Notes under the pieces: generated by a model
The model's input: the letters and a program-made list of their open reading frames with translations, nothing else
The model's database searches: none
What the model was told of the DNA's origin: nothing
Source: Janibacter sp. Soil728
Lineage (GTDB): Bacteria > Actinomycetota > Actinomycetes > Actinomycetales > Dermatophilaceae
Direction of reading: 5' to 3'
Assembly (NCBI RefSeq): GCF_001428305.1
Contig: NZ_LMRZ01000003.1
Location: 382,225-446,224, forward strand
Length of the DNA stretch: 64,000 nt
Program-made: the position numbers and the translations under genes
In this document: positions 1-64,000 of the stretch, piece after piece
Layout: every line of letters starts with the position of its first letter
Numbering within the stretch: position 1 is the stretch's first letter

Positions 1-721
1 TGCGGTCAAAGGGCCACACGGTGACGACGGCCTTGCCGACGACGAGATCGAGGGGCACGGATCCGTCGCTGCCGGTGCCACCGGGGTCGTGGTAACGAGA
101 GTCCGAGGAGTCGCTGCGGTTGTCGCCCATGACCCACATACGGCCGCTGGGCACCGTGATGTCGAACTCCATGTCGCTCGGGTTGACTCCGGGCTTGAGG
201 TAGGCGGACTCCTCGACGGGTTCGCCGTTGACGAGCAGGCGGCCCTCGGCGTCGCAGCACTGCACGTGGTCCCCGGGCATGCCGATGACTCGCTTGATGA
301 GGTGTCCCTCCGAGGTGTCGGGCAGCAGGCCGACGAACATCATCGCGTCTCGCAGGCCGTTGAGCACGGCACCGCGGTTGGTCACCTGGACGGGGCTGAG
401 CCAGTCACCCGGGTCGGCGAAGACCACGACGTCACCCCGCTTGAGCTCGAAGGGGCCCGGAGTGAGCTTGGAGACGACGACCCGGTCACCCACGAGCAGC
501 GTGTTCTGCATCGACTCGCTCGGGATGAAGAAGGCCTGGATGAGGAAGGTCTTGACGACGAAGGAGAGGGTCAGCGCCATCGCGAGGACGACGACGGTCT
601 CCCGCACGGCACCCCCCAGCCGCGCTCCGGCGCCCCGCTCATCACGGACCCTCTCCTCGCGGGCACGGTCCTTGTGAGAGTCCTCGGCCTCTGCGTGAGC
701 CGAATCAGGATCGTGTGCCAC
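1..721 (-). CDS. lepB: Signal peptidase I, copy 1 (3' end outside the window)
   Basis: Membrane serine protease that removes signal peptides from exported proteins on the outer face of the cytoplasmic membrane. The reverse strand reads from a GTG at 721, preceded by a GAGGAAGAG ribosome site, and stays open to the window edge (240 codons visible). After a charged N-terminal segment there is one membrane anchor (about residues 41-66), then the catalytic serine in IPSESM (S70), the general-base lysine in LIKRV (K143), and the late GDNRSDSSDSR box. The visible part ends with TVWPF, close to the usual C-terminus, so only a few residues are probably missing. A second paralogue lies immediately upstream at 830-1510, giving a tandem signal peptidase pair beside rplS, as in many actinobacteria. 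Confidence 0.95.
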   Translation of the reverse strand, partial: MAHDPDSAHAEAEDSHKDRAREERVRDERGAGARLGGAVRETVVVLAMALTLSFVVKTFLIQAFFIPSESMQNTLLVGDRVVVSKLTPGPFELKRGDVVVFADPGDWLSPVQVTNRGAVLNGLRDAMMFVGLLPDTSEGHLIKRVIGMPGDHVQCCDAEGRLLVNGEPVEESAYLKPGVNPSDMEFDITVPSGRMWVMGDNRSDSSDSRYHDPGGTGSDGSVPLDLVVGKAVVTVWPFDR

Positions 722-829
722 GGGTCTCTTCCTCTAGCGCGCCCGGCAGGTCGGGCATCTCGGCCCCCAGTATGCGCGCTCGCGGTCCTCGCGGACGTGA
801 GCACGGGGCCCGTGTCCTGACGACCCTGC

Positions 830-1510
830 TCAGGAGCCGAGGCCACCGATGCGGTCGAGGGGCCAGTAGCGCCACGACACATGGCCCACGACATCGTCCA
901 CCTGCACCATGCCGCCGCCCGGATCGCCGAGGTGGGCGCGGGAGTCGGCCGAGTCGCTGCGGTTGTCCCCCAGGACGAAGAGGCGCCCCTGCGGGACCAC
1001 GACGTCGAAGGGGGTGTCGCAGGCCGCGGTGCCAGGCGCGAGCCACGGCTCGGCGACGGCCTCGTCGTTGACCAACAGACCGCCCGCCGGCGTGCACGTC
1101 ACGTGGTCCCCACCGACGCCGGCCACCCGCTTGAGGAAGTCCTGCTCACCGAGGTCGATGGACAGGGCCGACGCAGCGCCGGACAGGACCGTGCCGATGA
1201 GCCCGTCCGAGACGAAGGGGGTGCGGTCGGCCGCGGCGAAGGTCGTGGTCCCGTCGAAGACGATGACATCGCCCCGCTCGACGTGGGAGGCGCCGATCTT
1301 GGTGACCACCACCCGGTCCCCGGCAGCGATCGTCGGCGCCATCGAGGCACTCGGCACGTGGAAGGACTCCATGACGAAGATGCGCACGAGCATGACGAGC
1401 AGCACCGCCACCGCGATCTCGACCAGGAGACGGCGTGCGGGACGCACGTCGACCCCCGCCGGAGGTCCGGCGGGGGTCGAGGAGTCTTGCTGCGTGGGCT
1501 CGGTCGACAT
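830..1510 (-). CDS. lepB: Signal peptidase I, copy 2
   Basis: Second type I signal peptidase of 226 residues. It has a short Thr/Pro-rich cytoplasmic N-terminus, one transmembrane segment (about 28-46), the catalytic serine in VPSASM (S56), the catalytic lysine in FLKRV (K128), and the GDNRSDSADSR box near the C-terminus. It is about 108 bp upstream of the first copy on the same strand, so the two are probably co-transcribed. The paralogues differ in the segment between the serine and lysine boxes, which suggests different substrate preference. That is inference; both retain the full catalytic dyad. Confidence 0.96.
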   Translation of the reverse strand: MSTEPTQQDSSTPAGPPAGVDVRPARRLLVEIAVAVLLVMLVRIFVMESFHVPSASMAPTIAAGDRVVVTKIGASHVERGDVIVFDGTTTFAAADRTPFVSDGLIGTVLSGAASALSIDLGEQDFLKRVAGVGGDHVTCTPAGGLLVNDEAVAEPWLAPGTAACDTPFDVVVPQGRLFVLGDNRSDSADSRAHLGDPGGGMVQVDDVVGHVSWRYWPLDRIGGLGS

Positions 1511-1543
1511 CGGGGTCAGCCTAGGCCCGCACGCTGGCGAGGG

Positions 1544-1900
1544 TCAGTTCGCGGGGGTGTCGCGACGCTCGCGGATGCGAGCAGCCTTGCCGCGCAGGTT
1601 GCGCAGGTAGTACAGCTTGGCGCGGCGGACGTCACCACGGGTGGCGACCTCGATCTTCTCGATGACCGGGGTGTGCAGCGGGAAGGTCCGCTCCACGCCG
1701 ACGCCGAAGGAGACCTTGCGGACGGTGAAGGTCTCGCCGACGCCGCCGCCGTGGCGACGGATGACGATGCCCTGGAAGAGCTGGACACGGGAGCGGCTGC
1801 CCTCGATGACCTTGACGTGGACCTTGACGGTGTCGCCGGCCCGGAACTCGGGGATGTCGTCCCGCAGGGACGCCTTGTCGATCTCGTCGAAACGCTGCAT
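1544..1900 (-). CDS. rplS: 50S ribosomal protein L19
   Basis: L19 lies at the 30S-50S interface of the ribosome. The 118-residue product starts [13 protein letters not shown] and contains the typical [13 protein letters not shown] and [12 protein letters not shown] stretches and the basic [15 protein letters not shown] tail. The frame is open well upstream, but the ATG at 1900 matches the family start and is preceded by a purine-rich AAGAAAG site. It sits between trmD and the lepB pair in the conserved trmD-rplS-lepB order, although here a divergent small membrane gene separates it from trmD. Confidence 0.97.
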
Positions 1901-2086
1901 GGCGCTGTCGCTTTCTTGCGAACGCCACAGGCCGTCCGCCCTCGTCAGTAGTGTGTGAGGAGTCGCGCCCACCGCCGCGTGCCGTGGGGTGGACCCGCAC
2001 ACTGTGCGGGCCCGGGTCTCGGCACTCCCCCTGTGGCAGGGGCGGTGTCGTTGAGCGCAATGTCCGATTCTGCCAGAGGGGAGCGC
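1901..2086. promoter_or_regulatory. Divergent intergenic region between rplS and a small membrane gene
   Basis: This 186-bp gap must hold the leftward promoter of rplS and the rightward promoter of the gene at 2087. A short hairpin, cccgcac-act-gtgcggg at 1994-2010, would lie in the rplS leader RNA and could act in ribosomal-protein leader control. No clear sigma-70 -35/-10 pair stands out by eye. Confidence 0.4.
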
Positions 2087-2446
2087 GTGACCAGAAATCG
2101 CGATGATGCACCGTCTCGCCCGATCGAGGACGAAGCCCCTGACCGCCACCTCGTGAGCAGCCTGCTGACGCTGCTCCTCATCGCTCCGGCAGCGGCCGTC
2201 CTCGCGTCGCGCGTCCACGGCCTGGTGGCGATCGGCCAGCCCGATGGGAGCATCTGCAGCGGGACGGACCTGCTGTGGCCGATCGTGCAGCTCGGCCTGC
2301 CGGCCATCGCCATGATCATCGCGATCCCCGTCGCCCTGCTCTCTCTCGCGCACCGGGCCCGTGGGTGGCTCTGGTTGACGGGCGCACTCCTCGGCACGCT
2401 CCTCCTCGAGGTCGCGCTGCGCCTGTGGGTGCCCGGCTGCTCGTGA
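2087..2446 (+). CDS. Small predicted membrane protein
   Basis: Unrecognised protein of about 119 residues. After a charged N-terminus it has about three hydrophobic segments (starting [19 protein letters not shown], then [19 protein letters not shown], then [19 protein letters not shown]) and ends in PGCS, so it is almost certainly an inner-membrane protein. I prefer the GTG at 2087 because AGAGGGGAG lies just upstream; an in-frame ATG at 2060 would add nine residues. It is convergent with trmD (13-bp gap) and divergent from rplS. No catalytic motif was seen and no function is proposed. Confidence 0.7.
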
Positions 2447-2459
2447 GGTCGTCGGCCCG

Positions 2460-3659
2460 TCAGCGACGCAGGCGTCGGGTGAGGTCGACCGTGCCGGGTC
2501 CCTCACCGGGCCCCGCGACGCGATAGCCCGCCTTCTTGTACATCTTCAGCAGTCGCGGCTGGTCGGCGCCGGTGTTGAGCCACAGCGTCGTGACATCGGT
2601 CGGGGCCAGCGCCTCGGCATGCGCGAGGAGCGCCCGACCGAGCCCACGCCCCTGCAGGTCCGGAGCGATCATGAGTCGGCCGATCTGCCAGGTGGTCGGC
2701 TCCTGCGGATCCCGCCGCACCCGCACCGACCCCACGAGGCGTCCTTCAGACCTGAAGAGATGGGTGCTCCACTGCTCGAGGGTGTCGGCCACCGTGGCCG
2801 CGTCCTCGGCAGGAGCGCCCCACCAGTGCTGCTCCGGCGTCACCATCTCGATCCAGCAGGCCTTCTGCAGCACCGCCAGCTCCGCAGCATCCCCGCGCCC
2901 GGCCACGGAGTGCTCGAGACCCGAGAGCTCCCTGGTCGTGGCCGCTGCGGTCAGCAGGTCGGGACGGCGGGCCGCCGTGCGGGCCAGCCGCTGCTCGTAC
3001 CGCCACTGCGCGATGGCGCCGTGGTTGCCGCCGAGGAGGACCTCCGGCACGGATCGCTCCACGCCGGCGGCATCCGTCCAGGACGACGGCTTGGTGTAGA
3101 TGGGGTACTCGAGCAACCCCCCTTCGTGCGACTCCTCGACGAGGGACTCGGCGTTGCCGACGACCCCCGGCAGGAGCCGACCGATGGCCTCGACCATGGC
3201 CAGGACGGCGACCTCACCGCCGTTGAGCACGTAGTCCCCGAGCGACACGACCCGCACCTCCATGCGGTCGCCGGCCCACTCGTAGACGCGTTCGTCGATG
3301 CCCTCGTACCGCCCACACGCGAAGGCGAGCCAGGGTGCCTGGGCCAGCTCCTTGGCCATCGCCTGGCTGAAGCGCTCACCGCCGGGTCCCGGGACGATCA
3401 GCACCGGGGCCGCTCCCGTGGCCTCGTCCGCGGAGTCGAGCACGTGGGTGAGCGCCTCGCTCCACGGCTGGGCCTTCATGACCATGCCTGCTCCCCCGCC
3501 GTAGGGGGTGTCGTCGACCGTGCGGTGCCGGTCGTGGGCGAAGCCGCGCAGGTCGTGCACCCGCAGGTCGATCAGTCCGTCCCGTCGGGCCTTGCCGATG
3601 AGCGAGATGTCCAGGGCTTCGAGGTACTCCGGGAAGATCGAGACCGCGTCGATGCGCAC
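2460..3659 (-). CDS. trmD: tRNA (guanine-37-N1)-methyltransferase fused to a GNAT acetyltransferase domain
   Basis: TrmD transfers a methyl group from S-adenosylmethionine to G37 of tRNAs, preventing +1 frameshifting. The 399-residue protein is far longer than a usual TrmD (about 230-270). Residues 1 to about 235 are Trm[13 protein letters not shown] start, [13 protein letters not shown], the trefoil-knot [13 protein letters not shown], and [10 protein letters not shown]. Residues about 255-399 form a second domain with a GNAT acetyl-CoA motif ([16 protein letters not shown], about 330-345). The frame is continuous, so this is a true fusion. The position of the usual catalytic aspartate (DS[FH]) reads EESH (E176). 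It is followed at 5 bp by rimM upstream, in the rpsP-khpA-rimM-trmD order. The substrate of the acetyltransferase is unknown. Confidence 0.93.
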
Positions 3660-3663
3660 CGAG

Positions 3664-4212
3664 TCAGTCCCCCTTCACATCGAGGTCGAGCAGCCCGGGG
3701 GGCGCGTCGACGACGACGCGGCCGGCCTCGGGGTCGACCTCGGGGACGATCTCCTCGACGAAGGGGACGAGAGCCTCCGTGCCGTCGGGGCGGCGCAGCC
3801 GGAGCCGGTCCTGGGCGGCGCCGAGCTCCAGGGCGATGACCTCGCCCAGGACCCGACCGGAGGGGTCGACCGCTTGCAGGCCAACGAGGTCCTCCTCGTA
3901 CCAGCCCTCGTCGTCCCGCGTCGGGTCCGGCTGGTCCAGGGCGAGCACCAGGCGGGTACCGCGCAACGACTCGGCGCCCGTGCGGTCGGGGATGCCCTCG
4001 AAGCCCAGCAGCCAGACGCCCTGGTGCACGCGGGTCGTGGCGAGCGTCAGCTGGCGGGGCACGCCGGTTCCCTCCTGGGCTCGGGTGTCGAAGACGACCC
4101 CGGGCACGAAGCGTGCCTCCGGGTCGTCGGTGTGCAGCTGCACGGTGACCTCACCGCGCAGGGCGTGGGGCTTGCCGATGCGGGCGACCACGTGGCCATC
4201 GGTGCGACTCAT
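3664..4212 (-). CDS. rimM: 16S rRNA processing protein RimM
   Basis: RimM helps mature the 30S head and binds ribosomal protein S19. The 182-residue product from the ATG at 4212 begins [21 protein letters not shown], the family N-terminus. An N-terminal RimM barrel is followed by a PRC-barrel domain with the [14 protein letters not shown] stretch and an [15 protein letters not shown]-terminus. The frame is open further upstream, but that extension has no RimM character. It lies between the KH gene and trmD, reading in the same direction. Confidence 0.96.
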
Positions 4213-4305
4213 GCGGGACAACCTATGCAGCCGGGCCCCGACATGGCGAATGGCCGCCCTCCCCGTGGGGATGGCGGCCATTCGACCAGAGGTCAGCGCT
4301 GGGTC

Positions 4306-4548
4306 TCAGCGCTCTCGGTCGGTGTCGACGATGTCGATCCGCACGTTGTCGCCGCCGCCGAGCGCACCGAGAACGGTGCGCAGCGCAGAAGCGGTCCGGC
4401 CGGAGCGACCGATGACGCGACCGAGGTCATCGGGGTGCACGCGCACCTCGAGGATCTCTCCGCGACGCAGGTTCTTGCTCCGGACGACGACATCGTCCTT
4501 GTGATCGACGATGCCGGTGACCAGGTGCTCGAGCGCCTCGTCGAGCAT
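4306..4548 (-). CDS. khpA: KH-domain RNA-binding protein, KhpA (YlqC) type
   Basis: Small RNA-binding protein of 80 residues consisting almost entirely of one KH domain. The GRSGRTASALRTVLGA segment carries a variant GxxG loop. It starts MLDEALEHLVTGIVDH, typical of the KhpA family, which partners with KhpB/Jag in firmicutes to affect cell-envelope growth; the actinobacterial role is less clear. The ATG at 4548 lies 1 bp beyond the rpsP stop, implying translational coupling. Confidence 0.93.
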   Translation of the reverse strand: MLDEALEHLVTGIVDHKDDVVVRSKNLRRGEILEVRVHPDDLGRVIGRSGRTASALRTVLGALGGGDNVRIDIVDTDRER

Positions 4549-4549
4549 C

Positions 4550-5101
4550 TCAGGCCTCGGTGGTGGTCTCGGCCTCGTCAGAGGACGCAGCGGCGTCCTC
4601 GGAGGTGGCGTCGGCCTCGGCGGCAGCCTTGTCCTCGGCAGCCTTGGCGTCGGCCGCAGCCTTCTCCTCGGCGGCCTTCGCGTCGGCGGCCTTCTTGTCA
4701 GCGGCCTCCTTGGCGGCCTTCTTCTTCGCCGTGATGGCCTCGTGCTCGGCACCCTCCTTGTCGGAGGACGCGAGGGCAGCCTCGTAGAGGTCCTTCTTGG
4801 AGGTCTTGGGCTCCTTGACCTTCAGGGTGCCCTCGGCGCCGGGCTCGCCCTTGAACTTCTGCCAGTCACCGGTGATCTTCAGCAGCGCGGCGACGGCCTC
4901 GGTGGGCTGGGCGCCCTGGGAGAGCCAGTGCTGGGCGCGCTCGCCGTCGATCTTGATGACCGAGGGCTCCTCGGTGGGGTGGTACTGACCGATCTCCTCG
5001 ATCGCCCGGCCATCGCGCTTGGCGCGCGAGTCCATGATGACGACACGGTAGAACGGCTTGTGGATCTTGCCCATACGCTTCAGGCGAATCTTGACGGCCA
5101 C
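4550..5101 (-). CDS. rpsP: 30S ribosomal protein S16 with long Ala/Lys/Glu tail
   Basis: S16 is an early-assembling protein of the 30S body. The GTG at 5101 gives the family start [19 protein letters not shown] sits just upstream, which favours this start over an in-frame ATG eight codons earlier. Residues about 1-85 are the S16 domain ([30 protein letters not shown]). Residues about 100-183 form an extension rich in Ala, Lys, Asp and Glu, probably helical and then disordered, with an acidic end. Such extensions are common in actinobacterial S16. It is first in the rpsP-khpA-rimM-trmD run. Confidence 0.96.
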
Positions 5102-5389
5102 GTGAGTGGTCCCTTCAGTCATGAGCACGGCGAGACCGTGCGCTGGTCGCACGGGGTATCGGGCTCGGGGTGTAGGCATCCGGCGCGCAGGAGAGATCAC
5201 CGGCGCGGACGGGTACGCAGGGGATTCTTCCACGGGGGCGCCGCAGGGCCAAAACAGGACGACGAAGCGTCACCCGCAGGGCCCCGGCAGTTGCTCTCGC
5301 GGTCACCGTGACGTCGCTCACCCCGACTTGGCTGAGCCCGTCCCGGTCCCCTTGCCCGGAGACGACCCCTGATCAAGGAGAGCATTTCC
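5102..5389. promoter_or_regulatory. Divergent promoter region between rpsP and the PhoX-like gene
   Basis: This 288-bp intergenic stretch must hold the rpsP operon promoter (leftward) and the promoter of the gene at 5390 (rightward). A strong AAGGAG ribosome site at 5375-5380 serves the rightward gene. No convincing operator or hairpin was seen. Confidence 0.4.
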
Positions 5390-6751
5390 GTGAGTACCGA
5401 GCACTCCCCCTCCGTCCAGCGCCGCACGATCATCCAGGGCGCGGCCGCCCTCGCGGCCCTCGGCCCGCTGGGCGCCCTCGGCGCACGCACCGCCGGTGCC
5501 GCCCCGATGGCCCGCGCCCCCTTCGGACCCGACTACGGGCCGCTGCGCCCGACGAAGGACCAGACGACCGGCCTCGAGCTGATCACGCTGCCCAAGGGCT
5601 TCGAGTACGTCAGCTTCGGCTGGACGGGCTCGCTGATGTCCGACGGCCTGCGCACCCCCCGAGCGCACGACGGCATGGCGGCCTTCCGCGACGGCGACCT
5701 GGTCCGCCTCGTGCGCAACCACGAGGTCGGCGGCGGACCCGCCTTCGCCTCGCCCGCGTACGACGCCCTCGAGGCCGGCGGTGGCACGACCACCCTCGTC
5801 TTCGACCCGGACAAGGGCGAGCTCGTCGAGTCCTACGCCTCGCTCGCCGGCACCCGGACCAACTGTGCGGGCGGCCCGACCCCGTGGGGCACGTGGCTGT
5901 CCTGCGAGGAGACGACGCACATCTCGGCCGACGGCACCCGCCACGGCTACGTCTTCGAGGTGCCGACCAAGGGCATGAGCAATGGTGTCCCGCTCACGGC
6001 GATGGGCCGCTTCTCCCACGAGGCGACCTGCATCGACCCCTCGACGGGCATCGTCTACCTCACCGAGGACGCGACGCCCTCCGGCCTCTACCGCTTCCTC
6101 CCGAAGACCCCCGGCACGCTCGCCGACGGCGGCGAGCTGCAGATGCTCGCCATCGGCTCGGCGACGCGCCAGACGTACTCCGACGCAACCGGTACCACCT
6201 ACACCGACCTGTCCTGGGTCACCATCGACCAGCCCGACCCGGGCCGCGGCGAGACCAGCACGGTGCGGCAGGGCATCGCCAAGGGCGGCGCGCAGTTCGC
6301 CCGCCTCGAAGGGGCCTGGTGGGGCAACGACCGCGCCTACATCGTCTCCACGAGCGGCGGTCCGGCCAAGCAGGGACAGGTCTTCGAGTACGACCCCAAG
6401 ACGGAGACCCTCACCGTCCTCATCGCCTCGCCGAGCGCTCAGACGCTCAACAACCCCGACAACATCAGCGTCTCCCCGCGCGGTGGCATCGTGCTGTGCG
6501 AGGACGGCAGCGGGAGCGAGTACCTGCACGGTCTGACCGCGACGGGCGAGATCTTCCCCTTCGCCCAGAACACCGTGGTCCTGCCGAGCGACAACCTCGC
6601 CGGGAGCACCGTCAAGGCCGGCAACTACGTCGGGTCCGAGTGGTGCGGCTCCACCTTCGAGCCGAAGAACGGCAACTGGATGTTCGCCAACATCCAGACC
6701 CCGGGCATCACGCTGGCCATCACCGGCCCGTGGCGCAAGGGCGCTCTCTGA
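5390..6751 (+). CDS. PhoX-family (DUF839) Tat-exported phosphatase-like protein
   Basis: Predicted secreted protein of 453 residues. The N-terminus carries a twin-arginine signal (SVQRRTIIQ, arginines 11-12) followed by an Ala/Leu/Gly-rich stretch and a cleavage region near AGAAPMA. The mature part has the PhoX/DUF839 pattern of short beta-propeller blades: a conserved VRNHE, an early GPTPWGTWLSCEE segment, FSHEA, and NPDNISVSPRGG near the C-terminus. PhoX enzymes are Ca/Fe-dependent phosphomonoesterases; many DUF839 relatives have unproven activity. Start GTG at 5390 with AAGGAG upstream. No phosphate-regulation box was recognised nearby. Confidence 0.88.
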   Translation: MSTEHSPSVQRRTIIQGAAALAALGPLGALGARTAGAAPMARAPFGPDYGPLRPTKDQTTGLELITLPKGFEYVSFGWTGSLMSDGLRTPRAHDGMAAFRDGDLVRLVRNHEVGGGPAFASPAYDALEAGGGTTTLVFDPDKGELVESYASLAGTRTNCAGGPTPWGTWLSCEETTHISADGTRHGYVFEVPTKGMSNGVPLTAMGRFSHEATCIDPSTGIVYLTEDATPSGLYRFLPKTPGTLADGGELQMLAIGSATRQTYSDATGTTYTDLSWVTIDQPDPGRGETSTVRQGIAKGGAQFARLEGAWWGNDRAYIVSTSGGPAKQGQVFEYDPKTETLTVLIASPSAQTLNNPDNISVSPRGGIVLCEDGSGSEYLHGLTATGEIFPFAQNTVVLPSDNLAGSTVKAGNYVGSEWCGSTFEPKNGNWMFANIQTPGITLAITGPWRKGAL

Positions 6752-6764
6752 CGCAGATCGAGCA

Positions 6765-6801
6765 CGCAGGGGAGGCCACCGTCACGGTGGCCTCCCCTGC
6801 G
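6765..6801. terminator. Strong hairpin terminator between convergent genes
   Basis: Near-perfect inverted repeat with the arm cgcaggggaggccaccgt and its complement, about 18 bp per arm as written with a very tight turn. It sits between the convergent PhoX-like and Rrf2 genes and probably stops transcription from both sides. There is no long T run. Confidence 0.85.
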
Positions 6802-6808
6802 TCGCCGG

Positions 6809-7270
6809 TCAGCGGTTCTCCCAGGCACCGGGCGCGGCGACGGCCGTCCGGACGGCATCGGGGAAGTCGCCCGCGAGCACGTCGGCGAGGCTCGTGCCGT
6901 CGAGGACCGACCGGACGCTGGAGCGCACGGCGACCCACAGCGTCGGCAGGTGCGCGGCCGCGCCGTCGTAGCTCGTCGCCTGCGGCCGCTCCCCACGGAC
7001 CTCGGCGAGGGGACCGTCGACGGCGCGGATGACGTCGCCGACCGCGATCTCGTCCGCCGGCCGCGCGAGCCGGTACCCACCGTTGGCCCCCATGCGGCTC
7101 GTGACGAGCTGCGCGCGACGCAGGTCCGCGAGGATCGCCTCGAGGAACTTGCGCGGCAGCTCCTGCTCGGCGGCCAGCCGCACGACGGAGACCGGGGTCC
7201 CCCCTTCGCCGGAGGCCGCGAGGGTGAGCATCGCGCGGACCGCATAGTCCGACCGGGCCGAGATGTCCAT
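6809..7270 (-). CDS. Rrf2-family transcriptional regulator lacking cysteines
   Basis: Winged-helix regulator of 153 residues starting MDISARSDYAVRAMLTLA, the hallmark Rrf2 N-terminus, with the recognition-helix region ELPRKFLEAILADLRRA and the wing GANGGYRLARP. Iron-sulfur Rrf2 proteins (IscR, NsrR, RsrR) carry three cysteines after the wing; this one has no cysteine, so it resembles cluster-free CymR-type sensors of cysteine metabolism. It is divergent from a TauE/SafE sulfonate/sulfite permease, which supports a role in sulfur control. That role is inference. Confidence 0.88.
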   Translation of the reverse strand: MDISARSDYAVRAMLTLAASGEGGTPVSVVRLAAEQELPRKFLEAILADLRRAQLVTSRMGANGGYRLARPADEIAVGDVIRAVDGPLAEVRGERPQATSYDGAAAHLPTLWVAVRSSVRSVLDGTSLADVLAGDFPDAVRTAVAAPGAWENR

Positions 7271-7435
7271 GCCCCCCAGTATCCCGGCTCGCGGGCGTCC
7301 CGACCGCCCACGTCGTGAGACATAACGCGGCGTTACTTGACCCATAAGCAAACGTTGGATCAAACTCCTGCACAACGGGTGGGAGATCGTCTCGCCCGTC
7401 GCGCCGCACACTCCTCACGGAAAAGAGTCCTCCGT
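7271..7435. promoter_or_regulatory. Divergent Rrf2/TauE control region with palindrome
   Basis: A 13-bp palindrome, taacgcggcgtta, lies at 7323-7335 between the divergent regulator and permease genes and is the best candidate operator. Nearer the permease start the leader contains acggg...cccgt (about 7376-7400) and cgga...tccg pairs that could fold. None matches a riboswitch I recognise. Confidence 0.5.
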
Positions 7436-8356
7436 ATGCGCAAGCTCGTCCTCCTGGCCATCGTCGGCCTGCTCGCCCAGCTCGTCGACGGGTCACTCGG
7501 CATGGCCTACGGCGTGACGACGACCACCCTCCTGCTCGCCATCGGCACCAACCCCGTCGCCGCCTCGGCCACCGTGCACCTCGCCGAGATCGGCACGACC
7601 CTCGTCTCGGGCGCCTCGCACTGGCGCTTCGGCAATGTCGACTGGCCCGTGGTGCTCAAGATCGGCGTCCCCGGCGCCATCGGCGCCTTCGCCGGCGCGA
7701 CCTTCCTCTCCAGCCTCGACACCTCGACCGCCAAGCCGCTGATGTCCGGCATCCTGCTGGCGCTCGGTCTCTACGTCCTGGTCCGCTTCACCTTCAAGGG
7801 CCTGCGCAAGGACCGCCTCGGCACTCCTCTGCGCAAGCGCTTCCTCACCCCCCTGGGCCTCTTCGGCGGCTTCGTCGACGCGACCGGCGGCGGCGGGTGG
7901 GGTCCCGTCGGCACCCCGGCGATCCTCGCGAGCGGTCGGCTTGAGCCGCGCAAGGTCATCGGCTCGATCGACACGAGCGAGTTCCTCGTCTCCGTCGCCG
8001 CGAGCATCGGCTTCCTCGCCGCACTCGGATCGCAGGGCATCAAGTTCTCATGGGTCGCCATGCTCTTCATCGGTGGCGCGATCGCAGCCCCCATCGCAGC
8101 GTGGATCGTGCGCACGATCCCGCCGCGCATCCTCGGCTCGCTCGTCGGCGGGATCATCGTCCTGACCAATGCCCGCACGATCATCGGCACGGACGGCCTC
8201 GGGCTCTCCGGTGGCGCGACGTGGCTCGTCCACGTCCTCGTCGTGGTCGTCTGGGTCAGTGCCGTGCTCTACAGCCTGCGCGCGCACCGGGCCGAGGTGG
8301 CCGCATCGGCGGACTCCCCCGAGGCGGAGCGAGAGCTGGTCGGCGACCCCGCCTAG
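7436..8356 (+). CDS. TauE/SafE-family permease
   Basis: Predicted integral membrane transporter of 306 residues with about eight hydrophobic segments. It starts MRKLVLLAIVGLLAQLVDG and contains the family repeat region (GMAYGVTTTTLLLAIG; later GFVDATGGGGWGPVG). TauE/SafE proteins move sulfite, sulfoacetate or related anions across the cytoplasmic membrane. The ATG at 7436 starts just before the first membrane segment; an open frame 33 codons upstream has no family character. It is divergent from an Rrf2 regulator, which suggests sulfur-responsive control. Confidence 0.9.
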   Translation: MRKLVLLAIVGLLAQLVDGSLGMAYGVTTTTLLLAIGTNPVAASATVHLAEIGTTLVSGASHWRFGNVDWPVVLKIGVPGAIGAFAGATFLSSLDTSTAKPLMSGILLALGLYVLVRFTFKGLRKDRLGTPLRKRFLTPLGLFGGFVDATGGGGWGPVGTPAILASGRLEPRKVIGSIDTSEFLVSVAASIGFLAALGSQGIKFSWVAMLFIGGAIAAPIAAWIVRTIPPRILGSLVGGIIVLTNARTIIGTDGLGLSGGATWLVHVLVVVVWVSAVLYSLRAHRAEVAASADSPEAERELVGDPA

Positions 8357-8367
8357 CGCGGGCGGAC

Positions 8368-9141
8368 CTACCTCGTCGGGGCGTGATGCGATGCTGCCTG
8401 GGCCACGTCGACCGTGGTCGCTGTCGTCGGGGCCGAGGCGTACCGGTCCTCGGCTCCGGTGAAGATCGTGACGACCGCCGAGAGCACCGCGAAGACTGCC
8501 AACGACGCGAGGGCCGTCGCGAGCTTGAACGCCCAGCCGCCGGTGACCGACGAGTGCGTCGGCAGCCGCCCCGACCATCGCGGATCGGCATCTCCGACGG
8601 CGACTTCGGCCGGGGGTACACGGGTGTCCAGGACGGCGACATCACGCCGGGTCGGATGCAGGACGAGCGGCAGGGCCGTCCCCCTGCGCACGGGGACGTG
8701 GTCGGGCACGAGTGCGGCCACCCGACGAGGGCCGGCAGGGGCCAAGACAGTCGCGAGCACGCGGCGCCCGGTCCCGGAGTGTGGGTGACCGACCGCGCCG
8801 ACCACGCTGCCCGAGCGATCGGGGAGGCTCTGGACGACCCGGCCGGGGACGGTCCGCCCCTGCACCCGGCCACTCACGACCTCGGCATTGCCGTCGGCGA
8901 GCGCGCGGGTGAGCCGAGCGTCGTGGCGCATCAAGGTGACCACGTACCACGCAACGACCCCCACGAGCACACCCATCGCGAGCACCGGGACGACGAAGGC
9001 CGCGCCCGAGGGCTCGCGGTCCCCGATGGTGATCGCGACGACAACGCCGACGAAGGCACCCACAGGGGCCATGAGTGCGGCCAGCACGATCGCCATCGGG
9101 CGTGACAGGTCGTTGAGCGGGTCGCGCCACAGGTCGGTCAT
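8368..9141 (-). CDS. Hypothetical membrane protein
   Basis: Unrecognised 257-residue protein. Two hydrophobic segments near the N-terminus (starting MAIVLAALMAPVGAFVGVVV and GAAFVVPVLAMGVLVGVVAW) are followed by a soluble middle of about 130 residues rich in Val, Arg and Pro, and a third segment near the C-terminus (ATALASLAVFAVLSAVVTIF). The middle resembles a beta-rich domain displayed between membrane anchors. It starts MTDLWRDPLNDLSRPM. It is convergent with the TauE-like gene, with an 11-bp gap. No function is proposed. Confidence 0.75.
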   Translation of the reverse strand: MTDLWRDPLNDLSRPMAIVLAALMAPVGAFVGVVVAITIGDREPSGAAFVVPVLAMGVLVGVVAWYVVTLMRHDARLTRALADGNAEVVSGRVQGRTVPGRVVQSLPDRSGSVVGAVGHPHSGTGRRVLATVLAPAGPRRVAALVPDHVPVRRGTALPLVLHPTRRDVAVLDTRVPPAEVAVGDADPRWSGRLPTHSSVTGGWAFKLATALASLAVFAVLSAVVTIFTGAEDRYASAPTTATTVDVAQAASHHAPTR

Positions 9142-9209
9142 GGCGTCAACCCGGGAAGCGACGACCGGCTGATCAACGGTGAGCCCTCCGGGCGCCCGGG
9201 TTCGAGCCG

Positions 9210-10298
9210 TCAGCGTCCCCCGACACGAGCGCCCCTCAGGATCACGTGCTCGGGTGTGCCACAGGCCCGCACGTCCTCTCGGGGGTCCTCGGCGAGGACC
9301 ACGAGGTCGGCGTCCTCCCCTTCGGCGATGGCGGGACGACCGAGCCAGGTCCGTGAGGACCAGGTCCCGGCGGCGAGCGCCTCGGTCATCGAGAAGCCCG
9401 CTCGCACGAGCAGCTCCATCTCCTGCGCGACGAGACCGTGAGGGAGGGAGCCACCGGCATCGGTGCCCACGTAGATCGGGACACCGGCATCGTGGGCGGC
9501 AGCGATCGTCTCGAAGCGCCGCTCGTGGAGCTGCAGCATGTGGCGGGCGTAGTCGGGGAACTTGTCGGCCGCGGGGGCCGCGATCTGGGGGAAGGTCTCG
9601 ATGTTGACGAGGGTCGGCACGATGGCGATGCCCTGCTCGGCGAAGGTCGAGATCGTCTCGGGCACCAGCCCGGTCGCGTGCTCGATGCAGTCGGTGCCGG
9701 CGGCCGCGAAGTCCGCGAGCGACTCCTCGCCGAAGCAGTGCGCCGTCACCCGCGCACCCTCCTCGTGGGCGGCGGCGATGGCCTCGACGAGGACCTCGCG
9801 CGGCCAGCACGGCGCGAGGTCCCCCACGCCGCGGTCGATCCAGTCACCGACGAGCTTGACCCAGCCGTCACCCGCGCGCGCCTCGGCCCGCACGCGGGAG
9901 ACGAGCTGCTCCGGCTCGACCTCGTGCGCGAAGTTGCGGATGTAGCGCTTGGTCCGCGCGATGTGCCGCCCGGCCCGGATGATCTTGGGCAGGTCGTCAC
10001 GCTCGTCGATCCAGCGGGTGTCGGCAGGTGAGCCGGCGTCCCGGATGAGCAGGGTGCCCGCGTCGCGGTCGGCCACGGCCTGGGCCTCGCTCGTCGCGTC
10101 GTCGACCGCCCCGTGCGCGTCGAGGCCGACGTGGCAGTGGGCATCGACGAAGCCCGGCAGGACGAACCCGCTCACTGTCTCCACGTCACCGCTCGTGGGC
10201 GGGGTGAAGGAGACCTTGCCGTCGATCACCCACACCTCAGGGACGCTCTCCTGCTCGGAGATGAGAACCTCGCCAGTGACGTGCAGCACATCAGCCAT
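9210..10298 (-). CDS. Amidohydrolase-family metal-dependent hydrolase
   Basis: Cytoplasmic hydrolase of 362 residues. It shows the small N-terminal beta domain, then the metal-binding FVDAHCHVG motif (H54, H56), downstream histidines in RVTAHCFGEES and DCIEHATGL, and the catalytic aspartate in IYVGTDAGG, ending in ADLVVLAEDPRED. This is the layout of imidazolonepropionase/dipeptidase-like amidohydrolases. The substrate cannot be read from the sequence. It is a single leftward gene with 68-bp gaps on each side. Confidence 0.9.
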   Translation of the reverse strand: MADVLHVTGEVLISEQESVPEVWVIDGKVSFTPPTSGDVETVSGFVLPGFVDAHCHVGLDAHGAVDDATSEAQAVADRDAGTLLIRDAGSPADTRWIDERDDLPKIIRAGRHIARTKRYIRNFAHEVEPEQLVSRVRAEARAGDGWVKLVGDWIDRGVGDLAPCWPREVLVEAIAAAHEEGARVTAHCFGEESLADFAAAGTDCIEHATGLVPETISTFAEQGIAIVPTLVNIETFPQIAAPAADKFPDYARHMLQLHERRFETIAAAHDAGVPIYVGTDAGGSLPHGLVAQEMELLVRAGFSMTEALAAGTWSSRTWLGRPAIAEGEDADLVVLAEDPREDVRACGTPEHVILRGARVGGR

Positions 10299-10366
10299 GG
10301 CCGCAGGCTAACCCGAAACGTCGACGACGGCGCCGCAGGAGCTCACCCCGCGAGCGTCTCGAAGGA

Positions 10367-11008
10367 TCAGCCGATCGCGTCGTCGATGGGCGTGGAGCCG
10401 TCGTGGAACTCGATGGTCCGTCGGCTGGTCGCGTTGGCGCGCAACGTCGCTGCGATGACCCGGGCGACATTGGCGCGCGAGACCTTGCCGCTGCCCTCGC
10501 GTCCGACCGCGATCGATCCGGTGGGCGGGTCGAGGGTCAGTCCGCTCGGGCCGAGGACGGTCCAGTCGAGCTCGCTCGCGCGCAGGTGCTCGTCGGCAGC
10601 AGCCTTGGCCTGCGCGTAGGCGAAGAACGGGGTGGTGGGATCCACGCCGTGGTCGCTTCCGGCGCCGCAGTAGCTGACCATCACGTAGCGCTGGACCCCG
10701 GCCGCCACCGCGGCGTCCATGGAGCGGATCGCCGCGTCCTGGTCGACGTCCTTGGTCCGCTGCGGGTCGCCGCCGCCCGCGCCGGCAGACCACACCACGG
10801 CGTCGTGGCCGGCGATGACCTCGGCGATGCCTGCGACGTCGAGCTGCTCGACGTCGGCGACGACGGGCGTCGCGCCGGCCTCCTGGACCTCGGAGGCGTG
10901 GTCGGGGTTGCGGATGACGGAGGTGACCGAATGGCCCTCCTCGACGAGGAGCGGCGCGAGCAGCAGGGCGATCTTGCCGTGCCCGCCGATGATGGCGATG
11001 CGAGACAT
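10367..11008 (-). CDS. NAD(P)-binding atypical SDR-family protein
   Basis: 213-residue protein with an N-terminal Rossmann motif (MSRIAIIGGHGKIALLLAPLL) and the NAD(P)H-binding family layout of YwnB/NmrA-like epimerase relatives: VWSAGAGG after the third strand, a YVMVSYCGAG strand, and an FFAYAQAKAAAD segment carrying the YxxxK-like pair. Such proteins act as oxidoreductases or redox sensors; the substrate is unknown. The start at 11008 places the glycine motif at the N-terminus. Confidence 0.88.
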   Translation of the reverse strand: MSRIAIIGGHGKIALLLAPLLVEEGHSVTSVIRNPDHASEVQEAGATPVVADVEQLDVAGIAEVIAGHDAVVWSAGAGGGDPQRTKDVDQDAAIRSMDAAVAAGVQRYVMVSYCGAGSDHGVDPTTPFFAYAQAKAAADEHLRASELDWTVLGPSGLTLDPPTGSIAVGREGSGKVSRANVARVIAATLRANATSRRTIEFHDGSTPIDDAIG

Positions 11009-11073
11009 GACGAGTCCTTCCGGTGGGAGGGTCCGGTGGGCGCCGGACACCTCCACCTCATCACATCGTGGCG

Positions 11074-11874
11074 TCAGCGGTCAGACGTGGTGAGCGCCCG
11101 CAGCGCGGCGATGGTCACCTCGGGCTGCTCCGAGTGGACCCAGTGCCCGGCGTCCTTGACGGTGACGAGCCGCACTCGCGGGAAGAGGCGTCTCATCTGC
11201 GCCTGGTCCTCCTGCGTGACGTACCGCGAGCGCTCGCCCGAGAGCCACAGCACGGGCTCGTCGAAGGGAGGCAGTCCCGCGATCTCGTCCTGCGGCCACC
11301 CGCCGATCGTGGCGATGTCCCGACCGATGACCTCGAGGTTGGGCTGCCAGCGCCAGCCACTCCCTTCGCGGCGGAGGTTCTGCAGGAGGAATCCCCGGAC
11401 CCCCGGGTCCGGCGCGGCCTCCTGCATGGCGGCATCGGCGTCGGCGCGCGACTCGATCGCGTCGAGGTCCATGGCCTGCATTGCCGCGATGTAGGTCTCG
11501 AACTCGGTGAAGCTCGTCGTGGCCGCCGGGGAGATGTCGACGACGCACAGCCGGGACACCAGCTCGGGGTGACGCAGGGTGAGGAGCATCGCGATCTTGC
11601 CGCCCATCGAGTGCCCGACGACGATCCACGGCTCGTCCGGGTCGATGCCGCGCAAGGTGTCCGCGACGGTGTCGGCAGCGGCGACGTAGCCGAAGCGCTC
11701 GGTCCACCCTGAGCGCCCGTGGTCGGGCATGTCCAGCAGCGTCGGCCGAGCGATGTCGGCCAGCCCCTTGGCGATCTGGTTCCAGTTGCGCCCCTGCCCG
11801 AAGAGTCCGTGGCAGAAGGCGATCCGGGGACCTGAGTCACCGGAGGAGACCGCGTGGAGGGTGGGCGAGGTCAT
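11074..11874 (-). CDS. Alpha/beta hydrolase
   Basis: 266-residue hydrolase with an oxyanion-region CHGLFGQG, the nucleophile elbow VGHSMGG (S89), and the catalytic histidine in DAGHWVHSEQP near the C-terminus. It resembles YbfF-type esterases. Its start lies 22 bp from the left attachment repeat of the mobile element, so before insertion this gene stood directly downstream of ffh on the same strand. Insertion has separated it from any ffh read-through. Confidence 0.93.
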   Translation of the reverse strand: MTSPTLHAVSSGDSGPRIAFCHGLFGQGRNWNQIAKGLADIARPTLLDMPDHGRSGWTERFGYVAAADTVADTLRGIDPDEPWIVVGHSMGGKIAMLLTLRHPELVSRLCVVDISPAATTSFTEFETYIAAMQAMDLDAIESRADADAAMQEAAPDPGVRGFLLQNLRREGSGWRWQPNLEVIGRDIATIGGWPQDEIAGLPPFDEPVLWLSGERSRYVTQEDQAQMRRLFPRVRLVTVKDAGHWVHSEQPEVTIAALRALTTSDR

Positions 11875-11895
11875 GTCGACGACGCTCAGCTGCCG

Positions 11896-11912
11896 CCGAG
11901 GAACTTCTCGAA
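11896..11912. other. Left attachment site (attL core)
   Basis: The 17-bp sequence ccgaggaacttctcgaa is identical to the copy inside the 3' end of ffh at 20597. Read on the reverse strand, the bases beyond it continue as codons for FEKFLGGS followed by TGA, which looks like the original ffh terminus left behind by integration. Confidence 0.93.
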
Positions 11913-12064
11913 TGGGCGGGCGTTAGCGCTGTGCACCGTTCGGACTCCTAGCCGTTAGAGCGCATCGTTTCCGAGCGCTGTGGGTCGAAATATCCTCGGT
12001 TAGAGGATGCCCCCGCGATGCGCAAACATCCGGGGGCGTGACGCAGACACTGGAGGTCTCGCGC
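11913..12064. promoter_or_regulatory. Element left end: repeats, hairpin and promoter region
   Basis: Just inside attL there are two copies of agcgctgtg (11925-11933 and 11974-11982); a close relative, agcgctatg, lies near the right end at 20509-20517, so these may be integrase arm sites. A hairpin with gcccccg/cgggggc arms (12009-12015, 12031-12037) precedes the rightward operon and could act as an attenuator. A TATCCT at 11991 is a possible -10 element. Confidence 0.5.
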
Positions 12065-12166
12065 ATGTTCACCCTACCCGCGGCCGTTGCCGCATCCCAG
12101 AACATCGGACTGCTCGGCGCGCTCGTCGTCGTCGCGGTCACCTGCTTCCTCGAGGTGACCCGATGA
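12065..12166 (+). CDS. 33-residue single-span membrane peptide
   Basis: Short ORF starting MFTLPAAVAASQNIGLL with one hydrophobic span and ending CFLEVTR. TGGAGGT lies seven bases before the ATG, a strong ribosome site. Its TGA overlaps the ATG of the next gene (ATGA), so translation is coupled. It leads the rightward operon of the element. No relative is recognised; the good ribosome site and exact overlap are the evidence that it is expressed. Confidence 0.7.
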   Translation: MFTLPAAVAASQNIGLLGALVVVAVTCFLEVTR

Positions 12167-12570
12167 GCACCGCAGCCGACCAGACGGCGCGGCTCGTCGT
12201 GGCCCTCGAGGGCGCGCTCATCGAGCATGGCCACGATGTCGAGGTGCCGGCCAACCTGACCGTGGACGATCTCGACCGGTTCTGCCGTCTGCTCGGCGTG
12301 AAGCCCTCGGACCTCATGGCCCGCATCGAGCAGCAGGACTGCCCTGGGTGGTGCCTTGGCGGTCACCCGGTGAACGATCCGGCGCACCACGTCGGCCTCA
12401 TCTACGCGCGTAGCAACATCACGCTCAGCATGACGCAGGGCCTCGGTCAGGACGTGGCGATCTTCGTCCCCGAGGACGTCGAGCGGGGCCTGACCCCAGA
12501 GCGTGCACGGCACCTCGCGCTGGCCCTGACGATGGCCGCGGACGCAGCAGACGAAGGGGGTCAGCCGTGA
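12163..12570 (+). CDS. DUF6907-like protein
   Basis: 135-residue soluble protein. The centre has a DCPGWCLGGH segment followed by a paired histidine (DPAHH), giving a Cys/His set as in the DUF6907 family common on actinobacterial plasmids and integrated elements. It ends in an alanine-rich helix (RARHLALALTMAADAAD). The ATG at 12163 overlaps the upstream stop and the 3' end overlaps the next GTG. The function of the family is unknown; the cysteines may bind zinc. Confidence 0.78.
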   Translation: MSTAADQTARLVVALEGALIEHGHDVEVPANLTVDDLDRFCRLLGVKPSDLMARIEQQDCPGWCLGGHPVNDPAHHVGLIYARSNITLSMTQGLGQDVAIFVPEDVERGLTPERARHLALALTMAADAADEGGQP

Positions 12571-12677
12571 GCGTGCTCGGCGTCGTCGTCGGCGTATGGC
12601 TCGGCGTGCTCGCGCTCGTCGTCGCATCGGTGGCGCTCGAGGTGTGGGCAGACCGGACGAAGGGGGGCCAGCGGTGA
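12567..12677 (+). CDS. 36-residue single-span membrane peptide
   Basis: Second mini-protein of the operon: a hydrophobic span (VLGVVVGVWLGVLALVVASV) followed by a short charged tail (EVWADRTKGGQR). The GTG at 12567 overlaps the previous stop by four bases (GTGA) and its own TGA overlaps the next GTG the same way, so it is embedded in a tightly coupled four-gene unit. Function unknown. Confidence 0.68.
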   Translation: MSVLGVVVGVWLGVLALVVASVALEVWADRTKGGQR

Positions 12678-12943
12678 GTCAGCAGCTCGAACCGATCGCC
12701 GGCCACTTCCTGCGGGTCACACACGGCCCTGTGCGCGCCTACGTCGACTGCTCCTGTGACCAGCCACCACAGACCGTCCACGCGTCCATGCGGGCAGCAG
12801 AACGCACCGCGCTGCGGCACTACGTCGAGCACGCGCCACCCGGCGACGAGCGGGACCGTGCCGCGCGCCTGCTCGATCAAAGTGTCGACGGCACTTTGAT
12901 CGGCGCCTCGCCGGACCCGAGCGAGGGCGTGGCGACCACCTAG
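12674..12943 (+). CDS. Small hypothetical protein of the element
   Basis: 89 residues, start GTG at 12674 (VSQQLEPIAGHF), overlapping the upstream stop. It contains YVDCSCDQPPQ, a short Cys-x-Cys segment, and a helical TALRHYVEHAPPGDERDRAA region. A perfect 10-bp inverted repeat lies inside the gene at 12875-12901. It is the last gene of the rightward operon, followed by a GC-rich hairpin. Unrecognised. Confidence 0.7.
   Translation: MSQQLEPIAGHFLRVTHGPVRAYVDCSCDQPPQTVHASMRAAERTALRHYVEHAPPGDERDRAARLLDQSVDGTLIGASPDPSEGVATT
12875..12901. repeat. Perfect inverted repeat inside a coding region
   Basis: gatcaaagtg and its exact complement cactttgatc flank a 7-base centre. The repeat falls within the last gene of the rightward operon and uses codons unusual for this genome (AGT, TTG), so the DNA itself may be conserved as a protein-binding site. 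Confidence 0.8.
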
Positions 12944-12946
12944 ACC

Positions 12947-12986
12947 GGCCGCGCGGGTCGTCCCTCCCCCTTCGGCTCGCGCGGCC
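12947..12986 (+). terminator. Hairpin after the rightward operon
   Basis: ggccgcgcg and cgcgcggcc form a 9-bp stem with a 22-base loop four bases past the stop codon of the last gene. There is no T run, so termination strength is uncertain. Confidence 0.55.
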
Positions 12987-13333
12987 ACCCTCCGGGCTCT
13001 CCGGCGTCCACACGGCCTCTCACGGGTCCGTGTGCGCGCCAGGGCCACCCGGCCCGCGTCGTCTCCCATCACGGCTCTAGACGCCAGTAACCAGTAGCCG
13101 CCTGCGAAGTCCCATCGGCCGTGTGTGACAGGCACACGGCAGCACGTAGACCACCGTCTGATCAGCGGCCTACGTGTCCAGCACAGCCCGCGGCCTCACG
13201 GCCAGCGGGCCATGACTGCTGGCCCCTTCCGAGAGGGGTGGCTGGATCGGGGGTTCCCATCTGGGGGGGGGAGCCCAGAGGTCTGCCCCGCTCGCGGGTC
13301 CGCGCCTTGGCGGTGCCTGCTAGCGTCCCGCAC
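12987..13333. promoter_or_regulatory. Non-coding stretch with hairpin and poly-G tract
   Basis: About 350 bp without a supported gene. A hairpin gccgtgtg-(7)-cacacggc lies at 13118-13140. A run of nine G begins at 13263, about 62 bp before the ATG of the next gene, and could vary in length by slippage. No promoter is clear. Confidence 0.5.
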
Positions 13334-13588
13334 ATGGCACGAGATGGCAGGGAGAAGGTCGATCTGATCAGCTCGGAGGACCACGAGCGCATCGGCAAGC
13401 TGCTACTAGAGATCGGCGGCAAGAACGTCTCGTGGGGGGCGCAGGCGCACCTTGATGTGTGGCTAGCAGAATCCCGAATGGAGTCTGAGCGGCGGGCATC
13501 CCAGCGGCTATGGGTGGCGACGTGGGCCCTGGTTGTTGCGACCCTCGGGCTCGTCGCTGCGACCGTCGGGCTCATCTACGCGGGGTAG
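13334..13588 (+). CDS. Small C-terminally anchored membrane protein
   Basis: 84 residues: a charged soluble part (MARDGREKVDLISSEDHER and a helical AHLDVWLAESRMESERRAS stretch) followed by one C-terminal hydrophobic span (WVATWALVVATLGLVAATVG). The topology is that of a tail-anchored or single-pass protein. Its 3' end overlaps the convergent winged-helix gene by 17 bp. No ribosome site is obvious before the ATG at 13334. Unrecognised. Confidence 0.65.
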   Translation: MARDGREKVDLISSEDHERIGKLLLEIGGKNVSWGAQAHLDVWLAESRMESERRASQRLWVATWALVVATLGLVAATVGLIYAG

Positions 13589-13787
13589 ATGCGACCAGCC
13601 GACGTCGTCCGTCGATGACCTCGCTGGACAGGGCAATGCGCCCGGATCGCTCGAGCGAATGAGCCGCGCGACGTATCGAAACCTGCTCGGCCTCGGTGTC
13701 CTCGCAGCTGGTCAGCACCACGCCGTCGTCAGCGGTGCGCACGGCCTCGAGGATCAGCCGCTGCCATCGTCCATGACCTCGGGACAC
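13572..13787 (-). CDS. Small winged-helix-like DNA-binding protein
   Basis: 71 residues from a GTG at 13787 (VSRGHGRWQRLILEAVRTA). The pattern, an opening helix, a VVLTSCEDTEAEQVSIRRAA helix-turn-helix-like segment, then SLERSGRIALSSEVIDGRRR as a wing, fits a compact winged-helix regulator. In an element this size it may control the lysogeny/excision choice or the rightward operon. The frame is open further upstream; the GTG is chosen for the family-like length and a purine-rich AAGGTGG upstream. Assignment is by pattern only. Confidence 0.62.
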   Translation of the reverse strand: MSRGHGRWQRLILEAVRTADDGVVLTSCEDTEAEQVSIRRAAHSLERSGRIALSSEVIDGRRRLVASTPRR

Positions 13788-13976
13788 GCTTTCACCACCT
13801 TCGTTCTGTTCAGACGTAGCACTTGCCGGACCTGTTGAAGCGATTGATCCCCACCACAGGCGGGATGCAGGGCCATTCGTGCGGTTCCGCCCCACGTGGA
13901 AAAGAGGAATGGGGGGTAAAGCCCTATCCCAGAGGGTGCCGTCAGGACGACGAGGGGGTGGCCCCCCACCATCGCG

Positions 13977-14015
13977 CGGGGCGAGAGGTGTGCTCGCGCG
14001 TTGCCTCTCGCCCCG
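13977..14015 (-). terminator. Hairpin terminator of the element's leftward genes
   Basis: cggggcgagagg and cctctcgccccg form a perfect 12-bp stem with a 15-base loop, 7 bp past the stop of the gene at 14022. It probably ends the leftward transcript. Confidence 0.75.
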
Positions 14016-14021
14016 TCGAGG

Positions 14022-14411
14022 TCAGCCGGTGACGCGCGCCTTCAGGGCTGCGAGGTGCGCACGCTGCTCGTTGTCTGCAGAGTTGAGCGGGTCGAGCGCC
14101 TCGATCTTGCTGTCCAGGGCGGCGTTGATCGTCGCGGCCTGCGCGTTGATGGCAGCAGTCAGGGCTCGCTCGTATCGCTGCGCTGCGATGCGGTGACCTG
14201 TGAGCATCGAGGACTGGGCGAGCTTGGCCAGCGCTACGGCCTGCACCGTCGCGTCGTCGGCGCCTGATCCGTAGCTGTCTGCCACTGCGTCGCTGTCTGT
14301 GGGCTGTGGCTGTCGATCCTCGAACGTGGCTAGGGTGCCGGATGCCGTGGTCACGGGTGCGGGAATGGTGATGCCGGCTGCGATCAGCTCGGCGTGCAAC
14401 TGCTTGGACAT
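14022..14411 (-). CDS. Helical protein of the element, paralogue A
   Basis: 129 residues from the ATG at 14411, preceded by an excellent AAGGAGGG site. The N-terminus (MSKQLHAELIAAGITIPAPV) is followed by a DAVADSY...TVQAVALAKLAQ stretch and a long Ala/Gln helix. The first 70 or so residues align by eye with the N-terminal part of the neighbouring 259-residue protein (L-A-x-G-I/V-x-x-P-x-x-V, then DA-AxAxA-Y and VAL-x-x-A), so the two look like duplicated relatives. Unknown function; helical composition resembles structural or scaffold-like proteins but gives no proof. Confidence 0.75.
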   Translation of the reverse strand: MSKQLHAELIAAGITIPAPVTTASGTLATFEDRQPQPTDSDAVADSYGSGADDATVQAVALAKLAQSSMLTGHRIAAQRYERALTAAINAQAATINAALDSKIEALDPLNSADNEQRAHLAALKARVTG

Positions 14412-14607
14412 GTGCCCTCCTTGGGCGTTGGGTGAGTGCTGCAGGGGGTTGAACAGGGGGAGCCGGTGTGGCGCTGGGTGGTCTTGGCGGGAGAAAGGAT
14501 TGCCATTCATGGCACCCACTCGCACCCATCGTTCGCGGACCTAGGGAGGCGACATCACGAGCCACCATCCGCGGGACGTTGACGCCACACCGGCAAGTCA
14601 TGGGGGT

Positions 14608-15387
14608 CTAGCTGCTCATCAGTGATCCACGCTTGGCGCCGGTCGTCTCCGACCACGCCGAGTCAGCAGCCGCTGACGCCTTGGCCCGCTCGGCAGCGTG
14701 GACCTCGGTAGCCGCGGCCTGTGCCTGCGCTGGGGTGGGGAACCACAGCTGAGCACCGGCTCGCACGCCTCGCACGAACAGGTCGACAGGTCCGGTCGCG
14801 GGACGCATGGTCAGTGCTTGGCGCACGGGGCGCGGGTCGCTCCACGTTCCACAGTCCCAGCCACTGACTGCGTACTCAGCACCTGCGGTGACCATGCCTC
14901 GCAGGGCGTACATGGCTGCAAGGTCGGTGGCGTTGATGTCGAGCCGTGCGACGCCCTCGGCCTCCTCACCTCGGCCGTTGCGGATCAGCACGTTCAGGTC
15001 GTGGGTTTCCACGGCTGCGGCCTGCGTGACTGCGGCCATGAGCGGCTCAGCCACAGCGGCCAGGGCGGTCACGAGGTCGTCACCGTTGGCCCGGATGTCG
15101 GCAAGGACTGCGATGCCGGCGAGGATGCGGCCCTCGGTCCATGCCTCGAGGCGGTCGGTGATGGTGGCGAGGTCGAGGGCTACGCGGTCGACGGCCTTGG
15201 TGTCGGCCGTGGCGTATGCCTGCGCGAGGGCCTTCGCGTCGGCGCGCTGCGGTCGCATCTTCTCCACGACGTCGAGGTGTGCGAGAGCGGTGACGACACT
15301 GCTGGGCAGGTCCACGCCTACTGCCTGCAGGTCACCCGCGATCTTGCGTGCGCGGTCGGGTGCGGTCTTGCGCTGGAGGTTGCTCAT
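14608..15387 (-). CDS. Helical protein of the element, paralogue B
   Basis: 259 residues, starting MSNLQRKTAPDRARKIAGDL. The N-terminal 90 residues resemble the 129-residue neighbour; the rest is mainly helical (ALAAVAEPLMAAVTQAAA) with a C-terminal part around SGWDCGTWSDPRPVRQAL and LFVRGVRAGAQLWFP. About 196 bp separate it from paralogue A, which has its own ribosome site. It ends two bases before the next gene region, so it belongs to the leftward operon. Unrecognised; seen only as part of this mobile element. Confidence 0.75.
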   Translation of the reverse strand: MSNLQRKTAPDRARKIAGDLQAVGVDLPSSVVTALAHLDVVEKMRPQRADAKALAQAYATADTKAVDRVALDLATITDRLEAWTEGRILAGIAVLADIRANGDDLVTALAAVAEPLMAAVTQAAAVETHDLNVLIRNGRGEEAEGVARLDINATDLAAMYALRGMVTAGAEYAVSGWDCGTWSDPRPVRQALTMRPATGPVDLFVRGVRAGAQLWFPTPAQAQAAATEVHAAERAKASAAADSAWSETTGAKRGSLMSS

Positions 15388-15389
15388 GG

Positions 15390-15662
15390 TCAGTTCTCTT
15401 CTCTGCCGCTGAGCGGCGTGTAGGTGCTGGTGATGTGGTCGGCCTGGTTGGTGTGGCCCGCGATGTTCTCGAAGGTCTCGCCTTGGGTGGTGCCGATCCG
15501 TGTGCCGTCGCGGCGAGATCGCAGCGCTTCCACCACGGACTCGGGGGGCTGCGCGGTGCCGTTGCGCATGAGCTCTTGGATTGCTGCTCGTGCTGCGGTG
15601 TGGCGCTCCCGTCTGGTGCGGTCGTTGTCGCTGAGTTCGCCTAGGTCATGGCTGAGGCTCAT
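15390..15662 (-). CDS. Hypothetical element protein, 90 residues
   Basis: Charged, mostly helical protein starting MSLSHDLGELSDNDRTRRER, with an ARAAIQELMRNGTAQPPESV centre and a polar C-terminus. Its ATG overlaps the stop of the 54-residue gene upstream (ATGA), so translation is coupled. No motif is recognised. Confidence 0.7.
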   Translation of the reverse strand: MSLSHDLGELSDNDRTRRERHTAARAAIQELMRNGTAQPPESVVEALRSRRDGTRIGTTQGETFENIAGHTNQADHITSTYTPLSGREEN

Positions 15663-15823
15663 TGGTCGGTCTCCTTCGTTTCCTTGTGGGTGTCTTCTGG
15701 GTGGGCCATCTCGTCGGCCAGGGCGTGCAGCGCCTCAGCGATGCGTGTCCAGTGCGCGTGACCGCCACGGGCAGCAGCGGCCTCGATGATCGCGGCGGCG
15801 GCTCGCAGGGTCGCGCCCGTCAT
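15659..15823 (-). CDS. Hypothetical element protein, 54 residues
   Basis: Starts MTGATLRAAAAIIEAAAARG at 15823 and ends in an acidic/lysine tail (HKETKETDQ). Start and stop overlap the neighbouring genes by four bases each. It looks like a short helical adapter; function unknown. Confidence 0.68.
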   Translation of the reverse strand: MTGATLRAAAAIIEAAAARGGHAHWTRIAEALHALADEMAHPEDTHKETKETDQ

Positions 15824-16080
15824 GCCGCCCTCTTCCTGCGCTTCGGTGGGGTCATGCCCCTGTCGATGCCCCCGTAGACGCCTACCTCTTCGCTGTCGTC
15901 GCCAGCCGCCCGGCAGACCTGCGCGACGGGGCAGCCCTGGCACAGCACAGCGGCTCGGGCTCGGTCTGCGTCATCGTCGGATGTCCACCACGTGTGGTCC
16001 GCAGGCTCAGCGCACCTCACGCGCCGGCCATTGGCTGCGAGGTTGAGTAGTGCGCGGTCGAGGTCAGCACGAGCGGTCAT
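15820..16080 (-). CDS. WhiB-like iron-sulfur regulator
   Basis: 86-residue Wbl protein. Four cysteines fit the [4Fe-4S] pattern: C23, then the CQGC pair (C47, C50) and C56, followed by GVYGGIDRG (67-75), the conserved G-rich turn that contacts sigma factor region 4, and a basic PKRRKRAA tail. Wbl proteins are restricted to actinobacteria and their phages, where some act as dominant regulators of host development or superinfection. Its place in the middle of the leftward operon, overlapping both neighbours by four bases, marks it as an element gene, probably tuning transcription during replication or transfer. Confidence 0.92.
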   Translation of the reverse strand: MTARADLDRALLNLAANGRRVRCAEPADHTWWTSDDDADRARAAVLCQGCPVAQVCRAAGDDSEEVGVYGGIDRGMTPPKRRKRAA

Positions 16081-16298
16081 GGCAGCAGCCCGTCAGGGTC
16101 GGTGAGCACGTACCCGTGCAGCGCGGTACAGCTGCTCGCGCGGTGCCCCAGGAAGTCACGGGCGATGCTCAGGTCACGACCGCCCCCGTGTGAGTGAGCG
16201 CGCCCGCAGTGGGGACAGACGATGTGCAGGATGACCTGTCCGTTGCCGTGCTCGGTGATGTGGGTCAGGGGTGCGTCTCGTTGGTTCGGGTGCGTCAT
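16077..16298 (-). CDS. Small zinc-finger-like protein
   Basis: 73 residues from the ATG at 16298 (MTHPNQRDAPLTHITEHG). It holds a CPHCGRAHSHGG knuckle and later SSCTALHGY, giving a likely zinc site of Cys and His. Similar small CPxCG-His proteins occur next to replication genes on actinobacterial phages and plasmids. Overlaps the ATPase gene and whiB by four bases. Function unknown. Confidence 0.72.
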   Translation of the reverse strand: MTHPNQRDAPLTHITEHGNGQVILHIVCPHCGRAHSHGGGRDLSIARDFLGHRASSCTALHGYVLTDPDGLLP

Positions 16299-18025
16299 GC
16301 GGTCCTCTCCTTGGTCAGCTCTTCGCAGGTCATGCAGCGGTCGGGGGCAAGCGCCCAACCGTGTCTGGGGCACTCGGGGTGACGAAGTGACGACGAAAAC
16401 GCCTCTTCTCTGGTTGTGCCCCTACTGCCCTCTATTTCTTCCAAGTTGAAGACCGAGAGATTGGGGGGTTTTCTCGTCACCTCGTCACCTTTTGGAGGAC
16501 TTCCGCCCGGCTCTAGGTCGACAGGCGGTGACGAAAGTGGTGACGAGAGGGTGACGGAATCCGCCGCGGCACTTCTCGTCACCGTTTCGTCACCCGTCTC
16601 GTCACCCTTTGGGGTCGGCGGTGAGATCTCCCAGACCTGGCCGCGCTTCGTCTTCTCGTCAGTCAGTTCGACAGACCATCCGACCTTGCGAAGGGAGGGT
16701 GCGCGACGCTTCAGCTCCGACGTGAGGGCACGAGCGCCAGACGGCCAGCCCTTGGGCGGACGGGTGTCCCCGAGAGTCGCCTCGAGCAACTCCAGCAGCT
16801 CTGCGGATGCACCGCGCCACGGTGAGGTCACGGCTCCTGTCAGGGCAGCCAACACGGGGGTGCTCGCCACCGCGTCGGACGCCAGCGCGCCGGCCTGGTC
16901 CCGGTAGCGACCTAGCCCGTCCGAGCCTTGGATGAGGTCGACGGCTGCGAGGACGTGAGCGAAGTCGGCCATGCGGGGCGCGCGCTCGAGCCTGATCGTC
17001 GGCAGCACCTCGAGCACCCGAGTCGTCAGGTCCAGCAGTCCACCGAGAATGTCGGGCAGCGCGTCCTGCCACCGCTGGGTCAGGTCATCGTCTCGGGCCC
17101 GGTCGGTCTCTTCGATCCGATGCAGGTCCACGGTCACGAGCCGGTCGGCCAGGTCATCGCGCACCGAGCCCACGTCGATGCCGTTGAGGATCACCACGCG
17201 CTTGAACTGGAAGACGAACAGGTCACCATCGGTGAACAGGGACCGCTTGACGTCACCGTCACCCGTGGCGGCACGGCACAGAGCGTCACTGAGCCAGTCA
17301 GGCAGCACCGAGAGGTTGTCCACGGCCACGACGTGAGACCCAAACGCGGCAGTCGTCCACGAGTCCAGATCGCGTGGTGGCTTGCGCAGCGGCACCGTGG
17401 ACGCGTCGACGATCGAGGCAATGATCTTCGCCGCGGTGCTCTTGCCCGAACCCTGCTCGCCAGTCAGCAGCAAGATCGGGTGCGGGATGTCCGGCATGAG
17501 CGACGCCACCATGAACGCGGTCAGCACCGCCCGGTCGGCCGGCGCCACATTCAGCAGCGACCACAGACGCGACAGATCACCTTGGGCAACCGGACGGGCC
17601 AGCGGGGCGGTGAGAGCCGTCCGACGATGCAGCACGGGCGCCTCGTCGACGATCTCCCAACCGTTGGCACCGATGCGCACCAGCTGGCCCGTGTCGTCGC
17701 CCAGGTCAAGCCACAACTGATCGTCATAGTCGGCCACCCGCAACGCCAGCGCCCGCGCGGTCGCGCGCAGCGCCAGACCCTGCAGCGCCTGCATGGCGTC
17801 CTGCAATGCCTGCTGCGGTGGGGGCGATCCGTGCTCGTCGAGGTAGGCCGCTGCCAGCTCGGCCCGCAGCGATCCGCCCTTGCCGGTGAGCATCACCATG
17901 ACGCGGGGACCGAACAGGGGCAGCGCGTAACAGTGGCCCGTCTCTGAGACACCGAACTCGTAGCGATCACGAGCGATCTCGGTCAGCAGCGCGGCCGCGG
18001 ACTTCTTCTTGGGGGTCTCGCTCAT
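16295..18025 (-). CDS. AAA+/helicase-like ATPase of the element, candidate replication initiator
   Basis: 576 residues. An N-terminal domain of about 150 residues precedes a P-loop ATPase core: Walker A GEQGSGKST (189-197), Walker B-like HVVAVDNL (231-238) and a sensor-like VVILNGID (277-284), as in phage and satellite replication ATPases (D5/SF3-like). Residues about 440-550 are low-complexity and contain repeated GDE/VT units encoded by the iteron array. The C-terminus has a CPRHGW...CMTC zinc-knuckle pattern. It lies between overlapping small genes and is the largest gene of the element. No separate primase domain was recognised. Likely job: melt or unwind the element's origin after excision. 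This is inference from motif and context. Confidence 0.8.
   Translation of the reverse strand: MSETPKKKSAAALLTEIARDRYEFGVSETGHCYALPLFGPRVMVMLTGKGGSLRAELAAAYLDEHGSPPPQQALQDAMQALQGLALRATARALALRVADYDDQLWLDLGDDTGQLVRIGANGWEIVDEAPVLHRRTALTAPLARPVAQGDLSRLWSLLNVAPADRAVLTAFMVASLMPDIPHPILLLTGEQGSGKSTAAKIIASIVDASTVPLRKPPRDLDSWTTAAFGSHVVAVDNLSVLPDWLSDALCRAATGDGDVKRSLFTDGDLFVFQFKRVVILNGIDVGSVRDDLADRLVTVDLHRIEETDRARDDDLTQRWQDALPDILGGLLDLTTRVLEVLPTIRLERAPRMADFAHVLAAVDLIQGSDGLGRYRDQAGALASDAVASTPVLAALTGAVTSPWRGASAELLELLEATLGDTRPPKGWPSGARALTSELKRRAPSLRKVGWSVELTDEKTKRGQVWEISPPTPKGDETGDETVTRSAAADSVTLSSPLSSPPVDLEPGGSPPKGDEVTRKPPNLSVFNLEEIEGSRGTTREEAFSSSLRHPECPRHGWALAPDRCMTCEELTKERTA
16378..16606. repeat. Iteron array, candidate origin of replication
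   Basis: Eight exact copies of tcgtcacc/ggtgacga (starts 16378, 16474, 16482, 16527, 16539, 16576, 16587, 16599) plus two one-mismatch copies (16386 agtgacga, 16550 ggtgacgg). Orientation alternates in blocks: two reverse, two forward, three reverse, three forward. Spacings of 8, 11 and 12 bp recur. A relatively AT-rich stretch lies at about 16394-16473. The array is inside the 3' part of the ATPase gene. Confidence 0.82.
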
Positions 18026-18276
18026 GCTGCACCCCCTTCGCCGAACCGGGCGTCGATACGCGCACGACGGGCGGCGGCCTCGGCAGGGTCGACCTCGGGG
18101 ACACGGATCATCGCGGTGACGACATCGGCGGCCGCACGATGAGCAGCGGATGCCTCAGCGTCAGCGCGGCGCCGGCCCTCTTCCACGCCGATCGTCCAGC
18201 CGGCGCACCACGCGTCGACGTAGTGGTGCCACTGCTCGGCAGGCATGAGCTCGTGCACGTCGAGGGGGTCATTCAT
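18022..18276 (-). CDS. Hypothetical element protein, 84 residues
   Basis: Starts MNDPLDVHELMPAEQWHHYV and continues with an AWCAGWTIGVEEGRRRADAE helix and an Arg/Ala-rich end. Its stop overlaps the ATPase start (ATGA) and its start region overlaps the gene upstream, so it is the lead-in to the ATPase in a coupled operon. Unrecognised. Confidence 0.7.
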   Translation of the reverse strand: MNDPLDVHELMPAEQWHHYVDAWCAGWTIGVEEGRRRADAEASAAHRAAADVVTAMIRVPEVDPAEAAARRARIDARFGEGGAA

Positions 18277-18457
18277 GCTGACCCCCTTCGCCGTCGAGGT
18301 CGACGTGGCCCACGGGCTGCAGCTGCACCAAGGCGACCGACGCCGGCACACCACGCTTGGCGGCCAGGTCGAGCGCGCGCATGGCGGCCGCGATCGTGAA
18401 CACGACCTTGCGACGCACACCGCCGTTACGCAGGCCGGTGACGACGAGCAGCGCCAT
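18269..18457 (-). CDS. Hypothetical element protein, about 62 residues (start uncertain)
   Basis: From the ATG at 18457 the product reads MALLVVTGLRNGGVRRKVVF, then a helical AAAMRALDLAAKRG and VALVQLQPVGHVDLDGEGG. The frame is open to 18649 and a GTG at 18550 is an alternative start; neither has a good ribosome site. It overlaps the next gene. No family recognised; size and charge would suit a recombination directionality factor, but there is no direct evidence. Confidence 0.55.
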   Translation of the reverse strand: MALLVVTGLRNGGVRRKVVFTIAAAMRALDLAAKRGVPASVALVQLQPVGHVDLDGEGGQHE

Positions 18458-18572
18458 GTCAGACCGCTGCAGGGAAGCATCGAGTGCGCCTAGACTGGAC
18501 TCAGATCGCGTTGGCCCGTTGATCTTCTGGACGTCCCCTCGGACCCACACCGGGGGGCGTTCGCTTGTCTGC

Positions 18573-18872
18573 TCAGGCAATGAGACCACCGGCCAGGGAC
18601 CGCAGCTCGGTCTCGGCGGCAACTGCAGCCTCGGTGGCCTCGCGGGCACGACGTCGGGACTGTGCCGACTTCAGCGCCAGCCGCTTGAAGTGAGCGCTGC
18701 GCAGGCTCTTGGCCCGCTGGGGGTCTCCCCCGGCCTGCTCGAGGAACTTCGCATCGAGGGCACGGCGGGCGGGTGCAGTGCGGGCAGAACGGTCCTCGGT
18801 GTTGGCCCAGGACATGTCGGCCGCCATCGAGGCGGCCAACCTTCGTTCTGCGTCAGAAACGTCAAAGCGCAC
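18573..18872 (-). CDS. Conserved small protein of actinobacterial mobile elements
   Basis: 99 residues, very basic. It contains SWANTEDRSARTAPARRAL, a segment I know as recurrent in small hypothetical proteins of actinobacterial phages and integrated elements, followed by an Arg-rich helix (KSAQSRRRAREATEAA). Likely nucleic-acid associated. A 115-bp gap separates it from the next gene downstream, so it may be a separate transcription unit. Function unknown. Confidence 0.72.
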   Translation of the reverse strand: MRFDVSDAERRLAASMAADMSWANTEDRSARTAPARRALDAKFLEQAGGDPQRAKSLRSAHFKRLALKSAQSRRRAREATEAAVAAETELRSLAGGLIA

Positions 18873-18947
18873 GACGGCTCTCCTAAGGGAAAGCCTGCGT
18901 GCGCTACTTCACAGGTGTGTTTCGTCGTCTTACGACGCGCTGTGCCT

Positions 18948-19532
18948 TCAGGGTAGCACTGCGCTCAGACGCCGGTACATCGAGACACGCCCAGACAGTC
19001 CACTCTCAGGAACCCTGTAGATCGTGCTCGAGACACTCACGGGCCGGTCCGCCAGCAGTTCGCCACGTCTGTTGCGTCGTCCGACGCCCACCACTTGGCG
19101 CGCATCGAAAATCGTGCGACAGGTGCCGCAGCCCATTGGAGCCCACGGCCCCCCAGCTCGGTGGGCATCGACACCGGGCTCAGCCTGCAACTGCTCGGAC
19201 GACATCGCCCGGGCAGGCACTCTCAGTCGCGGCAATACTGCAGCTAACGCCGACAGGTCGCCATCACGTCGGGCGTTGGCTCGGCGCGTGAACTCGAGAA
19301 TGGTCGCCACCGTCTCGGCATCTTCGGCCCGTGCCGCCACCTCGAAATCCTCCAACGCGGTCGAAAACACGATGTCGGCAGCGCCCGCCGGCGAATGGTC
19401 ATAGCCAGCCGTCCACACCAAGACCCCGGTCTCGACTCCAATTCTGCGGCCGCAGCGGCATCGGATCGGACTCCCCGGAGGTGCCGGCTCTGACGCGATC
19501 TCTTCGCCCATGAGCTCGTCCCACAGATTCAC
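18948..19532 (-). CDS. Hypothetical protein co-translated with the integrase
   Basis: About 194 residues. The GTG at 19532 overlaps the integrase stop (GTGA) behind a GGGGGAG site; an internal ATG at 19511 would give 187 residues. An N-terminal RCRCGRRIGVETG and a central GCGTCRTIF provide four cysteines, a likely zinc site. The rest is mixed. Tight coupling to the integrase suggests a role in integration/excision or in element stability, but no family is recognised. Confidence 0.7.
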   Translation of the reverse strand: MNLWDELMGEEIASEPAPPGSPIRCRCGRRIGVETGVLVWTAGYDHSPAGAADIVFSTALEDFEVAARAEDAETVATILEFTRRANARRDGDLSALAAVLPRLRVPARAMSSEQLQAEPGVDAHRAGGPWAPMGCGTCRTIFDARQVVGVGRRNRRGELLADRPVSVSSTIYRVPESGLSGRVSMYRRLSAVLP

Positions 19533-20479
19533 AGCTCCCCCAGGTTCAATCGCTTGGCTTCGTCGGCGGCACGAGCGGACGCCTGCGCCTTGGTGTATCG
19601 CATGAGCATTTGCGGTGATCGCCAGCCAGCCACCGACATGAGACCGCCCTCGGACCCGCCCTTGGCCAGCCAGCGATGGGCTGCGGTGTGGCGCATGCGG
19701 TGTGGGTGGAATCCCTGCACGCCTGCGGCCTCCGCGCGCTTGCCCAGCGCGTCGTACAGCCCGGCGTATTGCAGTGGGCCACCACGGGCAGCCAGCCAGA
19801 ATGTCGAGGTGGTCGAGTCCTTGTGCCTCTGGCGGGCGCGCACGTACTTGCCCAGCCGTGCGGCAGCCTGTGGGGACAGCGGGACCGTGCGGCCCTGTCG
19901 TGTCTTCGTCCTCGTAATGCTCAGGCCGGGCGGGTTGTCCTTCCAATGCACGTCGGCAACATCGAGCCCCAGCAACTCCCCCGCACGCATGCCCGTCTCT
20001 GCCAGTACATGAATCATCGCCAGGTCGCGCACGTCGATGTAGGCGCGCTCGGCCCCGGCCCCCTTCGGCGTCTGGCAGGCGGCGATCATGGCGGCGATCT
20101 GCTCATCCGTCAGCGGCTCGACAAGCTTCTCGTCAACGGCAGGCTGCGGCATGTCCACAAAAGGGTTGCTGTCGATCTCGTCCTCGTCCAGCAGCCACTT
20201 GGTGAACTGTCGAACGGCGGTCAGCCGAGATCGCGCGGTATACCCCTGCAGCCCCTGCTCGTCTCGCAGGTAGGCCAGCCAGGCGGACAGCACGCGCCGG
20301 CGGATCGGCTCATCGTGACCGTGGGTGCGGCAGAACTCGAGGAACTGGTCGACGCCGCGCCGGTAGGTCACCAGCGTGTTGTCCGACTTGCCCATGCCCC
20401 GCAGGTGCACCAACCAGAACTCCACCAGCTCGAGGGCAGCCTCGAGCGTCAGACCGGGTTCTTCAGGTTGCTTCGCCAC
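19529..20479 (-). CDS. int: Tyrosine site-specific recombinase (integrase)
   Basis: 316-residue phage-type integrase that would insert and excise the element. An N-terminal SAM-like core-binding domain (residues about 10-100) precedes the catalytic domain with R165 (ETGMRAGELLGL), K192 (RTKTRQGRTVPL), H260-x-x-R263 (HPHRMRHTAAH), W286 (AGWRSPQ) and the nucleophile Y295 (MRYTKA). Start ATG at 20479. It lies 117 bp from attR and reads leftward, in the same direction as ffh, so ffh read-through could supply basal expression. XerC/D-like overall length. Confidence 0.96.
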   Translation of the reverse strand: MAKQPEEPGLTLEAALELVEFWLVHLRGMGKSDNTLVTYRRGVDQFLEFCRTHGHDEPIRRRVLSAWLAYLRDEQGLQGYTARSRLTAVRQFTKWLLDEDEIDSNPFVDMPQPAVDEKLVEPLTDEQIAAMIAACQTPKGAGAERAYIDVRDLAMIHVLAETGMRAGELLGLDVADVHWKDNPPGLSITRTKTRQGRTVPLSPQAAARLGKYVRARQRHKDSTTSTFWLAARGGPLQYAGLYDALGKRAEAAGVQGFHPHRMRHTAAHRWLAKGGSEGGLMSVAGWRSPQMLMRYTKAQASARAADEAKRLNLGEL

Positions 20480-20596
20480 ACCCCTAGCGTACCAATATCT
20501 TCACTATGAGCGCTATGCGTGCTAGCGTTCCTCACATCAGGGCTTCACAGCCCCGGAATGACGGGCAATATCGGCTAGTTCCCCTCAGGTCACTGA
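20480..20596. promoter_or_regulatory. Right-end region between integrase and attR
   Basis: Contains ctagcgtacc (20484-20493) and ctagcgttcc (20522-20531), a short direct repeat, plus agcgctatg at 20509, related to the left-end agcgctgtg copies. These are candidate integrase arm or excision-factor sites and overlap where the int promoter must lie. A weak gggct-tcac-agccc hairpin is at 20540-20553. Confidence 0.5.
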
Positions 20597-22206
20597 CCGA
20601 GGAACTTCTCGAAGCCCTTGGGCAGCTGGCTCGGGTCGAGGTCGGCAGGCGGACCCGCCGGACCGCCCGCGCCTCCCCCACCGAAGGCCGCACCCGCCGG
20701 ACCGGCCGGGCCGCGACCTGCTGCCCGCTCCGCTGCCTCGTGCTCCTGCTGAGCGCGCTTGGCCGGGTTGCCGGACTTGCCCTTCTTCTTCACCTGCTTG
20801 GTCTGCTTCTTGCGACCACCGCCCATGCCGGGCATCCCGGGCATCCCCGGCATGCCACCGCCACGGGCGAGCTGCTTCATCATCTTCTGCGCCTCGCCGA
20901 AGCGCTCGAGCAGCTGGTTGATCTCGGAGACGGTCACGCCGGCGCCCTTGGCGATGCGTGAGCGGCGCGAGCCGTTGATCTGCTTGGGGTGCGTGCGCTC
21001 GAAGGGGGTCATCGAGCGCACCATCGCCTCGACCCGGTCGAACTCGCGCTCGTCGAGGTTGTCCAGCTGTGCCGACATCTGGCCCATGCCGGGCATCATC
21101 TTGAGCATCGACTTCAGCGAGCCCATGCGCTTGAGCGCTGACATCTGCTGGAGGAAGTCGTCGAAGGTGAAGTCCTCCGCCGAGAGGAACTTGCGCTGCA
21201 TCTCCTCGGCCTCGCCGGCCTCGAAGGCGCGCTCGGCCTGCTCGATGAGGGTGAGGACGTCACCCATGTCGAGGATGCGGCTGGCCATCCGGTCGGGGTG
21301 GAAGACCTCGATGTCCTTGGTCTGCTCACCCGTGGAGGCGAACATGATCGGTCGACCCGTGGTCCCGGCCACCGACAGGGCCGCACCACCGCGGGCGTCA
21401 CCATCGAGCTTGGACAGGACGACACCGGTGAAGTCGACACCCTCGGCGAAGGCCCTGGCCGTCTCGACCGCGGCCTGACCGATCATCGCGTCGATGACGA
21501 AGAGGACCTCGTCCGGGTTGATCGCGGCACGGATGTCCGCGGCCTGCTGCATCAGCTCGGCGTCGACCGCCAGGCGACCGGCGGTGTCGACGATGACGAC
21601 GTCGTGCAGCTGGGACTGTGCGTGCGCGATGCCTGCCCGACTGACGGAGACGGGGTCTCCGAAGGAGCGGGTGCCCTCTCCTGACTCGACGACGGCGTCG
21701 TGACCGCCGGTGTTGCCGCGCTCGGGGGCGAAGACGGGGACGCCAGCGCGCTGGCCGGTCACCTCGAGCTGCGTGACGGCATTGGGGCGCTGCAGGTCGG
21801 CGGCGACGAGGATGGGCGTGTGGCCCTGCTGCTTGAGCCAGGCGCCGAGCTTGCCGGCGAAGGTCGTCTTGCCGGAGCCCTGGAGGCCGGCGAGCATGAT
21901 GACGGTCGGCGGACGCTTGGCGAACTGGATGGTCCGCGTGTTGCCGCCGAGGATCGTCACGAGCTCCTCGTTGACGATCTTGATGACCTGCTGGGCCGGG
22001 TTGAGGGCCCCGCTCACCTCGGCGCCGGTGGCGCGCTCGCGCACCGCGGAGGTGAACTCCTTGACGACGGGCAGGGCGACATCGGCGTCGATGAGGGCCA
22101 TCCGGATGTCGCGGACGGTCTTGTTGACGTCGGACTCGGACAGGCGCCCCTTGCCGCGAAGGTTCTTGAAGGTCGCGGTCAGACGGTCGGACAGGCTGGT
22201 GAACAC
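20590..22206 (-). CDS. ffh: Signal recognition particle protein Ffh
   Basis: GTPase subunit of SRP that binds signal peptides and 4.5S RNA and docks with FtsY. 538 residues from the GTG at 22206 (VFTSLSDRLTATFKNLRGKG): N domain, then G domain with LAGLQGSGKTT, DTAGRL and SKLDGDARGG, then the M domain with methionine-rich LKSMLKMMPGM and the RNA-binding SRRSRIAKGAGV. A Gly/Pro/Lys-rich tail ends KGFEKFLGQ. A 40-residue insertion-like stretch, ERGNTGGHDAVVESGEGTRS, is in the G domain. The last two codons are supplied by the mobile element; the original GlyGlySer end survives at attL. No clear ribosome site, so the message may be leaderless. Confidence 0.97.
   Translation of the reverse strand: MFTSLSDRLTATFKNLRGKGRLSESDVNKTVRDIRMALIDADVALPVVKEFTSAVRERATGAEVSGALNPAQQVIKIVNEELVTILGGNTRTIQFAKRPPTVIMLAGLQGSGKTTFAGKLGAWLKQQGHTPILVAADLQRPNAVTQLEVTGQRAGVPVFAPERGNTGGHDAVVESGEGTRSFGDPVSVSRAGIAHAQSQLHDVVIVDTAGRLAVDAELMQQAADIRAAINPDEVLFVIDAMIGQAAVETARAFAEGVDFTGVVLSKLDGDARGGAALSVAGTTGRPIMFASTGEQTKDIEVFHPDRMASRILDMGDVLTLIEQAERAFEAGEAEEMQRKFLSAEDFTFDDFLQQMSALKRMGSLKSMLKMMPGMGQMSAQLDNLDEREFDRVEAMVRSMTPFERTHPKQINGSRRSRIAKGAGVTVSEINQLLERFGEAQKMMKQLARGGGMPGMPGMPGMGGGRKKQTKQVKKKGKSGNPAKRAQQEHEAAERAAGRGPAGPAGAAFGGGGAGGPAGPPADLDPSQLPKGFEKFLGQ
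20597..20613. other. Right attachment site (attR core), inside ffh
   Basis: Second copy of ccgaggaacttctcgaa. In the ffh frame it encodes most of FEKFLG. The codons beyond it (GGT, CAG, TGA) come from the element, so integration preserves an intact ffh reading frame with a changed last residue. Confidence 0.93.
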
Positions 22207-22243
22207 CCGGCCTAGGGTACTTGCCCGCGAGCACTGCCCGTGC

Positions 22244-24589
22244 TCAGGCGGTGTCGCAGGCGTCGATGACGGCCGAGACGGCCCGTCCCACGGCCGCTGG
22301 GGCCAGCTCGCGCCCCTGCGCATCCGTGACGTAGAAGGTGTCGAGGGTCTGCCCGGCGAAGGTCGAGATGTGGGCCGAGCGGATCCGCAGCCCCTCCCGC
22401 GTCAGGGCCCTCCCGAGGTCGTGCAGCAGGCCAGCCCTGTCGTGCGAGCGCACCTCGAGCACGGTGGCTCCGCTGCCGGCGCTCGGCAGGACGAAGGCGC
22501 TGGTGCCGGCGGTGGCGACCGACGACATCGGGTCGTTCCGGCGTGGCGACAGCGCCGTCAGAGCGGCTCGGTCGCCGGCCTCGAGCCGGGTCAGCCCCGC
22601 CGCCAGCCGGCTGGTCTCGGGCGCGTCACCGCCCGGGGACTCGACGAACCACTCGTCCACCGCGATGCCCTCGGTGGTGGCCAGCCGGGCCCGACGCACG
22701 GTCATGCCGTGGGCGGCGAGGAGTCCGGCGGTGTCGGCGAAGAGCCCCACCCGGTCGCGGCAGTGGACGGTCACCGTCCATCCCCCCGGTCCGGGCTCGA
22801 CGCGTACGTGCACCCGTCCGGCCGTGACGTCCTCGAGGGCAGTGGGGTCCATGGTCGGTGCAGGGGCCAGCGGTGGAAGGTGTGGCGCACGGCCCGTGAG
22901 GCGCTCTCGCACCAGTCCGGTCAGGGAGTCGAGCAGGCTTGCCCGCCAGTCGGTCCACGCCACGGGCCCGGCCGCGCGTGCATCGGCGATCGTCAGCGCC
23001 CGCAACAGCTCGAAGGTCTGCGGGTCCTCCCCCACCAGCCGGCACACGGAGTCCACGGTCGCCGGGTCCGACAGGTCCCGGCGGGTGGCGGTCTCGATGA
23101 GCGTCAGGTGCTCGCGGACGAGCAGGACGACGGTGGCACGCTCCTCGTCGGGCAGGCCCCATCGCCGCAGCACGAGATCGGCGATGTCGCCCCCGGTGCG
23201 TGAGTGGTCCCGGGCTCCAGCGATCTTGCCGATGTCGTGCAGGAGGGCTGCGAGGTGGAGCAGGTCGGCTCGCGCGACATCGCGCCCGACGACCGTGGCC
23301 TGCGAGACCGTCTCGAGGAGGTGTCGCTCGACGGTGTGCCGATGGATCGGGTGGTGCTGCGGCCGGCCACGCACCGCCGCCCACTCGGGCAGCCACCGCT
23401 CGACCACGCCGACCTGGTCCAGGCCCTCCCAGACGCTCGGCAGACCTCGCCCCGCGGCGAGCAGGTCCGTGAGCAGGTCCCGGTGCTGCTGGCTCCAAGG
23501 ACGCGATGGGTCGGGGCAGGCAGCGAGGTTGGTGAGCGTCTGCGGCGAGAGCGGCAGCCCGGCACGGGCCGCGACCACCGCAGCACGAAGGGGGAGGGTC
23601 GGGTCGGCGCTGGCGAGCCGGGTCGAGCCGAGGACCGCTTCCCCGTCGTGGACGAAGAGTCCGTGGCCGAGCGGTGTCATCGTCGGGCGCCGGGGGCCGA
23701 CCCGCAGGGTGCGTGCCCGCTGGCTCTGGCCGGCGCGTCGCATGGTCGCCTCGAGCGCCCAGGCGATGGTGCGAGCCGACGTGGAGACGGTGGTGAGCAG
23801 CTCGTCGCGATCAGCGAGGCCGAGCAGCGCCGCCACAGCGTCGTGCTCCTCACGCAGCAGACGATCACGCCCGCGTCCGGTCACGACGTGCAGGGCGTCC
23901 CGCACGTCGAGGAGCCGCTCGAGCGCCGGGCCCACCGACCCGTGGGGGCGGTCGGTCAGCCACGCCCTGGTCAGGGCGTCGAGCACCGTCACATCACGCA
24001 GGCCGCCGAGCGCCTCCTTCAGGTCCGGCTCGACCTGCTGGCTGAGCTCTCCGTGCCGGTGGTGTCGCGCGCGGACGGACTCGACGAACTGCGGCAGCCG
24101 GGTCCGTGCGCCCGACCGCCAGTCGTGGGCGACGGTCGCCCGTACCCCGGCGACCAGCTCCTCATCGCCCGCGACGAGCGACAGGTCGAGCAGACCGACC
24201 GCAGCCGACAGGTCGTGACGGGCGATGTCCCGGCACTCGCGGCTGGAGCGCACGGAGTGGTCGAGGGAGAGCCCCGAGTCCCAGATCGGGTACCAGAGGC
24301 GGTCGGCCATCTCGGTGAGGGACTCCCCCTTCGTGCTGCGACCGTCGTGGACGAGCACCAGATCGAGGTCGCTGAGCGGGCCCGACGTCCCGCGCCCGAG
24401 GGAGCCGACGGCCGCGAGCGCGATGCCCTCGTGCTCACCGACGGCACCGGCGTAGAGCTCTCCCAGCCAGGCGCGGGTCGCGTCGGCGATGGCGGCCCGC
24501 CGGGCCGGGCCGGCGCCCGGGAGGGTGAACTCCCGGGTGCCGGCGAGGTCGAGGCGGGTGGCCCGCAGGTCGTCTCCGGTCGCTGTCAT
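22244..24589 (-). CDS. glnD: PII uridylyl/adenylyltransferase GlnD
   Basis: Modifies and demodifies the PII protein in response to glutamine. 781 residues: nucleotidyltransferase domain with GSLGRGTSGPLSDLDLVLVHD-type motif (Gly-Ser then the DLD metal pair, about residues 62-82), a GlnD linker, an HD domain (HRHTVERHLLE, LLHDIGKIAGARDHS) and two C-terminal ACT domains (WTVTVHCRDRVGLFADTAGLL; LEVRSHDRAGLLHDLGRAL). In studied actinobacteria GlnD adenylylates rather than uridylylates PII. Third gene of amtB-glnK-glnD, 13 bp after glnK. Confidence 0.96.
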   Translation of the reverse strand: MTATGDDLRATRLDLAGTREFTLPGAGPARRAAIADATRAWLGELYAGAVGEHEGIALAAVGSLGRGTSGPLSDLDLVLVHDGRSTKGESLTEMADRLWYPIWDSGLSLDHSVRSSRECRDIARHDLSAAVGLLDLSLVAGDEELVAGVRATVAHDWRSGARTRLPQFVESVRARHHRHGELSQQVEPDLKEALGGLRDVTVLDALTRAWLTDRPHGSVGPALERLLDVRDALHVVTGRGRDRLLREEHDAVAALLGLADRDELLTTVSTSARTIAWALEATMRRAGQSQRARTLRVGPRRPTMTPLGHGLFVHDGEAVLGSTRLASADPTLPLRAAVVAARAGLPLSPQTLTNLAACPDPSRPWSQQHRDLLTDLLAAGRGLPSVWEGLDQVGVVERWLPEWAAVRGRPQHHPIHRHTVERHLLETVSQATVVGRDVARADLLHLAALLHDIGKIAGARDHSRTGGDIADLVLRRWGLPDEERATVVLLVREHLTLIETATRRDLSDPATVDSVCRLVGEDPQTFELLRALTIADARAAGPVAWTDWRASLLDSLTGLVRERLTGRAPHLPPLAPAPTMDPTALEDVTAGRVHVRVEPGPGGWTVTVHCRDRVGLFADTAGLLAAHGMTVRRARLATTEGIAVDEWFVESPGGDAPETSRLAAGLTRLEAGDRAALTALSPRRNDPMSSVATAGTSAFVLPSAGSGATVLEVRSHDRAGLLHDLGRALTREGLRIRSAHISTFAGQTLDTFYVTDAQGRELAPAAVGRAVSAVIDACDTA

Positions 24590-24602
24590 GAGGCTCCGAG
24601 GC

Positions 24603-26377
<1,775 letters not shown>

Positions 26378-26422
26378 GTGCCACAGACTGCGAGAGCAGC
26401 ATTTCATCTCGGGGCGCTCCAG

Positions 26423-26438
26423 GTTACGTGGGTGTTTC
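26423..26438 (-). promoter_or_regulatory. Candidate GlnR box upstream of amtB
   Basis: On the amtB strand the sequence reads GAAAC, six bases (acccac), GTAAC. This matches the half-site pair of the actinobacterial GlnR consensus (gTnAC-n6-GaAAC arrays) with exact 6-base spacing. Only one clear pair is present. It would activate amtB-glnK-glnD under nitrogen limitation. Confidence 0.6.
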
Positions 26439-26577
26439 GCTCCCGGGCCGTGGGTTAAGCCTCTGTGACGCGCCCGGGCTGCGGCCGCCAGCCCAGGTGG
26501 CATACGGTGAGGCCGCAGACACAACTTCCGGGGGGAACGCCTGTGCGCCCACTCCCGACGTACCAGCAGGGAGAACC

Positions 26578-27318
26578 ATGAGCATGCCGCCCCCCGGCCC
26601 CGGGCAGCCGGGACCGCGCCCCCAGGGACCGAGCAACAACCAGCCGCCCTACGGCCAGCCCTACGGTCAGCAGCCGCCGTATGGCCAGCAGCCGTCGTAT
26701 GGCCAGCAGCCGCCCGGCGGCACGCCCTACGGCGCACCGTACGGCGCACCCGGCGGCGGCGTTCCCCCGCGCAAGGGCGGGGTCCCGGTCTGGGCCTGGG
26801 TCGTGGGCGGGATCGCGCTGGTCCTCGTGCTGTGCCTCTGCGGTGGGATCGGCCTCGTCGCCCTGTCGGACGACGACTCGTCGTCATCGTCCACGACGAC
26901 GTCATCCACATCGACGTCGACGACCGAGTCCCCCACCGAGTCCTCGACCTCCGAGACGACGACTCCCCCGACCTCGAGCGACTCGTCGACGTTCACCGTG
27001 CCGCCGGCCACGCCGTCCACGTCGAGTGCGCCCCCGACCCCGGCCGGGTCGAAGGCCAACACCAACACCTCGCTGAAGCTCCCCGCCGACGAGGTCGAGA
27101 CGCAGATCGCCAACGGGATGAAGGCCTACGGCCACACGAAGTCCGACATCAGCTGCCCCTCCGACCTCGTGCTCGTCGCTGGCCGTAAGGCCTTCTGCAC
27201 CGCCCCGGTCCCCGGCAAGAGCGGCACGACCTCGACGGTCACCGTCGAGGTCGTCTGGGCCGTCATCGTCGGCTCCGACGCCCGCTACTACCTCAACTTC
27301 AACCAGCCGCTGAACTAG
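26578..27318 (+). CDS. DUF4333 membrane protein with proline/glutamine-rich N-terminus
   Basis: 246 residues. The cytoplasmic N-terminus is a Pro/Gly/Tyr/Gln repeat (PPYGQPYGQQPPYGQQ units), followed by one transmembrane segment (VWAWVVGGIALVLVLCLCGG), a Ser/Thr-rich linker of about 70 residues, and an extracellular DUF4333 domain with two cysteines (ISCPSDLVL, KAFCTAPV) ending YYLNFNQPLN. Such proteins are common in actinobacteria, with unknown role at the envelope. Start ATG at 26578 behind GGGAG. It is divergent from amtB and followed by a strong terminator. Confidence 0.88.
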   Translation: MSMPPPGPGQPGPRPQGPSNNQPPYGQPYGQQPPYGQQPSYGQQPPGGTPYGAPYGAPGGGVPPRKGGVPVWAWVVGGIALVLVLCLCGGIGLVALSDDDSSSSSTTTSSTSTSTTESPTESSTSETTTPPTSSDSSTFTVPPATPSTSSAPPTPAGSKANTNTSLKLPADEVETQIANGMKAYGHTKSDISCPSDLVLVAGRKAFCTAPVPGKSGTTSTVTVEVVWAVIVGSDARYYLNFNQPLN

Positions 27319-27332
27319 TCCCTCTCAGCAGT

Positions 27333-27378
27333 CACGCACAGGGCCCCGACCGCGTCTGCGGTCGGGGCCCTGTGCGTG
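27333..27378. terminator. Strong bidirectional terminator
   Basis: A perfect 21-bp stem (arm begins cacgcacagggccccgac) with a 4-base gtct loop lies between the convergent DUF4333 gene and ftsY. Confidence 0.9.
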
Positions 27379-27392
27379 AGGCGTGCGGCCGA

Positions 27393-28811
27393 TCAGCCGA
27401 CGATCGCGTCGACGAAGGCCTCCGGGACGAAGGGAGCCAGGTCGTCCGGGCCCTCACCGAGGCCCACGAGCTTGACCGGAACCCCGAGCTGGCGCTGCAC
27501 GGCCACGACGATGCCGCCCTTGGCGGTGCCGTCGAGCTTGGTCAGCACGACACCGGTGACGTCGACGGCCTCGGCGAAGACCTTGGCCTGGGCCAGACCG
27601 TTCTGCCCCGTGGTCGCGTCGAGCACGAGGAGGACCTCGTCGATCGGGGTCTGCTTCTCGATGACCCGCTTGACCTTGGCCAGCTCGTCCATGAGCCCGA
27701 CCTTGTTGTGCAGCCGACCCGCGGTGTCGATGATCACCACGTCGACCTCGGCGTCCGCTGCGGCCTTGACCGCGTCGAAGGCCACGGCTGCGGGGTCGGC
27801 GCCCTCGCGGTCGCTGCGCACGGTGGGTACGCCCACGCGGGCGCCCCAGGTCTCGAGCTGGTCGGCAGCCGCCGCGCGGAAGGTGTCCGCAGCACCGAGC
27901 AGGACGTCTCGGTCGTTGGCCACGAGGACGCGTGCCAGCTTGCCGACGGTCGTCGTCTTGCCGGTGCCGTTGACCCCGACGACGAGGATGCAGGCCGGAC
28001 GATCGCCGACACGTGAGGCGGCCAGGCCACGGTCCATGGTCGGGTCGACGAGTGCGAGCAGGTCGGAGTAGAGCCAGTCCTTGGCGACCTCGGGGTCCGT
28101 GGTGCCGTCGACGGACACGTGGGCACGAAGGGAGTCGACGAGCTCGGTCGTCGGCTCCATGCCGAGGTCGGCGATGAGCAGGGTGTCCTCGACCTCCTCC
28201 CAGTCCTCCTCGGAGAGCGTGCCCTGGGAGAGCAGCGCGAGCAGGCCCTTGCCGATCGCTCCGTTGGAACGGGCCAGCCGCGAGCGCAACGCCCGCATCC
28301 GGTCGCGGGTGGGAGCAGGGGTGTCGAGCTGCTGCTCCGGCTCGGTCGTGGTCTCTGGTTCGGCCGCGACCTCGGGCTCAGCGGGGGTCGCGGGCTCGGC
28401 CGGGACCTCGGCGGGCGCCTCTGCGGGGGCTTCGGCCGGCGGTGCAACAGTCCGGGCCCGCTCGGCGCCCTCGTCCGAGGCAGGCGGGGTGAAGTCCTCG
28501 TCTGCCGGCGTCGTGGCCGGCGTCGTCACCGCCTCGGGGGTGGTCTCCTGCTGCTCGGCCGGCGGCTGCTCCCCCTTCGCCTCCTGCGGCGGGGCCTGCG
28601 ACTGGGTGTGCTCGCTCGGCCGGTCCAGCACGATCGTGCCGCTGCGGTGGTCGGTCGCGCCCTTGGGGCGCTCCGGGGGGCGGTGCTCCTTCGGGAGTTC
28701 CTTGGTCTTGCCGCCTCCGCCGCGTAGCAGGCCCACTGCAAGTCCTCCGAGGAGAAGCAGGAGGCCGACGGCGACGGCGATGTACTCGGTCAGTGTGTCG
28801 ATGCCCATCAC
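27393..28811 (-). CDS. ftsY: SRP receptor FtsY
   Basis: Membrane-associated GTPase that receives Ffh-ribosome complexes at the translocon. 472 residues: an N-terminal hydrophobic anchor (EYIAVAVGLLLLLGGLAVGLL), a long acidic Glu/Ala/Pro linker (about residues 35-160), then the NG domain with VNGTGKTTTVGKLA, DTAGRLHNK, and LTKLDGTAKGG, ending FVPEAFVDAIVG. The anchor makes it the membrane-bound actinobacterial type. Alternative start one codon in (MGIDTL). The partner gene ffh is 5 kb away, across the glnD operon. Confidence 0.96.
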   Translation of the reverse strand: MMGIDTLTEYIAVAVGLLLLLGGLAVGLLRGGGGKTKELPKEHRPPERPKGATDHRSGTIVLDRPSEHTQSQAPPQEAKGEQPPAEQQETTPEAVTTPATTPADEDFTPPASDEGAERARTVAPPAEAPAEAPAEVPAEPATPAEPEVAAEPETTTEPEQQLDTPAPTRDRMRALRSRLARSNGAIGKGLLALLSQGTLSEEDWEEVEDTLLIADLGMEPTTELVDSLRAHVSVDGTTDPEVAKDWLYSDLLALVDPTMDRGLAASRVGDRPACILVVGVNGTGKTTTVGKLARVLVANDRDVLLGAADTFRAAAADQLETWGARVGVPTVRSDREGADPAAVAFDAVKAAADAEVDVVIIDTAGRLHNKVGLMDELAKVKRVIEKQTPIDEVLLVLDATTGQNGLAQAKVFAEAVDVTGVVLTKLDGTAKGGIVVAVQRQLGVPVKLVGLGEGPDDLAPFVPEAFVDAIVG

Positions 28812-28853
28812 GGGGCCATCCTCGCAGGATCACCTGACCGCGACGAACCACCC

Positions 28854-29309
28854 TCAGGAGCGAAGGGAGGGCACCGGAACCTCGCGCTCGGGGTGGGCCG
28901 CGAGGGCGCGCGCCCAGGCGAGCAGCCCCACGACGTCGATGCCGTGCGGGGCTAGGGCGACGTACGGGGCGATGGCGTCGCCGCCACGGGTCGTCACGCT
29001 TGTCGCGCCCGCAGTGTTGCCGCGACGTTGGTGGGTGAGCCCGACCGCGAGCTGGGCCAGCCCCTGCCACAGGGCCCGCTCGGGCTCCGGCGCTCCCTTC
29101 CACTGCTCCTCGAGGACCTCGTGGGCGTGGAAGGGCATCTCGCGATCGAGGTAGGCCTGGGCATCGGCGATGGCCTCGTCGGGTGTGCGGTCACGGGCCT
29201 CGACCCGCTCCACGCCAGGGCTTCCGTGCGGCAGGGGCCGGCCGAGCCCGTCGCGGGGCCGGGCGTTTTCGGCCCGCCCCCGCGCGTCGCGGTCCCGCTC
29301 AGGAGTCAT
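28854..29309 (-). CDS. DUF309-family protein
   Basis: 151 residues from the ATG at 29309 (MTPERDRDARGRAEN). After a polar N-terminus, the family core is clear: FHAHEVLEEQWKGAPEPERA, followed by LWQGLAQLAVGLTHQRRGN. DUF309 proteins are small helical proteins of unknown function. It ends 7 bp before the M13 peptidase gene region and reads in the same direction; the three genes smc-side to DUF309 may form one unit. Confidence 0.88.
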   Translation of the reverse strand: MTPERDRDARGRAENARPRDGLGRPLPHGSPGVERVEARDRTPDEAIADAQAYLDREMPFHAHEVLEEQWKGAPEPERALWQGLAQLAVGLTHQRRGNTAGATSVTTRGGDAIAPYVALAPHGIDVVGLLAWARALAAHPEREVPVPSLRS

Positions 29310-29316
29310 CGCGGAC

Positions 29317-31305
29317 TCAGAAGAGCGAGACCCGCTGCTGCGGGTCGAGCCACATCCCGTCGCCCTCACGCGTGTCGAAGGCGGCATGGAAGGCGTCGAT
29401 GTTGCGCACGGCGTTGGCGCGCACGTCCTGAGGACTGTGCGGGTCGATCGCGAGCAACCGCACGGCCTCCTCCGGGCGGGCGTCGCCGCACCAGACGCGG
29501 GCCCAGTTGCTGAAGAAGCGCTGCTCTCCGGTCAAGCCGTCCTCGTCGACCGCCTGTGCCGCCTCGCCGGCGGCGATGAGATAGGCGGCATGACCGATGG
29601 CCAGGCCACCGATGTCGCCGATGTTTTCACCCACGGTCAGGGCGCCGTTGACGGTGTGGCCGGGCGCATTGCGCGTCGTCAACCCGTCGAACTGCGCGAT
29701 GAGGGCGTCGCGCCGCGCCTCGAAGGCGCTGCGGTCCTCCTCGGTCCACCAGTCGCGCAGGTTGCCCTGGCCGTCGAAGGTCGAGCCGGCGTCGTCGAAG
29801 CCGTGGCCGATCTCGTGCCCGATGACGGCGCCGATGCCGCCGTAGTTGTCGGCGTCGTCACCCTCGGCATCGAAGAAGGGTGGTTGCAGGATCGCTGCGG
29901 GGAAGACGATCTCGTTGAGCCCGGGGTTGTAGTAGGCGTTGACCGTCTGCGGCGTGAGGAACCACTCGTCGCGGTCCACCGGCCCGCCGAGCTTGGCGAG
30001 GGCCCGGTCGACCTCGAAGGCAGCCACCCGGCGGACATTGCCGACGAGGTCGTCCTCGTGGATCTCGACGGAGGAGTAGTCGCGCCAGGTGCTCGGGTGC
30101 CCCACCTTGGGGGTGAAGGCCTCGAGCTTGGCGATGGCCTGCTGCTGGGTCGCCTCGCTCATCCACTCGGCGGCGGCGAAGGAACGACGGAAGGCCTCGA
30201 CGAGGTGGTCCACCAGCTCGGCCATCCGCTCGCGCGCGGCCGGCGGGAAGTGCCGAGCGACGTAGAGCTCACCGACGGCCTCACCGAGAGAGGCATCGAC
30301 GAGAGAGACGCCGCGCTTCCACCGGGCGCGCTGCTGCGGTATGCCGGAGAGGGTGCGCCCGACGAAGTCGAACTCCTCGTCGACGATCCGCGCGTCGAGG
30401 TAGGCCGCGTTGGACTGGACGATGCGCAGCCGCAGCCAGTCGCGCCAGGTCGCCAGCTCAGTGGAGTCCAGGGTGCGGGAGAGGCCGCGCAGGAAGTCTG
30501 GCTGGCGCACGACGACCTCGGCGAAGGGGGCCTCGCTGCCGAGTCCGGCCGCCCAGGCTCCCCAGTCGATCGCGGGAGCGAGGTCGGTCAGCCCTGCCGC
30601 ATCGACGAGCGTGTAGGTCTTGACCGGGTCCCGGTTGCTCACCCGGTCCCAGTGGTCCTTGGCGAGCGTGGTCTCGAGGTCGACGACGCGATCGGCAGTC
30701 TGCGCAGCGGACTCCTCGTCGAGACCGAGCGCCAGCGAGAAGAGGCGGGTGACGTGCTCACGGTAGGCGGTCAGCGTCGCCGCGTGCTGCTCGTCGCGGT
30801 AGTAGGACTCGTCCGGCAGGCCGAGACCGCCCTGCTCGAGATAGAGGACATAGCGCGACGAATCGCGGTCATCGGTGTTGACGAAGGGCATGACGAACCC
30901 ACTGACGCCCTCGCGCGCCAGCCGGCCGGTCAGGGCGACCAGGTCGGGGACGCTCGTGGCCTCGTCGACGCCTGCGAGGAGATCAGCGATCGGTGCGGTC
31001 CCGAGCTGGTCCGCGCGGGCCTCGTCGAGGAAGGACCGGTAGAGGGCGCCGACCTTGCCGGCGACGTGGTCGGCCGCGATCTCGCCCGTCTCGACCTGCT
31101 GGGCGACGTCTTCGATGAGGGCACGCACGTCCTCCTCGGCCCGCTCACGCAGGACGTCGAAGGCCCCGTAGCGCCCCCGGTCGGCCGGGATCTCCACGGC
31201 CTCGAGCCAGTGGTTGTTGACGTGCCCGAAGAGGTCGTCCTGCGGCCGGACCCGCGGATCGACGGGGCCCTTGAAGGCGGGTGTGCGGTCGGTCACGGAA
31301 CTCAT
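29317..31305 (-). CDS. M13-family zinc metallopeptidase (PepO/neprilysin type)
   Basis: 662-residue oligopeptidase. Gluzincin motif HEIGH at residues 497-501 (VIGHEIGHGFDD), the third zinc ligand in GENIGDIGG about 60 residues on, the NAYYNPGLNEIVFPAAI substrate stretch upstream, and the CGDARPEEAVR C-terminal end region. There is no signal peptide, so it is probably cytoplasmic, degrading peptides. The start overlaps the stop of the small membrane gene upstream by four bases. Confidence 0.95.
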   Translation of the reverse strand: MSSVTDRTPAFKGPVDPRVRPQDDLFGHVNNHWLEAVEIPADRGRYGAFDVLRERAEEDVRALIEDVAQQVETGEIAADHVAGKVGALYRSFLDEARADQLGTAPIADLLAGVDEATSVPDLVALTGRLAREGVSGFVMPFVNTDDRDSSRYVLYLEQGGLGLPDESYYRDEQHAATLTAYREHVTRLFSLALGLDEESAAQTADRVVDLETTLAKDHWDRVSNRDPVKTYTLVDAAGLTDLAPAIDWGAWAAGLGSEAPFAEVVVRQPDFLRGLSRTLDSTELATWRDWLRLRIVQSNAAYLDARIVDEEFDFVGRTLSGIPQQRARWKRGVSLVDASLGEAVGELYVARHFPPAARERMAELVDHLVEAFRRSFAAAEWMSEATQQQAIAKLEAFTPKVGHPSTWRDYSSVEIHEDDLVGNVRRVAAFEVDRALAKLGGPVDRDEWFLTPQTVNAYYNPGLNEIVFPAAILQPPFFDAEGDDADNYGGIGAVIGHEIGHGFDDAGSTFDGQGNLRDWWTEEDRSAFEARRDALIAQFDGLTTRNAPGHTVNGALTVGENIGDIGGLAIGHAAYLIAAGEAAQAVDEDGLTGEQRFFSNWARVWCGDARPEEAVRLLAIDPHSPQDVRANAVRNIDAFHAAFDTREGDGMWLDPQQRVSLF

Positions 31306-31583
31306 GAGGCCTGTCGCTTGGTGGGCGTGACCGGCTTGTCCGTGGCGGCGCCCTTGGTGAGCGTGGCGCCCTTGTCGACCGACCGCTTGGACGTGGCGCT
31401 GGAGATCAGGTCGGACGTGCGGCTCGCTGCGCCGTCGGCCCCCTCACGCACCTTGACCACGACGCGCTCGCCGCGCGCGGTGAGGACCTCGCGGCCCTCG
31501 CGCCTGGCAGGGATGGCGACCAGACTCATGACGGCGACTGACAGGGCGAGGCACAGCAGCAGTCCTACGATCATGGCGGTCAT
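31302..31583 (-). CDS. Small single-span membrane protein
   Basis: 93 residues from the ATG at 31583: MTAMIVGLLLCLALSVAVMS is an N-terminal membrane span, followed by ARREGREVLTARGERVVVKV and a lysine/threonine-rich tail (TKGAATDKPVTPTKRQAS). The stop overlaps the M13 peptidase start (ATGA), suggesting coupled expression. Unknown function. Confidence 0.72.
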   Translation of the reverse strand: MTAMIVGLLLCLALSVAVMSLVAIPARREGREVLTARGERVVVKVREGADGAASRTSDLISSATSKRSVDKGATLTKGAATDKPVTPTKRQAS

Positions 31584-31662
31584 GGCCCCATGGTCCTCTC
31601 TCAGGTCAGGCTGCTCAACTCGACCCGCCGTCCGGACCTCGACGGACTGAGGCGGTGGGAGG

Positions 31663-34600
31663 TCAGGCCGGCTGTGCCTGGCCCTCGGGGGCGACGTCAC
31701 GCAGTCGCTGGCTGACGACGGTGGTGATGCCGTCACCGCGCATCGATACGCCGTAGAGCGCGTCGGCGACCTCCATCGTCTTCTTCTGGTGGGTGATGAC
31801 GATCAGCTGACTGGAGTCGCGCAGCTCTTCGAAGAGCATGATGAGTCGGCCGAGGTTGGTGTCGTCGAGCGCTGCCTCCACCTCGTCCATGATGTAGAAG
31901 GGCGAGGGCCGCGCCTTGAAGATCGACACGAGCAGAGCCACCGCGACGAGCGAGCGCTCGCCTCCCGAGAGCAGCGAGAGGCGCTTGACCTTCTTGCCCG
32001 GCGGGCGCGCCTCGACCTCGATCCCGGTCGTCAGCATGTTGCTGGGGTCGGTGAGGATGAGCCGCCCCTCACCCCCTGGGAAGAGTCGGGAGAAGACCCC
32101 TTCGAACTGCTCGGCGGTGTCGGCGAAGGCCTCGGAGAAGACCTGCTCGACCCGCTCGTCGATCTCGGCGACGATCGACAGCAGGTCCTTCTTGGACTGG
32201 CGCAGGTCCTCCAGCTGGGTGGTGAGGAAGGTGTGCCGCTCCTCGAGCGCCGCGAACTCCTCCAGCGCCAGCGGGTTGACCCGGCCCAATGCCTTCAGCC
32301 CGCGCTCGGCGGTGCGCAGCCGCTTCTCCTGGACCTCACGCACATAGGGCTGCGGCTGCGGGAAGTCCTCGGCCTGCGGGTCCTCGTCGGGACCGGCGAC
32401 GTGAGGGACGAGCTGGTGCGGGCCGTACTCCTCCATGAGGGCGTCCGGGTCGACCCCCAGCTCCTCGATCGCCTTGCTCTGCAGCTGCTCGATCCGCGCG
32501 ATCTGCTGGGCCCGGGCGACCTCGTCGCGGTGCACCTCGTCGGTCAGCTCACGCAGGGAGTCCTGCTGCCCGGTCAGCTCGGTGCGCAGGCCACGCAGGG
32601 CCTCGTCGCGCTCCACACGGGCGGCCTCCCCCGTGTCGCGCTGCTGGGCAGCCACGACGGACGCAGCGGTGATGCGCTCTGCCGACCAGCGGGCAGCGGT
32701 CTCGACGGCGGCAGCCACCTCGGCCTCGCGGCGGCGACGCTCCCGGCGGGCCCGCAGTCGCTCCCGCGCGGCGATCTCGTTGCGGGCTGCGCCCTCGAGC
32801 GACTCCGCCCGACCGTGCAGCGACCGGGCTCGCTCTTCCTTGGTCCGAAGGGCGAGACGCACCTCGGTCTCCGCGGTGCGGGCAGATCTCGCCTCCAGCT
32901 CGAGACGCTCACGGTCGTCGGCCGACTCGTCGCTCTCGTCCTCCGTCGGCGCCGCGGACGCATCCTGAAGTCGTTGCTCGAGCTCGGCGAACTCGGCCCT
33001 GTCGGTCTCCAGCGCGGTGGAGACGTCGGCAATCTTGGCCCGGGTGCGCTCGGCCTCGGCTCGCGCCGTGCGGGTCGTGGTGCCCAGACCGCCCAGCTGC
33101 TCGGCGACGGCTGCCATCCGGGCATCGGACTCGTGCAGCGCCTCCATGGCGCCGTCCAGGATCTCGCGTCGCTCCGCGAGTACGTTGCGGGCCGTCGTGA
33201 GGGCGAAGGTCGACTCCTCGCTGCGCCGCGTGGCGTCCTGCAGCGTCGAGCGGGTCTCGTCGACGGCGGCCTGCAGCTCGAGCAGGCTGGGAGCGGCGCT
33301 CGACCCGCCGCGCACGAAGCCGGGTCCGTAGACGTCACCGTCGCGGGTGACCGCGGTCAGGTGGCCGACCTGGGCCAGGAGGGCCAGGGCTGCGGGTGTG
33401 TCCGCGACGATGGCGACGCGCTCGAGGACCTGGTCGACCGCGGGGCGCACCCCGTCGGGCGCCTCGACCACGTCGAGAGCCCACACCGCACCGTCCGGCA
33501 GGCCGGGCCAGGTCGACCGGTCGGAGGGTCGGGCAGTGGCCCCGACGACGAGGGTCGCCCGGCCGGAGTCGTCCGCGCGCAGCCGCTCGACCGCGCGGGC
33601 CGCAGCGTCGATGCTGCCCACGGCGAGCGCATTGCCCGCCTGGTCCAGAGCCGCGGCGACGGCGGCCTCGTGGCCACCGCTCACCGTGACGAGCTCGGCG
33701 ACGGAGCCGAGGATCTCGTGCTCGCCGTCGGCTGCCTCGCGCAGCGCCTCGACCCCGTCCTTGCGGCGCAGGCTCAGCTCCAGGGCCTCGAGGCGGGCCT
33801 GTGCCGACTGACGGTCACGGTCAGCGGTGCGACCGGCCTCGACGATCCGCTCGACCTCTTCGGCGGCAGCGTCGTGCGCGTCGGTCGCGCGCTCGTAGAC
33901 CTCGTCGAGGCCCTCTTCGCTCCCTTCCTCGTCGGCGATCGTGCCCTCGAGGCGGTGGAACTCGCGCTCGGCCTCGCTGGCCCGGGCGAGCGCCGTGGCG
34001 ACGCTCTCCTCGAGCCGACCGACCTCGGCCTCGCGGGCCTCGATGCGCGAACGGCGGGCGCCGACCTGGCCAGCCAGCCGAGCCAGTCCTTCACGACGGT
34101 CGGCGGCACGCTGCGCCAGGGCAGCGATGCGCTGCTGCTCGGCGGTGAAGGCCTTCTCCAGTCCTTCGCGAGCGGCAACGGCCTCGGCAAGCTCCTCGGT
34201 GATCCGGGCGATCTCGGCGCGCAGCGCCTCCTCGTCCGCCCGGGCCTGGGCTGCCTGCGCCCGCAGCGCCTCGGGATCGCGGCCACTCGTCGTCTCGACC
34301 TCTTCGTCCTGCCCGAGCAGACGCACCCGCTCCGCGGCCAGGGACGCGGTCGCTGCCAGCCGGTCGGCCAGCGAGGCCAGACGCACGGCCCGCTGCTGGG
34401 CGGCCGCCAGGTCGGCGGCTGCAGCGGCGCCCGCCTCCTCGTGCTCGGTGATACGGGTACGGGCGGCAAGGACCGCCTGCTCCAAGGCCTTGCGCCGCTC
34501 GAGCATGGCCTGCTCGTCGGCGACCTCCTGCTCGAGGGCGGACGTCATCCGCACCAGGTCGTCGGCGAGCAGCCGGTAGCGCGCGTCACGGGCATCGGCC

Positions 34601-35256
34601 TGGATGACGACGGCCTTGCGGGCGGTCTCCGCCTGACGACCGAGCGGGCCGAGCTGGCGACGGATCTCGGTGGTCAGGTCGGCGACCCGGGAGAGGTTGG
34701 CCTCCATCCCGTCGAGCTTGCGGATCGCCTTCTCCTTGCGCTTGCGGTGCTTGAGGACACCCGCGGCCTCCTCGATGAACCCGCGCCGCTCCTCCGGGGT
34801 CGCGCGCAGGACCGCGTCGAGCTGACCCTGGCCGACGATGACGTGCATCTCGCGACCGATACCGGAGTCGGAGAGCAGCTCCTGGATGTCGAGCAGCCGG
34901 CAGGAGGTGCCGTTGATCGCGTACTCCGAACCGCCGTTGCGGAACATCGTGCGACTGATCGTCACCTCGGAGTAGTCGATCGGCAACGCCCCGTCGGTGT
35001 TGTCGATCGTCATCGTCACCTCGGCGCGTCCCAGCGCCGCCCGGCCGGTCGTCCCGGCGAAGATGACGTCCTCCATCTTGCCGCCGCGCAGGGTCTTGGC
35101 CCCCTGCTCCCCCATCACCCAGGCGAGCGCGTCCACGACATTGGACTTGCCCGAGCCGTTGGGGCCGACAATGCACGTGATCCCGGGCTCGAGCCGCATG
35201 TGGGTCGACGAGGCGAACGACTTGAAGCCCTTGAGGGTGAGGCTCTTGACGTACAC
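31663..35256 (-). CDS. smc: Chromosome segregation ATPase SMC
   Basis: 1197-residue condensin ATPase that compacts and segregates the chromosome with ScpA/ScpB. N-terminal head with IVGPNGSGKSNVVDA (Walker A) and the QGQLD-containing loop; two long coiled coils rich in Glu, Ala and Arg; a hinge near the middle (about residues 500-640, including DGDVYGPGFVRGG); C-terminal head with the LSLLSGGERSL signature and Walker B IMDEVEAALDD. Length is normal. Upstream is a 310-bp gap with a large inverted repeat. Confidence 0.97.
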   Translation of the reverse strand: MYVKSLTLKGFKSFASSTHMRLEPGITCIVGPNGSGKSNVVDALAWVMGEQGAKTLRGGKMEDVIFAGTTGRAALGRAEVTMTIDNTDGALPIDYSEVTISRTMFRNGGSEYAINGTSCRLLDIQELLSDSGIGREMHVIVGQGQLDAVLRATPEERRGFIEEAAGVLKHRKRKEKAIRKLDGMEANLSRVADLTTEIRRQLGPLGRQAETARKAVVIQADARDARYRLLADDLVRMTSALEQEVADEQAMLERRKALEQAVLAARTRITEHEEAGAAAAADLAAAQQRAVRLASLADRLAATASLAAERVRLLGQDEEVETTSGRDPEALRAQAAQARADEEALRAEIARITEELAEAVAAREGLEKAFTAEQQRIAALAQRAADRREGLARLAGQVGARRSRIEAREAEVGRLEESVATALARASEAEREFHRLEGTIADEEGSEEGLDEVYERATDAHDAAAEEVERIVEAGRTADRDRQSAQARLEALELSLRRKDGVEALREAADGEHEILGSVAELVTVSGGHEAAVAAALDQAGNALAVGSIDAAARAVERLRADDSGRATLVVGATARPSDRSTWPGLPDGAVWALDVVEAPDGVRPAVDQVLERVAIVADTPAALALLAQVGHLTAVTRDGDVYGPGFVRGGSSAAPSLLELQAAVDETRSTLQDATRRSEESTFALTTARNVLAERREILDGAMEALHESDARMAAVAEQLGGLGTTTRTARAEAERTRAKIADVSTALETDRAEFAELEQRLQDASAAPTEDESDESADDRERLELEARSARTAETEVRLALRTKEERARSLHGRAESLEGAARNEIAARERLRARRERRRREAEVAAAVETAARWSAERITAASVVAAQQRDTGEAARVERDEALRGLRTELTGQQDSLRELTDEVHRDEVARAQQIARIEQLQSKAIEELGVDPDALMEEYGPHQLVPHVAGPDEDPQAEDFPQPQPYVREVQEKRLRTAERGLKALGRVNPLALEEFAALEERHTFLTTQLEDLRQSKKDLLSIVAEIDERVEQVFSEAFADTAEQFEGVFSRLFPGGEGRLILTDPSNMLTTGIEVEARPPGKKVKRLSLLSGGERSLVAVALLVSIFKARPSPFYIMDEVEAALDDTNLGRLIMLFEELRDSSQLIVITHQKKTMEVADALYGVSMRGDGITTVVSQRLRDVAPEGQAQPA

Positions 35257-35402
35257 GAGCGGGACGCTCCTCGGGCTGACGGCGGGCGATCCGGGCCACT
35301 CTACGGTGCCTGGCTCGCTCGGGGCCCGATGTTGCGCTGGCCGGGTGGGCTGCCGCCCGGCGACCTACCCGCAGGTGGCCGGCGCGGATCGGCGACGGAG
35401 CG

Positions 35403-35502
35403 GAGCTCGGGTGGGTCGGCGCGAATCAAGCCGAAGTCGAGAACGAGATCGGCACCACGGGACGACGAAGGACTTCGGCCCAGCGCCGACCCACCCGGGC
35501 TC
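35403..35502. repeat. Nested inverted repeat in the map-smc gap
   Basis: Outer arms 35403-35422 and 35483-35502 (gagctcgggtgggtcggcgc) match in 19 of 20 positions; the one difference is a G-U pair in RNA. Inner arms ccgaagtc (35431-35438) and gacttcgg (35471-35478) are perfect. The whole 35257-35566 gap has no coding potential. The structure could be a terminator of map, a structured leader of smc, or a non-coding RNA. Confidence 0.75.
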
Positions 35503-35566
35503 CGCGACACCCAGCCCGACCCAGCGGGTCGTTCGGGACCCAGCCGGCCCTTCGGGACCAGGAGCG

Positions 35567-36328
35567 TCAGGCGGTCAGGACGATCGGGTCGCCGTCGGTG
35601 ATGGCGATGGTGTGCTCGCTGTGGGCACCGCGGGAGCCGTCGGCGCTGCGCAGGGTCCAGCCGTCGGGGTCGGTGAAGATCTCGTCGGTGGTGGCGAGGA
35701 ACCACGGCTCGATGGCGATCGTCAGGCCGGGCCGCAGCGGGATGCCGCGCCCGGGACGACCGTCGTTGGAGATGTGCGGATCGCCGTGCATCTCCCGGCC
35801 GACACCGTGGCCACCGAAGTCGGTGTTGATCGAGTAGCCCTCTGCGCGAGCGATGCCGGCGATGGCGGCGCCGATGTCACCGATCTTCTTGCCGGGACGC
35901 GCGATCTCGATCGCGGCAGCGAGCGCCCGTTCGGTGGTGTCGATGAGGCGCAGGTCCTCGGGGTCGGGGGTGCCGACGACGAAGGAGCGTGCGGCGTCGC
36001 AGACCCAGCCGCCGACGGACACGGCGAAGTCGACCGACAGCAGGTCGCCGTCGCGCAGGCGGTAGTCGTGCGGGAGTCCGTGCAGGACCGCGTCGTTGAC
36101 CGAGGTGCACAGCACCTTGCCGAAGGGGCTCGCCCCGAAGGAGGGGTGGTAGTCGATGTAGCAGGAGCTCCCGCCGGCCGCACGGATCATGTCGTGGGCC
36201 AGTGCGTCGAGCTCGAGGAGGTTGGTGCCGACCTTCGCGGTCTCGGTGAGCCGCTGGAGGACGTCGCTCACCAGGCGTCCTGCGGGCCGCATGGCCTCGA
36301 TCTCTTGGGGGGTCTTCAGCTCGATCAT
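35567..36328 (-). CDS. map: Methionine aminopeptidase, type I
   Basis: Removes N-terminal methionine from new proteins. 253 residues; metal ligands are in LLSVDFAVSVGGWVCDAARSF (two Asp), GGHGVGREMHGDPHISN (His), AIEPWF (Glu) and SEHTIAI (Glu). Starts MIELKTPQEIEAMRPAGRLV without the N-terminal extension of the second actinobacterial paralogue. A monocistronic-looking leftward gene upstream of smc. Confidence 0.96.
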   Translation of the reverse strand: MIELKTPQEIEAMRPAGRLVSDVLQRLTETAKVGTNLLELDALAHDMIRAAGGSSCYIDYHPSFGASPFGKVLCTSVNDAVLHGLPHDYRLRDGDLLSVDFAVSVGGWVCDAARSFVVGTPDPEDLRLIDTTERALAAAIEIARPGKKIGDIGAAIAGIARAEGYSINTDFGGHGVGREMHGDPHISNDGRPGRGIPLRPGLTIAIEPWFLATTDEIFTDPDGWTLRSADGSRGAHSEHTIAITDGDPIVLTA

Positions 36329-36350
36329 GGGATCACGCTATGCGATCTAC

Positions 36351-36896
36351 TCACGTCCCCGGCAGGCCCGTCGGCAATCCGTCGATGCTCGAGGCATTGC
36401 GCTCACGGTGGTAGGCGCGCAACCCCTCCTCACCCTTCTTCTCCGCCCACCGTGGCATCAAGTCACGCTGACCCTCGAGCTCATAGAGCGGCACGCCGTA
36501 TCCGCAAGACGTCTGCACGAGGTCGATGTCGACGTCGAAGATGGTCCGCGCTCCAAGCATCGGAGGGAAGAGATCCAGCAGCCGGTTCCAGTCCGGGTCG
36601 CCTTCGTGCACTGCACGAGCAGCGCCGTACAGCCGGAGAATGAGTGGCTCGCGCACGAAGGAGCAGAACATGAGCGTCATTCTCGGGTTGCTGAGCACAT
36701 GAGCTGCCGACTCGTTGCCGCTGCCGGTCCCGTTCAGCCACACGACCCGGTTCGGTGACAGAACCCGCAAAGAATCGAGACCCTTGGGTGAGACATTGAC
36801 CCGTCCGTCCGCTGCCGCTGTGGCCACGAAGAACATCGCTTGCTCCTCGAGAACACCGCGGAGGCGATCCGAGATCTCGGAGTACTGAGTTGCCAT
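36351..36896 (-). CDS. Pyridoxamine 5'-phosphate oxidase-family flavoprotein
   Basis: 181 residues starting MATQYSEISDRLRGVLEEQA. The split-barrel FMN-binding fold is suggested by FFVATAAADGRVNVSPKGLD, VVWLNGTGSGNESAAHVL and MTLMFCSFVREPLILRLYG. Family members bind FMN or F420 and reduce small molecules; this branch (with a C-terminal CGYGVPLYE) has no proven substrate. Not the PdxH enzyme of vitamin B6 synthesis. Confidence 0.88.
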   Translation of the reverse strand: MATQYSEISDRLRGVLEEQAMFFVATAAADGRVNVSPKGLDSLRVLSPNRVVWLNGTGSGNESAAHVLSNPRMTLMFCSFVREPLILRLYGAARAVHEGDPDWNRLLDLFPPMLGARTIFDVDIDLVQTSCGYGVPLYELEGQRDLMPRWAEKKGEEGLRAYHRERNASSIDGLPTGLPGT

Positions 36897-36953
36897 GGCC
36901 GCATTGTCCACGATCGACGGCTCGCGGCCTCGTCCGTACACTCCGAGCGAAAC

Positions 36954-37262
36954 TCAGGAATCTGCGGAGCCGACCTGGCGCCCCGCGATCTGCTCGTGGT
37001 GGTGGATGACCTCGGCGATGACGAAGTTCAGGAACTTCTCCGCGAAGACCGGGTCGAGGCCCGCGTCGCGGGCCAGGTCGCGTAGCCGGGCGATCTGGCG
37101 CTCCTCGCGGGCGGGGTCGGCCGGCGGCAGGTCGATGCCGGCCTTGAGCACGCCCACGCTCTGCGTGGCCTTGAAGCGCTCGGCCAGCAGGTGGATCAGG
37201 GCCGCGTCGATGTTGTCGATGGACTGGCGCAGCCGCAGCAGCTCGGGATGTGTCTCGCTCAC
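36954..37262 (-). CDS. Chorismate mutase, AroQ type
   Basis: Helical 102-residue enzyme converting chorismate to prephenate for Phe/Tyr synthesis. LLRLRQSIDNIDAALIHLLA has the conserved Arg and Asp, followed by ERFKATQSVGVLKA and the REERQIARLRDLARDAGLD helix with FAEKFLNFVIAEVIHHHEQ at the end. A single-domain cytosolic form; actinobacterial forms usually need DAHP synthase for full activity. Confidence 0.92.
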   Translation of the reverse strand: MSETHPELLRLRQSIDNIDAALIHLLAERFKATQSVGVLKAGIDLPPADPAREERQIARLRDLARDAGLDPVFAEKFLNFVIAEVIHHHEQIAGRQVGSADS

Positions 37263-37271
37263 CCGTCAAGG

Positions 37272-37691
37272 CTAGGTCACGCCCGGAACTCCCCCGGTCG
37301 GGGCTGGTCGGCGGGGTCGAGCAGGCTCCCGTCCTCCCAGGCGAAGCGCCCGTCCTCGTCCGTCGAGCTCGACGAGCTCGCCCGGCACCAGGTCGCGTCC
37401 CGCGTGCACCCACCCGGACACGGCGTTGAGGACGCCGCAGGCCAGGTCGGGCGACAACCCGAAGACCAGGAGCTCCGGGTGCCCCACGCCGTGCAGCCCG
37501 GTGGTGTAGGCGAAGGGGGTCCTCTCCGTCGCCAGGTCGTCGTCACACGCATCGGCGGGCACCGCAGCACACGTGGCGCACTCGCAGTCCCCACCCACGT
37601 AGGTGTTCCACACCCCGAACTCGCGGATGGCCATCGCCATCCGTTGACGAGTCTGGTCCCTGAATGCGGTGAGCGCCGCCTCGGTGTCCAT
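37272..37691 (-). CDS. DUF4262 protein with a probable 3' frameshift
   Basis: 139 residues as read from the ATG at 37691 (MDTEAALTAFRDQTRQRMAM). The body matches DUF4262: FAYTTGLHGVGHPELLVFGLS and VLNAVSGWVHAGRDLVPGE. After GELVELD the frame turns into Arg/Gly/Pro-rich sequence, while the neighbouring frame continues as DEDGRFAWEDGSLLDPADQ and ends at 37277, which looks like the real C-terminus. One indel near 37355-37370, inside the palindromic gagctcgtcgagctc, would explain it. Confidence 0.7.
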   Translation of the reverse strand: MDTEAALTAFRDQTRQRMAMAIREFGVWNTYVGGDCECATCAAVPADACDDDLATERTPFAYTTGLHGVGHPELLVFGLSPDLACGVLNAVSGWVHAGRDLVPGELVELDGRGRALRLGGREPARPRRPAPTGGVPGVT

Positions 37692-37784
37692 GTCTCCCCC
37701 TTCGACCGTCGACCACGGCGGTCGACCTGCTGACGACGCTATCGACGAGGGCGGTCGGCGGTCCGCGGTTTTCCACAAGGAGGC

Positions 37785-38075
37785 TCACCTCTCGACGAAG
37801 CCGGCGGCTGCTCCCTTCGCGCTGGAGTCCTGCCGGACCACGGTGGTGACGCTGCCGGGTCGGCGGGTGGTGGAGGGCTGCTCGCGCAACAGCTCCTCGA
37901 GGCGATCCAGTGCCGAAGGGGGGCCCTCCGCCACGACCTCGACCCTCCCGTCATCCATGTTGCGGGCATGGCCGACCAGGCCCAGCTCGAGTGCCCGGGC
38001 GCGTGTCCACCACCGAAAGCCCACCCCCTGGACCCGCCCTCGGACGAACAAGGTCGCGCGCGTCGTGCTGCTCAT
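37785..38075 (-). CDS. acyP: Acylphosphatase
   Basis: 96-residue hydrolase of acyl phosphates. ATLFVRGRVQGVGFRWWTRA contains the catalytic arginine and the phosphate loop; GHARNMDDGRVEVVAEG carries the catalytic asparagine. Start ATG at 38075. In many actinobacteria acyP lies next to smc or mutM, and here it lies between the two. Divergent from the acyltransferase gene. Confidence 0.95.
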   Translation of the reverse strand: MSSTTRATLFVRGRVQGVGFRWWTRARALELGLVGHARNMDDGRVEVVAEGPPSALDRLEELLREQPSTTRRPGSVTTVVRQDSSAKGAAAGFVER

Positions 38076-38145
38076 GCCCGCGAAACTACCGGCCCTCCGG
38101 TGCGCCTCCCCCACCGCGGTCCCCCCAGTGCATAGCGTCAACCCC

Positions 38146-40065
38146 GTGGGTCAGCCAACTGCCACCGCCGACATCGAGGTCACCTCGAAGCCCGCTGCGG
38201 CCACCCCCGACGCCAGCACCACACGTGCCCGGCGCACCCCTCGCGGGCACCTCGCCGGACTCGACGGCCTGCGTGCCCTCGCCGTCATCGCGGTGGTCAT
38301 CTTCCACCTCGACCCCTCGTGGCTGCCCGGAGGCTTCTTGGGCGTCGACGTCTTCTTCGTCATCTCCGGCTTCCTCATCACGACGCTCCTCGTGCGGGAG
38401 AGACGCGAGAGCGGCCGCGTCGACCTGCGCGGCTTCTGGACCCGTCGGGCCCGCAGGCTGCTGCCGGCGCTCCTCGTCGTCGTCCCGGCGGCGATCCTCA
38501 TCGCCCGCACCGTCGAGGCCGATCTGCTCGTCGGGGTGCGTCGCCAGGCGCTCGGTGCACTGACCTTCTCCACCAACTGGCTCGAGATCGCCCAGGGCAG
38601 CAACTACTTCGCCGCCAGCTCACCGCAGCTGTTCATGAACTTCTGGAGCCTCGCGGTCGAGGAGCAGTTCTACCTCTTCTGGCCGCTCGTGATGCTCGGT
38701 CTGCTGGCGCTCCATCGCCGCTTCGCCCTCACCGAGGGCGTGCTCGCCACGATCGTGCTGGGCGTCGGTGTCGCCTCGGCCGTCTCGATGGCCCTCACCT
38801 ACGACGCCACCAACGCCACCCGCGCGTACTACGGCACCGACACCCACCTCTTCGGCCTGATGCTCGGGGCGGCCCTCGCGATCGTGTGGACCGGCCCCCT
38901 TCGCGCCTACACGACCTCGCCCCGGTGGTGCACCCACCGCCGCTGGTTCGTCGGTGGGGCGATGGCCACCATCGTGGCCCTCTTCGTCCTGGCGGGCGAG
39001 GAGCACGCGTGGACCTTCGCACTCGGCATCCCGCTCGTCTCCGTGGCCACCGCCGTCCTCCTGCTCGCCGCCGTGGAGCGGCCCGGCAGGTTGCGCGCCG
39101 TGCTCGAGCTGCCGCCCCTGGCGTGGATCGGTCAGCGCTCCTACGGCATCTACCTGTGGCACTGGCCGGTCATCCTCATCGTCGCCCAGGACATCCCGAC
39201 CAACGCGGGCACCTCGGCCTTCGTGTGGACCCGGGTGTGGGCGATCGTCGTGACCCTGGCCGTGGCGGACCTGTCCTTCCGCTTCGTCGAGACACCGGTA
39301 CGACGGCTCGGCTTCCGCAAGACCGGTCGCCGGATCCTCGGGGCCTTCGCCCTCCTGCACTCCGTGCGGACCCGCCGGATCGTCCTCGGCGGCGCCGTCA
39401 CCGCGGCCCTGGTCCTCGGCGTCGTCCTCGTCACTGCACCGGACACCACGACGACGCAGCGGACCATCGAGCAGAACCAAGCGCGCGCAGCGGCCCCGCG
39501 CAAGACCGAGCCCGCCCCGACCTTCTCCGGCACCGCGAGCTTCACGATGCCCACGGGCAACCAGATCGACGTCTTCGGTGACTCCATGGTCGTCGGGTCG
39601 GTCCCCGCGCTCGAGTACTACTTCCCCGGCATCCAGATCGACGCCCGCTCCAACCGTCGCTGGAGCGACGGTCTGGCTGCCGTGGATGCGGCCGGCACCT
39701 CCTTGCGCCGGGCCGTGGTCCTCGCCTTCGGGACCAACGCCGGCACCGACCCCGAGACCGTCGAGAAGATCCTCGCCGAGATCGGAGACGATCACATGGT
39801 CGTCATCGTCAACCTGCACGCTGACCGTCTCTCACGCATCGACGACGACAACGCGGCGCTGAAGAAGATCGCCGCCAAGCACCCCAATGTCGCTCTCGCC
39901 GACTGGGACTCGGCCGTGGACGCCTCCGACCTGCAGGCCGACGGGATCCACCCTTCGCTCGGTGGTGCCCACACCTACGCGGCGACCATCCGTCAGGCCT
40001 TCGCCGACCTGAGCAAGAAGCACACCGGCAAGACCGTCACGCTCAAGGAGCTCCCCCGCCCCTGA
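38146..40065 (+). CDS. OafA/YrhL-type acyltransferase with C-terminal SGNH domain
   Basis: 639-residue cell-envelope O-acyltransferase. The N-terminal acyltransferase-3 domain has ten or so membrane spans with LAGLDGLRALAVIAVVIFH (catalytic His), GGFLGVDVFFVISGFLIT, FWSLAVEEQFYLFWPL and YLWHWPV. A periplasmic SGNH hydrolase-like domain follows (VFGDSMVVG at about 475; DGIHPSLGGAH near the end). It probably acetylates peptidoglycan or a wall glycan. The start is uncertain: GTG at 38146 is used, GTG at 38128 is in frame; no ribosome site, so it may be leaderless. Confidence 0.92.
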   Translation: MGQPTATADIEVTSKPAAATPDASTTRARRTPRGHLAGLDGLRALAVIAVVIFHLDPSWLPGGFLGVDVFFVISGFLITTLLVRERRESGRVDLRGFWTRRARRLLPALLVVVPAAILIARTVEADLLVGVRRQALGALTFSTNWLEIAQGSNYFAASSPQLFMNFWSLAVEEQFYLFWPLVMLGLLALHRRFALTEGVLATIVLGVGVASAVSMALTYDATNATRAYYGTDTHLFGLMLGAALAIVWTGPLRAYTTSPRWCTHRRWFVGGAMATIVALFVLAGEEHAWTFALGIPLVSVATAVLLLAAVERPGRLRAVLELPPLAWIGQRSYGIYLWHWPVILIVAQDIPTNAGTSAFVWTRVWAIVVTLAVADLSFRFVETPVRRLGFRKTGRRILGAFALLHSVRTRRIVLGGAVTAALVLGVVLVTAPDTTTTQRTIEQNQARAAAPRKTEPAPTFSGTASFTMPTGNQIDVFGDSMVVGSVPALEYYFPGIQIDARSNRRWSDGLAAVDAAGTSLRRAVVLAFGTNAGTDPETVEKILAEIGDDHMVVIVNLHADRLSRIDDDNAALKKIAAKHPNVALADWDSAVDASDLQADGIHPSLGGAHTYAATIRQAFADLSKKHTGKTVTLKELPRP

Positions 40066-40077
40066 CGCGCTGCCTGC

Positions 40078-40950
40078 TCAGGAGCGCGCTGCGCGCGGCC
40101 GGACCTGGCAGCGAGGGCAGCTGGTGGAGCTGCGGTTCATGAACTGCTCCCGACGCATCGTCGTGCCGCACCGAGAGCACGGGCGACCCTCCTGCCCGTA
40201 CGCGGACAGTGACCGGTCGAAGTAGCCCGAGGCACCGTTGACGTTGACGTACAACGCGTCGAAGCTCGTCCCGCCCTGGGCCAGCGCCTGCGCCATGACC
40301 TCGCGTGCGTGATCGAGCAGTCGGCCGATGGCCGGCTTCGTCAGGTCGCTCGCCAGCCGCTCACCGTGCACCGAGGCGCGCCACAGGGCTTCGTCGGCAT
40401 AGATGTTGCCGATGCCCGAGACGACGGTCTGGTTGAGCAGCACCCGCTTGATCCCACTACGGCGTCGCTTGACATCGCGCACGACCGCCTCGCGGTCGTA
40501 GTCGGGGTCGAAGGGGTCGAGCGCGATGTGCGCGATGCTCGAGGGCACGCCGTCCGAGACATCGGCGAGGGCGAAGCCTCCGAAGGTGCGCTGGTCGACG
40601 AAGCGCAGCTCGCTCCCTTCGTCGGCGAAGCGGACCCGCGCGTGGGTGTGCTTGGCCAAGGGGTCGTCGCGGTCGGTGACGAGCATCTGGCCGCTCATGC
40701 CGAGATGGACGATGAGCCCCTCGTCGGGCACCGCCTCGGGTGCCTCCGCCAGGGACAGCCACAGGTACTTGCCGCGGCGGTGCGCCCCGGTGATCGTGCG
40801 ACCGGCCAGACGGTCCTCGAGGTCTCGCGGGCCGGGCTCGTGACGACGGGCCACCCGGTGCCCGCTCAGGGTCAGCGTCTGGATGGTCCGCCCACTCACG
40901 TGGTCGGCCAGACCCAGGCGGACGACCTCGACCTCGGGCAGCTCAGGCAT
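40078..40950 (-). CDS. mutM: Formamidopyrimidine-DNA glycosylase (Fpg)
   Basis: Removes 8-oxoguanine and ring-opened purines from DNA. 290 residues beginning [14 protein letters not shown] with the catalytic Pro1/Glu2. Substrate-binding lysine in HLGMSGQML region, helix-two-turn-helix ([14 protein letters not shown]), and a C-terminal zinc finger (CSRCGTTM...SCPRCQ). Follows rnc on the same strand with an 18-bp gap, the common rpmF-rnc-mutM order. Confidence 0.96.
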
Positions 40951-40967
40951 GTCGCGACCGGGTCACG

Positions 40968-41714
40968 TCAGGCGGAGGCGGCCGGGCGGTCAGCGGTGAG
41001 GGCGGCATAGGCGTCGGCCGCGGCCTCCTGCTCGGCGATCTTCTTGGTCCGACCGCTGCCGTGACCGCGGGGCACCTCGGCGATGACCGCCTCGGCGGTG
41101 AAGGTCTTGTCGTGGTCGGGGCCCTCGTCGCTGGTGCGGTAGTGGACGCCCCCGAGCTCTTGGGCCGCCGCGACCTCCTGGAGCGAGGTCTTCCAGTCCA
41201 GGCCTGCGCCGAGGGTCGCCGAGCTCCTCATCAGCGGTCCGAGGAGGGAGTGGACGAGCAGCTCGGCGGCGTCGAAGCCGCGAGGCCTGGGGGTGGACAG
41301 GTAGACCGCCCCGATGACCGCCTCGACGGTGTCGGCGAGGATCGAGTTCTTGTCTCGACCGCCCGTCGTCTCCTCACCACGACCGAGGCTGACGAAGGCA
41401 CCCAGGTCGATCGTGCGGCCGACCTGCGCCAGCGCGCGCATGTTGACCACCGCGGCACGCAGCTTGGCCAGCTCCCCCTCGGTGAGGTCGGGGTGCGTGG
41501 TGTGCAGGTGGTCGGTGACGACGAGACCGAGCACGGAGTCCCCGAGGAACTCCAGCCGCTCGTTGTGCGGCAGACCGCCGTGCTCGTAGGAGTACGAGCG
41601 GTGTGTGAGGGCACGCGTGAGCAGCGGCTCGTCGACGGGCTCCCCTGTCACCTCGGTGAGGTATCGGGAGAGCTCCTCGACGGGCCGCTGCTGCGATGAG
41701 GTCCTGTCGCTCAT
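40968..41714 (-). CDS. rnc: Ribonuclease III
   Basis: Double-stranded RNA endonuclease for rRNA and mRNA processing. 248 residues from the ATG at 41714. The signature [20 protein letters not shown] (with the catalytic Glu/Asp) and [13 protein letters not shown] are intact; the C-terminal dsRNA-binding domain is [17 protein letters not shown] and [20 protein letters not shown]. Preceded by rpmF and followed by mutM. Confidence 0.96.
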
Positions 41715-41727
41715 TGCGACAGGAAAC

Positions 41728-41922
41728 TCAGGCCTGGTGCTCGGTACGATCTGCGGTCGCGTAGTAGCGACCCTTGTACGTCCCACAGCTCGGGCAGGCC
41801 TGGTGGGCCGGCGCCGGCGACTTGCACTGGGGGCAGGTCGACAGCGCGGTGGGCGTCGCCTTCCAGTTCGCGCGGCGGCTACGGGTGTTGGAGCGCGACA
41901 TCTTCCGCTTCGGGACGGCCAC
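41728..41922 (-). CDS. rpmF: 50S ribosomal protein L32
   Basis: 64 residues from a GTG at 41922 ([20 protein letters not shown]) with AGAGGAA just upstream. Two Cys pairs (CPQC, CPSC) form the zinc ribbon, so this is the zinc-containing type. Starts one base past the stop of the DUF177 gene; the DUF177-rpmF-rnc arrangement is conserved across bacteria. Confidence 0.96.
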
Positions 41923-41923
41923 G

Positions 41924-42520
41924 TCAGTTCCTCTTCTCTTCGTTGTCCACATCCCCCGACGACGACGCAAGAGGCGCAAGCGCCTCGAGTGCCGCCCACC
42001 GGGGGTCGATCAGCTCATGGTGGTGGTCCGGGTCGTCCTCGAGCCTGGCTCCACACTCGGAGCACAGTCCCGGGCAGTCATCCCGGCACACCGGTTGGAA
42101 CGGCAGGTTCGGCAGCACCGCGTCCCTCAGCACCGTCTCGAGGTTGATCTCCTCGTCCACGATCTGGTGCTCGTCCTGCTCGTCAGCCTCCGCATCCACC
42201 TCGCGGTGGTGCTTTGCCCGATCCGGCCACACGAACAGCTCCTGGAAGCGATTGTTGACCGGAAGGTCGAGATCGTCCAAGCACCGTACGCAGGGTCCGA
42301 TTGCCGAGGCAGAGACCGTTCCTGTCACCAGCACACCCTCGTGCACGGACTCCATCCGCACCCGCAGCTCCATCATCTGGCCCTGCGGGATGGACAGCAC
42401 GTCCGTACCGAAATCAGCTGGCGCCTCGGCCTGGAAGTCCACTTCGTGCATCGACCCGGGTCTGCGGCCGACGTTCTTGGCATCGAGCACCAAGGACGAG
42501 GCGGGGGCGTTGCGCTTCAT
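41924..42520 (-). CDS. DUF177 (YceD) protein linked to 23S rRNA/L32 expression
   Basis: 198 residues starting [20 protein letters not shown]. The middle holds [20 protein letters not shown] and the C-terminal part [11 protein letters not shown], a CxxxC-xxC zinc-type motif typical of the family. An acidic, His-rich stretch ([16 protein letters not shown]) lies between. DUF177/YceD proteins are almost always upstream of rpmF and have been tied to 23S rRNA accumulation. Same strand, 1 bp before rpmF. Confidence 0.92.
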
Positions 42521-42624
42521 GGCTCCAGTTTCCGAAGAGATCGGTCAACGACACGACGACGTAGACCGACGCCCAAGACTACCGGCGATTCCCCGTCGCC
42601 CCAAACCGGCCGGAGGGAGCCGCC

Positions 42625-43107
42625 TCAGGGCCGCTGCAGCCGCTCGCCCAACGCAGCGCGCACCTCGTCGGAGACGAGACCGGTGACGTCTCCGCCGAAG
42701 CGGGCGACCTCCTTGACCAGGGACGAGGAGACGTACTCGTGGCGCGGATCTCCGGGGATGAAGAGGGTCTCGACACCCGTGAGGTGACGGTTCATCAGCG
42801 CCATCGGCCACTCGTAGGAGAAGTCGGTCTCACCGCGCAGCCCCTTGAGCAGGACCTGCGCGTCGAGCTCGGTGCACACGTCGACGATCAGGCGGTTGGC
42901 GAAGGCCTCGACCCGGACGTTGTCGAGGTCGGCGACCTGGTCACGGATGAAACCGCCCCGCTCGTCGACGGTGAAGGTGCCCTGCTTGGCCGGGTTGTGC
43001 AGGATCGCGACGACGACCTCGTCGAAGAGCGCGGCGGCCCGCCGGAAGACATCGATGTGCCCGATGGTCACCGGGTCGTAGGACCCCGGGCAGACGGCGC
43101 GGGTCAC
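42625..43107 (-). CDS. coaD: Phosphopantetheine adenylyltransferase
   Basis: Penultimate enzyme of coenzyme A synthesis, joining phosphopantetheine to AMP. 160 residues: MTRAVCPGSYDPVTIGHIDV with the nucleotide-binding TxGH, LLKGLRGETDFSYE, and PRHEYVSSSLVKEVARFGGD. Start ATG overlaps the stop of the hemerythrin gene by four bases. Confidence 0.96.
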   Translation of the reverse strand: MTRAVCPGSYDPVTIGHIDVFRRAAALFDEVVVAILHNPAKQGTFTVDERGGFIRDQVADLDNVRVEAFANRLIVDVCTELDAQVLLKGLRGETDFSYEWPMALMNRHLTGVETLFIPGDPRHEYVSSSLVKEVARFGGDVTGLVSDEVRAALGERLQRP

Positions 43108-43661
43108 TCGTCGGGCTGGTCGTCGTTGGGAAGCAGACCGTCGTCGTAGGCCTTCTTGACGATGGCCTCGACATTGTCGAGCGAACCGGCACCGCTATCG
43201 AGCAGCTCGTTGCGCTTGGCCAGCCACTTCGTGCCGAGCTCCTGACGCAGCTTGTCGGAGGCGTCCTCTCGAGCGGGGTTGAGGATCGACAGCTCCTCCT
43301 CACCGATGTGGTGGTTGAGAACCTCCGCGACGCCCTCGAGCGCGTCCTCGAACTTCTGCGTGTCCGTGCCCTTGGCCTGGAGCAGCGTGAGCAGTGCCTC
43401 GTTGGTGGCGGCGTGCTCCTCCTCGCCGTGCTCCTCCTCCTCGCCGTCGATGACCTTCTTCGACTTCAGCTTGGGGTAGACATCGCCCTCCTCGGCCTCG
43501 CTGTGGGCGACGAGCAGGTCGGCGAAGGCAGCACGGGCCGCGTCCCGGTCGGCGCTCTCGTCGCGCATCGCGCGCATGAGCTCCTCGAGGAGGCGGTGGT
43601 CGTCGGTGATCAGGTCAACGATGTCCCCAGAGGTGGGCTGCGGGATCGAGTAGTCGGTCAT
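43104..43661 (-). CDS. Hemerythrin-like cation-binding protein
   Basis: 185-residue HHE-domain protein. Histidines and acids in ITDDHRLLEELMRAMRDE, LVAHSEAEEGDVYP, EEEHGEEEHAATNEAL and LNHHIGEEELSIL give the four-helix di-iron ligand set. A C-terminal KWLAKRNELLDSGAGSLDN tail is extra. Such proteins sense or store oxygen or NO, or protect iron-sulfur enzymes. It overlaps coaD by four bases, though a shared role is not evident. Confidence 0.9.
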   Translation of the reverse strand: MTDYSIPQPTSGDIVDLITDDHRLLEELMRAMRDESADRDAARAAFADLLVAHSEAEEGDVYPKLKSKKVIDGEEEEHGEEEHAATNEALLTLLQAKGTDTQKFEDALEGVAEVLNHHIGEEELSILNPAREDASDKLRQELGTKWLAKRNELLDSGAGSLDNVEAIVKKAYDDGLLPNDDQPDE

Positions 43662-43710
43662 GGGTCATTCCTACCCGATCCCGACCTCCGCGACACCCTC
43701 TCGTCCCGAG

Positions 43711-44286
43711 TCAGATCTGGTAGTCGGGCCCGACCTGCGTGGCGAACCACAGGACGGTCTCCCCGTAGGACTTCGACCCCTCGGCGACGATGCCGTCGGG
43801 CCAGGTCGGCTCGGGCGACCGGGAGGACCGCTCGATGACGATCACCGGCTCCTGCGCGAGCCACTGGTGGGCCAGCAGCATCTCGAGGACGGCTGCCAGC
43901 GACTCCTCGGTCACGTCGTATGGCGGGTCGGCCAGGACGAGGTCGTATCGCAGGGAGGCGGGCCGGTTGAGCGCCTGCTCCACCGAGCACGACTGCAGTC
44001 GGGCGCCAGCCACACCGAGGTCGGAGATGTTGGCGCGGATCGTCGCCGAGGCTCCCCGGTCGGACTCGACGAGCAGCACGCTGGCCGCGCCGCGGCTGGC
44101 GGCCTCGAGCCCGAGCGCCCCGGATCCGGCGTAGAGATCCATGACGTGCGCCCCGTCGAGGACGTCGCGCGACTCGAGTGCTGAGAAGAGCGCCTCACGC
44201 ACGCGGTCGGTCGTGGGCCGGGTGCCGTCGCCCGTGGGCGTGCGCAGTCGCCGCCCGCCGGCCTCGCCGCTGATGATCCGAGTCAC
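43711..44286 (-). CDS. rsmD: 16S rRNA (guanine-966-N2)-methyltransferase RsmD
   Basis: 191 residues from the GTG at 44286 (VTRIISGEAGGRRLRTPTGD); an ATG at 44304 would add six residues but has its purine site directly abutting. SAM-binding VMDLYAGSGALGLEAASRG and the catalytic DPPY (VLADPPYDV) are clear. Modifies G966 of 16S rRNA. Lies between recG and coaD in the widespread recG-rsmD-coaD order. Confidence 0.94.
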   Translation of the reverse strand: MTRIISGEAGGRRLRTPTGDGTRPTTDRVREALFSALESRDVLDGAHVMDLYAGSGALGLEAASRGAASVLLVESDRGASATIRANISDLGVAGARLQSCSVEQALNRPASLRYDLVLADPPYDVTEESLAAVLEMLLAHQWLAQEPVIVIERSSRSPEPTWPDGIVAEGSKSYGETVLWFATQVGPDYQI

Positions 44287-44363
44287 GCGTCCATGATGCG
44301 CCATCACCTCGTGGAGGATCCACCCGGGGAGTTGCCGGCCGGAGCACGGGGCGAAGGGAGCGG

Positions 44364-46583
44364 TCAGCCCTTTTCGAGGTAGGCGGCCTGCTCCGCGTCG
44401 AGCCAGTGGTCGATCGTCTCGCGCAGATCGGGGTGCGCGGCGAGCTCGGGGTCCTCGGCCAGGATCGCCTGGGCGTCCTCGCGAGCCTCCTCGATGATCG
44501 CGCCGTCCTGCAGCACCGACAGATGCTGCAGCTGGCTGCGCACGCCGTGCTGGGCGGTGCCCAGCACATCCCCCTCGCGTCGCTGCTCGAGGTCGAGCTG
44601 GGCGAGGTGGAAGCCGTCCGTGGTGTCCGCGACGGCCGTCAGCCGCTCGGCGGCGCTCTCGCTCTCGGTCGCCGTCACGAGCAGGCAGATCCCCGGATCG
44701 CCGCCACGTCCGACGCGACCACGCAGCTGGTGCAGCTGGGAGACCCCGAAGCGGTCGGCGTCGAGGATGACCATCGTCGAGGCATTGGGCACGTCGACAC
44801 CCACCTCGATGACCGTCGTGGAGACGAGGACGTCGACGTCGCCGGAGTGGAACCTGGCCATCACCGCGTCCTTGTCCTCCGGGGCCATCTTCCCGTGGAG
44901 CACCTCGAGGGTCAGTCCATGCAGTGCGGGGTGGGCCCGCAGGGTCTCGATGACCTCCTCGACGGCCGCCAGCGGCCGCTCGGGCCGCACGGTCTCGTCG
45001 CTCTCGAGACGCTCCCCGTCGTCGTGCTCGTCGTCGGCGACACCCTCGGTCACGAGGTCGATGCCGTCGAGGTCGTCCTCGTCGCCACCGATGCGCGGGC
45101 AGACGACATAGGCCTGCCGACCGGCGGCGACCTCCTCGGCGACTCGCTGCCAGACCCGGTCGACCCATCCGGGCCGGTACACGGGCACGACATGCGTCGT
45201 GATCGGTTGGCGTCCTCGCGGAAGCTCGCGCAGGGTCGACGTCTCCATGTCGCCGAAGACGGTCATCGCTACCGTGCGCGGGATCGGCGTGGCGGTCATG
45301 ACGAGCAGGTGCGGAGGCGTGACTCCCTTGGCCCGCAAGGCGTCTCGCTGCTCGACACCGAAGCGGTGCTGCTCGTCGACGACCACCAGGGCCAGGTCGG
45401 CGAAGGTCACCTTGTCCTCGAGGAGTGCGTGCGTGCCGATGACGATGCCCGCGTCGCCGGAGGCGATCTCGAGCATCGCCTCGCGGCGGCGGGCGGTCGA
45501 CATCGAGCCAGTGAGCAGGGCGACGCGGGTGGCGTGCTCGTCGCCGCCGAGCATCCCCCCTTCGGCCAGGTCACCGAGCATGGAGCGGATGGAGGTGGCG
45601 TGCTGCGACGCGAGGACCTCCGTCGGAGCGAGCAGGGCAGCCTGGCCACCCGCGTCGACGGCGGCGAGCATCGCCCGCAGCGCGACGATCGTCTTGCCGG
45701 AGCCGACCTCACCCTGCAGCAGCCGGTGCATCGGCGTGGGCCGGGCCATCTCGGCGAGGACCTCGCGGCCGACCTGCTCCTGCCCTGCGGTCAGGTCGAA
45801 GGGCAGCCGCTCGTCGAAGGCAGCGAGCAGTCCGCCCTCGCGCGGGGTCCGCCCCTGCGTGACCACGGAAGCCGCCGCGAGGCGGCGCTGGCCGAGGATG
45901 CACTGCAGGACGAAGGCCTCCTCGTACCGCAGGCGGCGCTTGCCCGAGGCGACATCACTGTCGTCCCGGGGTGCGTGGATGGCACGAAGGGCGCCGCCCC
46001 GGTCGAGCAGACCCCGGCGAGCACGCACCGCCTCGGGGATCGCGTCGGCGACGTCGTCGAGCTGACCCAGCACCAGCCTCACGCACCGCGTGATGGTCCA
46101 CGGATGGACGCCCGGGACATGCCGGTAGATCGGGATGAGACCACTGTGGTCGGCGTCGCCGAGCTCGCCGAGTGCCGCCGCCTCCTCGAGCGTCGCGTAG
46201 CCGGGGTGGGCGAGCTGGCGCTGACGGTTGAACTCGGAGACCGTCCCGGCGAAGAGGAACTCACGCCCGGGGAGCAGCTTGTGCTCGTGACCCCGGGCAT
46301 CGAAGAAGGTGACCCGCATCCGGGAGCTGCCGTCGGTGATGACGACCTCGAGCATCCGGCCGCGGCGCTTGGCCATCGGCCGTGCGTTGGCGGTCTCGAC
46401 GCGGGCGACGGCCACGAGGAAGTCCCCGACCCGCGGGTCGCCCAGGTCGGCCTCGGCCGTGCGGTAGCGGCGTGGCCAGAAGTCGAGCAGCTCCCCGACG
46501 GTCTCGATCTGGCGGTGCTTGGCCAGCTTGCCCGCTGCCTGACCGCCGAGCAGGCCCTTGAGCCGGGTGGACTCCCCGGCCAC
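44364..46583 (-). CDS. recG: ATP-dependent DNA helicase RecG
   Basis: Branch-migration helicase for stalled forks and recombination intermediates. 739 residues: N-terminal wedge OB fold, Walker A LLQGEVGSGKTIVAL, DEQHRFGVEQR (motif II), MTATPIPRTVAM, and C-terminal VGRGGDPGICLLV. An insert of acidic residues (DDEHDDGERLESDE) lies in the second helicase lobe. The GTG start shares one base with the stop of the DAK2 gene upstream. Confidence 0.96.
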   Translation of the reverse strand: MAGESTRLKGLLGGQAAGKLAKHRQIETVGELLDFWPRRYRTAEADLGDPRVGDFLVAVARVETANARPMAKRRGRMLEVVITDGSSRMRVTFFDARGHEHKLLPGREFLFAGTVSEFNRQRQLAHPGYATLEEAAALGELGDADHSGLIPIYRHVPGVHPWTITRCVRLVLGQLDDVADAIPEAVRARRGLLDRGGALRAIHAPRDDSDVASGKRRLRYEEAFVLQCILGQRRLAAASVVTQGRTPREGGLLAAFDERLPFDLTAGQEQVGREVLAEMARPTPMHRLLQGEVGSGKTIVALRAMLAAVDAGGQAALLAPTEVLASQHATSIRSMLGDLAEGGMLGGDEHATRVALLTGSMSTARRREAMLEIASGDAGIVIGTHALLEDKVTFADLALVVVDEQHRFGVEQRDALRAKGVTPPHLLVMTATPIPRTVAMTVFGDMETSTLRELPRGRQPITTHVVPVYRPGWVDRVWQRVAEEVAAGRQAYVVCPRIGGDEDDLDGIDLVTEGVADDEHDDGERLESDETVRPERPLAAVEEVIETLRAHPALHGLTLEVLHGKMAPEDKDAVMARFHSGDVDVLVSTTVIEVGVDVPNASTMVILDADRFGVSQLHQLRGRVGRGGDPGICLLVTATESESAAERLTAVADTTDGFHLAQLDLEQRREGDVLGTAQHGVRSQLQHLSVLQDGAIIEEAREDAQAILAEDPELAAHPDLRETIDHWLDAEQAAYLEKG

Positions 46584-48235
46584 TACTCCGCCCCGAGGAG
46601 CAGCAGGTAGTGCGGCTGCCCGCCGTCGAGGACCTCGACCTCGATGCCGGCGCGACGGGACTCGACCTGCTCGGTGATCGACTCGACCAGCCCGTCGGGT
46701 GCGCCCTCACCGACGACGAGGGTGACCAGCTCGGTGTCGGTGGAGATGATGCCGTCGAGGACCTCGAGGGTGACCTGCTCGGCGTCCGATCCGACGATGG
46801 TGATGTCACCGCTGACGACGCCCAGCACGTCGCCGACCTCGCAGAGGCCACCGCTGGTCAGGCCGGCCTTGACGGCGACGGTCACCGCGCCGTGCCGGGT
46901 GGCCGCCGCGGTGTGCGTCATCGCCAGGACGTTGTGCTGCGTGGACGCGCCCGGGTCGAAGACGGCGAGTGCGGCCAACCCCTGGACCGCCGTGCCAGAG
47001 GTGATCACGTGCACCACCTGCCCCTCCTGCTCGGCTGCGTGGGCTGCGGCGTCGGCGGCCATCCGGGTGTCCCGGTCGTTGGGCAGGAGGATGACCTCTT
47101 CGCTGCCGGCCGCCCGGACCGCAGCGAGGATCTCGCCGGCCGAGGCCCGGTGGCCCGGCCCTGACGCCAGGGTGATCGCGCCGGACTCCTGGAGGGCGGC
47201 GGCGATCCCCGGACCCGCGGCGCACGCGACGATGGTGACCCCGCTCCGTGGCCGCTGCACCAGGGTCTCGAGCAGGGTCACGGCGACACGCTGGGGTGCT
47301 GCATGCTCGAGCCCGGCCGCGAGGGCCGAGCCGATGTCGGCGGTGTGCACGTGGACGTGGCACAGGTCCTCGGCCGTGGACACCACGACGCTGTCCCCGA
47401 TCTCGTCCAGGCGCAGACGCAGACGGCTCACCCCGTCGTCGCTCACGTCGTGCAGCAGGTACATGACCTCGTAGGCGGGACCCTCGTGGCTCGGTGGTGG
47501 AGCGCCCTCGGCGCGCTCACGCGACCAGTCGGCGCGTCGCTCGAGGGAGGGGTTGAGTGTGAACTCGTCGACGGCGAACCGAGAGGGCGTCCCGAGCTCG
47601 TGGACGACCTGGTCGAGCGCCTCGACGAAGAGCAGGTACCCGGCACCGCCGGCATCGACGACCCCGGCATCAGCGAGGACCTGCAGCTGCTCGGGGGTGC
47701 GGGTCAGGGCGGTGCGCGCGGCCTCGACGCCAGCGCGGGTCAGGTCACCGAGGGTGCCGTCCTCGGCTCGTACGCGCGCCATCGCCAGCGCGGTCGCGTC
47801 GGCGACGCTGAGGATCGTGCCCTCCTGCGGACGCACCACACTCTCGCGAGCGCGAATGGCCCCCTGCTGCACTGCCCGGACGACCGCGTCTGCGTCGATG
47901 ACCTCGAGGTTGCCGGCCGTGACCACCTCGCTCACGCCGCGGATCATCTGGCTGAGGATGACGCCGGAGTTGCCGCGGGCGGACATCAGGGCCGACCGGG
48001 AGAGGGCGGCTGTCTCGACCGGCAGCGGCACCGTCCCGAAGATCCCCAACCGCTCCTGCTCCGTGCGGGCGGTGTCGAGGGCCTGGTCGAGGGTGAGGTA
48101 CATGTTGGTACCGGTGTCGCCGTCGGGGACGGGGTAGACGTTGAGCGCGTCGATCTCAGCCCGTCGCGCGGCAAGGGCCGCTCGGGTCACGACGACCCAC
48201 CGACGGACTGACTCTGCGTCGAGGACCTCCAGCAC
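46583..48235 (-). CDS. DAK2-domain protein, FakA-like
   Basis: 550 residues. The N-terminal DAK2 kinase domain shows ALNVYPVPDGDTGTNMYLTLDQ and SRSALMSARGNSGVILSQMIRG; the middle and C-terminal parts match the FakA/YloV family (AYEVMYLLHD, ILLPNDRDTRMAADAA, LVTLVVGEGAPDGL). FakA with FakB phosphorylates exogenous fatty acids; the order rpmB-fakA-recG is conserved in Gram-positives. Start ATG at 48235. Confidence 0.93.
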   Translation of the reverse strand: MLEVLDAESVRRWVVVTRAALAARRAEIDALNVYPVPDGDTGTNMYLTLDQALDTARTEQERLGIFGTVPLPVETAALSRSALMSARGNSGVILSQMIRGVSEVVTAGNLEVIDADAVVRAVQQGAIRARESVVRPQEGTILSVADATALAMARVRAEDGTLGDLTRAGVEAARTALTRTPEQLQVLADAGVVDAGGAGYLLFVEALDQVVHELGTPSRFAVDEFTLNPSLERRADWSRERAEGAPPPSHEGPAYEVMYLLHDVSDDGVSRLRLRLDEIGDSVVVSTAEDLCHVHVHTADIGSALAAGLEHAAPQRVAVTLLETLVQRPRSGVTIVACAAGPGIAAALQESGAITLASGPGHRASAGEILAAVRAAGSEEVILLPNDRDTRMAADAAAHAAEQEGQVVHVITSGTAVQGLAALAVFDPGASTQHNVLAMTHTAAATRHGAVTVAVKAGLTSGGLCEVGDVLGVVSGDITIVGSDAEQVTLEVLDGIISTDTELVTLVVGEGAPDGLVESITEQVESRRAGIEVEVLDGGQPHYLLLLGAE

Positions 48236-48432
48236 GCGCTCAGGTTAGTGGACGACGGCGACATCGCGGGCGAAGGACCTCTCTCCGGCCGAGGCACGAT
48301 GGCGGTCCCGGCACCGTTTTGGCCCTGCGGCACGACCTCGGCTAGTCTGTACCGGTTGCCCGGTGACGCGCCCCCTTCGGGTGGAGCGATCGAGCGACAT
48401 CATTCACTGACTGACGAACACAGGAGAAACCC

Positions 48433-48627
48433 GTGGCTGCCAACTGCGACGTCTGCGGCAAGGGACCGTCCTTCGGACACTCCATCTCGCACTCGCACCG
48501 CCGCACCAAGCGTCGCTGGAACCCCAACATCCAGCGCGTGCGCGCCAAGGTGGGCGATGCCGGGGTGACCCCGAAGCGTCTCAATGTCTGCACTTCGTGC
48601 CTCAAGGCCGGCAAGGTCAAGCGCTGA
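48433..48627 (+). CDS. rpmB: 50S ribosomal protein L28
   Basis: 64 residues starting [20 protein letters not shown] (GTG) with AGGAG seven bases upstream. The Cys pairs CDVC and CTSC make it the zinc-binding form. Divergent from the DAK2 gene with a 197-bp promoter gap, and followed by a classic terminator and a palindrome cluster. Confidence 0.97.
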
Positions 48628-48643
48628 CCCGAGCCTGACAAGA

Positions 48644-48679
48644 AGCCGCCGCTCCCCTTCCAGGGGACGGCGGCTTTTT
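48644..48679 (+). terminator. Rho-independent terminator of rpmB
   Basis: Stem agccgccg-c-tcccct with agggga-cggcggct (one bulged base) followed by TTTTTC, starting 17 bp after the rpmB stop. Confidence 0.9.
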
Positions 48680-48696
48680 CGTCCCCACGAGCCCAA

Positions 48697-48792
48697 GACC
48701 CTGCATTGCCCTATGGCAATGCAGGGTCCCCTGTATTGCCATAGGGGAATGCTTGCGTTCCCTGGTCTGCATTGCCATAGGGCAATGCAGAC
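48697..48792. repeat. Cluster of three related palindromes
   Basis: Three units share the core attgcc-NNNN-ggcaat. Unit 1 (48697-48728) has 14-bp arms gaccctgcattgcc around ctat. Unit 2 (48733-48752) is degenerate. Unit 3 (48765-48792) has 12-bp arms gtctgcattgcc around atag. Centres are 30 and 36 bp apart. They lie in the convergent rpmB-thiL gap, after the terminator. Confidence 0.88.
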
Positions 48793-48816
48793 GAACGGTC
48801 ATGGGGGCGAAGGGGG

Positions 48817-49821
48817 TCAGGGCCGGAAGTGGTCCCAGCCGGTGACCAGGGGGACCTGGCCGTCGACGACGACAGCGGGCTCCCCTTCGGCGCACACGCC
48901 CAGGACGTCCCACTCCTGCGGCACCGCACCCGCGGGGAAGGTGGCCGCGAGCGAGTGCTCCTCGCCACCGGAGAGGACCTGACGCAGGGCGTCGGCCTCC
49001 CCCAGCGCCTCGGTGAGCGCGCCGGCAGACGCTCGCGCCAGCGCCGCTCCCGACAGCTCCATCCGCACGCCGCTCGCCCGGGCGACCCGACCCAGGTCGC
49101 GCACGAGCCCGTCGGAGATGTCGATCATCGAGGTGGCCCCGGCGTCGGCCGCGAGCGGTCCCTGCTCGACGGGTGGCGCTCCCGCGGTGCGGTGCACCAG
49201 GCACAGCTCATGGACGGCCCGGTCGGCCGGCTCCGGCTCGCCGTCGGCGTGAGTGCGCCCGCGGCCCTCGAGCAGCAGCTGCAGCCCTCCCCCGGAGCGA
49301 CCGAGCCCGCCGCAGACCGCCACGACGTCCCCGGGGCGGGCCCCGTCCCGGCGCACGGGCGCACGTCCCCCGAGATCACCCGTCGCCGTGATCGCCACGA
49401 GGACCGTGCCCTCGCCGGCCGACGACAGGTCGCCGCCGACCACCGGGGCGCCGGCCTCCCGGGCCGCCTCGGCGATCCCCTCGGCGAGGTCGAGGACCCA
49501 CGCGAGCTCCGTGCTCGGGTCCGCCGCGAGCGCGACGAGCAGGCCGGTGGGCACGGCGCCCATGGCCGCGATGTCGGCGACATTCTGAGCGACCACCTTG
49601 CGTCCGACGTCATGACCGGACGACCAGTCGTCCCGCCAGTCGCGGTCGCGGACCATCGAGTCCGTCGTGAGCACGACCGCGCCCGAGGGTGACCCGAGCA
49701 CGGCAGCGTCGTCGCCGGGCCCGAGGACGAGGCGGGCCACCCCCTTCGTCCCGTCGAAGATCGGGAAGAGGCGGGCGAGCAGATCCCCTTCGGACAGGTC
49801 GGACAGGCGGGTGGGGGCCAT
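48817..49821 (-). CDS. thiL: Thiamine-monophosphate kinase
   Basis: Final step of thiamine diphosphate synthesis. 334 residues with the AIR synthase-like fold: ARLVLGPGDDAAVLGSPSG, VLTTDSMVRDRDWR, KVVAQNVADIAAMGAVPTGL, VGGDLSSAGEGTVLVAITATG and the DISDGLVRDLGRVA motif. The order is typical of thiL-ddl neighbourhoods in actinobacteria. No TPP riboswitch is seen upstream. Confidence 0.95.
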   Translation of the reverse strand: MAPTRLSDLSEGDLLARLFPIFDGTKGVARLVLGPGDDAAVLGSPSGAVVLTTDSMVRDRDWRDDWSSGHDVGRKVVAQNVADIAAMGAVPTGLLVALAADPSTELAWVLDLAEGIAEAAREAGAPVVGGDLSSAGEGTVLVAITATGDLGGRAPVRRDGARPGDVVAVCGGLGRSGGGLQLLLEGRGRTHADGEPEPADRAVHELCLVHRTAGAPPVEQGPLAADAGATSMIDISDGLVRDLGRVARASGVRMELSGAALARASAGALTEALGEADALRQVLSGGEEHSLAATFPAGAVPQEWDVLGVCAEGEPAVVVDGQVPLVTGWDHFRP

Positions 49822-49877
49822 CGGTCACGCTCCGCTCGGACGAAGGGGGGTCAGCACCGCACGGTAGCCTCCCGGCC

Positions 49878-50336
49878 GTGCCCTCCTCACGCCGACCTCG
49901 TGCCGCACTCGCCGGCGTCCTGTCCCTCCCCCTGCTCCTCGCCGGCTGCGGTGGGTCCGTCGAGGTGGGAATGCCACCAGCGGCCGACAGCCCGTCGTGC
50001 GCGGCCGCGGCGAAGCACTGGCCGACCGACCTGTCCGGGCTGACGCCCCGTGAGACCAGCCCGAGCAGCCCGGCGATCAAGGCCTGGGGCGATCCTGCGG
50101 TCGTCGCCCGCTGCGGCATGCCGGCGATGCCGCCCACCAAGGAGCAGTGTGTCGTCGTCGACGGCATCGGGTGGATCGCCGAGGACCTCGGTGACGGTGC
50201 CCGCCTGACGAGCTTCGGTCGCGATCCCGCGATCGAGGTCATCGTGCCGAGCGAGCACGGACCCGGCCCGCTGCTCCTGCCCGCCTTCTCGGCGGCGGTC
50301 AAGGAGCTGCCGACCAACGACTACTCCTGCAGCTGA
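49878..50336 (+). CDS. DUF3515 lipoprotein
   Basis: 152 residues from the GTG at 49878. A lipobox (LSLPLLLAGCGGSVEVG) marks it as an envelope lipoprotein. The DUF3515 domain follows: CAAAAKHWPTDLSGLTPRET, AWGDPAVVARCGM, CVVVDGIGWIAEDLGDG, and a final disulfide-like pair to YSCS at the C-terminus. Conserved in actinobacteria next to thiL/ddl; function unknown. Convergent with ddl (4-bp gap). Confidence 0.9.
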   Translation: MPSSRRPRAALAGVLSLPLLLAGCGGSVEVGMPPAADSPSCAAAAKHWPTDLSGLTPRETSPSSPAIKAWGDPAVVARCGMPAMPPTKEQCVVVDGIGWIAEDLGDGARLTSFGRDPAIEVIVPSEHGPGPLLLPAFSAAVKELPTNDYSCS

Positions 50337-50340
50337 GGGA

Positions 50341-51468
50341 TCAGCGCAGGCCGACGGGCCGCTCGAGAGCGAGCTGGATGAGCTCGTCGACGAGCTCGGG
50401 GTAGGACACGCCGCTGGCCTCCCACATCCGCGGGTACATCGAGTGCGGGGTGAACCCGGGCATCGTGTTGATCTCGTTGATGACCACGTCGCCGTCCTCG
50501 GTGACGAAGCAGTCGACCCGCGACAGGCCCTCGCAGGCCAGCGACTCGAAGGCCTCGGCCGCCAGGCGACGCACCTCGTCGGAGACGGCCTGGGGCAGGT
50601 CGGCCGGGCAGGACAGGACGACGGAGGCCTCGTCGAGGTACTTGGCCTCGAAGTCGTAGAAGTCGTGCCCGTGACCGGACTCGACGACGATCTCGCCCGG
50701 CATGGAGGTCCGCGGGGCGTCGAGGCCACGTCCCTGCAGGACGGCGCACTCGATCTCGCGACCGACGATGCCCGACTCGATGATGATCTTGAGGTCGTGC
50801 TCGCGCGCGGCCACGATCGCCGCCTCGAGCCCTTCGGGGCCATCGACCTTGGACACACCCATCGAGGACCCGGCGCGGCAGGGCTTGACGAAGACGGGGT
50901 ATGTCAAGGCGCCGACCGCGTCCATCGCCGCCGTCTTGTCACGACGCCACTGGGTGTCGGTGATGACCGTGTAGGGCCCGACGGGCAGGCCGGCTCCCTC
51001 GAAGACGACCTTCATGTAGTGCTTGTCCATACCGGCGGCGGAGGCAAGCACCCCCGAGCCGACGTAGCGGATGTCGGTGAGCTCGAGCATGCCCTGCAGG
51101 GTGCCGTCCTCGCCGTAGGGGCCGTGCAGCAGCGGGAAGACGACATCGACCTCGCCGAGGGCCTCGAGCGCCTCGCCCGGACGGTGGACGGAGAGCGAGG
51201 ACTGCCCCACGCGCGTGGGGAGGATGACCTCGGTCCCGGTGTCGGTCACCTCGGGCGTGCTGCCCGGGGTGAGCATGAGCGCATCGGGGTCGTCGGCGGC
51301 AAGGACCCAGGCACCGTCGCGCGTGATGCCCACCGGCACGACGTCGTAGGTGTTGCGGTCGATCGCCCGCAGGACGCCTGCGGCGGTGGCGCACGAGACG
51401 GCGTGCTCGGAGGACCGGCCACCGAAGACGACGGCGACGCGGGGCTTGCGGCTGGGATGGCTGCTCAT
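50341..51468 (-). CDS. ddl: D-alanine-D-alanine ligase
   Basis: ATP-grasp enzyme making D-Ala-D-Ala for peptidoglycan. 375 residues from the ATG at 51468 (MSSHPSRKPRVAVVFGGRSSEH). LLHGPYGEDGTLQGML, VKPCRAGSSMGVSKV, ESGIVGREIECAVL, RVDCFVTEDGDVVINEINTMPG with the metal-binding NEIN are all intact. Divergent from the PLP enzyme with a 31-bp gap, so the two promoters overlap. Confidence 0.96.
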   Translation of the reverse strand: MSSHPSRKPRVAVVFGGRSSEHAVSCATAAGVLRAIDRNTYDVVPVGITRDGAWVLAADDPDALMLTPGSTPEVTDTGTEVILPTRVGQSSLSVHRPGEALEALGEVDVVFPLLHGPYGEDGTLQGMLELTDIRYVGSGVLASAAGMDKHYMKVVFEGAGLPVGPYTVITDTQWRRDKTAAMDAVGALTYPVFVKPCRAGSSMGVSKVDGPEGLEAAIVAAREHDLKIIIESGIVGREIECAVLQGRGLDAPRTSMPGEIVVESGHGHDFYDFEAKYLDEASVVLSCPADLPQAVSDEVRRLAAEAFESLACEGLSRVDCFVTEDGDVVINEINTMPGFTPHSMYPRMWEASGVSYPELVDELIQLALERPVGLR

Positions 51469-51499
51469 CGGGGGAAGACTAACGTCTAGCCTCACAAGC

Positions 51500-52606
51500 A
51501 TGGAGCAGCACGAGCACGACGCGCAGACCGACCTGTCCCCCCGCACCAAGGTCGTGGCCCTCGGCCGCCCGCAGCGTGCGCCCGGGGCGTCGCTGAACCC
51601 CCCGGTCACCTTCACCTCGACGTACATCCAGGACGGGCCGGTCAACTACGCGCGTGTCGACAACCCGACGTGGACCCCCTTCGAGGTGGCCGTCGGTGAG
51701 CTCGAAGGAGGGCGAGCCCTCCTCTTCGCCTCCGGCATGGCTGCCGTGCACGCCGCCCTCGCCCTCGTCCCCACGGGCGGGACGGTCGTCGCCCCTGCGG
51801 CGGCCTACAACGGCGTCGTCGTCTCTCTCACCGCGGCGCAGGCCGATGGACGCGTGACCGTGCGTTGGGTCGACGTCACCGACAGCGATGCGGTGCTCGC
51901 GGCGCTGCCGGGTGCCGACCTGCTCTGGCTCGAGTCGCCCTCCAACCCGCTGCTCGAGCTCGCCGACATCCCCGGCCTGACCGCTGCGGCCCACGAGGCA
52001 GGCGCTCTGGTCGTGGTCGACAACACCTTCGCCACGCCCCTGCTGCAGCGACCGCTGCAGGACGGTGTCGACGTGGTCGTGCACTCGGCGACGAAGTACC
52101 TCGCCGGGCATTCCGACGTCATCCTCGGGCTGACCGTCACCGCCGACACCGACGGTGGGCGCGAGCTGCACACCCGACTCACCCGCCACCGCACGCTCGC
52201 CGGGGCGATCGCCGGGCCCATGGAGGCCTGGCTGGCGCTGCGTGGGTTGCGCACCCTCTCCCTTCGCCTGGAGCGCGCGTGCGCCAATGCCGCCGACCTG
52301 GCCGAGCGGCTGGGCACGCACCCGCGGATCTCGCGCGTGCGCTACCCCGGGTGGGGGGCGATCGTCTCCGTGGAGGTCGCCGGTGACGGTGATGGCGCAG
52401 CGGCTGCCGAGGCCCTGACCGAGGGCACCCGCATCTGGTCGCCGTCGACGAGCCTGGGCGGCGTCGAGTCGCAGCTGGAGCGCCGTCGGCGTCAGCCCGG
52501 CGAGCCGGAGGCCGTGCCGGTCAACCTCGTGCGGCTGTCCGTCGGCGTCGAGGACGTCGACGACCTGTGGACCGACCTGCGCCAGGCCCTGGACGCGATC
52601 GGCTGA
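51500..52606 (+). CDS. Cys/Met metabolism PLP-dependent trans-sulfuration enzyme
   Basis: 368-residue cystathionine gamma-synthase/lyase-family protein. YARVDNPTWTPFEVAVGELE, LFASGMAAVHAAL (PLP phosphate site), DNTFATPLLQRPL and VVHSATKYLAGHSDVI with the Schiff-base lysine. The C-terminal WSPSTSLGGVESQLERRRRQ follows the family pattern. It could be cystathionine gamma-synthase or a beta/gamma-lyase; the sequence does not decide. Start ATG at 51500. Confidence 0.9.
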   Translation: MEQHEHDAQTDLSPRTKVVALGRPQRAPGASLNPPVTFTSTYIQDGPVNYARVDNPTWTPFEVAVGELEGGRALLFASGMAAVHAALALVPTGGTVVAPAAAYNGVVVSLTAAQADGRVTVRWVDVTDSDAVLAALPGADLLWLESPSNPLLELADIPGLTAAAHEAGALVVVDNTFATPLLQRPLQDGVDVVVHSATKYLAGHSDVILGLTVTADTDGGRELHTRLTRHRTLAGAIAGPMEAWLALRGLRTLSLRLERACANAADLAERLGTHPRISRVRYPGWGAIVSVEVAGDGDGAAAAEALTEGTRIWSPSTSLGGVESQLERRRRQPGEPEAVPVNLVRLSVGVEDVDDLWTDLRQALDAIG

Positions 52607-52639
52607 CCCCGTCGAGAAGGGAGCGTGCGCCGAGGAGGG

Positions 52640-53638
52640 TCACTCCGCCTCGTGCTTGCGGGCGCGGGCGAGCAGCACGCCGACCATGTCCTGGGGCGAG
52701 ACGCCTTCGTGCACCACGCGGTTGACCTGCTCGGTGATCGGCACGTCGACGCCGTGAGCCCGGGCCAGATCGAGGATCGAGGCGCACGACTTCACACCCT
52801 CGGCCGTCTGCTTGGTCTGCTCGGTGACCTCGGCGACGGACATGCCCTCGCCGAGCTTGACCCCGAAGGAGTGGTTGCGCGAGAGCGGCGACATGCACGT
52901 GGCGATGAGGTCACCGACGCCCGCCAGCCCGGACATCGTGCGCGGGTCGGCGCCCAGCGCCATCGCCAGACGCGTCGTCTCTGCCAGGCCACGCGTGATG
53001 ATCGTCGCCTTGGTGTTGTCGCCGAAGCCCAGGCCCGCGGCCATGCCCACCGCGAGCGCGATGACGTTCTTGACCGCGCCGCCGAGCTCCGCACCGATGA
53101 CATCGGTCGAGGTGTAGGGCCGGAAGAAGTCGGTCGAGCACGCGGCCGCGACCTTGTCGGCCGCCGCGAGGTCCGGGCAGGCGACCACGCTGGCAGCCGG
53201 CTGCCGCCGCACGATCTCCTTGGAGAGGTTGGGACCGCTCACGACCGCGATGCGCTCGATGGGGACTCCCGCGACCTCGTGGATCACCTCGCTCATCCGC
53301 TTGGTCGTCCCGAGCTCGATGCCCTTCATCAGGGAGACGACGATCTTGTCGTCACCGAGCAGGGGCGCCCAGTCGGCGAGGTTGGTGCGCAGGGACTGGG
53401 AGGGCACCGACAGGATGACCATCTCGGCGCCGTCGGTCACCTCGCCGGGGTCGGTCGACGCGCTGATACCCGGAGGGAGTTCCACCCCTGGCAGGTAGTC
53501 CTCGTTGACGCCGGAGTTGATCTGGGCGACCAGCTCAGGACGACGCCCCCACACCCGGACGTCGTTGCCGCCATGAGCGAGGATCGTGGCGAAGGCGGTG
53601 CCCCAGCTCCCGGCGCCAAAGACTGCGATGTGACTCAT
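52640..53638 (-). CDS. gpsA: NAD(P)H-dependent glycerol-3-phosphate dehydrogenase
   Basis: Makes sn-glycerol-3-phosphate for phospholipids. 332 residues: MSHIAVFGAGSWGTAFATIL Rossmann motif, VVSLMKGIE, the catalytic lysine in ELGGAVKNVIALAVGMAAG, RGLAETTRLAMALGADPRT, and the GVGDLIATCMSPLSRNHSFG signature. Downstream in an overlapping pair with plsC, so glycerolipid backbone and acylation steps are co-expressed. Confidence 0.97.
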   Translation of the reverse strand: MSHIAVFGAGSWGTAFATILAHGGNDVRVWGRRPELVAQINSGVNEDYLPGVELPPGISASTDPGEVTDGAEMVILSVPSQSLRTNLADWAPLLGDDKIVVSLMKGIELGTTKRMSEVIHEVAGVPIERIAVVSGPNLSKEIVRRQPAASVVACPDLAAADKVAAACSTDFFRPYTSTDVIGAELGGAVKNVIALAVGMAAGLGFGDNTKATIITRGLAETTRLAMALGADPRTMSGLAGVGDLIATCMSPLSRNHSFGVKLGEGMSVAEVTEQTKQTAEGVKSCASILDLARAHGVDVPITEQVNRVVHEGVSPQDMVGVLLARARKHEAE

Positions 53639-54396
53639 GTGTCGTCTCCTGATCGGTAATTGCCCGTGACCCGCAGGCCATGGGCTGCGGGGTCGAATCG
53701 TGTGGTCGGAGCGCGTTGTCCACGCAGCCCCTCGAGCTCGTGCGTGATGGCGGCCATGATGCGGTCGGTCGCGGTGGCGACGGCGGCGGGGGTCTCGGGA
53801 GCCTCGGTACCGGTCAGGTCGCCCAGCTCGACCGGCGCACCGAACCGGATCTGCATGAGGGTGCGGTGCCGGGAGAGCCGGGGTCGCCCGGCGTAGCGCG
53901 GCAGCAGGTCCTGGGGTCCCCACTGGGCGACCGGGATCACCGGGGCCCCGGACTGCAGGGCCAGGCGGGCCGCCCCGGTCTTGCCCCGCATGGGCCACAG
54001 GTCGGGGTCGCGCGTGAGCGAGCCCTCGGGGTAGACCACGACGCACTCCCCCGCCTCGAGCGCGCTCACCGCGTGGGTCAGTGCCTCGCCCGCCCGGTCG
54101 GTCTCACGATCGACGCGCACCTGCTTGGCATGACGCAGGACCCAGCCGACCACGGGGGTCTCGAAGAGGCTGCCCTTGGCCAGGAAGACCGGGCTGTAGC
54201 CGCGGTCGTACAGGACGTGCGCCCACGGGAAGGGGTCGATGTACGACAGGTGGTTGGGAGTGAGGACGAAGCCGCCCTGCGTCGGGACGTGCTCGATGCC
54301 CGTGACCTCGTAGCGCGCCACGGCCCGCATCCCCGCACGCAGGATCCCGGCTGCCACTCGGTACATGACCGGGGTGGGGGTGCGGTGGACGACCAT
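53635..54396 (-). CDS. plsC: 1-acyl-glycerol-3-phosphate acyltransferase family protein
   Basis: 253 residues. The HX4D catalytic motif is NHLSYIDPFPW; the phosphate-site VVYPEGSLTRD and PVIPVAQWG follow in order. Acylates lysophosphatidate or a related lysolipid at the membrane. Its stop overlaps the gpsA start by four bases. Confidence 0.92.
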   Translation of the reverse strand: MVVHRTPTPVMYRVAAGILRAGMRAVARYEVTGIEHVPTQGGFVLTPNHLSYIDPFPWAHVLYDRGYSPVFLAKGSLFETPVVGWVLRHAKQVRVDRETDRAGEALTHAVSALEAGECVVVYPEGSLTRDPDLWPMRGKTGAARLALQSGAPVIPVAQWGPQDLLPRYAGRPRLSRHRTLMQIRFGAPVELGDLTGTEAPETPAAVATATDRIMAAITHELEGLRGQRAPTTRFDPAAHGLRVTGNYRSGDDT

Positions 54397-54483
54397 GTCA
54401 CCTCTTCTGCGCTCGCCCGTGAGTCCCTCGACTCCGGCTACCTCTGTGGGCCCTCACACTAAGCCACGGATACGCTCGGCTTC

Positions 54484-54693
54484 GTGCAAGCCACCGTCTT
54501 CTCCCACGCTCCGGACAGCCCCACCGTCGTCGTCACCGACGACGGTCTGCGGCTGCAGGCGCAGCCCCACGTCTTCGCCGCGAGTGGCCTGCGTTTCGTG
54601 CGCCCCGGCCAGCGGGTGAGCATCACCGTCGAGGACGGCGTGGTCACCCGGCTGTGGATCGTCGGCATCGGCGACGGCGAGACGATCGGCTGA
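54484..54693 (+). CDS. Small hypothetical protein, possible OB-like fold
   Basis: 69 residues from a GTG at 54484. Alternating hydrophobic strands (TVVVTDDGLRLQAQPHVFA; LRFVRPGQRVSITVEDGVV; LWIVGIGDGETI) suggest a small beta barrel. No ribosome site is seen, so it may be leaderless. No family recognised. Confidence 0.6.
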   Translation: MQATVFSHAPDSPTVVVTDDGLRLQAQPHVFAASGLRFVRPGQRVSITVEDGVVTRLWIVGIGDGETIG

Positions 54694-54699
54694 CCCTTC

Positions 54700-54735
54700 G
54701 AGACGGTTGCTGCGCAACCGCCTCAGGGACCGAGA
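54700..54735. repeat. REP-like palindromic sequence
   Basis: Cgagacggttgctgcgcaac and cgcctcagggaccgag follow one another; the centre is a cggttgc-tgc-gcaaccg hairpin (54704-54720). I recognise this type, with a GCTGCGC centre and conserved GAGAC/CTCAGG edges, as a common extragenic repeat in related actinobacteria. Only one copy was seen in the window. Confidence 0.6.
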
Positions 54736-54740
54736 CAGCA

Positions 54741-54773
54741 AGGGGCCGGTGACCGCGATGGTCACCGGCCCCT
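54741..54773. terminator. Terminator between the small gene and hup
   Basis: aggggccggtgacc and ggtcaccggcccct form a 14-bp stem around gcgat. It lies 12 bp past the hup stop, so it serves hup and possibly the convergent gene. Confidence 0.85.
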
Positions 54774-54785
54774 CCTCAGGTCGAC

Positions 54786-55505
54786 TCAGCTGTCGCTGGA
54801 CTCGGCCTTCTTCGGCGTGGACTTCTTCGCCGGCGTCGACTTCTTGGCCGGGGTGGCCTTCTTGGCGCTCGACGCCTTCTTCGCCGGAGTGGCCTTCTTG
54901 GCCGTGGACGCCGCCGCGGTCGTCTTCTTGGCCGGCGTCGCCCTCGTCCCCGTCTTCTTCGCCGTCGATGCCTTCTTGGCCGTCGATGTCTTCTTCGCAG
55001 GCGCGGCCTTCGTGGCCGTGGACTTCGTGGCCGTCGACTTCTTGGCAGGAGCCTTCTTGGCCGGCGACTTCTTTGCCGGGCGCTTCTTCGCGGGAGCAGC
55101 CGCCGCCGGGGACTTCTTCGACTTCCGCCCCGGGATGGCACTCTCGGCGATGCCGAGGGCGGTCCCGGCGACAGAGGTCACGGTGCCGGCTGCGGCACGC
55201 GCGGCGGCCGGAGCGGCCTTGGGCAGCGAGCGCGGGTCTGCGACATAGCCCTTGAAGCTCGTCCCTGCCTTGAATCGCGGCACCGACGTCTTCTTGATCT
55301 TGACGACCTCACCCGTGCGCGGGTTGCGGCCGGTGCGGGCGGCCCGGGCCGCCTTCTCGAAGGTGCCGAATCCCGTGATGGCGACGCGGCCCCCCTTGGC
55401 GACCTCGCGGACGATCGTGTCGAGCACGACCTCCAACGCTTCCTGGGCGGCCTTGCGGCTACCGAGCCTCTCCTCGAGAGCCTTGACGAGTTCTGCCTTG
55501 TTCAC
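54786..55505 (-). CDS. hup: Nucleoid protein HU with long PAKK-type tail
   Basis: 239 residues. The first 90 are a standard HU domain from the GTG at 55505: VNKAELVKALEERLGSRKAA, AITGFGTFEKAARAARTGRNP, and VPRFKAGTSFKGYV. The remaining 150 residues are Lys/Ala/Pro-rich with many AKK/PAKK repeats and Ser/Thr, like mycobacterial HupB or Streptomyces HupS, which bind DNA through eukaryote-histone-like tails. The tail is simple-sequence in amino acids but not a tandem DNA repeat. Confidence 0.95.
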   Translation of the reverse strand: MNKAELVKALEERLGSRKAAQEALEVVLDTIVREVAKGGRVAITGFGTFEKAARAARTGRNPRTGEVVKIKKTSVPRFKAGTSFKGYVADPRSLPKAAPAAARAAAGTVTSVAGTALGIAESAIPGRKSKKSPAAAAPAKKRPAKKSPAKKAPAKKSTATKSTATKAAPAKKTSTAKKASTAKKTGTRATPAKKTTAAASTAKKATPAKKASSAKKATPAKKSTPAKKSTPKKAESSDS

Positions 55506-55745
55506 GGTCACTCCCGTAGCGGTACGGCGCCGGTCATCCTCCGGCAAGGACAGCCGAGTCGTGCACCCGACCTGTTCTGACGGTAGGGGTGTCAGCTGGC
55601 CCCGTGTGTGATTTGGGCCTCCCCATTTCTTTGCGCCGCAAGCCCGTTCGTCGGGCCGACGTCGACCACAGCAACGCAGTGGAGCGAACTTGCTTGCGCC
55701 CCAACGGTTTTGACGATCGACCGCGCGTGCAACCGCCCACCGCAC
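55506..55745 (-). promoter_or_regulatory. hup promoter region
   Basis: A 240-bp gap upstream of hup. It has a lower GC share than its surroundings and includes a cccg-acga-acggg type short hairpin (55650-55665 region). No -35/-10 pair or known operator could be fixed. Confidence 0.35.
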
Positions 55746-55777
55746 GACGAAGGGGGTGCCGCAGCACCCCCTTCGTC
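55746..55777. terminator. Terminator downstream of leuD
   Basis: gacgaagggggtgc and gcacccccttcgtc form a perfect 14-bp stem around cgca, 30 bp past the leuD stop. The arms contain the CGAAGGG word that recurs throughout the window. Confidence 0.85.
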
Positions 55778-55806
55778 CTCACCGGCGCGAGGGCCGGTCG
55801 TCGCGA

Positions 55807-56400
55807 TCACGCAGAGTGCGTGACCGGCTTCCAGCTCGGACGTGTCGACTCGAAGTCGGTGACGTCCTGCTCGTGACGCATCGTCAGACCGATGTCGTCC
55901 AGGCCCTCGAGGAGACGCCAGCGGGTGTAGTCGTCGACGACGAATGCGCAGACGATGTCACCGGCGGTGACGGTCTTGGCCGTGAGGTCGACGGTGATCT
56001 CTCCGCCGGGGGTGTTGTCCAGGTACTTCCACAGCAGCTCGACGTCGTCCTGGCTGACCTGTGCGGCGAGCAGCCCCTGCTTGCCGGAGTTGCCCCGGAA
56101 GATGTCGGCGAAGCGCGACGAGATGACGACCCTGAAGCCGTAGTCCTTCAGCGCCCAGACGGCGTGCTCGCGGGAGGAACCGGTGCCGAAGTCGGGGCCG
56201 ACGACGAGCACCGAGCCGTCGCGATAGGCCGGCTGGTTGAGGACGAAGGTCTCGTCATTTCGCCAGGCGGCGAAGAGCCCGTCCTCGAAGCCGGTCCGCG
56301 AGACCCGCTTGAGGTAGACGGCCGGGATGATCTGGTCGGTGTCGACATTGCTGCGGCGCAGCGGGACTCCGATACCGGTGTGGGTGGTGAAGTTCTCCAT
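55807..56400 (-). CDS. leuD: 3-isopropylmalate dehydratase, small subunit
   Basis: With LeuC isomerises 2-isopropylmalate to 3-isopropylmalate in leucine synthesis. 197 residues: [56 protein letters not shown]-type signature, and [11 protein letters not shown]. Six bases after the leuC stop; one operon. Confidence 0.96.
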
Positions 56401-56406
56401 GATTCC

Positions 56407-57816
56407 TCAGGCTCCTTCCATCAGCTCGAGATCGGCAGGGCTCGACAGGGTGCCGCGCACCGCGGTGGCGGCAGCGACGAGCGGGCTGACCAGGTGGGTG
56501 CGTCCGCCCTTGCCCTGACGGCCCTCGAAGTTGCGGTTGCTCGTGGACGCCGAGCGCTCCCCCGGCGCGAGCGTGTCGGGGTTCATGCCCAGACACATCG
56601 AGCAGCCGGGCAGGCGCCACTCGGCACCCGCAGCGGTGAAGACCTGGTCCAGGCCCTCGGCCTCGGCCTGCAGGCGCACGCGGGCCGAGCCGGGCACGAC
56701 CAGCATGCGCACGGAGTCGGCGACCTGACGGCCCTTGATGACCTCCGCGACGGCGCGCAGGTCCTCGATGCGGCCGTTGGTGCACGAGCCGACGAAGACG
56801 GTGTCGACCGCGACCTCGCGCAGCGGGGTGCCGGCGGTCAGGCCCATGTACTCCAGCGCCTTGGCGGCGTTGGCGCGCTCGTTCTCGTCCGCCATCGCCT
56901 CGGGGTCCGGGACGGCGTCGCCGAGCGGCGAGCCCTGCGCGGGGTTGGTCCCCCACGTGACGAAGGGGGTGAGCGTCGAGGCGTCGATGTCGACCTCGGC
57001 GTCGAAGACCGCGTCGTCGTCCGAGCGCAGCGTGCGCCAGTGCTCGACGGCCGCGTCCCAGTCGGCACCTGCCGGGGCGTGGTCGCGGCCCTTGAGGTAG
57101 TCGAAGGTCGTGTCGTCGGGGGCGATCATCCCGGCGCGGGCGCCGGCCTCGATCGACATGTTGCACACGGTCATCCGGGCTTCCATCGACAGCGCCTCGA
57201 TGGCCTCGCCGCGGTACTCCAGGACATAGCCCTGGCCGCCGCCGGTGCCGATCTTGGCGATGACCGCGAGGATGACGTCCTTGGCCGTGACACCGGGCTG
57301 CAGCTCACCGGTCACGTTGATCGCCATGGTCCTGAAGGGGTTGAGCGATAGCGTCTGCGTGGCGAGCACGTGCTCGACCTCGCTCGTGCCGATGCCGAAG
57401 GCGAGCGCCCCGAAGGCGCCGTGCGTGCTGGTGTGGCTGTCGCCGCAGACGACGGTCATGCCCGGCTGCGTCAGACCCAGCTGGGGGCCGACGACGTGGA
57501 CGATGCCCTGCTCGGCGTCACCCATGGGGTAGAGGCGCACGCCGAACTCGGCGCAGTTGTCGCGGAGGGTCTCGACCTGGATCTTGCTCACCGGGTCGGT
57601 GATCGGCCCGGGGGTCGTCGGGACGTTGTGGTCCTCGGTCGCGAGGGTGAGGTCGGGCCGGCGGACCGGTCGGCCGGCGATGCGCAGCCCCTCGAAGGCC
57701 TGCGGACTCGTCACCTCGTGCAGGAGGTGCAGGTCGATGTAGAGGAGGTCGGGCTCCCCGTCGACGTGTCGGACGACGTGCTCGCCCCAGACCTTCTCGG
57801 CCAGCGTTCCAGCCAT
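56407..57816 (-). CDS. leuC: 3-isopropylmalate dehydratase, large subunit
   Basis: Aconitase-family iron-sulfur subunit, 469 residues from the ATG at 57816 ([15 protein letters not shown]). [20 protein letters not shown] and [16 protein letters not shown] plus [12 protein letters not shown] carry the three cluster cysteines. Divergent from an IclR regulator of the NdgR/LtbR type, which in Streptomyces and Corynebacterium controls leuCD. Confidence 0.96.
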
Positions 57817-57936
57817 GTCTCTCTTCCCATCCATGCGAGGTGCCACGATGAGGGCACGGTGTGTCACCGATGACATTTCCACGTCCGGGACGCCTCGGAT
57901 CTTGCGTCTCACGACATGAGATGTCAGTATCACTCC
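57817..57936. promoter_or_regulatory. leuCD/iclR divergent control region
   Basis: A 120-bp gap between the divergent leuC and iclR genes. It contains tctca-cgaca-tgaga (57907-57921), a short inverted repeat, and gatgacatt/gatgtcag words that could be half-sites for the IclR protein. No leader peptide or riboswitch was seen. Confidence 0.5.
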
Positions 57937-58686
57937 ATGGACAACGGTAGTGGAGTTGGCGTTCTGGACAAGGCCGCCATCGTTTTGGGTGCCCTCGAAG
58001 CAGGCCCCTCGACCCTCGCGCAGCTCGTCGCGGCAACCGGTCTGGCGCGCCCCACGGCGCACCGACTGGCCGTGGCCCTCGAGCACCATCGGCTCGTGGC
58101 GCGTGACATGCAAGGGCGTTTCGTCCTCGGGCCACGCCTGGGCGAGCTCGCAGCGTCGGCCGGCGAGGACAAGCTGCTCGTCGCGGCCAACCCCGTGCTC
58201 GGCGCGCTGCGCGACCACACCAACGAGTCCGCCCAGCTCTTCCGCCGGCAGGGCGAGCACCGCGTCTGCGTCTCGGCCGCCGAGCGCCCCGTGGGCCTGC
58301 GCGACTCGATCCCCGTCGGCGCGACCATGACCATGCACGCGGGGTCGGCCGCCCAGGTCCTGCTCGCGTGGGAGGAGCCCGACCGCCTCCACCGCGGCCT
58401 GCAGGAGGCCGCCTTCACCGCGACCATGCTCTCGGGCGTGCGGCGTCGCGGGTGGGCGCAGAGCGTCGGCGAGCGCGAGGCCGGCGTGGCATCCGTCTCG
58501 GCCCCGGTCCGCTCCCCCAGCGGCCGGGTCATCGCGGCCGTGTCCATCTCGGGCCCGATCGAGCGCCTGTCCCGTCAGCCCGGCCGCCTGCACGCCGCGA
58601 CCGTCATCGCCGGCGCCAACAAGCTCACCGAGGTCCTGGCCAAGCATGCCAAGGCCGCCGAGGCCGCGGACCGCGACACCGAGTGA
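57937..58686 (+). CDS. IclR-family regulator, NdgR/LtbR-like
   Basis: 249 residues from the ATG at 57937. N-terminal winged helix ([40 protein letters not shown]), then the IclR effector domain ([59 protein letters not shown]). Being divergent from leuCD, it is probably the regulator of leucine biosynthesis, known as NdgR in Streptomyces and LtbR in Corynebacterium. The assignment rests on context and general similarity. Confidence 0.9.
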
Positions 58687-58749
58687 CGAAGGGGGGCTCC
58701 CCCCTTCGCCGAGCCGCTCGCCACCACCCCTCCCGTGCACCCACGGCAC

Positions 58750-59204
58750 TCAGGCCATGTGGGACCCGGCGTCCGCCGACCAAGCCGTGGCCAACGGCAC
58801 GAGGTCGGCGATCTCGACGCTGCGCAGACCCGCGCGGGTCGGCAGGATGACGCGGATGCCCGGGTAGTGGTCGAAGAGCACCTGACGGTCCCGACCGCAG
58901 GGGCCCACGGGACCACGACCCCGTGGTTGCCGACGGCCACGATGTGCGTGATCTGCGTGGCGCCGCCGGCCCTGGCTGACCCGAGGGCCACCAGCTCGGC
59001 GCAGGGCCCGCCGGTGAAGTGGAAGAGGTTGACCCCCACGAAGCTGCGGCCGTCCGCGGCGAGCACGGCGGCACCCATGGTGTGGACGCCGTCCTCGTCG
59101 GGGCCTGCGTCAGTCGTGGCGTCGATGGTCCGACGGGCCAGGTCGACCAGCTCGACCTCGGGCTCCGTCAGCTCACGGGCGGAAGGGCAAGCAGGCAGCG
59201 ACAT
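58750..59204 (-). pseudogene. Cytidine deaminase-like gene with frameshift at the active site
   Basis: From the ATG at 59204 the frame reads MSLPACPSARELTEPEVELV and FTGGPCAELVALGSARAGG, the first zinc-motif half. After IVAVGNHG the frame leaves the family, but the next frame continues as RGPVGPCGRDRQVLFDHYPG and IRVILPTRAGLRSVEIADLV to a stop at 58750. One indel in a GGGG run near 58920 splits the PCGRDRQ zinc motif. Either a recent pseudogene or a sequencing error; repaired, it would be a normal cytidine/blasticidin-type deaminase of about 150 residues. Confidence 0.8.
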
Positions 59205-59253
59205 GGGGCGAGCGTAGAGGGCGAGCCCCCTTCGTTCGGCTGTCCTGGCGAGC

Positions 59254-59339
59254 GCCCGGCGTCGAACTGCGCACCCGGCGTCGAAGCGCTGGGTTGGCTG
59301 GCGTTCTGTTGTCGGCCAACCCAGCGCAACGACGCCGGG
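59254..59339. repeat. Intergenic long inverted repeat with direct-repeat flank
   Basis: Arms 59274-59298 and 59315-59339 pair over 25 bases with a 2-base mismatch (aa/aa) in the middle: cccggcgtcg and gcgctgggttggc. The left-arm start cccggcgtcgaa is also repeated directly at about 59254. The unit lies in the 200-bp gap between the deaminase gene and the tRNA-Glu terminator. Confidence 0.8.
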
Positions 59340-59369
59340 CATGTAGACGGACCGGGCTGGGACACGACA

Positions 59370-59399
59370 AAGGCCCCCGTTCCGAAGAACGGGGGCCTT
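59370..59399 (-). terminator. Terminator downstream of tRNA-Glu
   Basis: aaggcccccgttc and gaacgggggcctt form a perfect 13-bp stem around cgaa, 9 bp past the tRNA 3' end; a run of T follows on the transcribed strand only briefly. Confidence 0.88.
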
Positions 59400-59407
59400 G
59401 CTCGATG

Positions 59408-59480
59408 TAGCCCCGACGGGATTCGAACCCGCGCTACCGCCGTGAGAGGGCGGCGTGCTAGGCCGCTACACAACGGGGCC
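59408..59480 (-). tRNA. tRNA-Glu (CTC)
   Basis: On the reverse strand a 73-nt cloverleaf starts GGCCCCGTTGTGTAGCGG, with anticodon stem ccgcc/ggcgg around loop CTCTCAC (anticodon CTC, reading GAG) and T arm GGGTTCGAATCCC, ending CGGGGCT plus discriminator A. CCA is not encoded. It lies in the same leftward unit as tRNA-Gln and gltX. Confidence 0.95.
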
Positions 59481-59579
59481 CTATGCACTTCCCAGACCGG
59501 CGAACCGGCTGGGCAACGGAGAGAACCTTACCCGGAGGAAGGTCACTTTCCTAAATCGAGTGGCGAACCACTTGATTCG

Positions 59580-59651
59580 CTGGGGTACCAGGACTCGAAC
59601 CTAGAACAACTGAACCAGAATCAGCCGTGTTGCCAATTACACCATACCCCA
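59580..59651 (-). tRNA. tRNA-Gln (CTG)
   Basis: A 72-nt cloverleaf starts TGGGGTATGGTGTAATTGG, with anticodon loop TTCTGGT (anticodon CTG, reading CAG), T arm AGGTTCGAGTCCT and acceptor 3' strand TACCCCA plus discriminator G. It follows gltX; in actinobacteria without GlnRS, GltX mischarges this tRNA and GatCAB corrects it. Confidence 0.95.
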
Positions 59652-59744
59652 AGGGGGTATCACGGCCCCTTCGGAGCGAACTCCGCGCGGGCTGTGAACC
59701 GAGTGATGATGCTACCCGTCATCACCCGCCACCCCAAATCGTGC

Positions 59745-61295
<1,551 letters not shown>

Positions 61296-61355
61296 GATGG
61301 CTCGATGCTATCGCTCGCCCTTCCGCCGGCAGGAACCCTCTGCGATGCTGCACCG

Positions 61356-62138
61356 ATGGCCACCCCACTCGTCACGGTCGAGACCGCCGACACCGTCACC
61401 ACCATCACCATCGAGCAGCCCCAGACGCGCAACGCCCTGTCGCTGCCCGTCATGGAGGCCGTCATCGAGGCCCTCGAGGAGGTGGCGAGTCGCACCGACG
61501 TCCACGCGGTCGTCCTCGCGACGGCAGGTCACGTCTTCTCGTCGGGTCACAACCTCGCCGAGGTCCATGCCGCGGACGTGCAGGAGCAACAGCGGATCTT
61601 CTCGGTCTGCTCGCGGATGATGCTCCTGATCCAGCAGATCCCCCAACCGGTCATCGCCCGCGTCCAGGGCGTCGCCACCGCCGCCGGGTGCCAGCTCGTG
61701 GCCTCGTGCGACCTGGCCGTGGCCGCTGAGTCCGCGCGCTTTGCCACCCCCGGCGTGCGCATCGGGCTCTTCTGCTCCACCCCCATGGTCGCCCTCTCCC
61801 GCGCCGTCCCTCGCAAGCAGGCCATGCGCATGCTGCTGACCGGGGAGATGGTCCCGGCCGACCGGGCCCTGACGATGGGTCTGGTCTCGGACGTCGTCCC
61901 GGACGAGGACCTGGTCACCGCGACCGACGAGCTGGCCCGCACCGTCGCCGGCGCGTCATCGGCCACCGTGGCCATCGGCAAGCGCGCCTTCTACGACCAG
62001 ATCGAGCTGCCGATCGAGGCGGCCTACGAGCAGATGACCCAGGTCATGGTCGACAACTCCTTCACCCCCGACGCCCGCGAGGGCATCGGGGCCTTCCTCG
62101 ACAAGCGCCAGCCCCGGTGGCAGCACCGCACGCAGTGA
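61356..62138 (+). CDS. Enoyl-CoA hydratase/isomerase-family protein
   Basis: 260-residue crotonase. TQ(N) start region then ALEEVASRTDVHAVVLATAG, HVFSSGHNLAEVH (oxyanion loop), and PQPVIARVQGVATAAGCQLV with an alanine-rich loop near the usual Glu position; ASCDLAVAAESARFATPGVR follows. It most resembles ECHDC3-type members. The missing canonical Glu pair leaves hydratase activity uncertain. Start ATG at 61356. Confidence 0.88.
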   Translation: MATPLVTVETADTVTTITIEQPQTRNALSLPVMEAVIEALEEVASRTDVHAVVLATAGHVFSSGHNLAEVHAADVQEQQRIFSVCSRMMLLIQQIPQPVIARVQGVATAAGCQLVASCDLAVAAESARFATPGVRIGLFCSTPMVALSRAVPRKQAMRMLLTGEMVPADRALTMGLVSDVVPDEDLVTATDELARTVAGASSATVAIGKRAFYDQIELPIEAAYEQMTQVMVDNSFTPDAREGIGAFLDKRQPRWQHRTQ

Positions 62139-62183
62139 GCTGAACCGGCCGCGCGCAGCAGGCGGGGGCTGCCCCCTTCGCCC

Positions 62184-62519
62184 TCAGGTCGTGCGCGGGG
62201 CGTACATGATCAGGGCGACACCCACGAGGCAGACGAGGGCGCCCGAGACATCCCAGCGGTCGGGCCGGAAGCCGTCGACGACCATGCCCCACAGCAAGGA
62301 ACCGGCGACGAAGACCCCGCCGTAGGCCGCGAGGATGCGACCGAAGTTGGCGTCGGGCTGCAACGTCGCGACCGCGCCGTAGAGGCCGAGCGCGATGACA
62401 CCGGCGCCGATCCACAGCCAGCCGCGGTGCTCGCGGATGCCCTGCCAGATCAACCACGCGCCGCCGATCTCGAGCAGCGCCGCGAGGACGAAGAGCGGGA
62501 CCGAGCGGGCGACGTCCAC
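62184..62519 (-). CDS. YnfA-family (UPF0060) membrane protein
   Basis: 111 residues from the GTG at 62519 ([20 protein letters not shown]). Four hydrophobic spans with [39 protein letters not shown] and [20 protein letters not shown] match the small-multidrug-resistance-like YnfA family. Starts 3 bp from the FAH gene stop, so co-transcribed. Function unproven. Confidence 0.93.
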
Positions 62520-62521
62520 GA

Positions 62522-63298
62522 CTACCCCGCGTTGACGAAGGGGTTGGACAACGTGCCGATCGCGTCGATCTCGATGTCGACGCGCTGGCCGGCCACGACC
62601 GGGCCGACGCCCGCCGGGGTGCCGGTGAGGATGACATCGCCGGGCAGCAGGGTGAAGGCCTTGGAGCAGTGGCTGATGAGGTGGGCGACGCCGTGGACCA
62701 TGTCGGACGTGTGGCCGTCCTGGACGACCTCGCCGTCGCGGCGGGTGACGAGCGAGACGTCCTGCGGGTCGAGGTCGGTCTCGATCCACGGGCCGAGCGG
62801 GCAGAAGGTGTCCATGCCCTTGGCCCGCGCCCACTGGCCGTCGCCGCGCTGCAGGTCGCGGGCGGAGACGTCGTTGGCGATCGTGTAGCCGAAGATGACC
62901 TTCTTGGCCTCCTCCGGCTCGATGTCCTTGCACATCCGGCCGATGATGACCGCGAGCTCGCCCTCGTAGTGGACCTCGGAGGTGAGCGTGGTCGGGATGA
63001 CGACCGGGTCGCCGGGCCCGATGACCGCGGTGTTGGGGATGAGGAACATCATCGGCTCGTCGGGGACGTCGTTGCCCATCTCGGCGGCGTGGTCGGCGTA
63101 GTTGCGGCCGATGCCGATGACCTTGCTGCGGGGGATGACGGGAGCCAGCAGACGCACCTCGTCGATGGTCGTGACCTTGCCGGTCAGCTCGATGCGTTGG
63201 TAGAACGGGTCCCCGCTCACCTCGGCGATCTTCTTGCCGTCTGCGTCGACGAGCCCGTAGACCGGGTCGTCACCTTCGGTATATCTCGCGATGCGCAC
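62522..63298 (-). CDS. Fumarylacetoacetate hydrolase-family protein
   Basis: 258 residues from the GTG at 63298 ([20 protein letters not shown]). The metal-site and family stretches are [46 protein letters not shown] and [18 protein letters not shown]. Related enzymes are oxaloacetate decarboxylases or acylpyruvate hydrolases. Usually lies upstream of gltX in actinobacteria, as here. Confidence 0.93.
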
Positions 63299-63334
63299 GA
63301 ACCCCACACTAGGCGACTGCCTACGCTGTCTGCG

Positions 63335-64000
63335 ATGCCCTCCACGACCCTCACTCGCGATGAGTGGATGACGCGTGCGCGTGCCCACGAGGACGCGGTC
63401 GACGAGCTGACCGCCGGTCACCGTGATCGTCGCTCCCGCGGCGAGCGCCACCCGGTCGAGGACTTCCTCTTCGAGTACTACGCCCACCGCCCCACCCACC
63501 TGCGACGGTGGCACCCCGGCCCCGGGGTCGTGCTGCAGGACGCCGCCGACCGGTACGAAGGGAGGTCCGGCTACGTCGTCGACGAGGCGGGCTCGGCTCG
63601 GCTGGACGTGGCCGGTTTCCTGGGGCGAAGGGAGCGTGCCGTCACCTTCGTCAGGGAGCTGCTCACCGCGACGCTGTCACGGCCGGGGACCCACGACTGC
63701 TTCGGCCTGCACGAGTGGGCGATGGTCTACGGCCTCCAGCCGGGCGAGCAGCGACACGAACAGCTCCCCCTTCGCCTCGACCAGGCCCAGACCGATGCCG
63801 TCGTGGAGTCCCACCGGATCAGGTGCAGCCATGCGGACGCGTACCGCTTCTTCACACCGGCAGCGGCGGAGCTCAACTCCCTTCGCCCCACGCGTGATGA
63901 CCAGCTGGAGCACGAGCAGCCGGCCTGCCTGCACGCGGGGATGGACACCTACAAGTGGGCCTTCAAGCTCGCCCCGGCGGTGCCGTCGGAGATCACGCTC
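63335..64000 (+). CDS. Conserved actinobacterial protein, runs off the window
   Basis: 222 codons visible from the ATG at 63335 (MPSTTLTRDEWMTRARAHED) with no stop before the edge. It has HPVEDFLFEYYAHRPTHLRR and WHPGPGVVL, then THDCFGLHEWAMVYG and LDQAQTDAVVESHRIRCSHA. Homologues are conserved in actinobacteria and sometimes labelled 3-methyladenine DNA glycosylase, a label I cannot verify from motifs. It is divergent from the FAH gene. Confidence 0.82.
   Translation, partial: MPSTTLTRDEWMTRARAHEDAVDELTAGHRDRRSRGERHPVEDFLFEYYAHRPTHLRRWHPGPGVVLQDAADRYEGRSGYVVDEAGSARLDVAGFLGRRERAVTFVRELLTATLSRPGTHDCFGLHEWAMVYGLQPGEQRHEQLPLRLDQAQTDAVVESHRIRCSHADAYRFFTPAAAELNSLRPTRDDQLEHEQPACLHAGMDTYKWAFKLAPAVPSEITL

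Follow-up and report, generated by a model that had tools for sequence, protein, structure and literature searches.

What kind of mobile element occupies the 3' end of ffh in this actinobacterium? The initial annotation of the 64,000-nt stretch of DNA analysed here (the window) had left the choice between a phage satellite and an autonomous integrative plasmid, of a kind not recognised. The satellite half of that reading is the one that we retain: the element is probably a minimal phage satellite, the plasmid being less favoured. Calling the kind unrecognised went too far, as satellites are already known, though literature on rpoD-site satellites, Dermatophilaceae satellites and ffh/attB elements (the last by title and abstract start) held no description of an ffh/rpoD family. 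The element is of a known kind and belongs to an apparently undescribed family.

Results

The element (window positions 11896-20613, about 8.7 kb) is integrated at the 3' end of ffh and ends in an exact 17-bp direct repeat, CCGAGGAACTTCTCGAA, at 11896-11912 and 20597-20613, which is itself ffh 3'-end sequence. The longest word common to the two 201-bp end regions has a length of 17; in 300 dinucleotide shuffles the corresponding length averaged 7.8 and never exceeded 12. The empty site corroborates the 8.7-kb unit with direct repeats that had been proposed: in 14 of 15 other genomes of the same genus ffh stands directly next to an alpha/beta-hydrolase gene, the ffh stop and the beginning of the hydrolase match being 0-49 bp apart, and in the window this gene is found immediately outside the left repeat. 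The contig of the 15th genome stops 13 bp past ffh. Candidate arm-type integrase sites flank the core on both sides (Table 1). The 9-mer CACAGCGCT is found at the same distance from the core in all four ffh elements known to us; its second copy is exact in the window element and has one mismatch, at the same place, in the other three. On the attL side GTCATTCC stands at an identical offset in 4/4 ffh elements, with one copy per element.

The tyrosine integrase and WhiB protein of the initial annotation were both confirmed by Pfam, and its overlapping small genes, the 194-residue protein included, are present as claimed (Table 1). The 194-aa ORF had neither a PHROG nor a Pfam match and has a homologue in one of the 11 other elements described below (L039, 3.1e-19). 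An ORF starting on the integrase stop is seen in 9 of the 12 elements, an arrangement that is partly forced by the codons there and is weak evidence, because the CTG codon before TGA itself creates a GTG start. p99 is also found in 144 Mycobacterium phage records and in Streptomyces phage Kromp, and the integrase search likewise matched 144 Mycobacterium phage records. The p99 model is all-helical (pLDDT 91) and had no significant match in the PDB (best E 2.8). A role for p99 as excision factor was considered and is unsupported; the RDF annotated in mycobacteriophage Bruin is another gene, gp42. The PHROG scan returned no match for the rgl ORF. For the regulator-like gene beside attR, a longer reading matched HTH_26 at 0.0036, under the curated cut-off, and similar genes occur in relatives on the same side and strand. 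PADLOC, run on 10 ORFs of the element, recognised no defence genes.

Table 1. Features of the ffh-integrated element (window coordinates).
Feature	Position	Strand	Remarks
attR core	11896..11912	-	Continues into displaced native ffh end FEKFLGGS-stop
Arm-type integrase site candidate CACAGCGCT	11925..11933	-	12 nt from core
Second CACAGCGCT arm motif copy	11974..11982	-	49 nt from first copy
Regulator-like gene adjoining attR, opposite strand	12163..12570	+	Weak Cro/C1 HTH and CxxWC C-terminus
115-aa ORF	12596..12943	+	No PHROG or PADLOC match
155-aa ORF, hydrophobic C-terminus	13121..13588	+	No PHROG or PADLOC match
107-aa ORF, cargo or regulator?	13572..13895	-	No family match
Helical-type protein 2, 129 aa (167 aa in longer reading)	14022..14411	-	
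Helical-type protein 1, 259 aa	14608..15387	-	
90-aa ORF	15390..15662	-	No family match
WhiB-like regulator, 86 aa	15820..16080	-	PF02467 9e-8
73-aa ORF between ATPase and WhiB	16077..16298	-	Gene call only
Replication ATPase, 576 aa	16295..18025	-	P-loop GEQGSGKST
Iteron cluster, 8 x GGTGACGA	16378..16606		Inside ATPase gene 3' end; candidate replication origin
Small backbone ORF p84/p152	18022..18276	-	5e-16 when left out of profile
Small backbone ORF (rgl profile)	18269..18457	-	9e-10, profile built without it
p99, all-helical	18573..18872	-	phrog_2842 1.2e-18
194-aa ORF	18948..19532	-	Start overlaps integrase stop by 4 nt
Tyrosine integrase, 316 aa	19529..20479	-	PF00589 1.1e-26
Arm-type site candidate GTCATTCC, attL side	20555..20562	-	34 nt after core
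ffh	20590..22323	-	Right repeat copy inside; current C-terminus FEKFLGQ-stop
attL core	20597..20613	-	Within ffh 3' end; exact 17-bp repeat of 11896-11912

The claimed ATPase with iterons was borne out, with eight copies of GGTGACGA falling within 371 bp (shuffles: at most 1 in 1000); the rest of the element has four more copies, and the remaining 55 kb of the window has 15. The closest relative of the ATPase (65%) is encoded on L007, a single 5.9-kb MAG contig with neither ends nor integrase, together with HNH and terS genes, and the iterons of L007 take the same position in the ATPase gene in a similar layout. In six other elements iteron-like words reached 0 to 4 copies, a weak signal close to the shuffle maximum. 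The protein is 31% identical to the primase/helicase of Microbacterium phage Zeta1847 and 42% identical to an ATP-binding protein of a Streptomyces plasmid, the gene for which adjoins a primase/polymerase. Phage records yielded one distant phage only and viral contigs none; a PDB sequence search turned up nothing beyond weak matches to ABC-type P-loops (best E 0.053), and AlphaFold, given an alignment of 2 sequences, produced no usable model (pLDDT 36). Since its nearest proteins outside L007 are those of Streptomyces plasmids, and the iterons are plasmid-like, the element could be an autonomously replicating integrative plasmid whose spread needs no phage and relies on natural transformation or on mobilisation through other plasmids. 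We regard this as quite improbable, given that scans of the element found no relaxase, TraB/FtsK or partition family and that p99 and the integrase lead to Mycobacterium phage records. The satellite is preferred over the plasmid because terS, a lone capsid gene or a tape measure lies inside the repeats of sisters that share this backbone.

The two helical proteins had been put forward as paralogues. An N-terminal stretch of 60 residues aligns between them (35%; a 14-sequence set, compared without composition correction, gave E 1e-7 to 3e-7), and paralogy is likely, if not proven. The 259-aa protein matched nothing among phage records and showed a weak blastp likeness to the proteins that precede terS in L041 and G183 (3e-6 and 7e-5, in the 14-sequence set). 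Leave-one-out profiles of this helical family, drawn from the window element, G183 and L041, recovered it in 0/12 elements, and because of this failure the helical protein was dropped as a common backbone part.

No capsid, terminase, lysis, relaxase or FtsK/TraB gene was found among the ORFs scanned, larger antisense ones included, in agreement with the initial annotation. A terS profile matched none of the element's six frames, PHROG, Pfam and profile scans recognised no scaffold gene, and Pfam scans of the window ORFs returned neither AlpA nor a DUF3987/DUF5906 primase. The search for a candidate helper found no PF10145 tape measure in the host genome, the one PF03354 TerL of which lies in a second small element. 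Phage records contained no close relative at the DNA level.

Recurrence elsewhere with matching ends had been set as a test of the unit, and ffh had been thought an unusual site. It is a recurrent target, with four elements, and not a one-off: three further ones (9.66-10.08 kb, with matching ends) occupy it in three other genera of the same family. Their integrases are 70-77% identical, with arm-like motifs at identical spacings, and a branch with support 100/100 separates the four ffh-site integrases from the others. Related integrases at 12 further loci all (12/12) lie at the 3' end of rpoD/sigA, an assignment for which sigma-70 domains were confirmed by Pfam in one locus, L036. Eleven further elements could be delimited at both ends, some at rpoD by inexact repeats, and with the window element they form a matrix of 12. 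The rpoD-site integrases of L027, L040 and L042, with no second end in the available sequence, and of L037, whose only candidate end lies 30 kb away, were left out.

The integrase is present in 12/12 of these elements, and leave-one-out profiles recovered p99 in 11, WhiB in 10, p152 in 9 (some p84/p152 matches being at only 2e-3 to 3e-3) and rgl in 7 of the 12. The attR-side gene was recovered in 3/12 by this procedure (L041 being a fourth at 0.01), as against 8/12 without leaving out. Scored with profiles built without it, the window element matched those of p99 (3e-43), WhiB (6e-27), p152 (5e-16) and the attR-side gene (1e-9). It fits the ffh/rpoD family in its integrase clade, its site at the 3' end of a protein gene, its repeats and its backbone.

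The packaging slot, by contrast, is variable. A terS gene (phrog_1496) is present in 4/12 elements (G183, G031, L041 and L029, a count kept under leave-one-out), a lone HK97 major capsid gene (PF05065) in two (L031 and L039) and a tape measure (2.6e-83) in one terS carrier, L029; DUF5906 is also found in sister elements. Among viral contigs with the same int-p99 pair, L084 has terS and L085 has TerL and a portal-capsid fusion. By the initial annotation, structural or transfer genes just outside the repeats of homologous elements would have counted against the unit. This was borne out in part: single structural or packaging genes do exist in relatives, inside the repeats, and the 12 delimited elements leave no ORF of at least 400 aa for a large terminase or portal. 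This, together with uniform sizes (10 of 12 within 8.2-10.7 kb, the other two being 6.1 and 16.6 kb), matching ends and a common small backbone, argues strongly against a decayed prophage that formerly had a full virion set, a very improbable origin even though the phage-type integrase, p99 and WhiB would suit it.

The slot bears on another explanation, that the element is a satellite that lost its packaging module and is now immobile, the second helical gene and cargo ORFs standing at the place of the relatives' terS. A terS or other packaging gene is found at this place in some relatives, helical-type protein 2 is similar to the N-terminal part of protein 1, and the six frames hold no terS trace. 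However, the integrase, ATPase, WhiB and both helical ORFs are all open, the core, arm motifs and iterons are intact, and a terS match is missing in 8 of the 12 delimited elements, so that absence of terS is common. Loss of a module is, on balance, unlikely.

Discussion

Classical PICIs have an integrase, their own replication gene and origin and no full virion or lysis set, and measure roughly 8-15 kb. The window element has this layout in its integrase, replication gene, candidate origin, size and want of a full virion or lysis set, but six-frame terS profile and PHROG/Pfam scans recognised neither terS nor the capsid-size redirecting genes of such islands. Nor were the TraB/FtsK of an actinomycete integrative and conjugative element, or the virion, packaging and lysis genes of a prophage, found in it. 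The gene content of the 12 elements is that of phage satellites, and the best reading of the window copy, known here from sequence alone, is a PICMI-like minimal satellite dependent on an outside helper.

PICMIs are the phage-inducible chromosomal minimalist islands of Vibrionaceae (PMC10803314). As described in the accessible part of that report, they share with the window element a small size, 17-bp direct repeats beside a protein gene, an integrase with an overlapping gene and a replication gene; no terS or capsid-remodelling gene is reported in that part, and none was recognised in the window element (PMC10803314). The two differ in site (fis as against ffh), in replication gene (a DUF3987/DUF5906 primase as against an ATPase with no primase family match), in regulator (AlpA as against WhiB) and in host phylum, and helper and packaging were demonstrated for PICMIs, whereas the present element is known from its genes (PMC10803314).

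Among actinobacterial systems, candidate Mycobacterium PICIs, as far as their description was available, likewise combine an integrase with few virion genes, some having helicase, terminase or scaffold genes; they are, however, defined by a major capsid gene, which the window element does not have, and their three tyrosine-integrase examples are at tRNA genes rather than ffh (PMC10654092). The sisters L031 and L039 are closer to that definition (PMC10654092). The Streptomyces phage satellites Mulch and Flayer, one with a tyrosine integrase, are described in the accessible text as having a set of capsid and packaging genes and lacking a primase homologue, in contrast to the window element with its replication ATPase and no such set (PMC10690885). 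The capsid-forming cf-PICIs are also integrase-bearing satellites, and in viral contig L085 the int-p99 pair occurs together with a TerL/portal/capsid module; cf-PICIs have their own TerL, portal and capsid, a capsid and packaging set of which no part is present in the window element (PMC10690885).

We propose that the integrase, presumably bound to the arm sites that flank the core, inserts the circular element at the ffh 3' end. Insertion and the replaced end are visible in the DNA; the element supplies a replacement gene end and Ffh therefore stays intact. Once a helper phage enters the cell, the element would presumably excise and start replication at the iterons in the ATPase gene's 3' end, with the ATPase as a putative origin-binding helicase and primase and polymerase coming from outside, and it would then be packaged in helper particles. 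Relatives bring single packaging or virion parts of their own (terS, capsid or tape measure); the window copy may be packaged by its helper without such a gene, as with PICMIs, or the helical pair may serve. Regulation probably falls to WhiB and to the HTH-like gene on the opposite strand near attR. A bolder proposal, that WhiB-bearing ffh/rpoD satellites swap single helper parts and that the helical pair of the window copy is a new way to redirect helper packaging, is speculative and we give it little credence, somewhat less since the leave-one-out profiles failed to recover the helical family.

The integrases may be of use as ffh- or rpoD-targeted integration tools for actinobacteria. Phage satellites of actinobacteria are little charted, and a family is delimited here with two fixed sites, a conserved att anatomy and an exchangeable packaging slot, the window copy being near the lower limit of satellite content. 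With a family in which the packaging slot is interchangeable, it can be asked which helper parts satellites bring and which they borrow.

Results

The 8.7-kb unit in this 3.64-Mb genome is bounded by an exact 17-bp direct repeat; the longest word shared by its two 201-bp end regions is 17, against a maximum of 12 in 300 shuffles. The right repeat encodes the ffh codons FEKFLG and is followed by a replacement gene end (Q*) that comes from the element, and the left repeat continues into the displaced native end, GGS*. In 14 of 15 other congeneric genomes, the alpha/beta hydrolase gene found past the left repeat in the window comes 0-49 bp after ffh; in the fifteenth the contig stops after ffh. 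By the repeats, the replaced gene end and this adjacency, the unit, described in the initial annotation as repeat-bounded and lying in ffh, is an insertion that leaves its target gene intact.

Of 186 genomes of the family searched with the integrase, 16 matched at E <= 1e-60; in four of these, the window's own included, the gene lies at ffh. The other three integrases are 70-77% identical to the window's, and examination of these ffh 3' ends, as initially suggested, yielded three further two-ended elements, with second ends at 9.80 kb (G183, one core mismatch), 10.08 kb (G020) and 9.66 kb (G031). An order-wide sample of 396 genomes at E <= 1e-120 returned three matches (the window's genome, G020 and G183) and no further ffh-type integrase. 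In each of the four elements, CACAGCGCT lies inside attR at a distance of exactly 12 nt and recurs 49 nt deeper (exact in the window element, one mismatch in the others), and GTCATTCC lies inside attL at a distance of exactly 34 nt. These are candidate arm-type integrase sites, for which such a paired layout would be expected.

The remaining 12 integrase loci all lie 3' of the stop codon of a gene with a primary-sigma-factor ending, which we read as rpoD/sigA; Pfam confirmed sigma-70 regions at the single locus examined (L036). Branches with 100/100 support separate the four ffh integrases from 13 rpoD rows, namely the 12 loci and a viral contig, L083, which has a tape measure. A second rpoD-end copy, exact or inexact, is nearby in 8 of the 12, giving 12 two-ended elements across both groups (8.7, 9.8, 10.1, 9.7, 10.4, 8.2, 9.6, 10.6, 6.1, 8.8, 9.5 and 16.6 kb).

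Profiles were searched in all six frames of these elements, and again leaving the scored element out. The integrase was found in 12/12 with full profiles; p99 (11/12), WhiB (10/12), the small backbone ORFs p152 (9/12) and rgl (7/12), and terS (4/12) gave the same counts either way. An opposite-strand gene on the attR side fell from 8/12 with full profiles to 3/12 with leave-one-out, L041 being borderline. The primase/helicase profile matched six elements (Pfam D5_N and DUF5906 in all five examined), DUF3631 proteins stand in that place in two others, and the G183 element has a Toprim-type protein and a cargo gene for an ion channel (PF07885, 2.6e-16). L035 has an HNH gene. The terS matches are to phrog_1496 (2.3e-15 to 1.4e-23), and capsid PF05065 was matched in two elements (4.7e-26 and 1.7e-18). 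The ORFs of at least 400 aa in the 12 elements encode replication proteins, the L031 capsid and the tape measure, so no ORF is left for a typical large terminase or portal. Two rpoD-site elements of 8-9 kb, L031 and L039, have a single HK97-type major capsid gene each and leave no ORF big enough for either protein. The satellite-like element L029 carries terS and a tail tape-measure protein of its own (1305 aa, match 2.6e-83); its 221-aa protein resembles, on reading, an L030 protein.

The window element's 576-aa ATPase shares 42% identity with a protein from a Streptomyces plasmid whose gene adjoins that of a primase/polymerase, 40% with a segment of a 759-aa protein at the rpoD-site locus L027 and 31% with the phage Zeta1847 primase/helicase; from its gene company and P-loop we read it as a predicted helicase. 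Eight GGTGACGA words on both strands mark the end of its gene (at most one in shuffles): three in direct orientation, three inverted (two of them exact, the third imperfect), a tight direct pair and one extra. L007, a contig binned as Thermoleophilia, encodes an ATPase 65% identical to it and has eight GGTGACGA in the corresponding position, the first three direct, the next three inverted and the last two forming the same tight pair. The cluster is taken as a candidate replication origin. L007 also holds several helical-type protein fragments, which could be rearrangement or assembly trouble.

Coordinates of the features discussed
Feature	Location	Remark
Window element	11896-20613 (window)	ffh 3' end
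Left repeat	11896-11912 (window)	
Right repeat	20597-20613 (window)	
GGTGACGA cluster	16378-16606 (window)	ATPase gene end
Helical-type protein fragments	L007:2800-4022	both orientations; adjoining HNH and terS
L029 (with L075)	9492-26106, oriented	16.6-kb rpoD-site element
Ion channel gene	L024:16868-17533	221 aa, potassium-type; G183 element
L078, second host element	G000:C3:6667-16612	outside the window; beside gene read as glnA

Discussion

The initial annotation reported no capsid or terminase, and profile searches in six frames and library scans of the window element indeed gave no terS or capsid match. Its 259-aa helical-type protein showed weak blastp similarity, in a 14-sequence set without composition correction, to proteins whose genes precede terS in L041 and G183, a similarity that leave-one-out profiles did not recover. 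As PICMIs are packaged though no terS, sid or ppi homologue was found in them (PMC10803314), such a lack does not exclude a working satellite. The host genome gave no match to the tape-measure family PF10145 and a single PF03354 match, inside a second, 10-kb element, L078. This encodes an integrase, a small HTH-like ORF, an AAA_25 ATPase, TerL, an SPP1-type portal, an HK97 capsid and a head-completion gene, with no tail genes seen on reading, and looks like a cf-PICI-like, capsid-forming island. A helper of the window element would have to be external, or of an undetected kind.

The integrase-p99 pair also occurs on viral contigs, one with terS twice (L084) and one with TerL and a portal-protease-capsid fusion (L085); L087 begins at p99 and has TerL. 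Mycobacterium phages account for 144 records with a p99 (phrog_2842) homologue, and Streptomyces phage Kromp has one too; in both phage records examined, Kromp and Bruin, p99 directly follows the tyrosine integrase, as a putative partner.

Actinobacterial satellites with an integrase and few phage genes are described as Mycobacterium candidate PICIs (PMC10654092) and Mulch/Flayer (PMC10690885), and elements below 15 kb have been suggested as possible satellites (PMC10023795). The open-licence literature searched held no description of satellites at ffh or rpoD. The unit first annotated is real: judged by its anatomy, the window element is mobile, a minimal member of a satellite-like family sharing backbone genes with its relatives at ffh and rpoD. 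The satellite-like kind is already known; specialists will find value in the family of elements and in its exchangeable slot for packaging genes.
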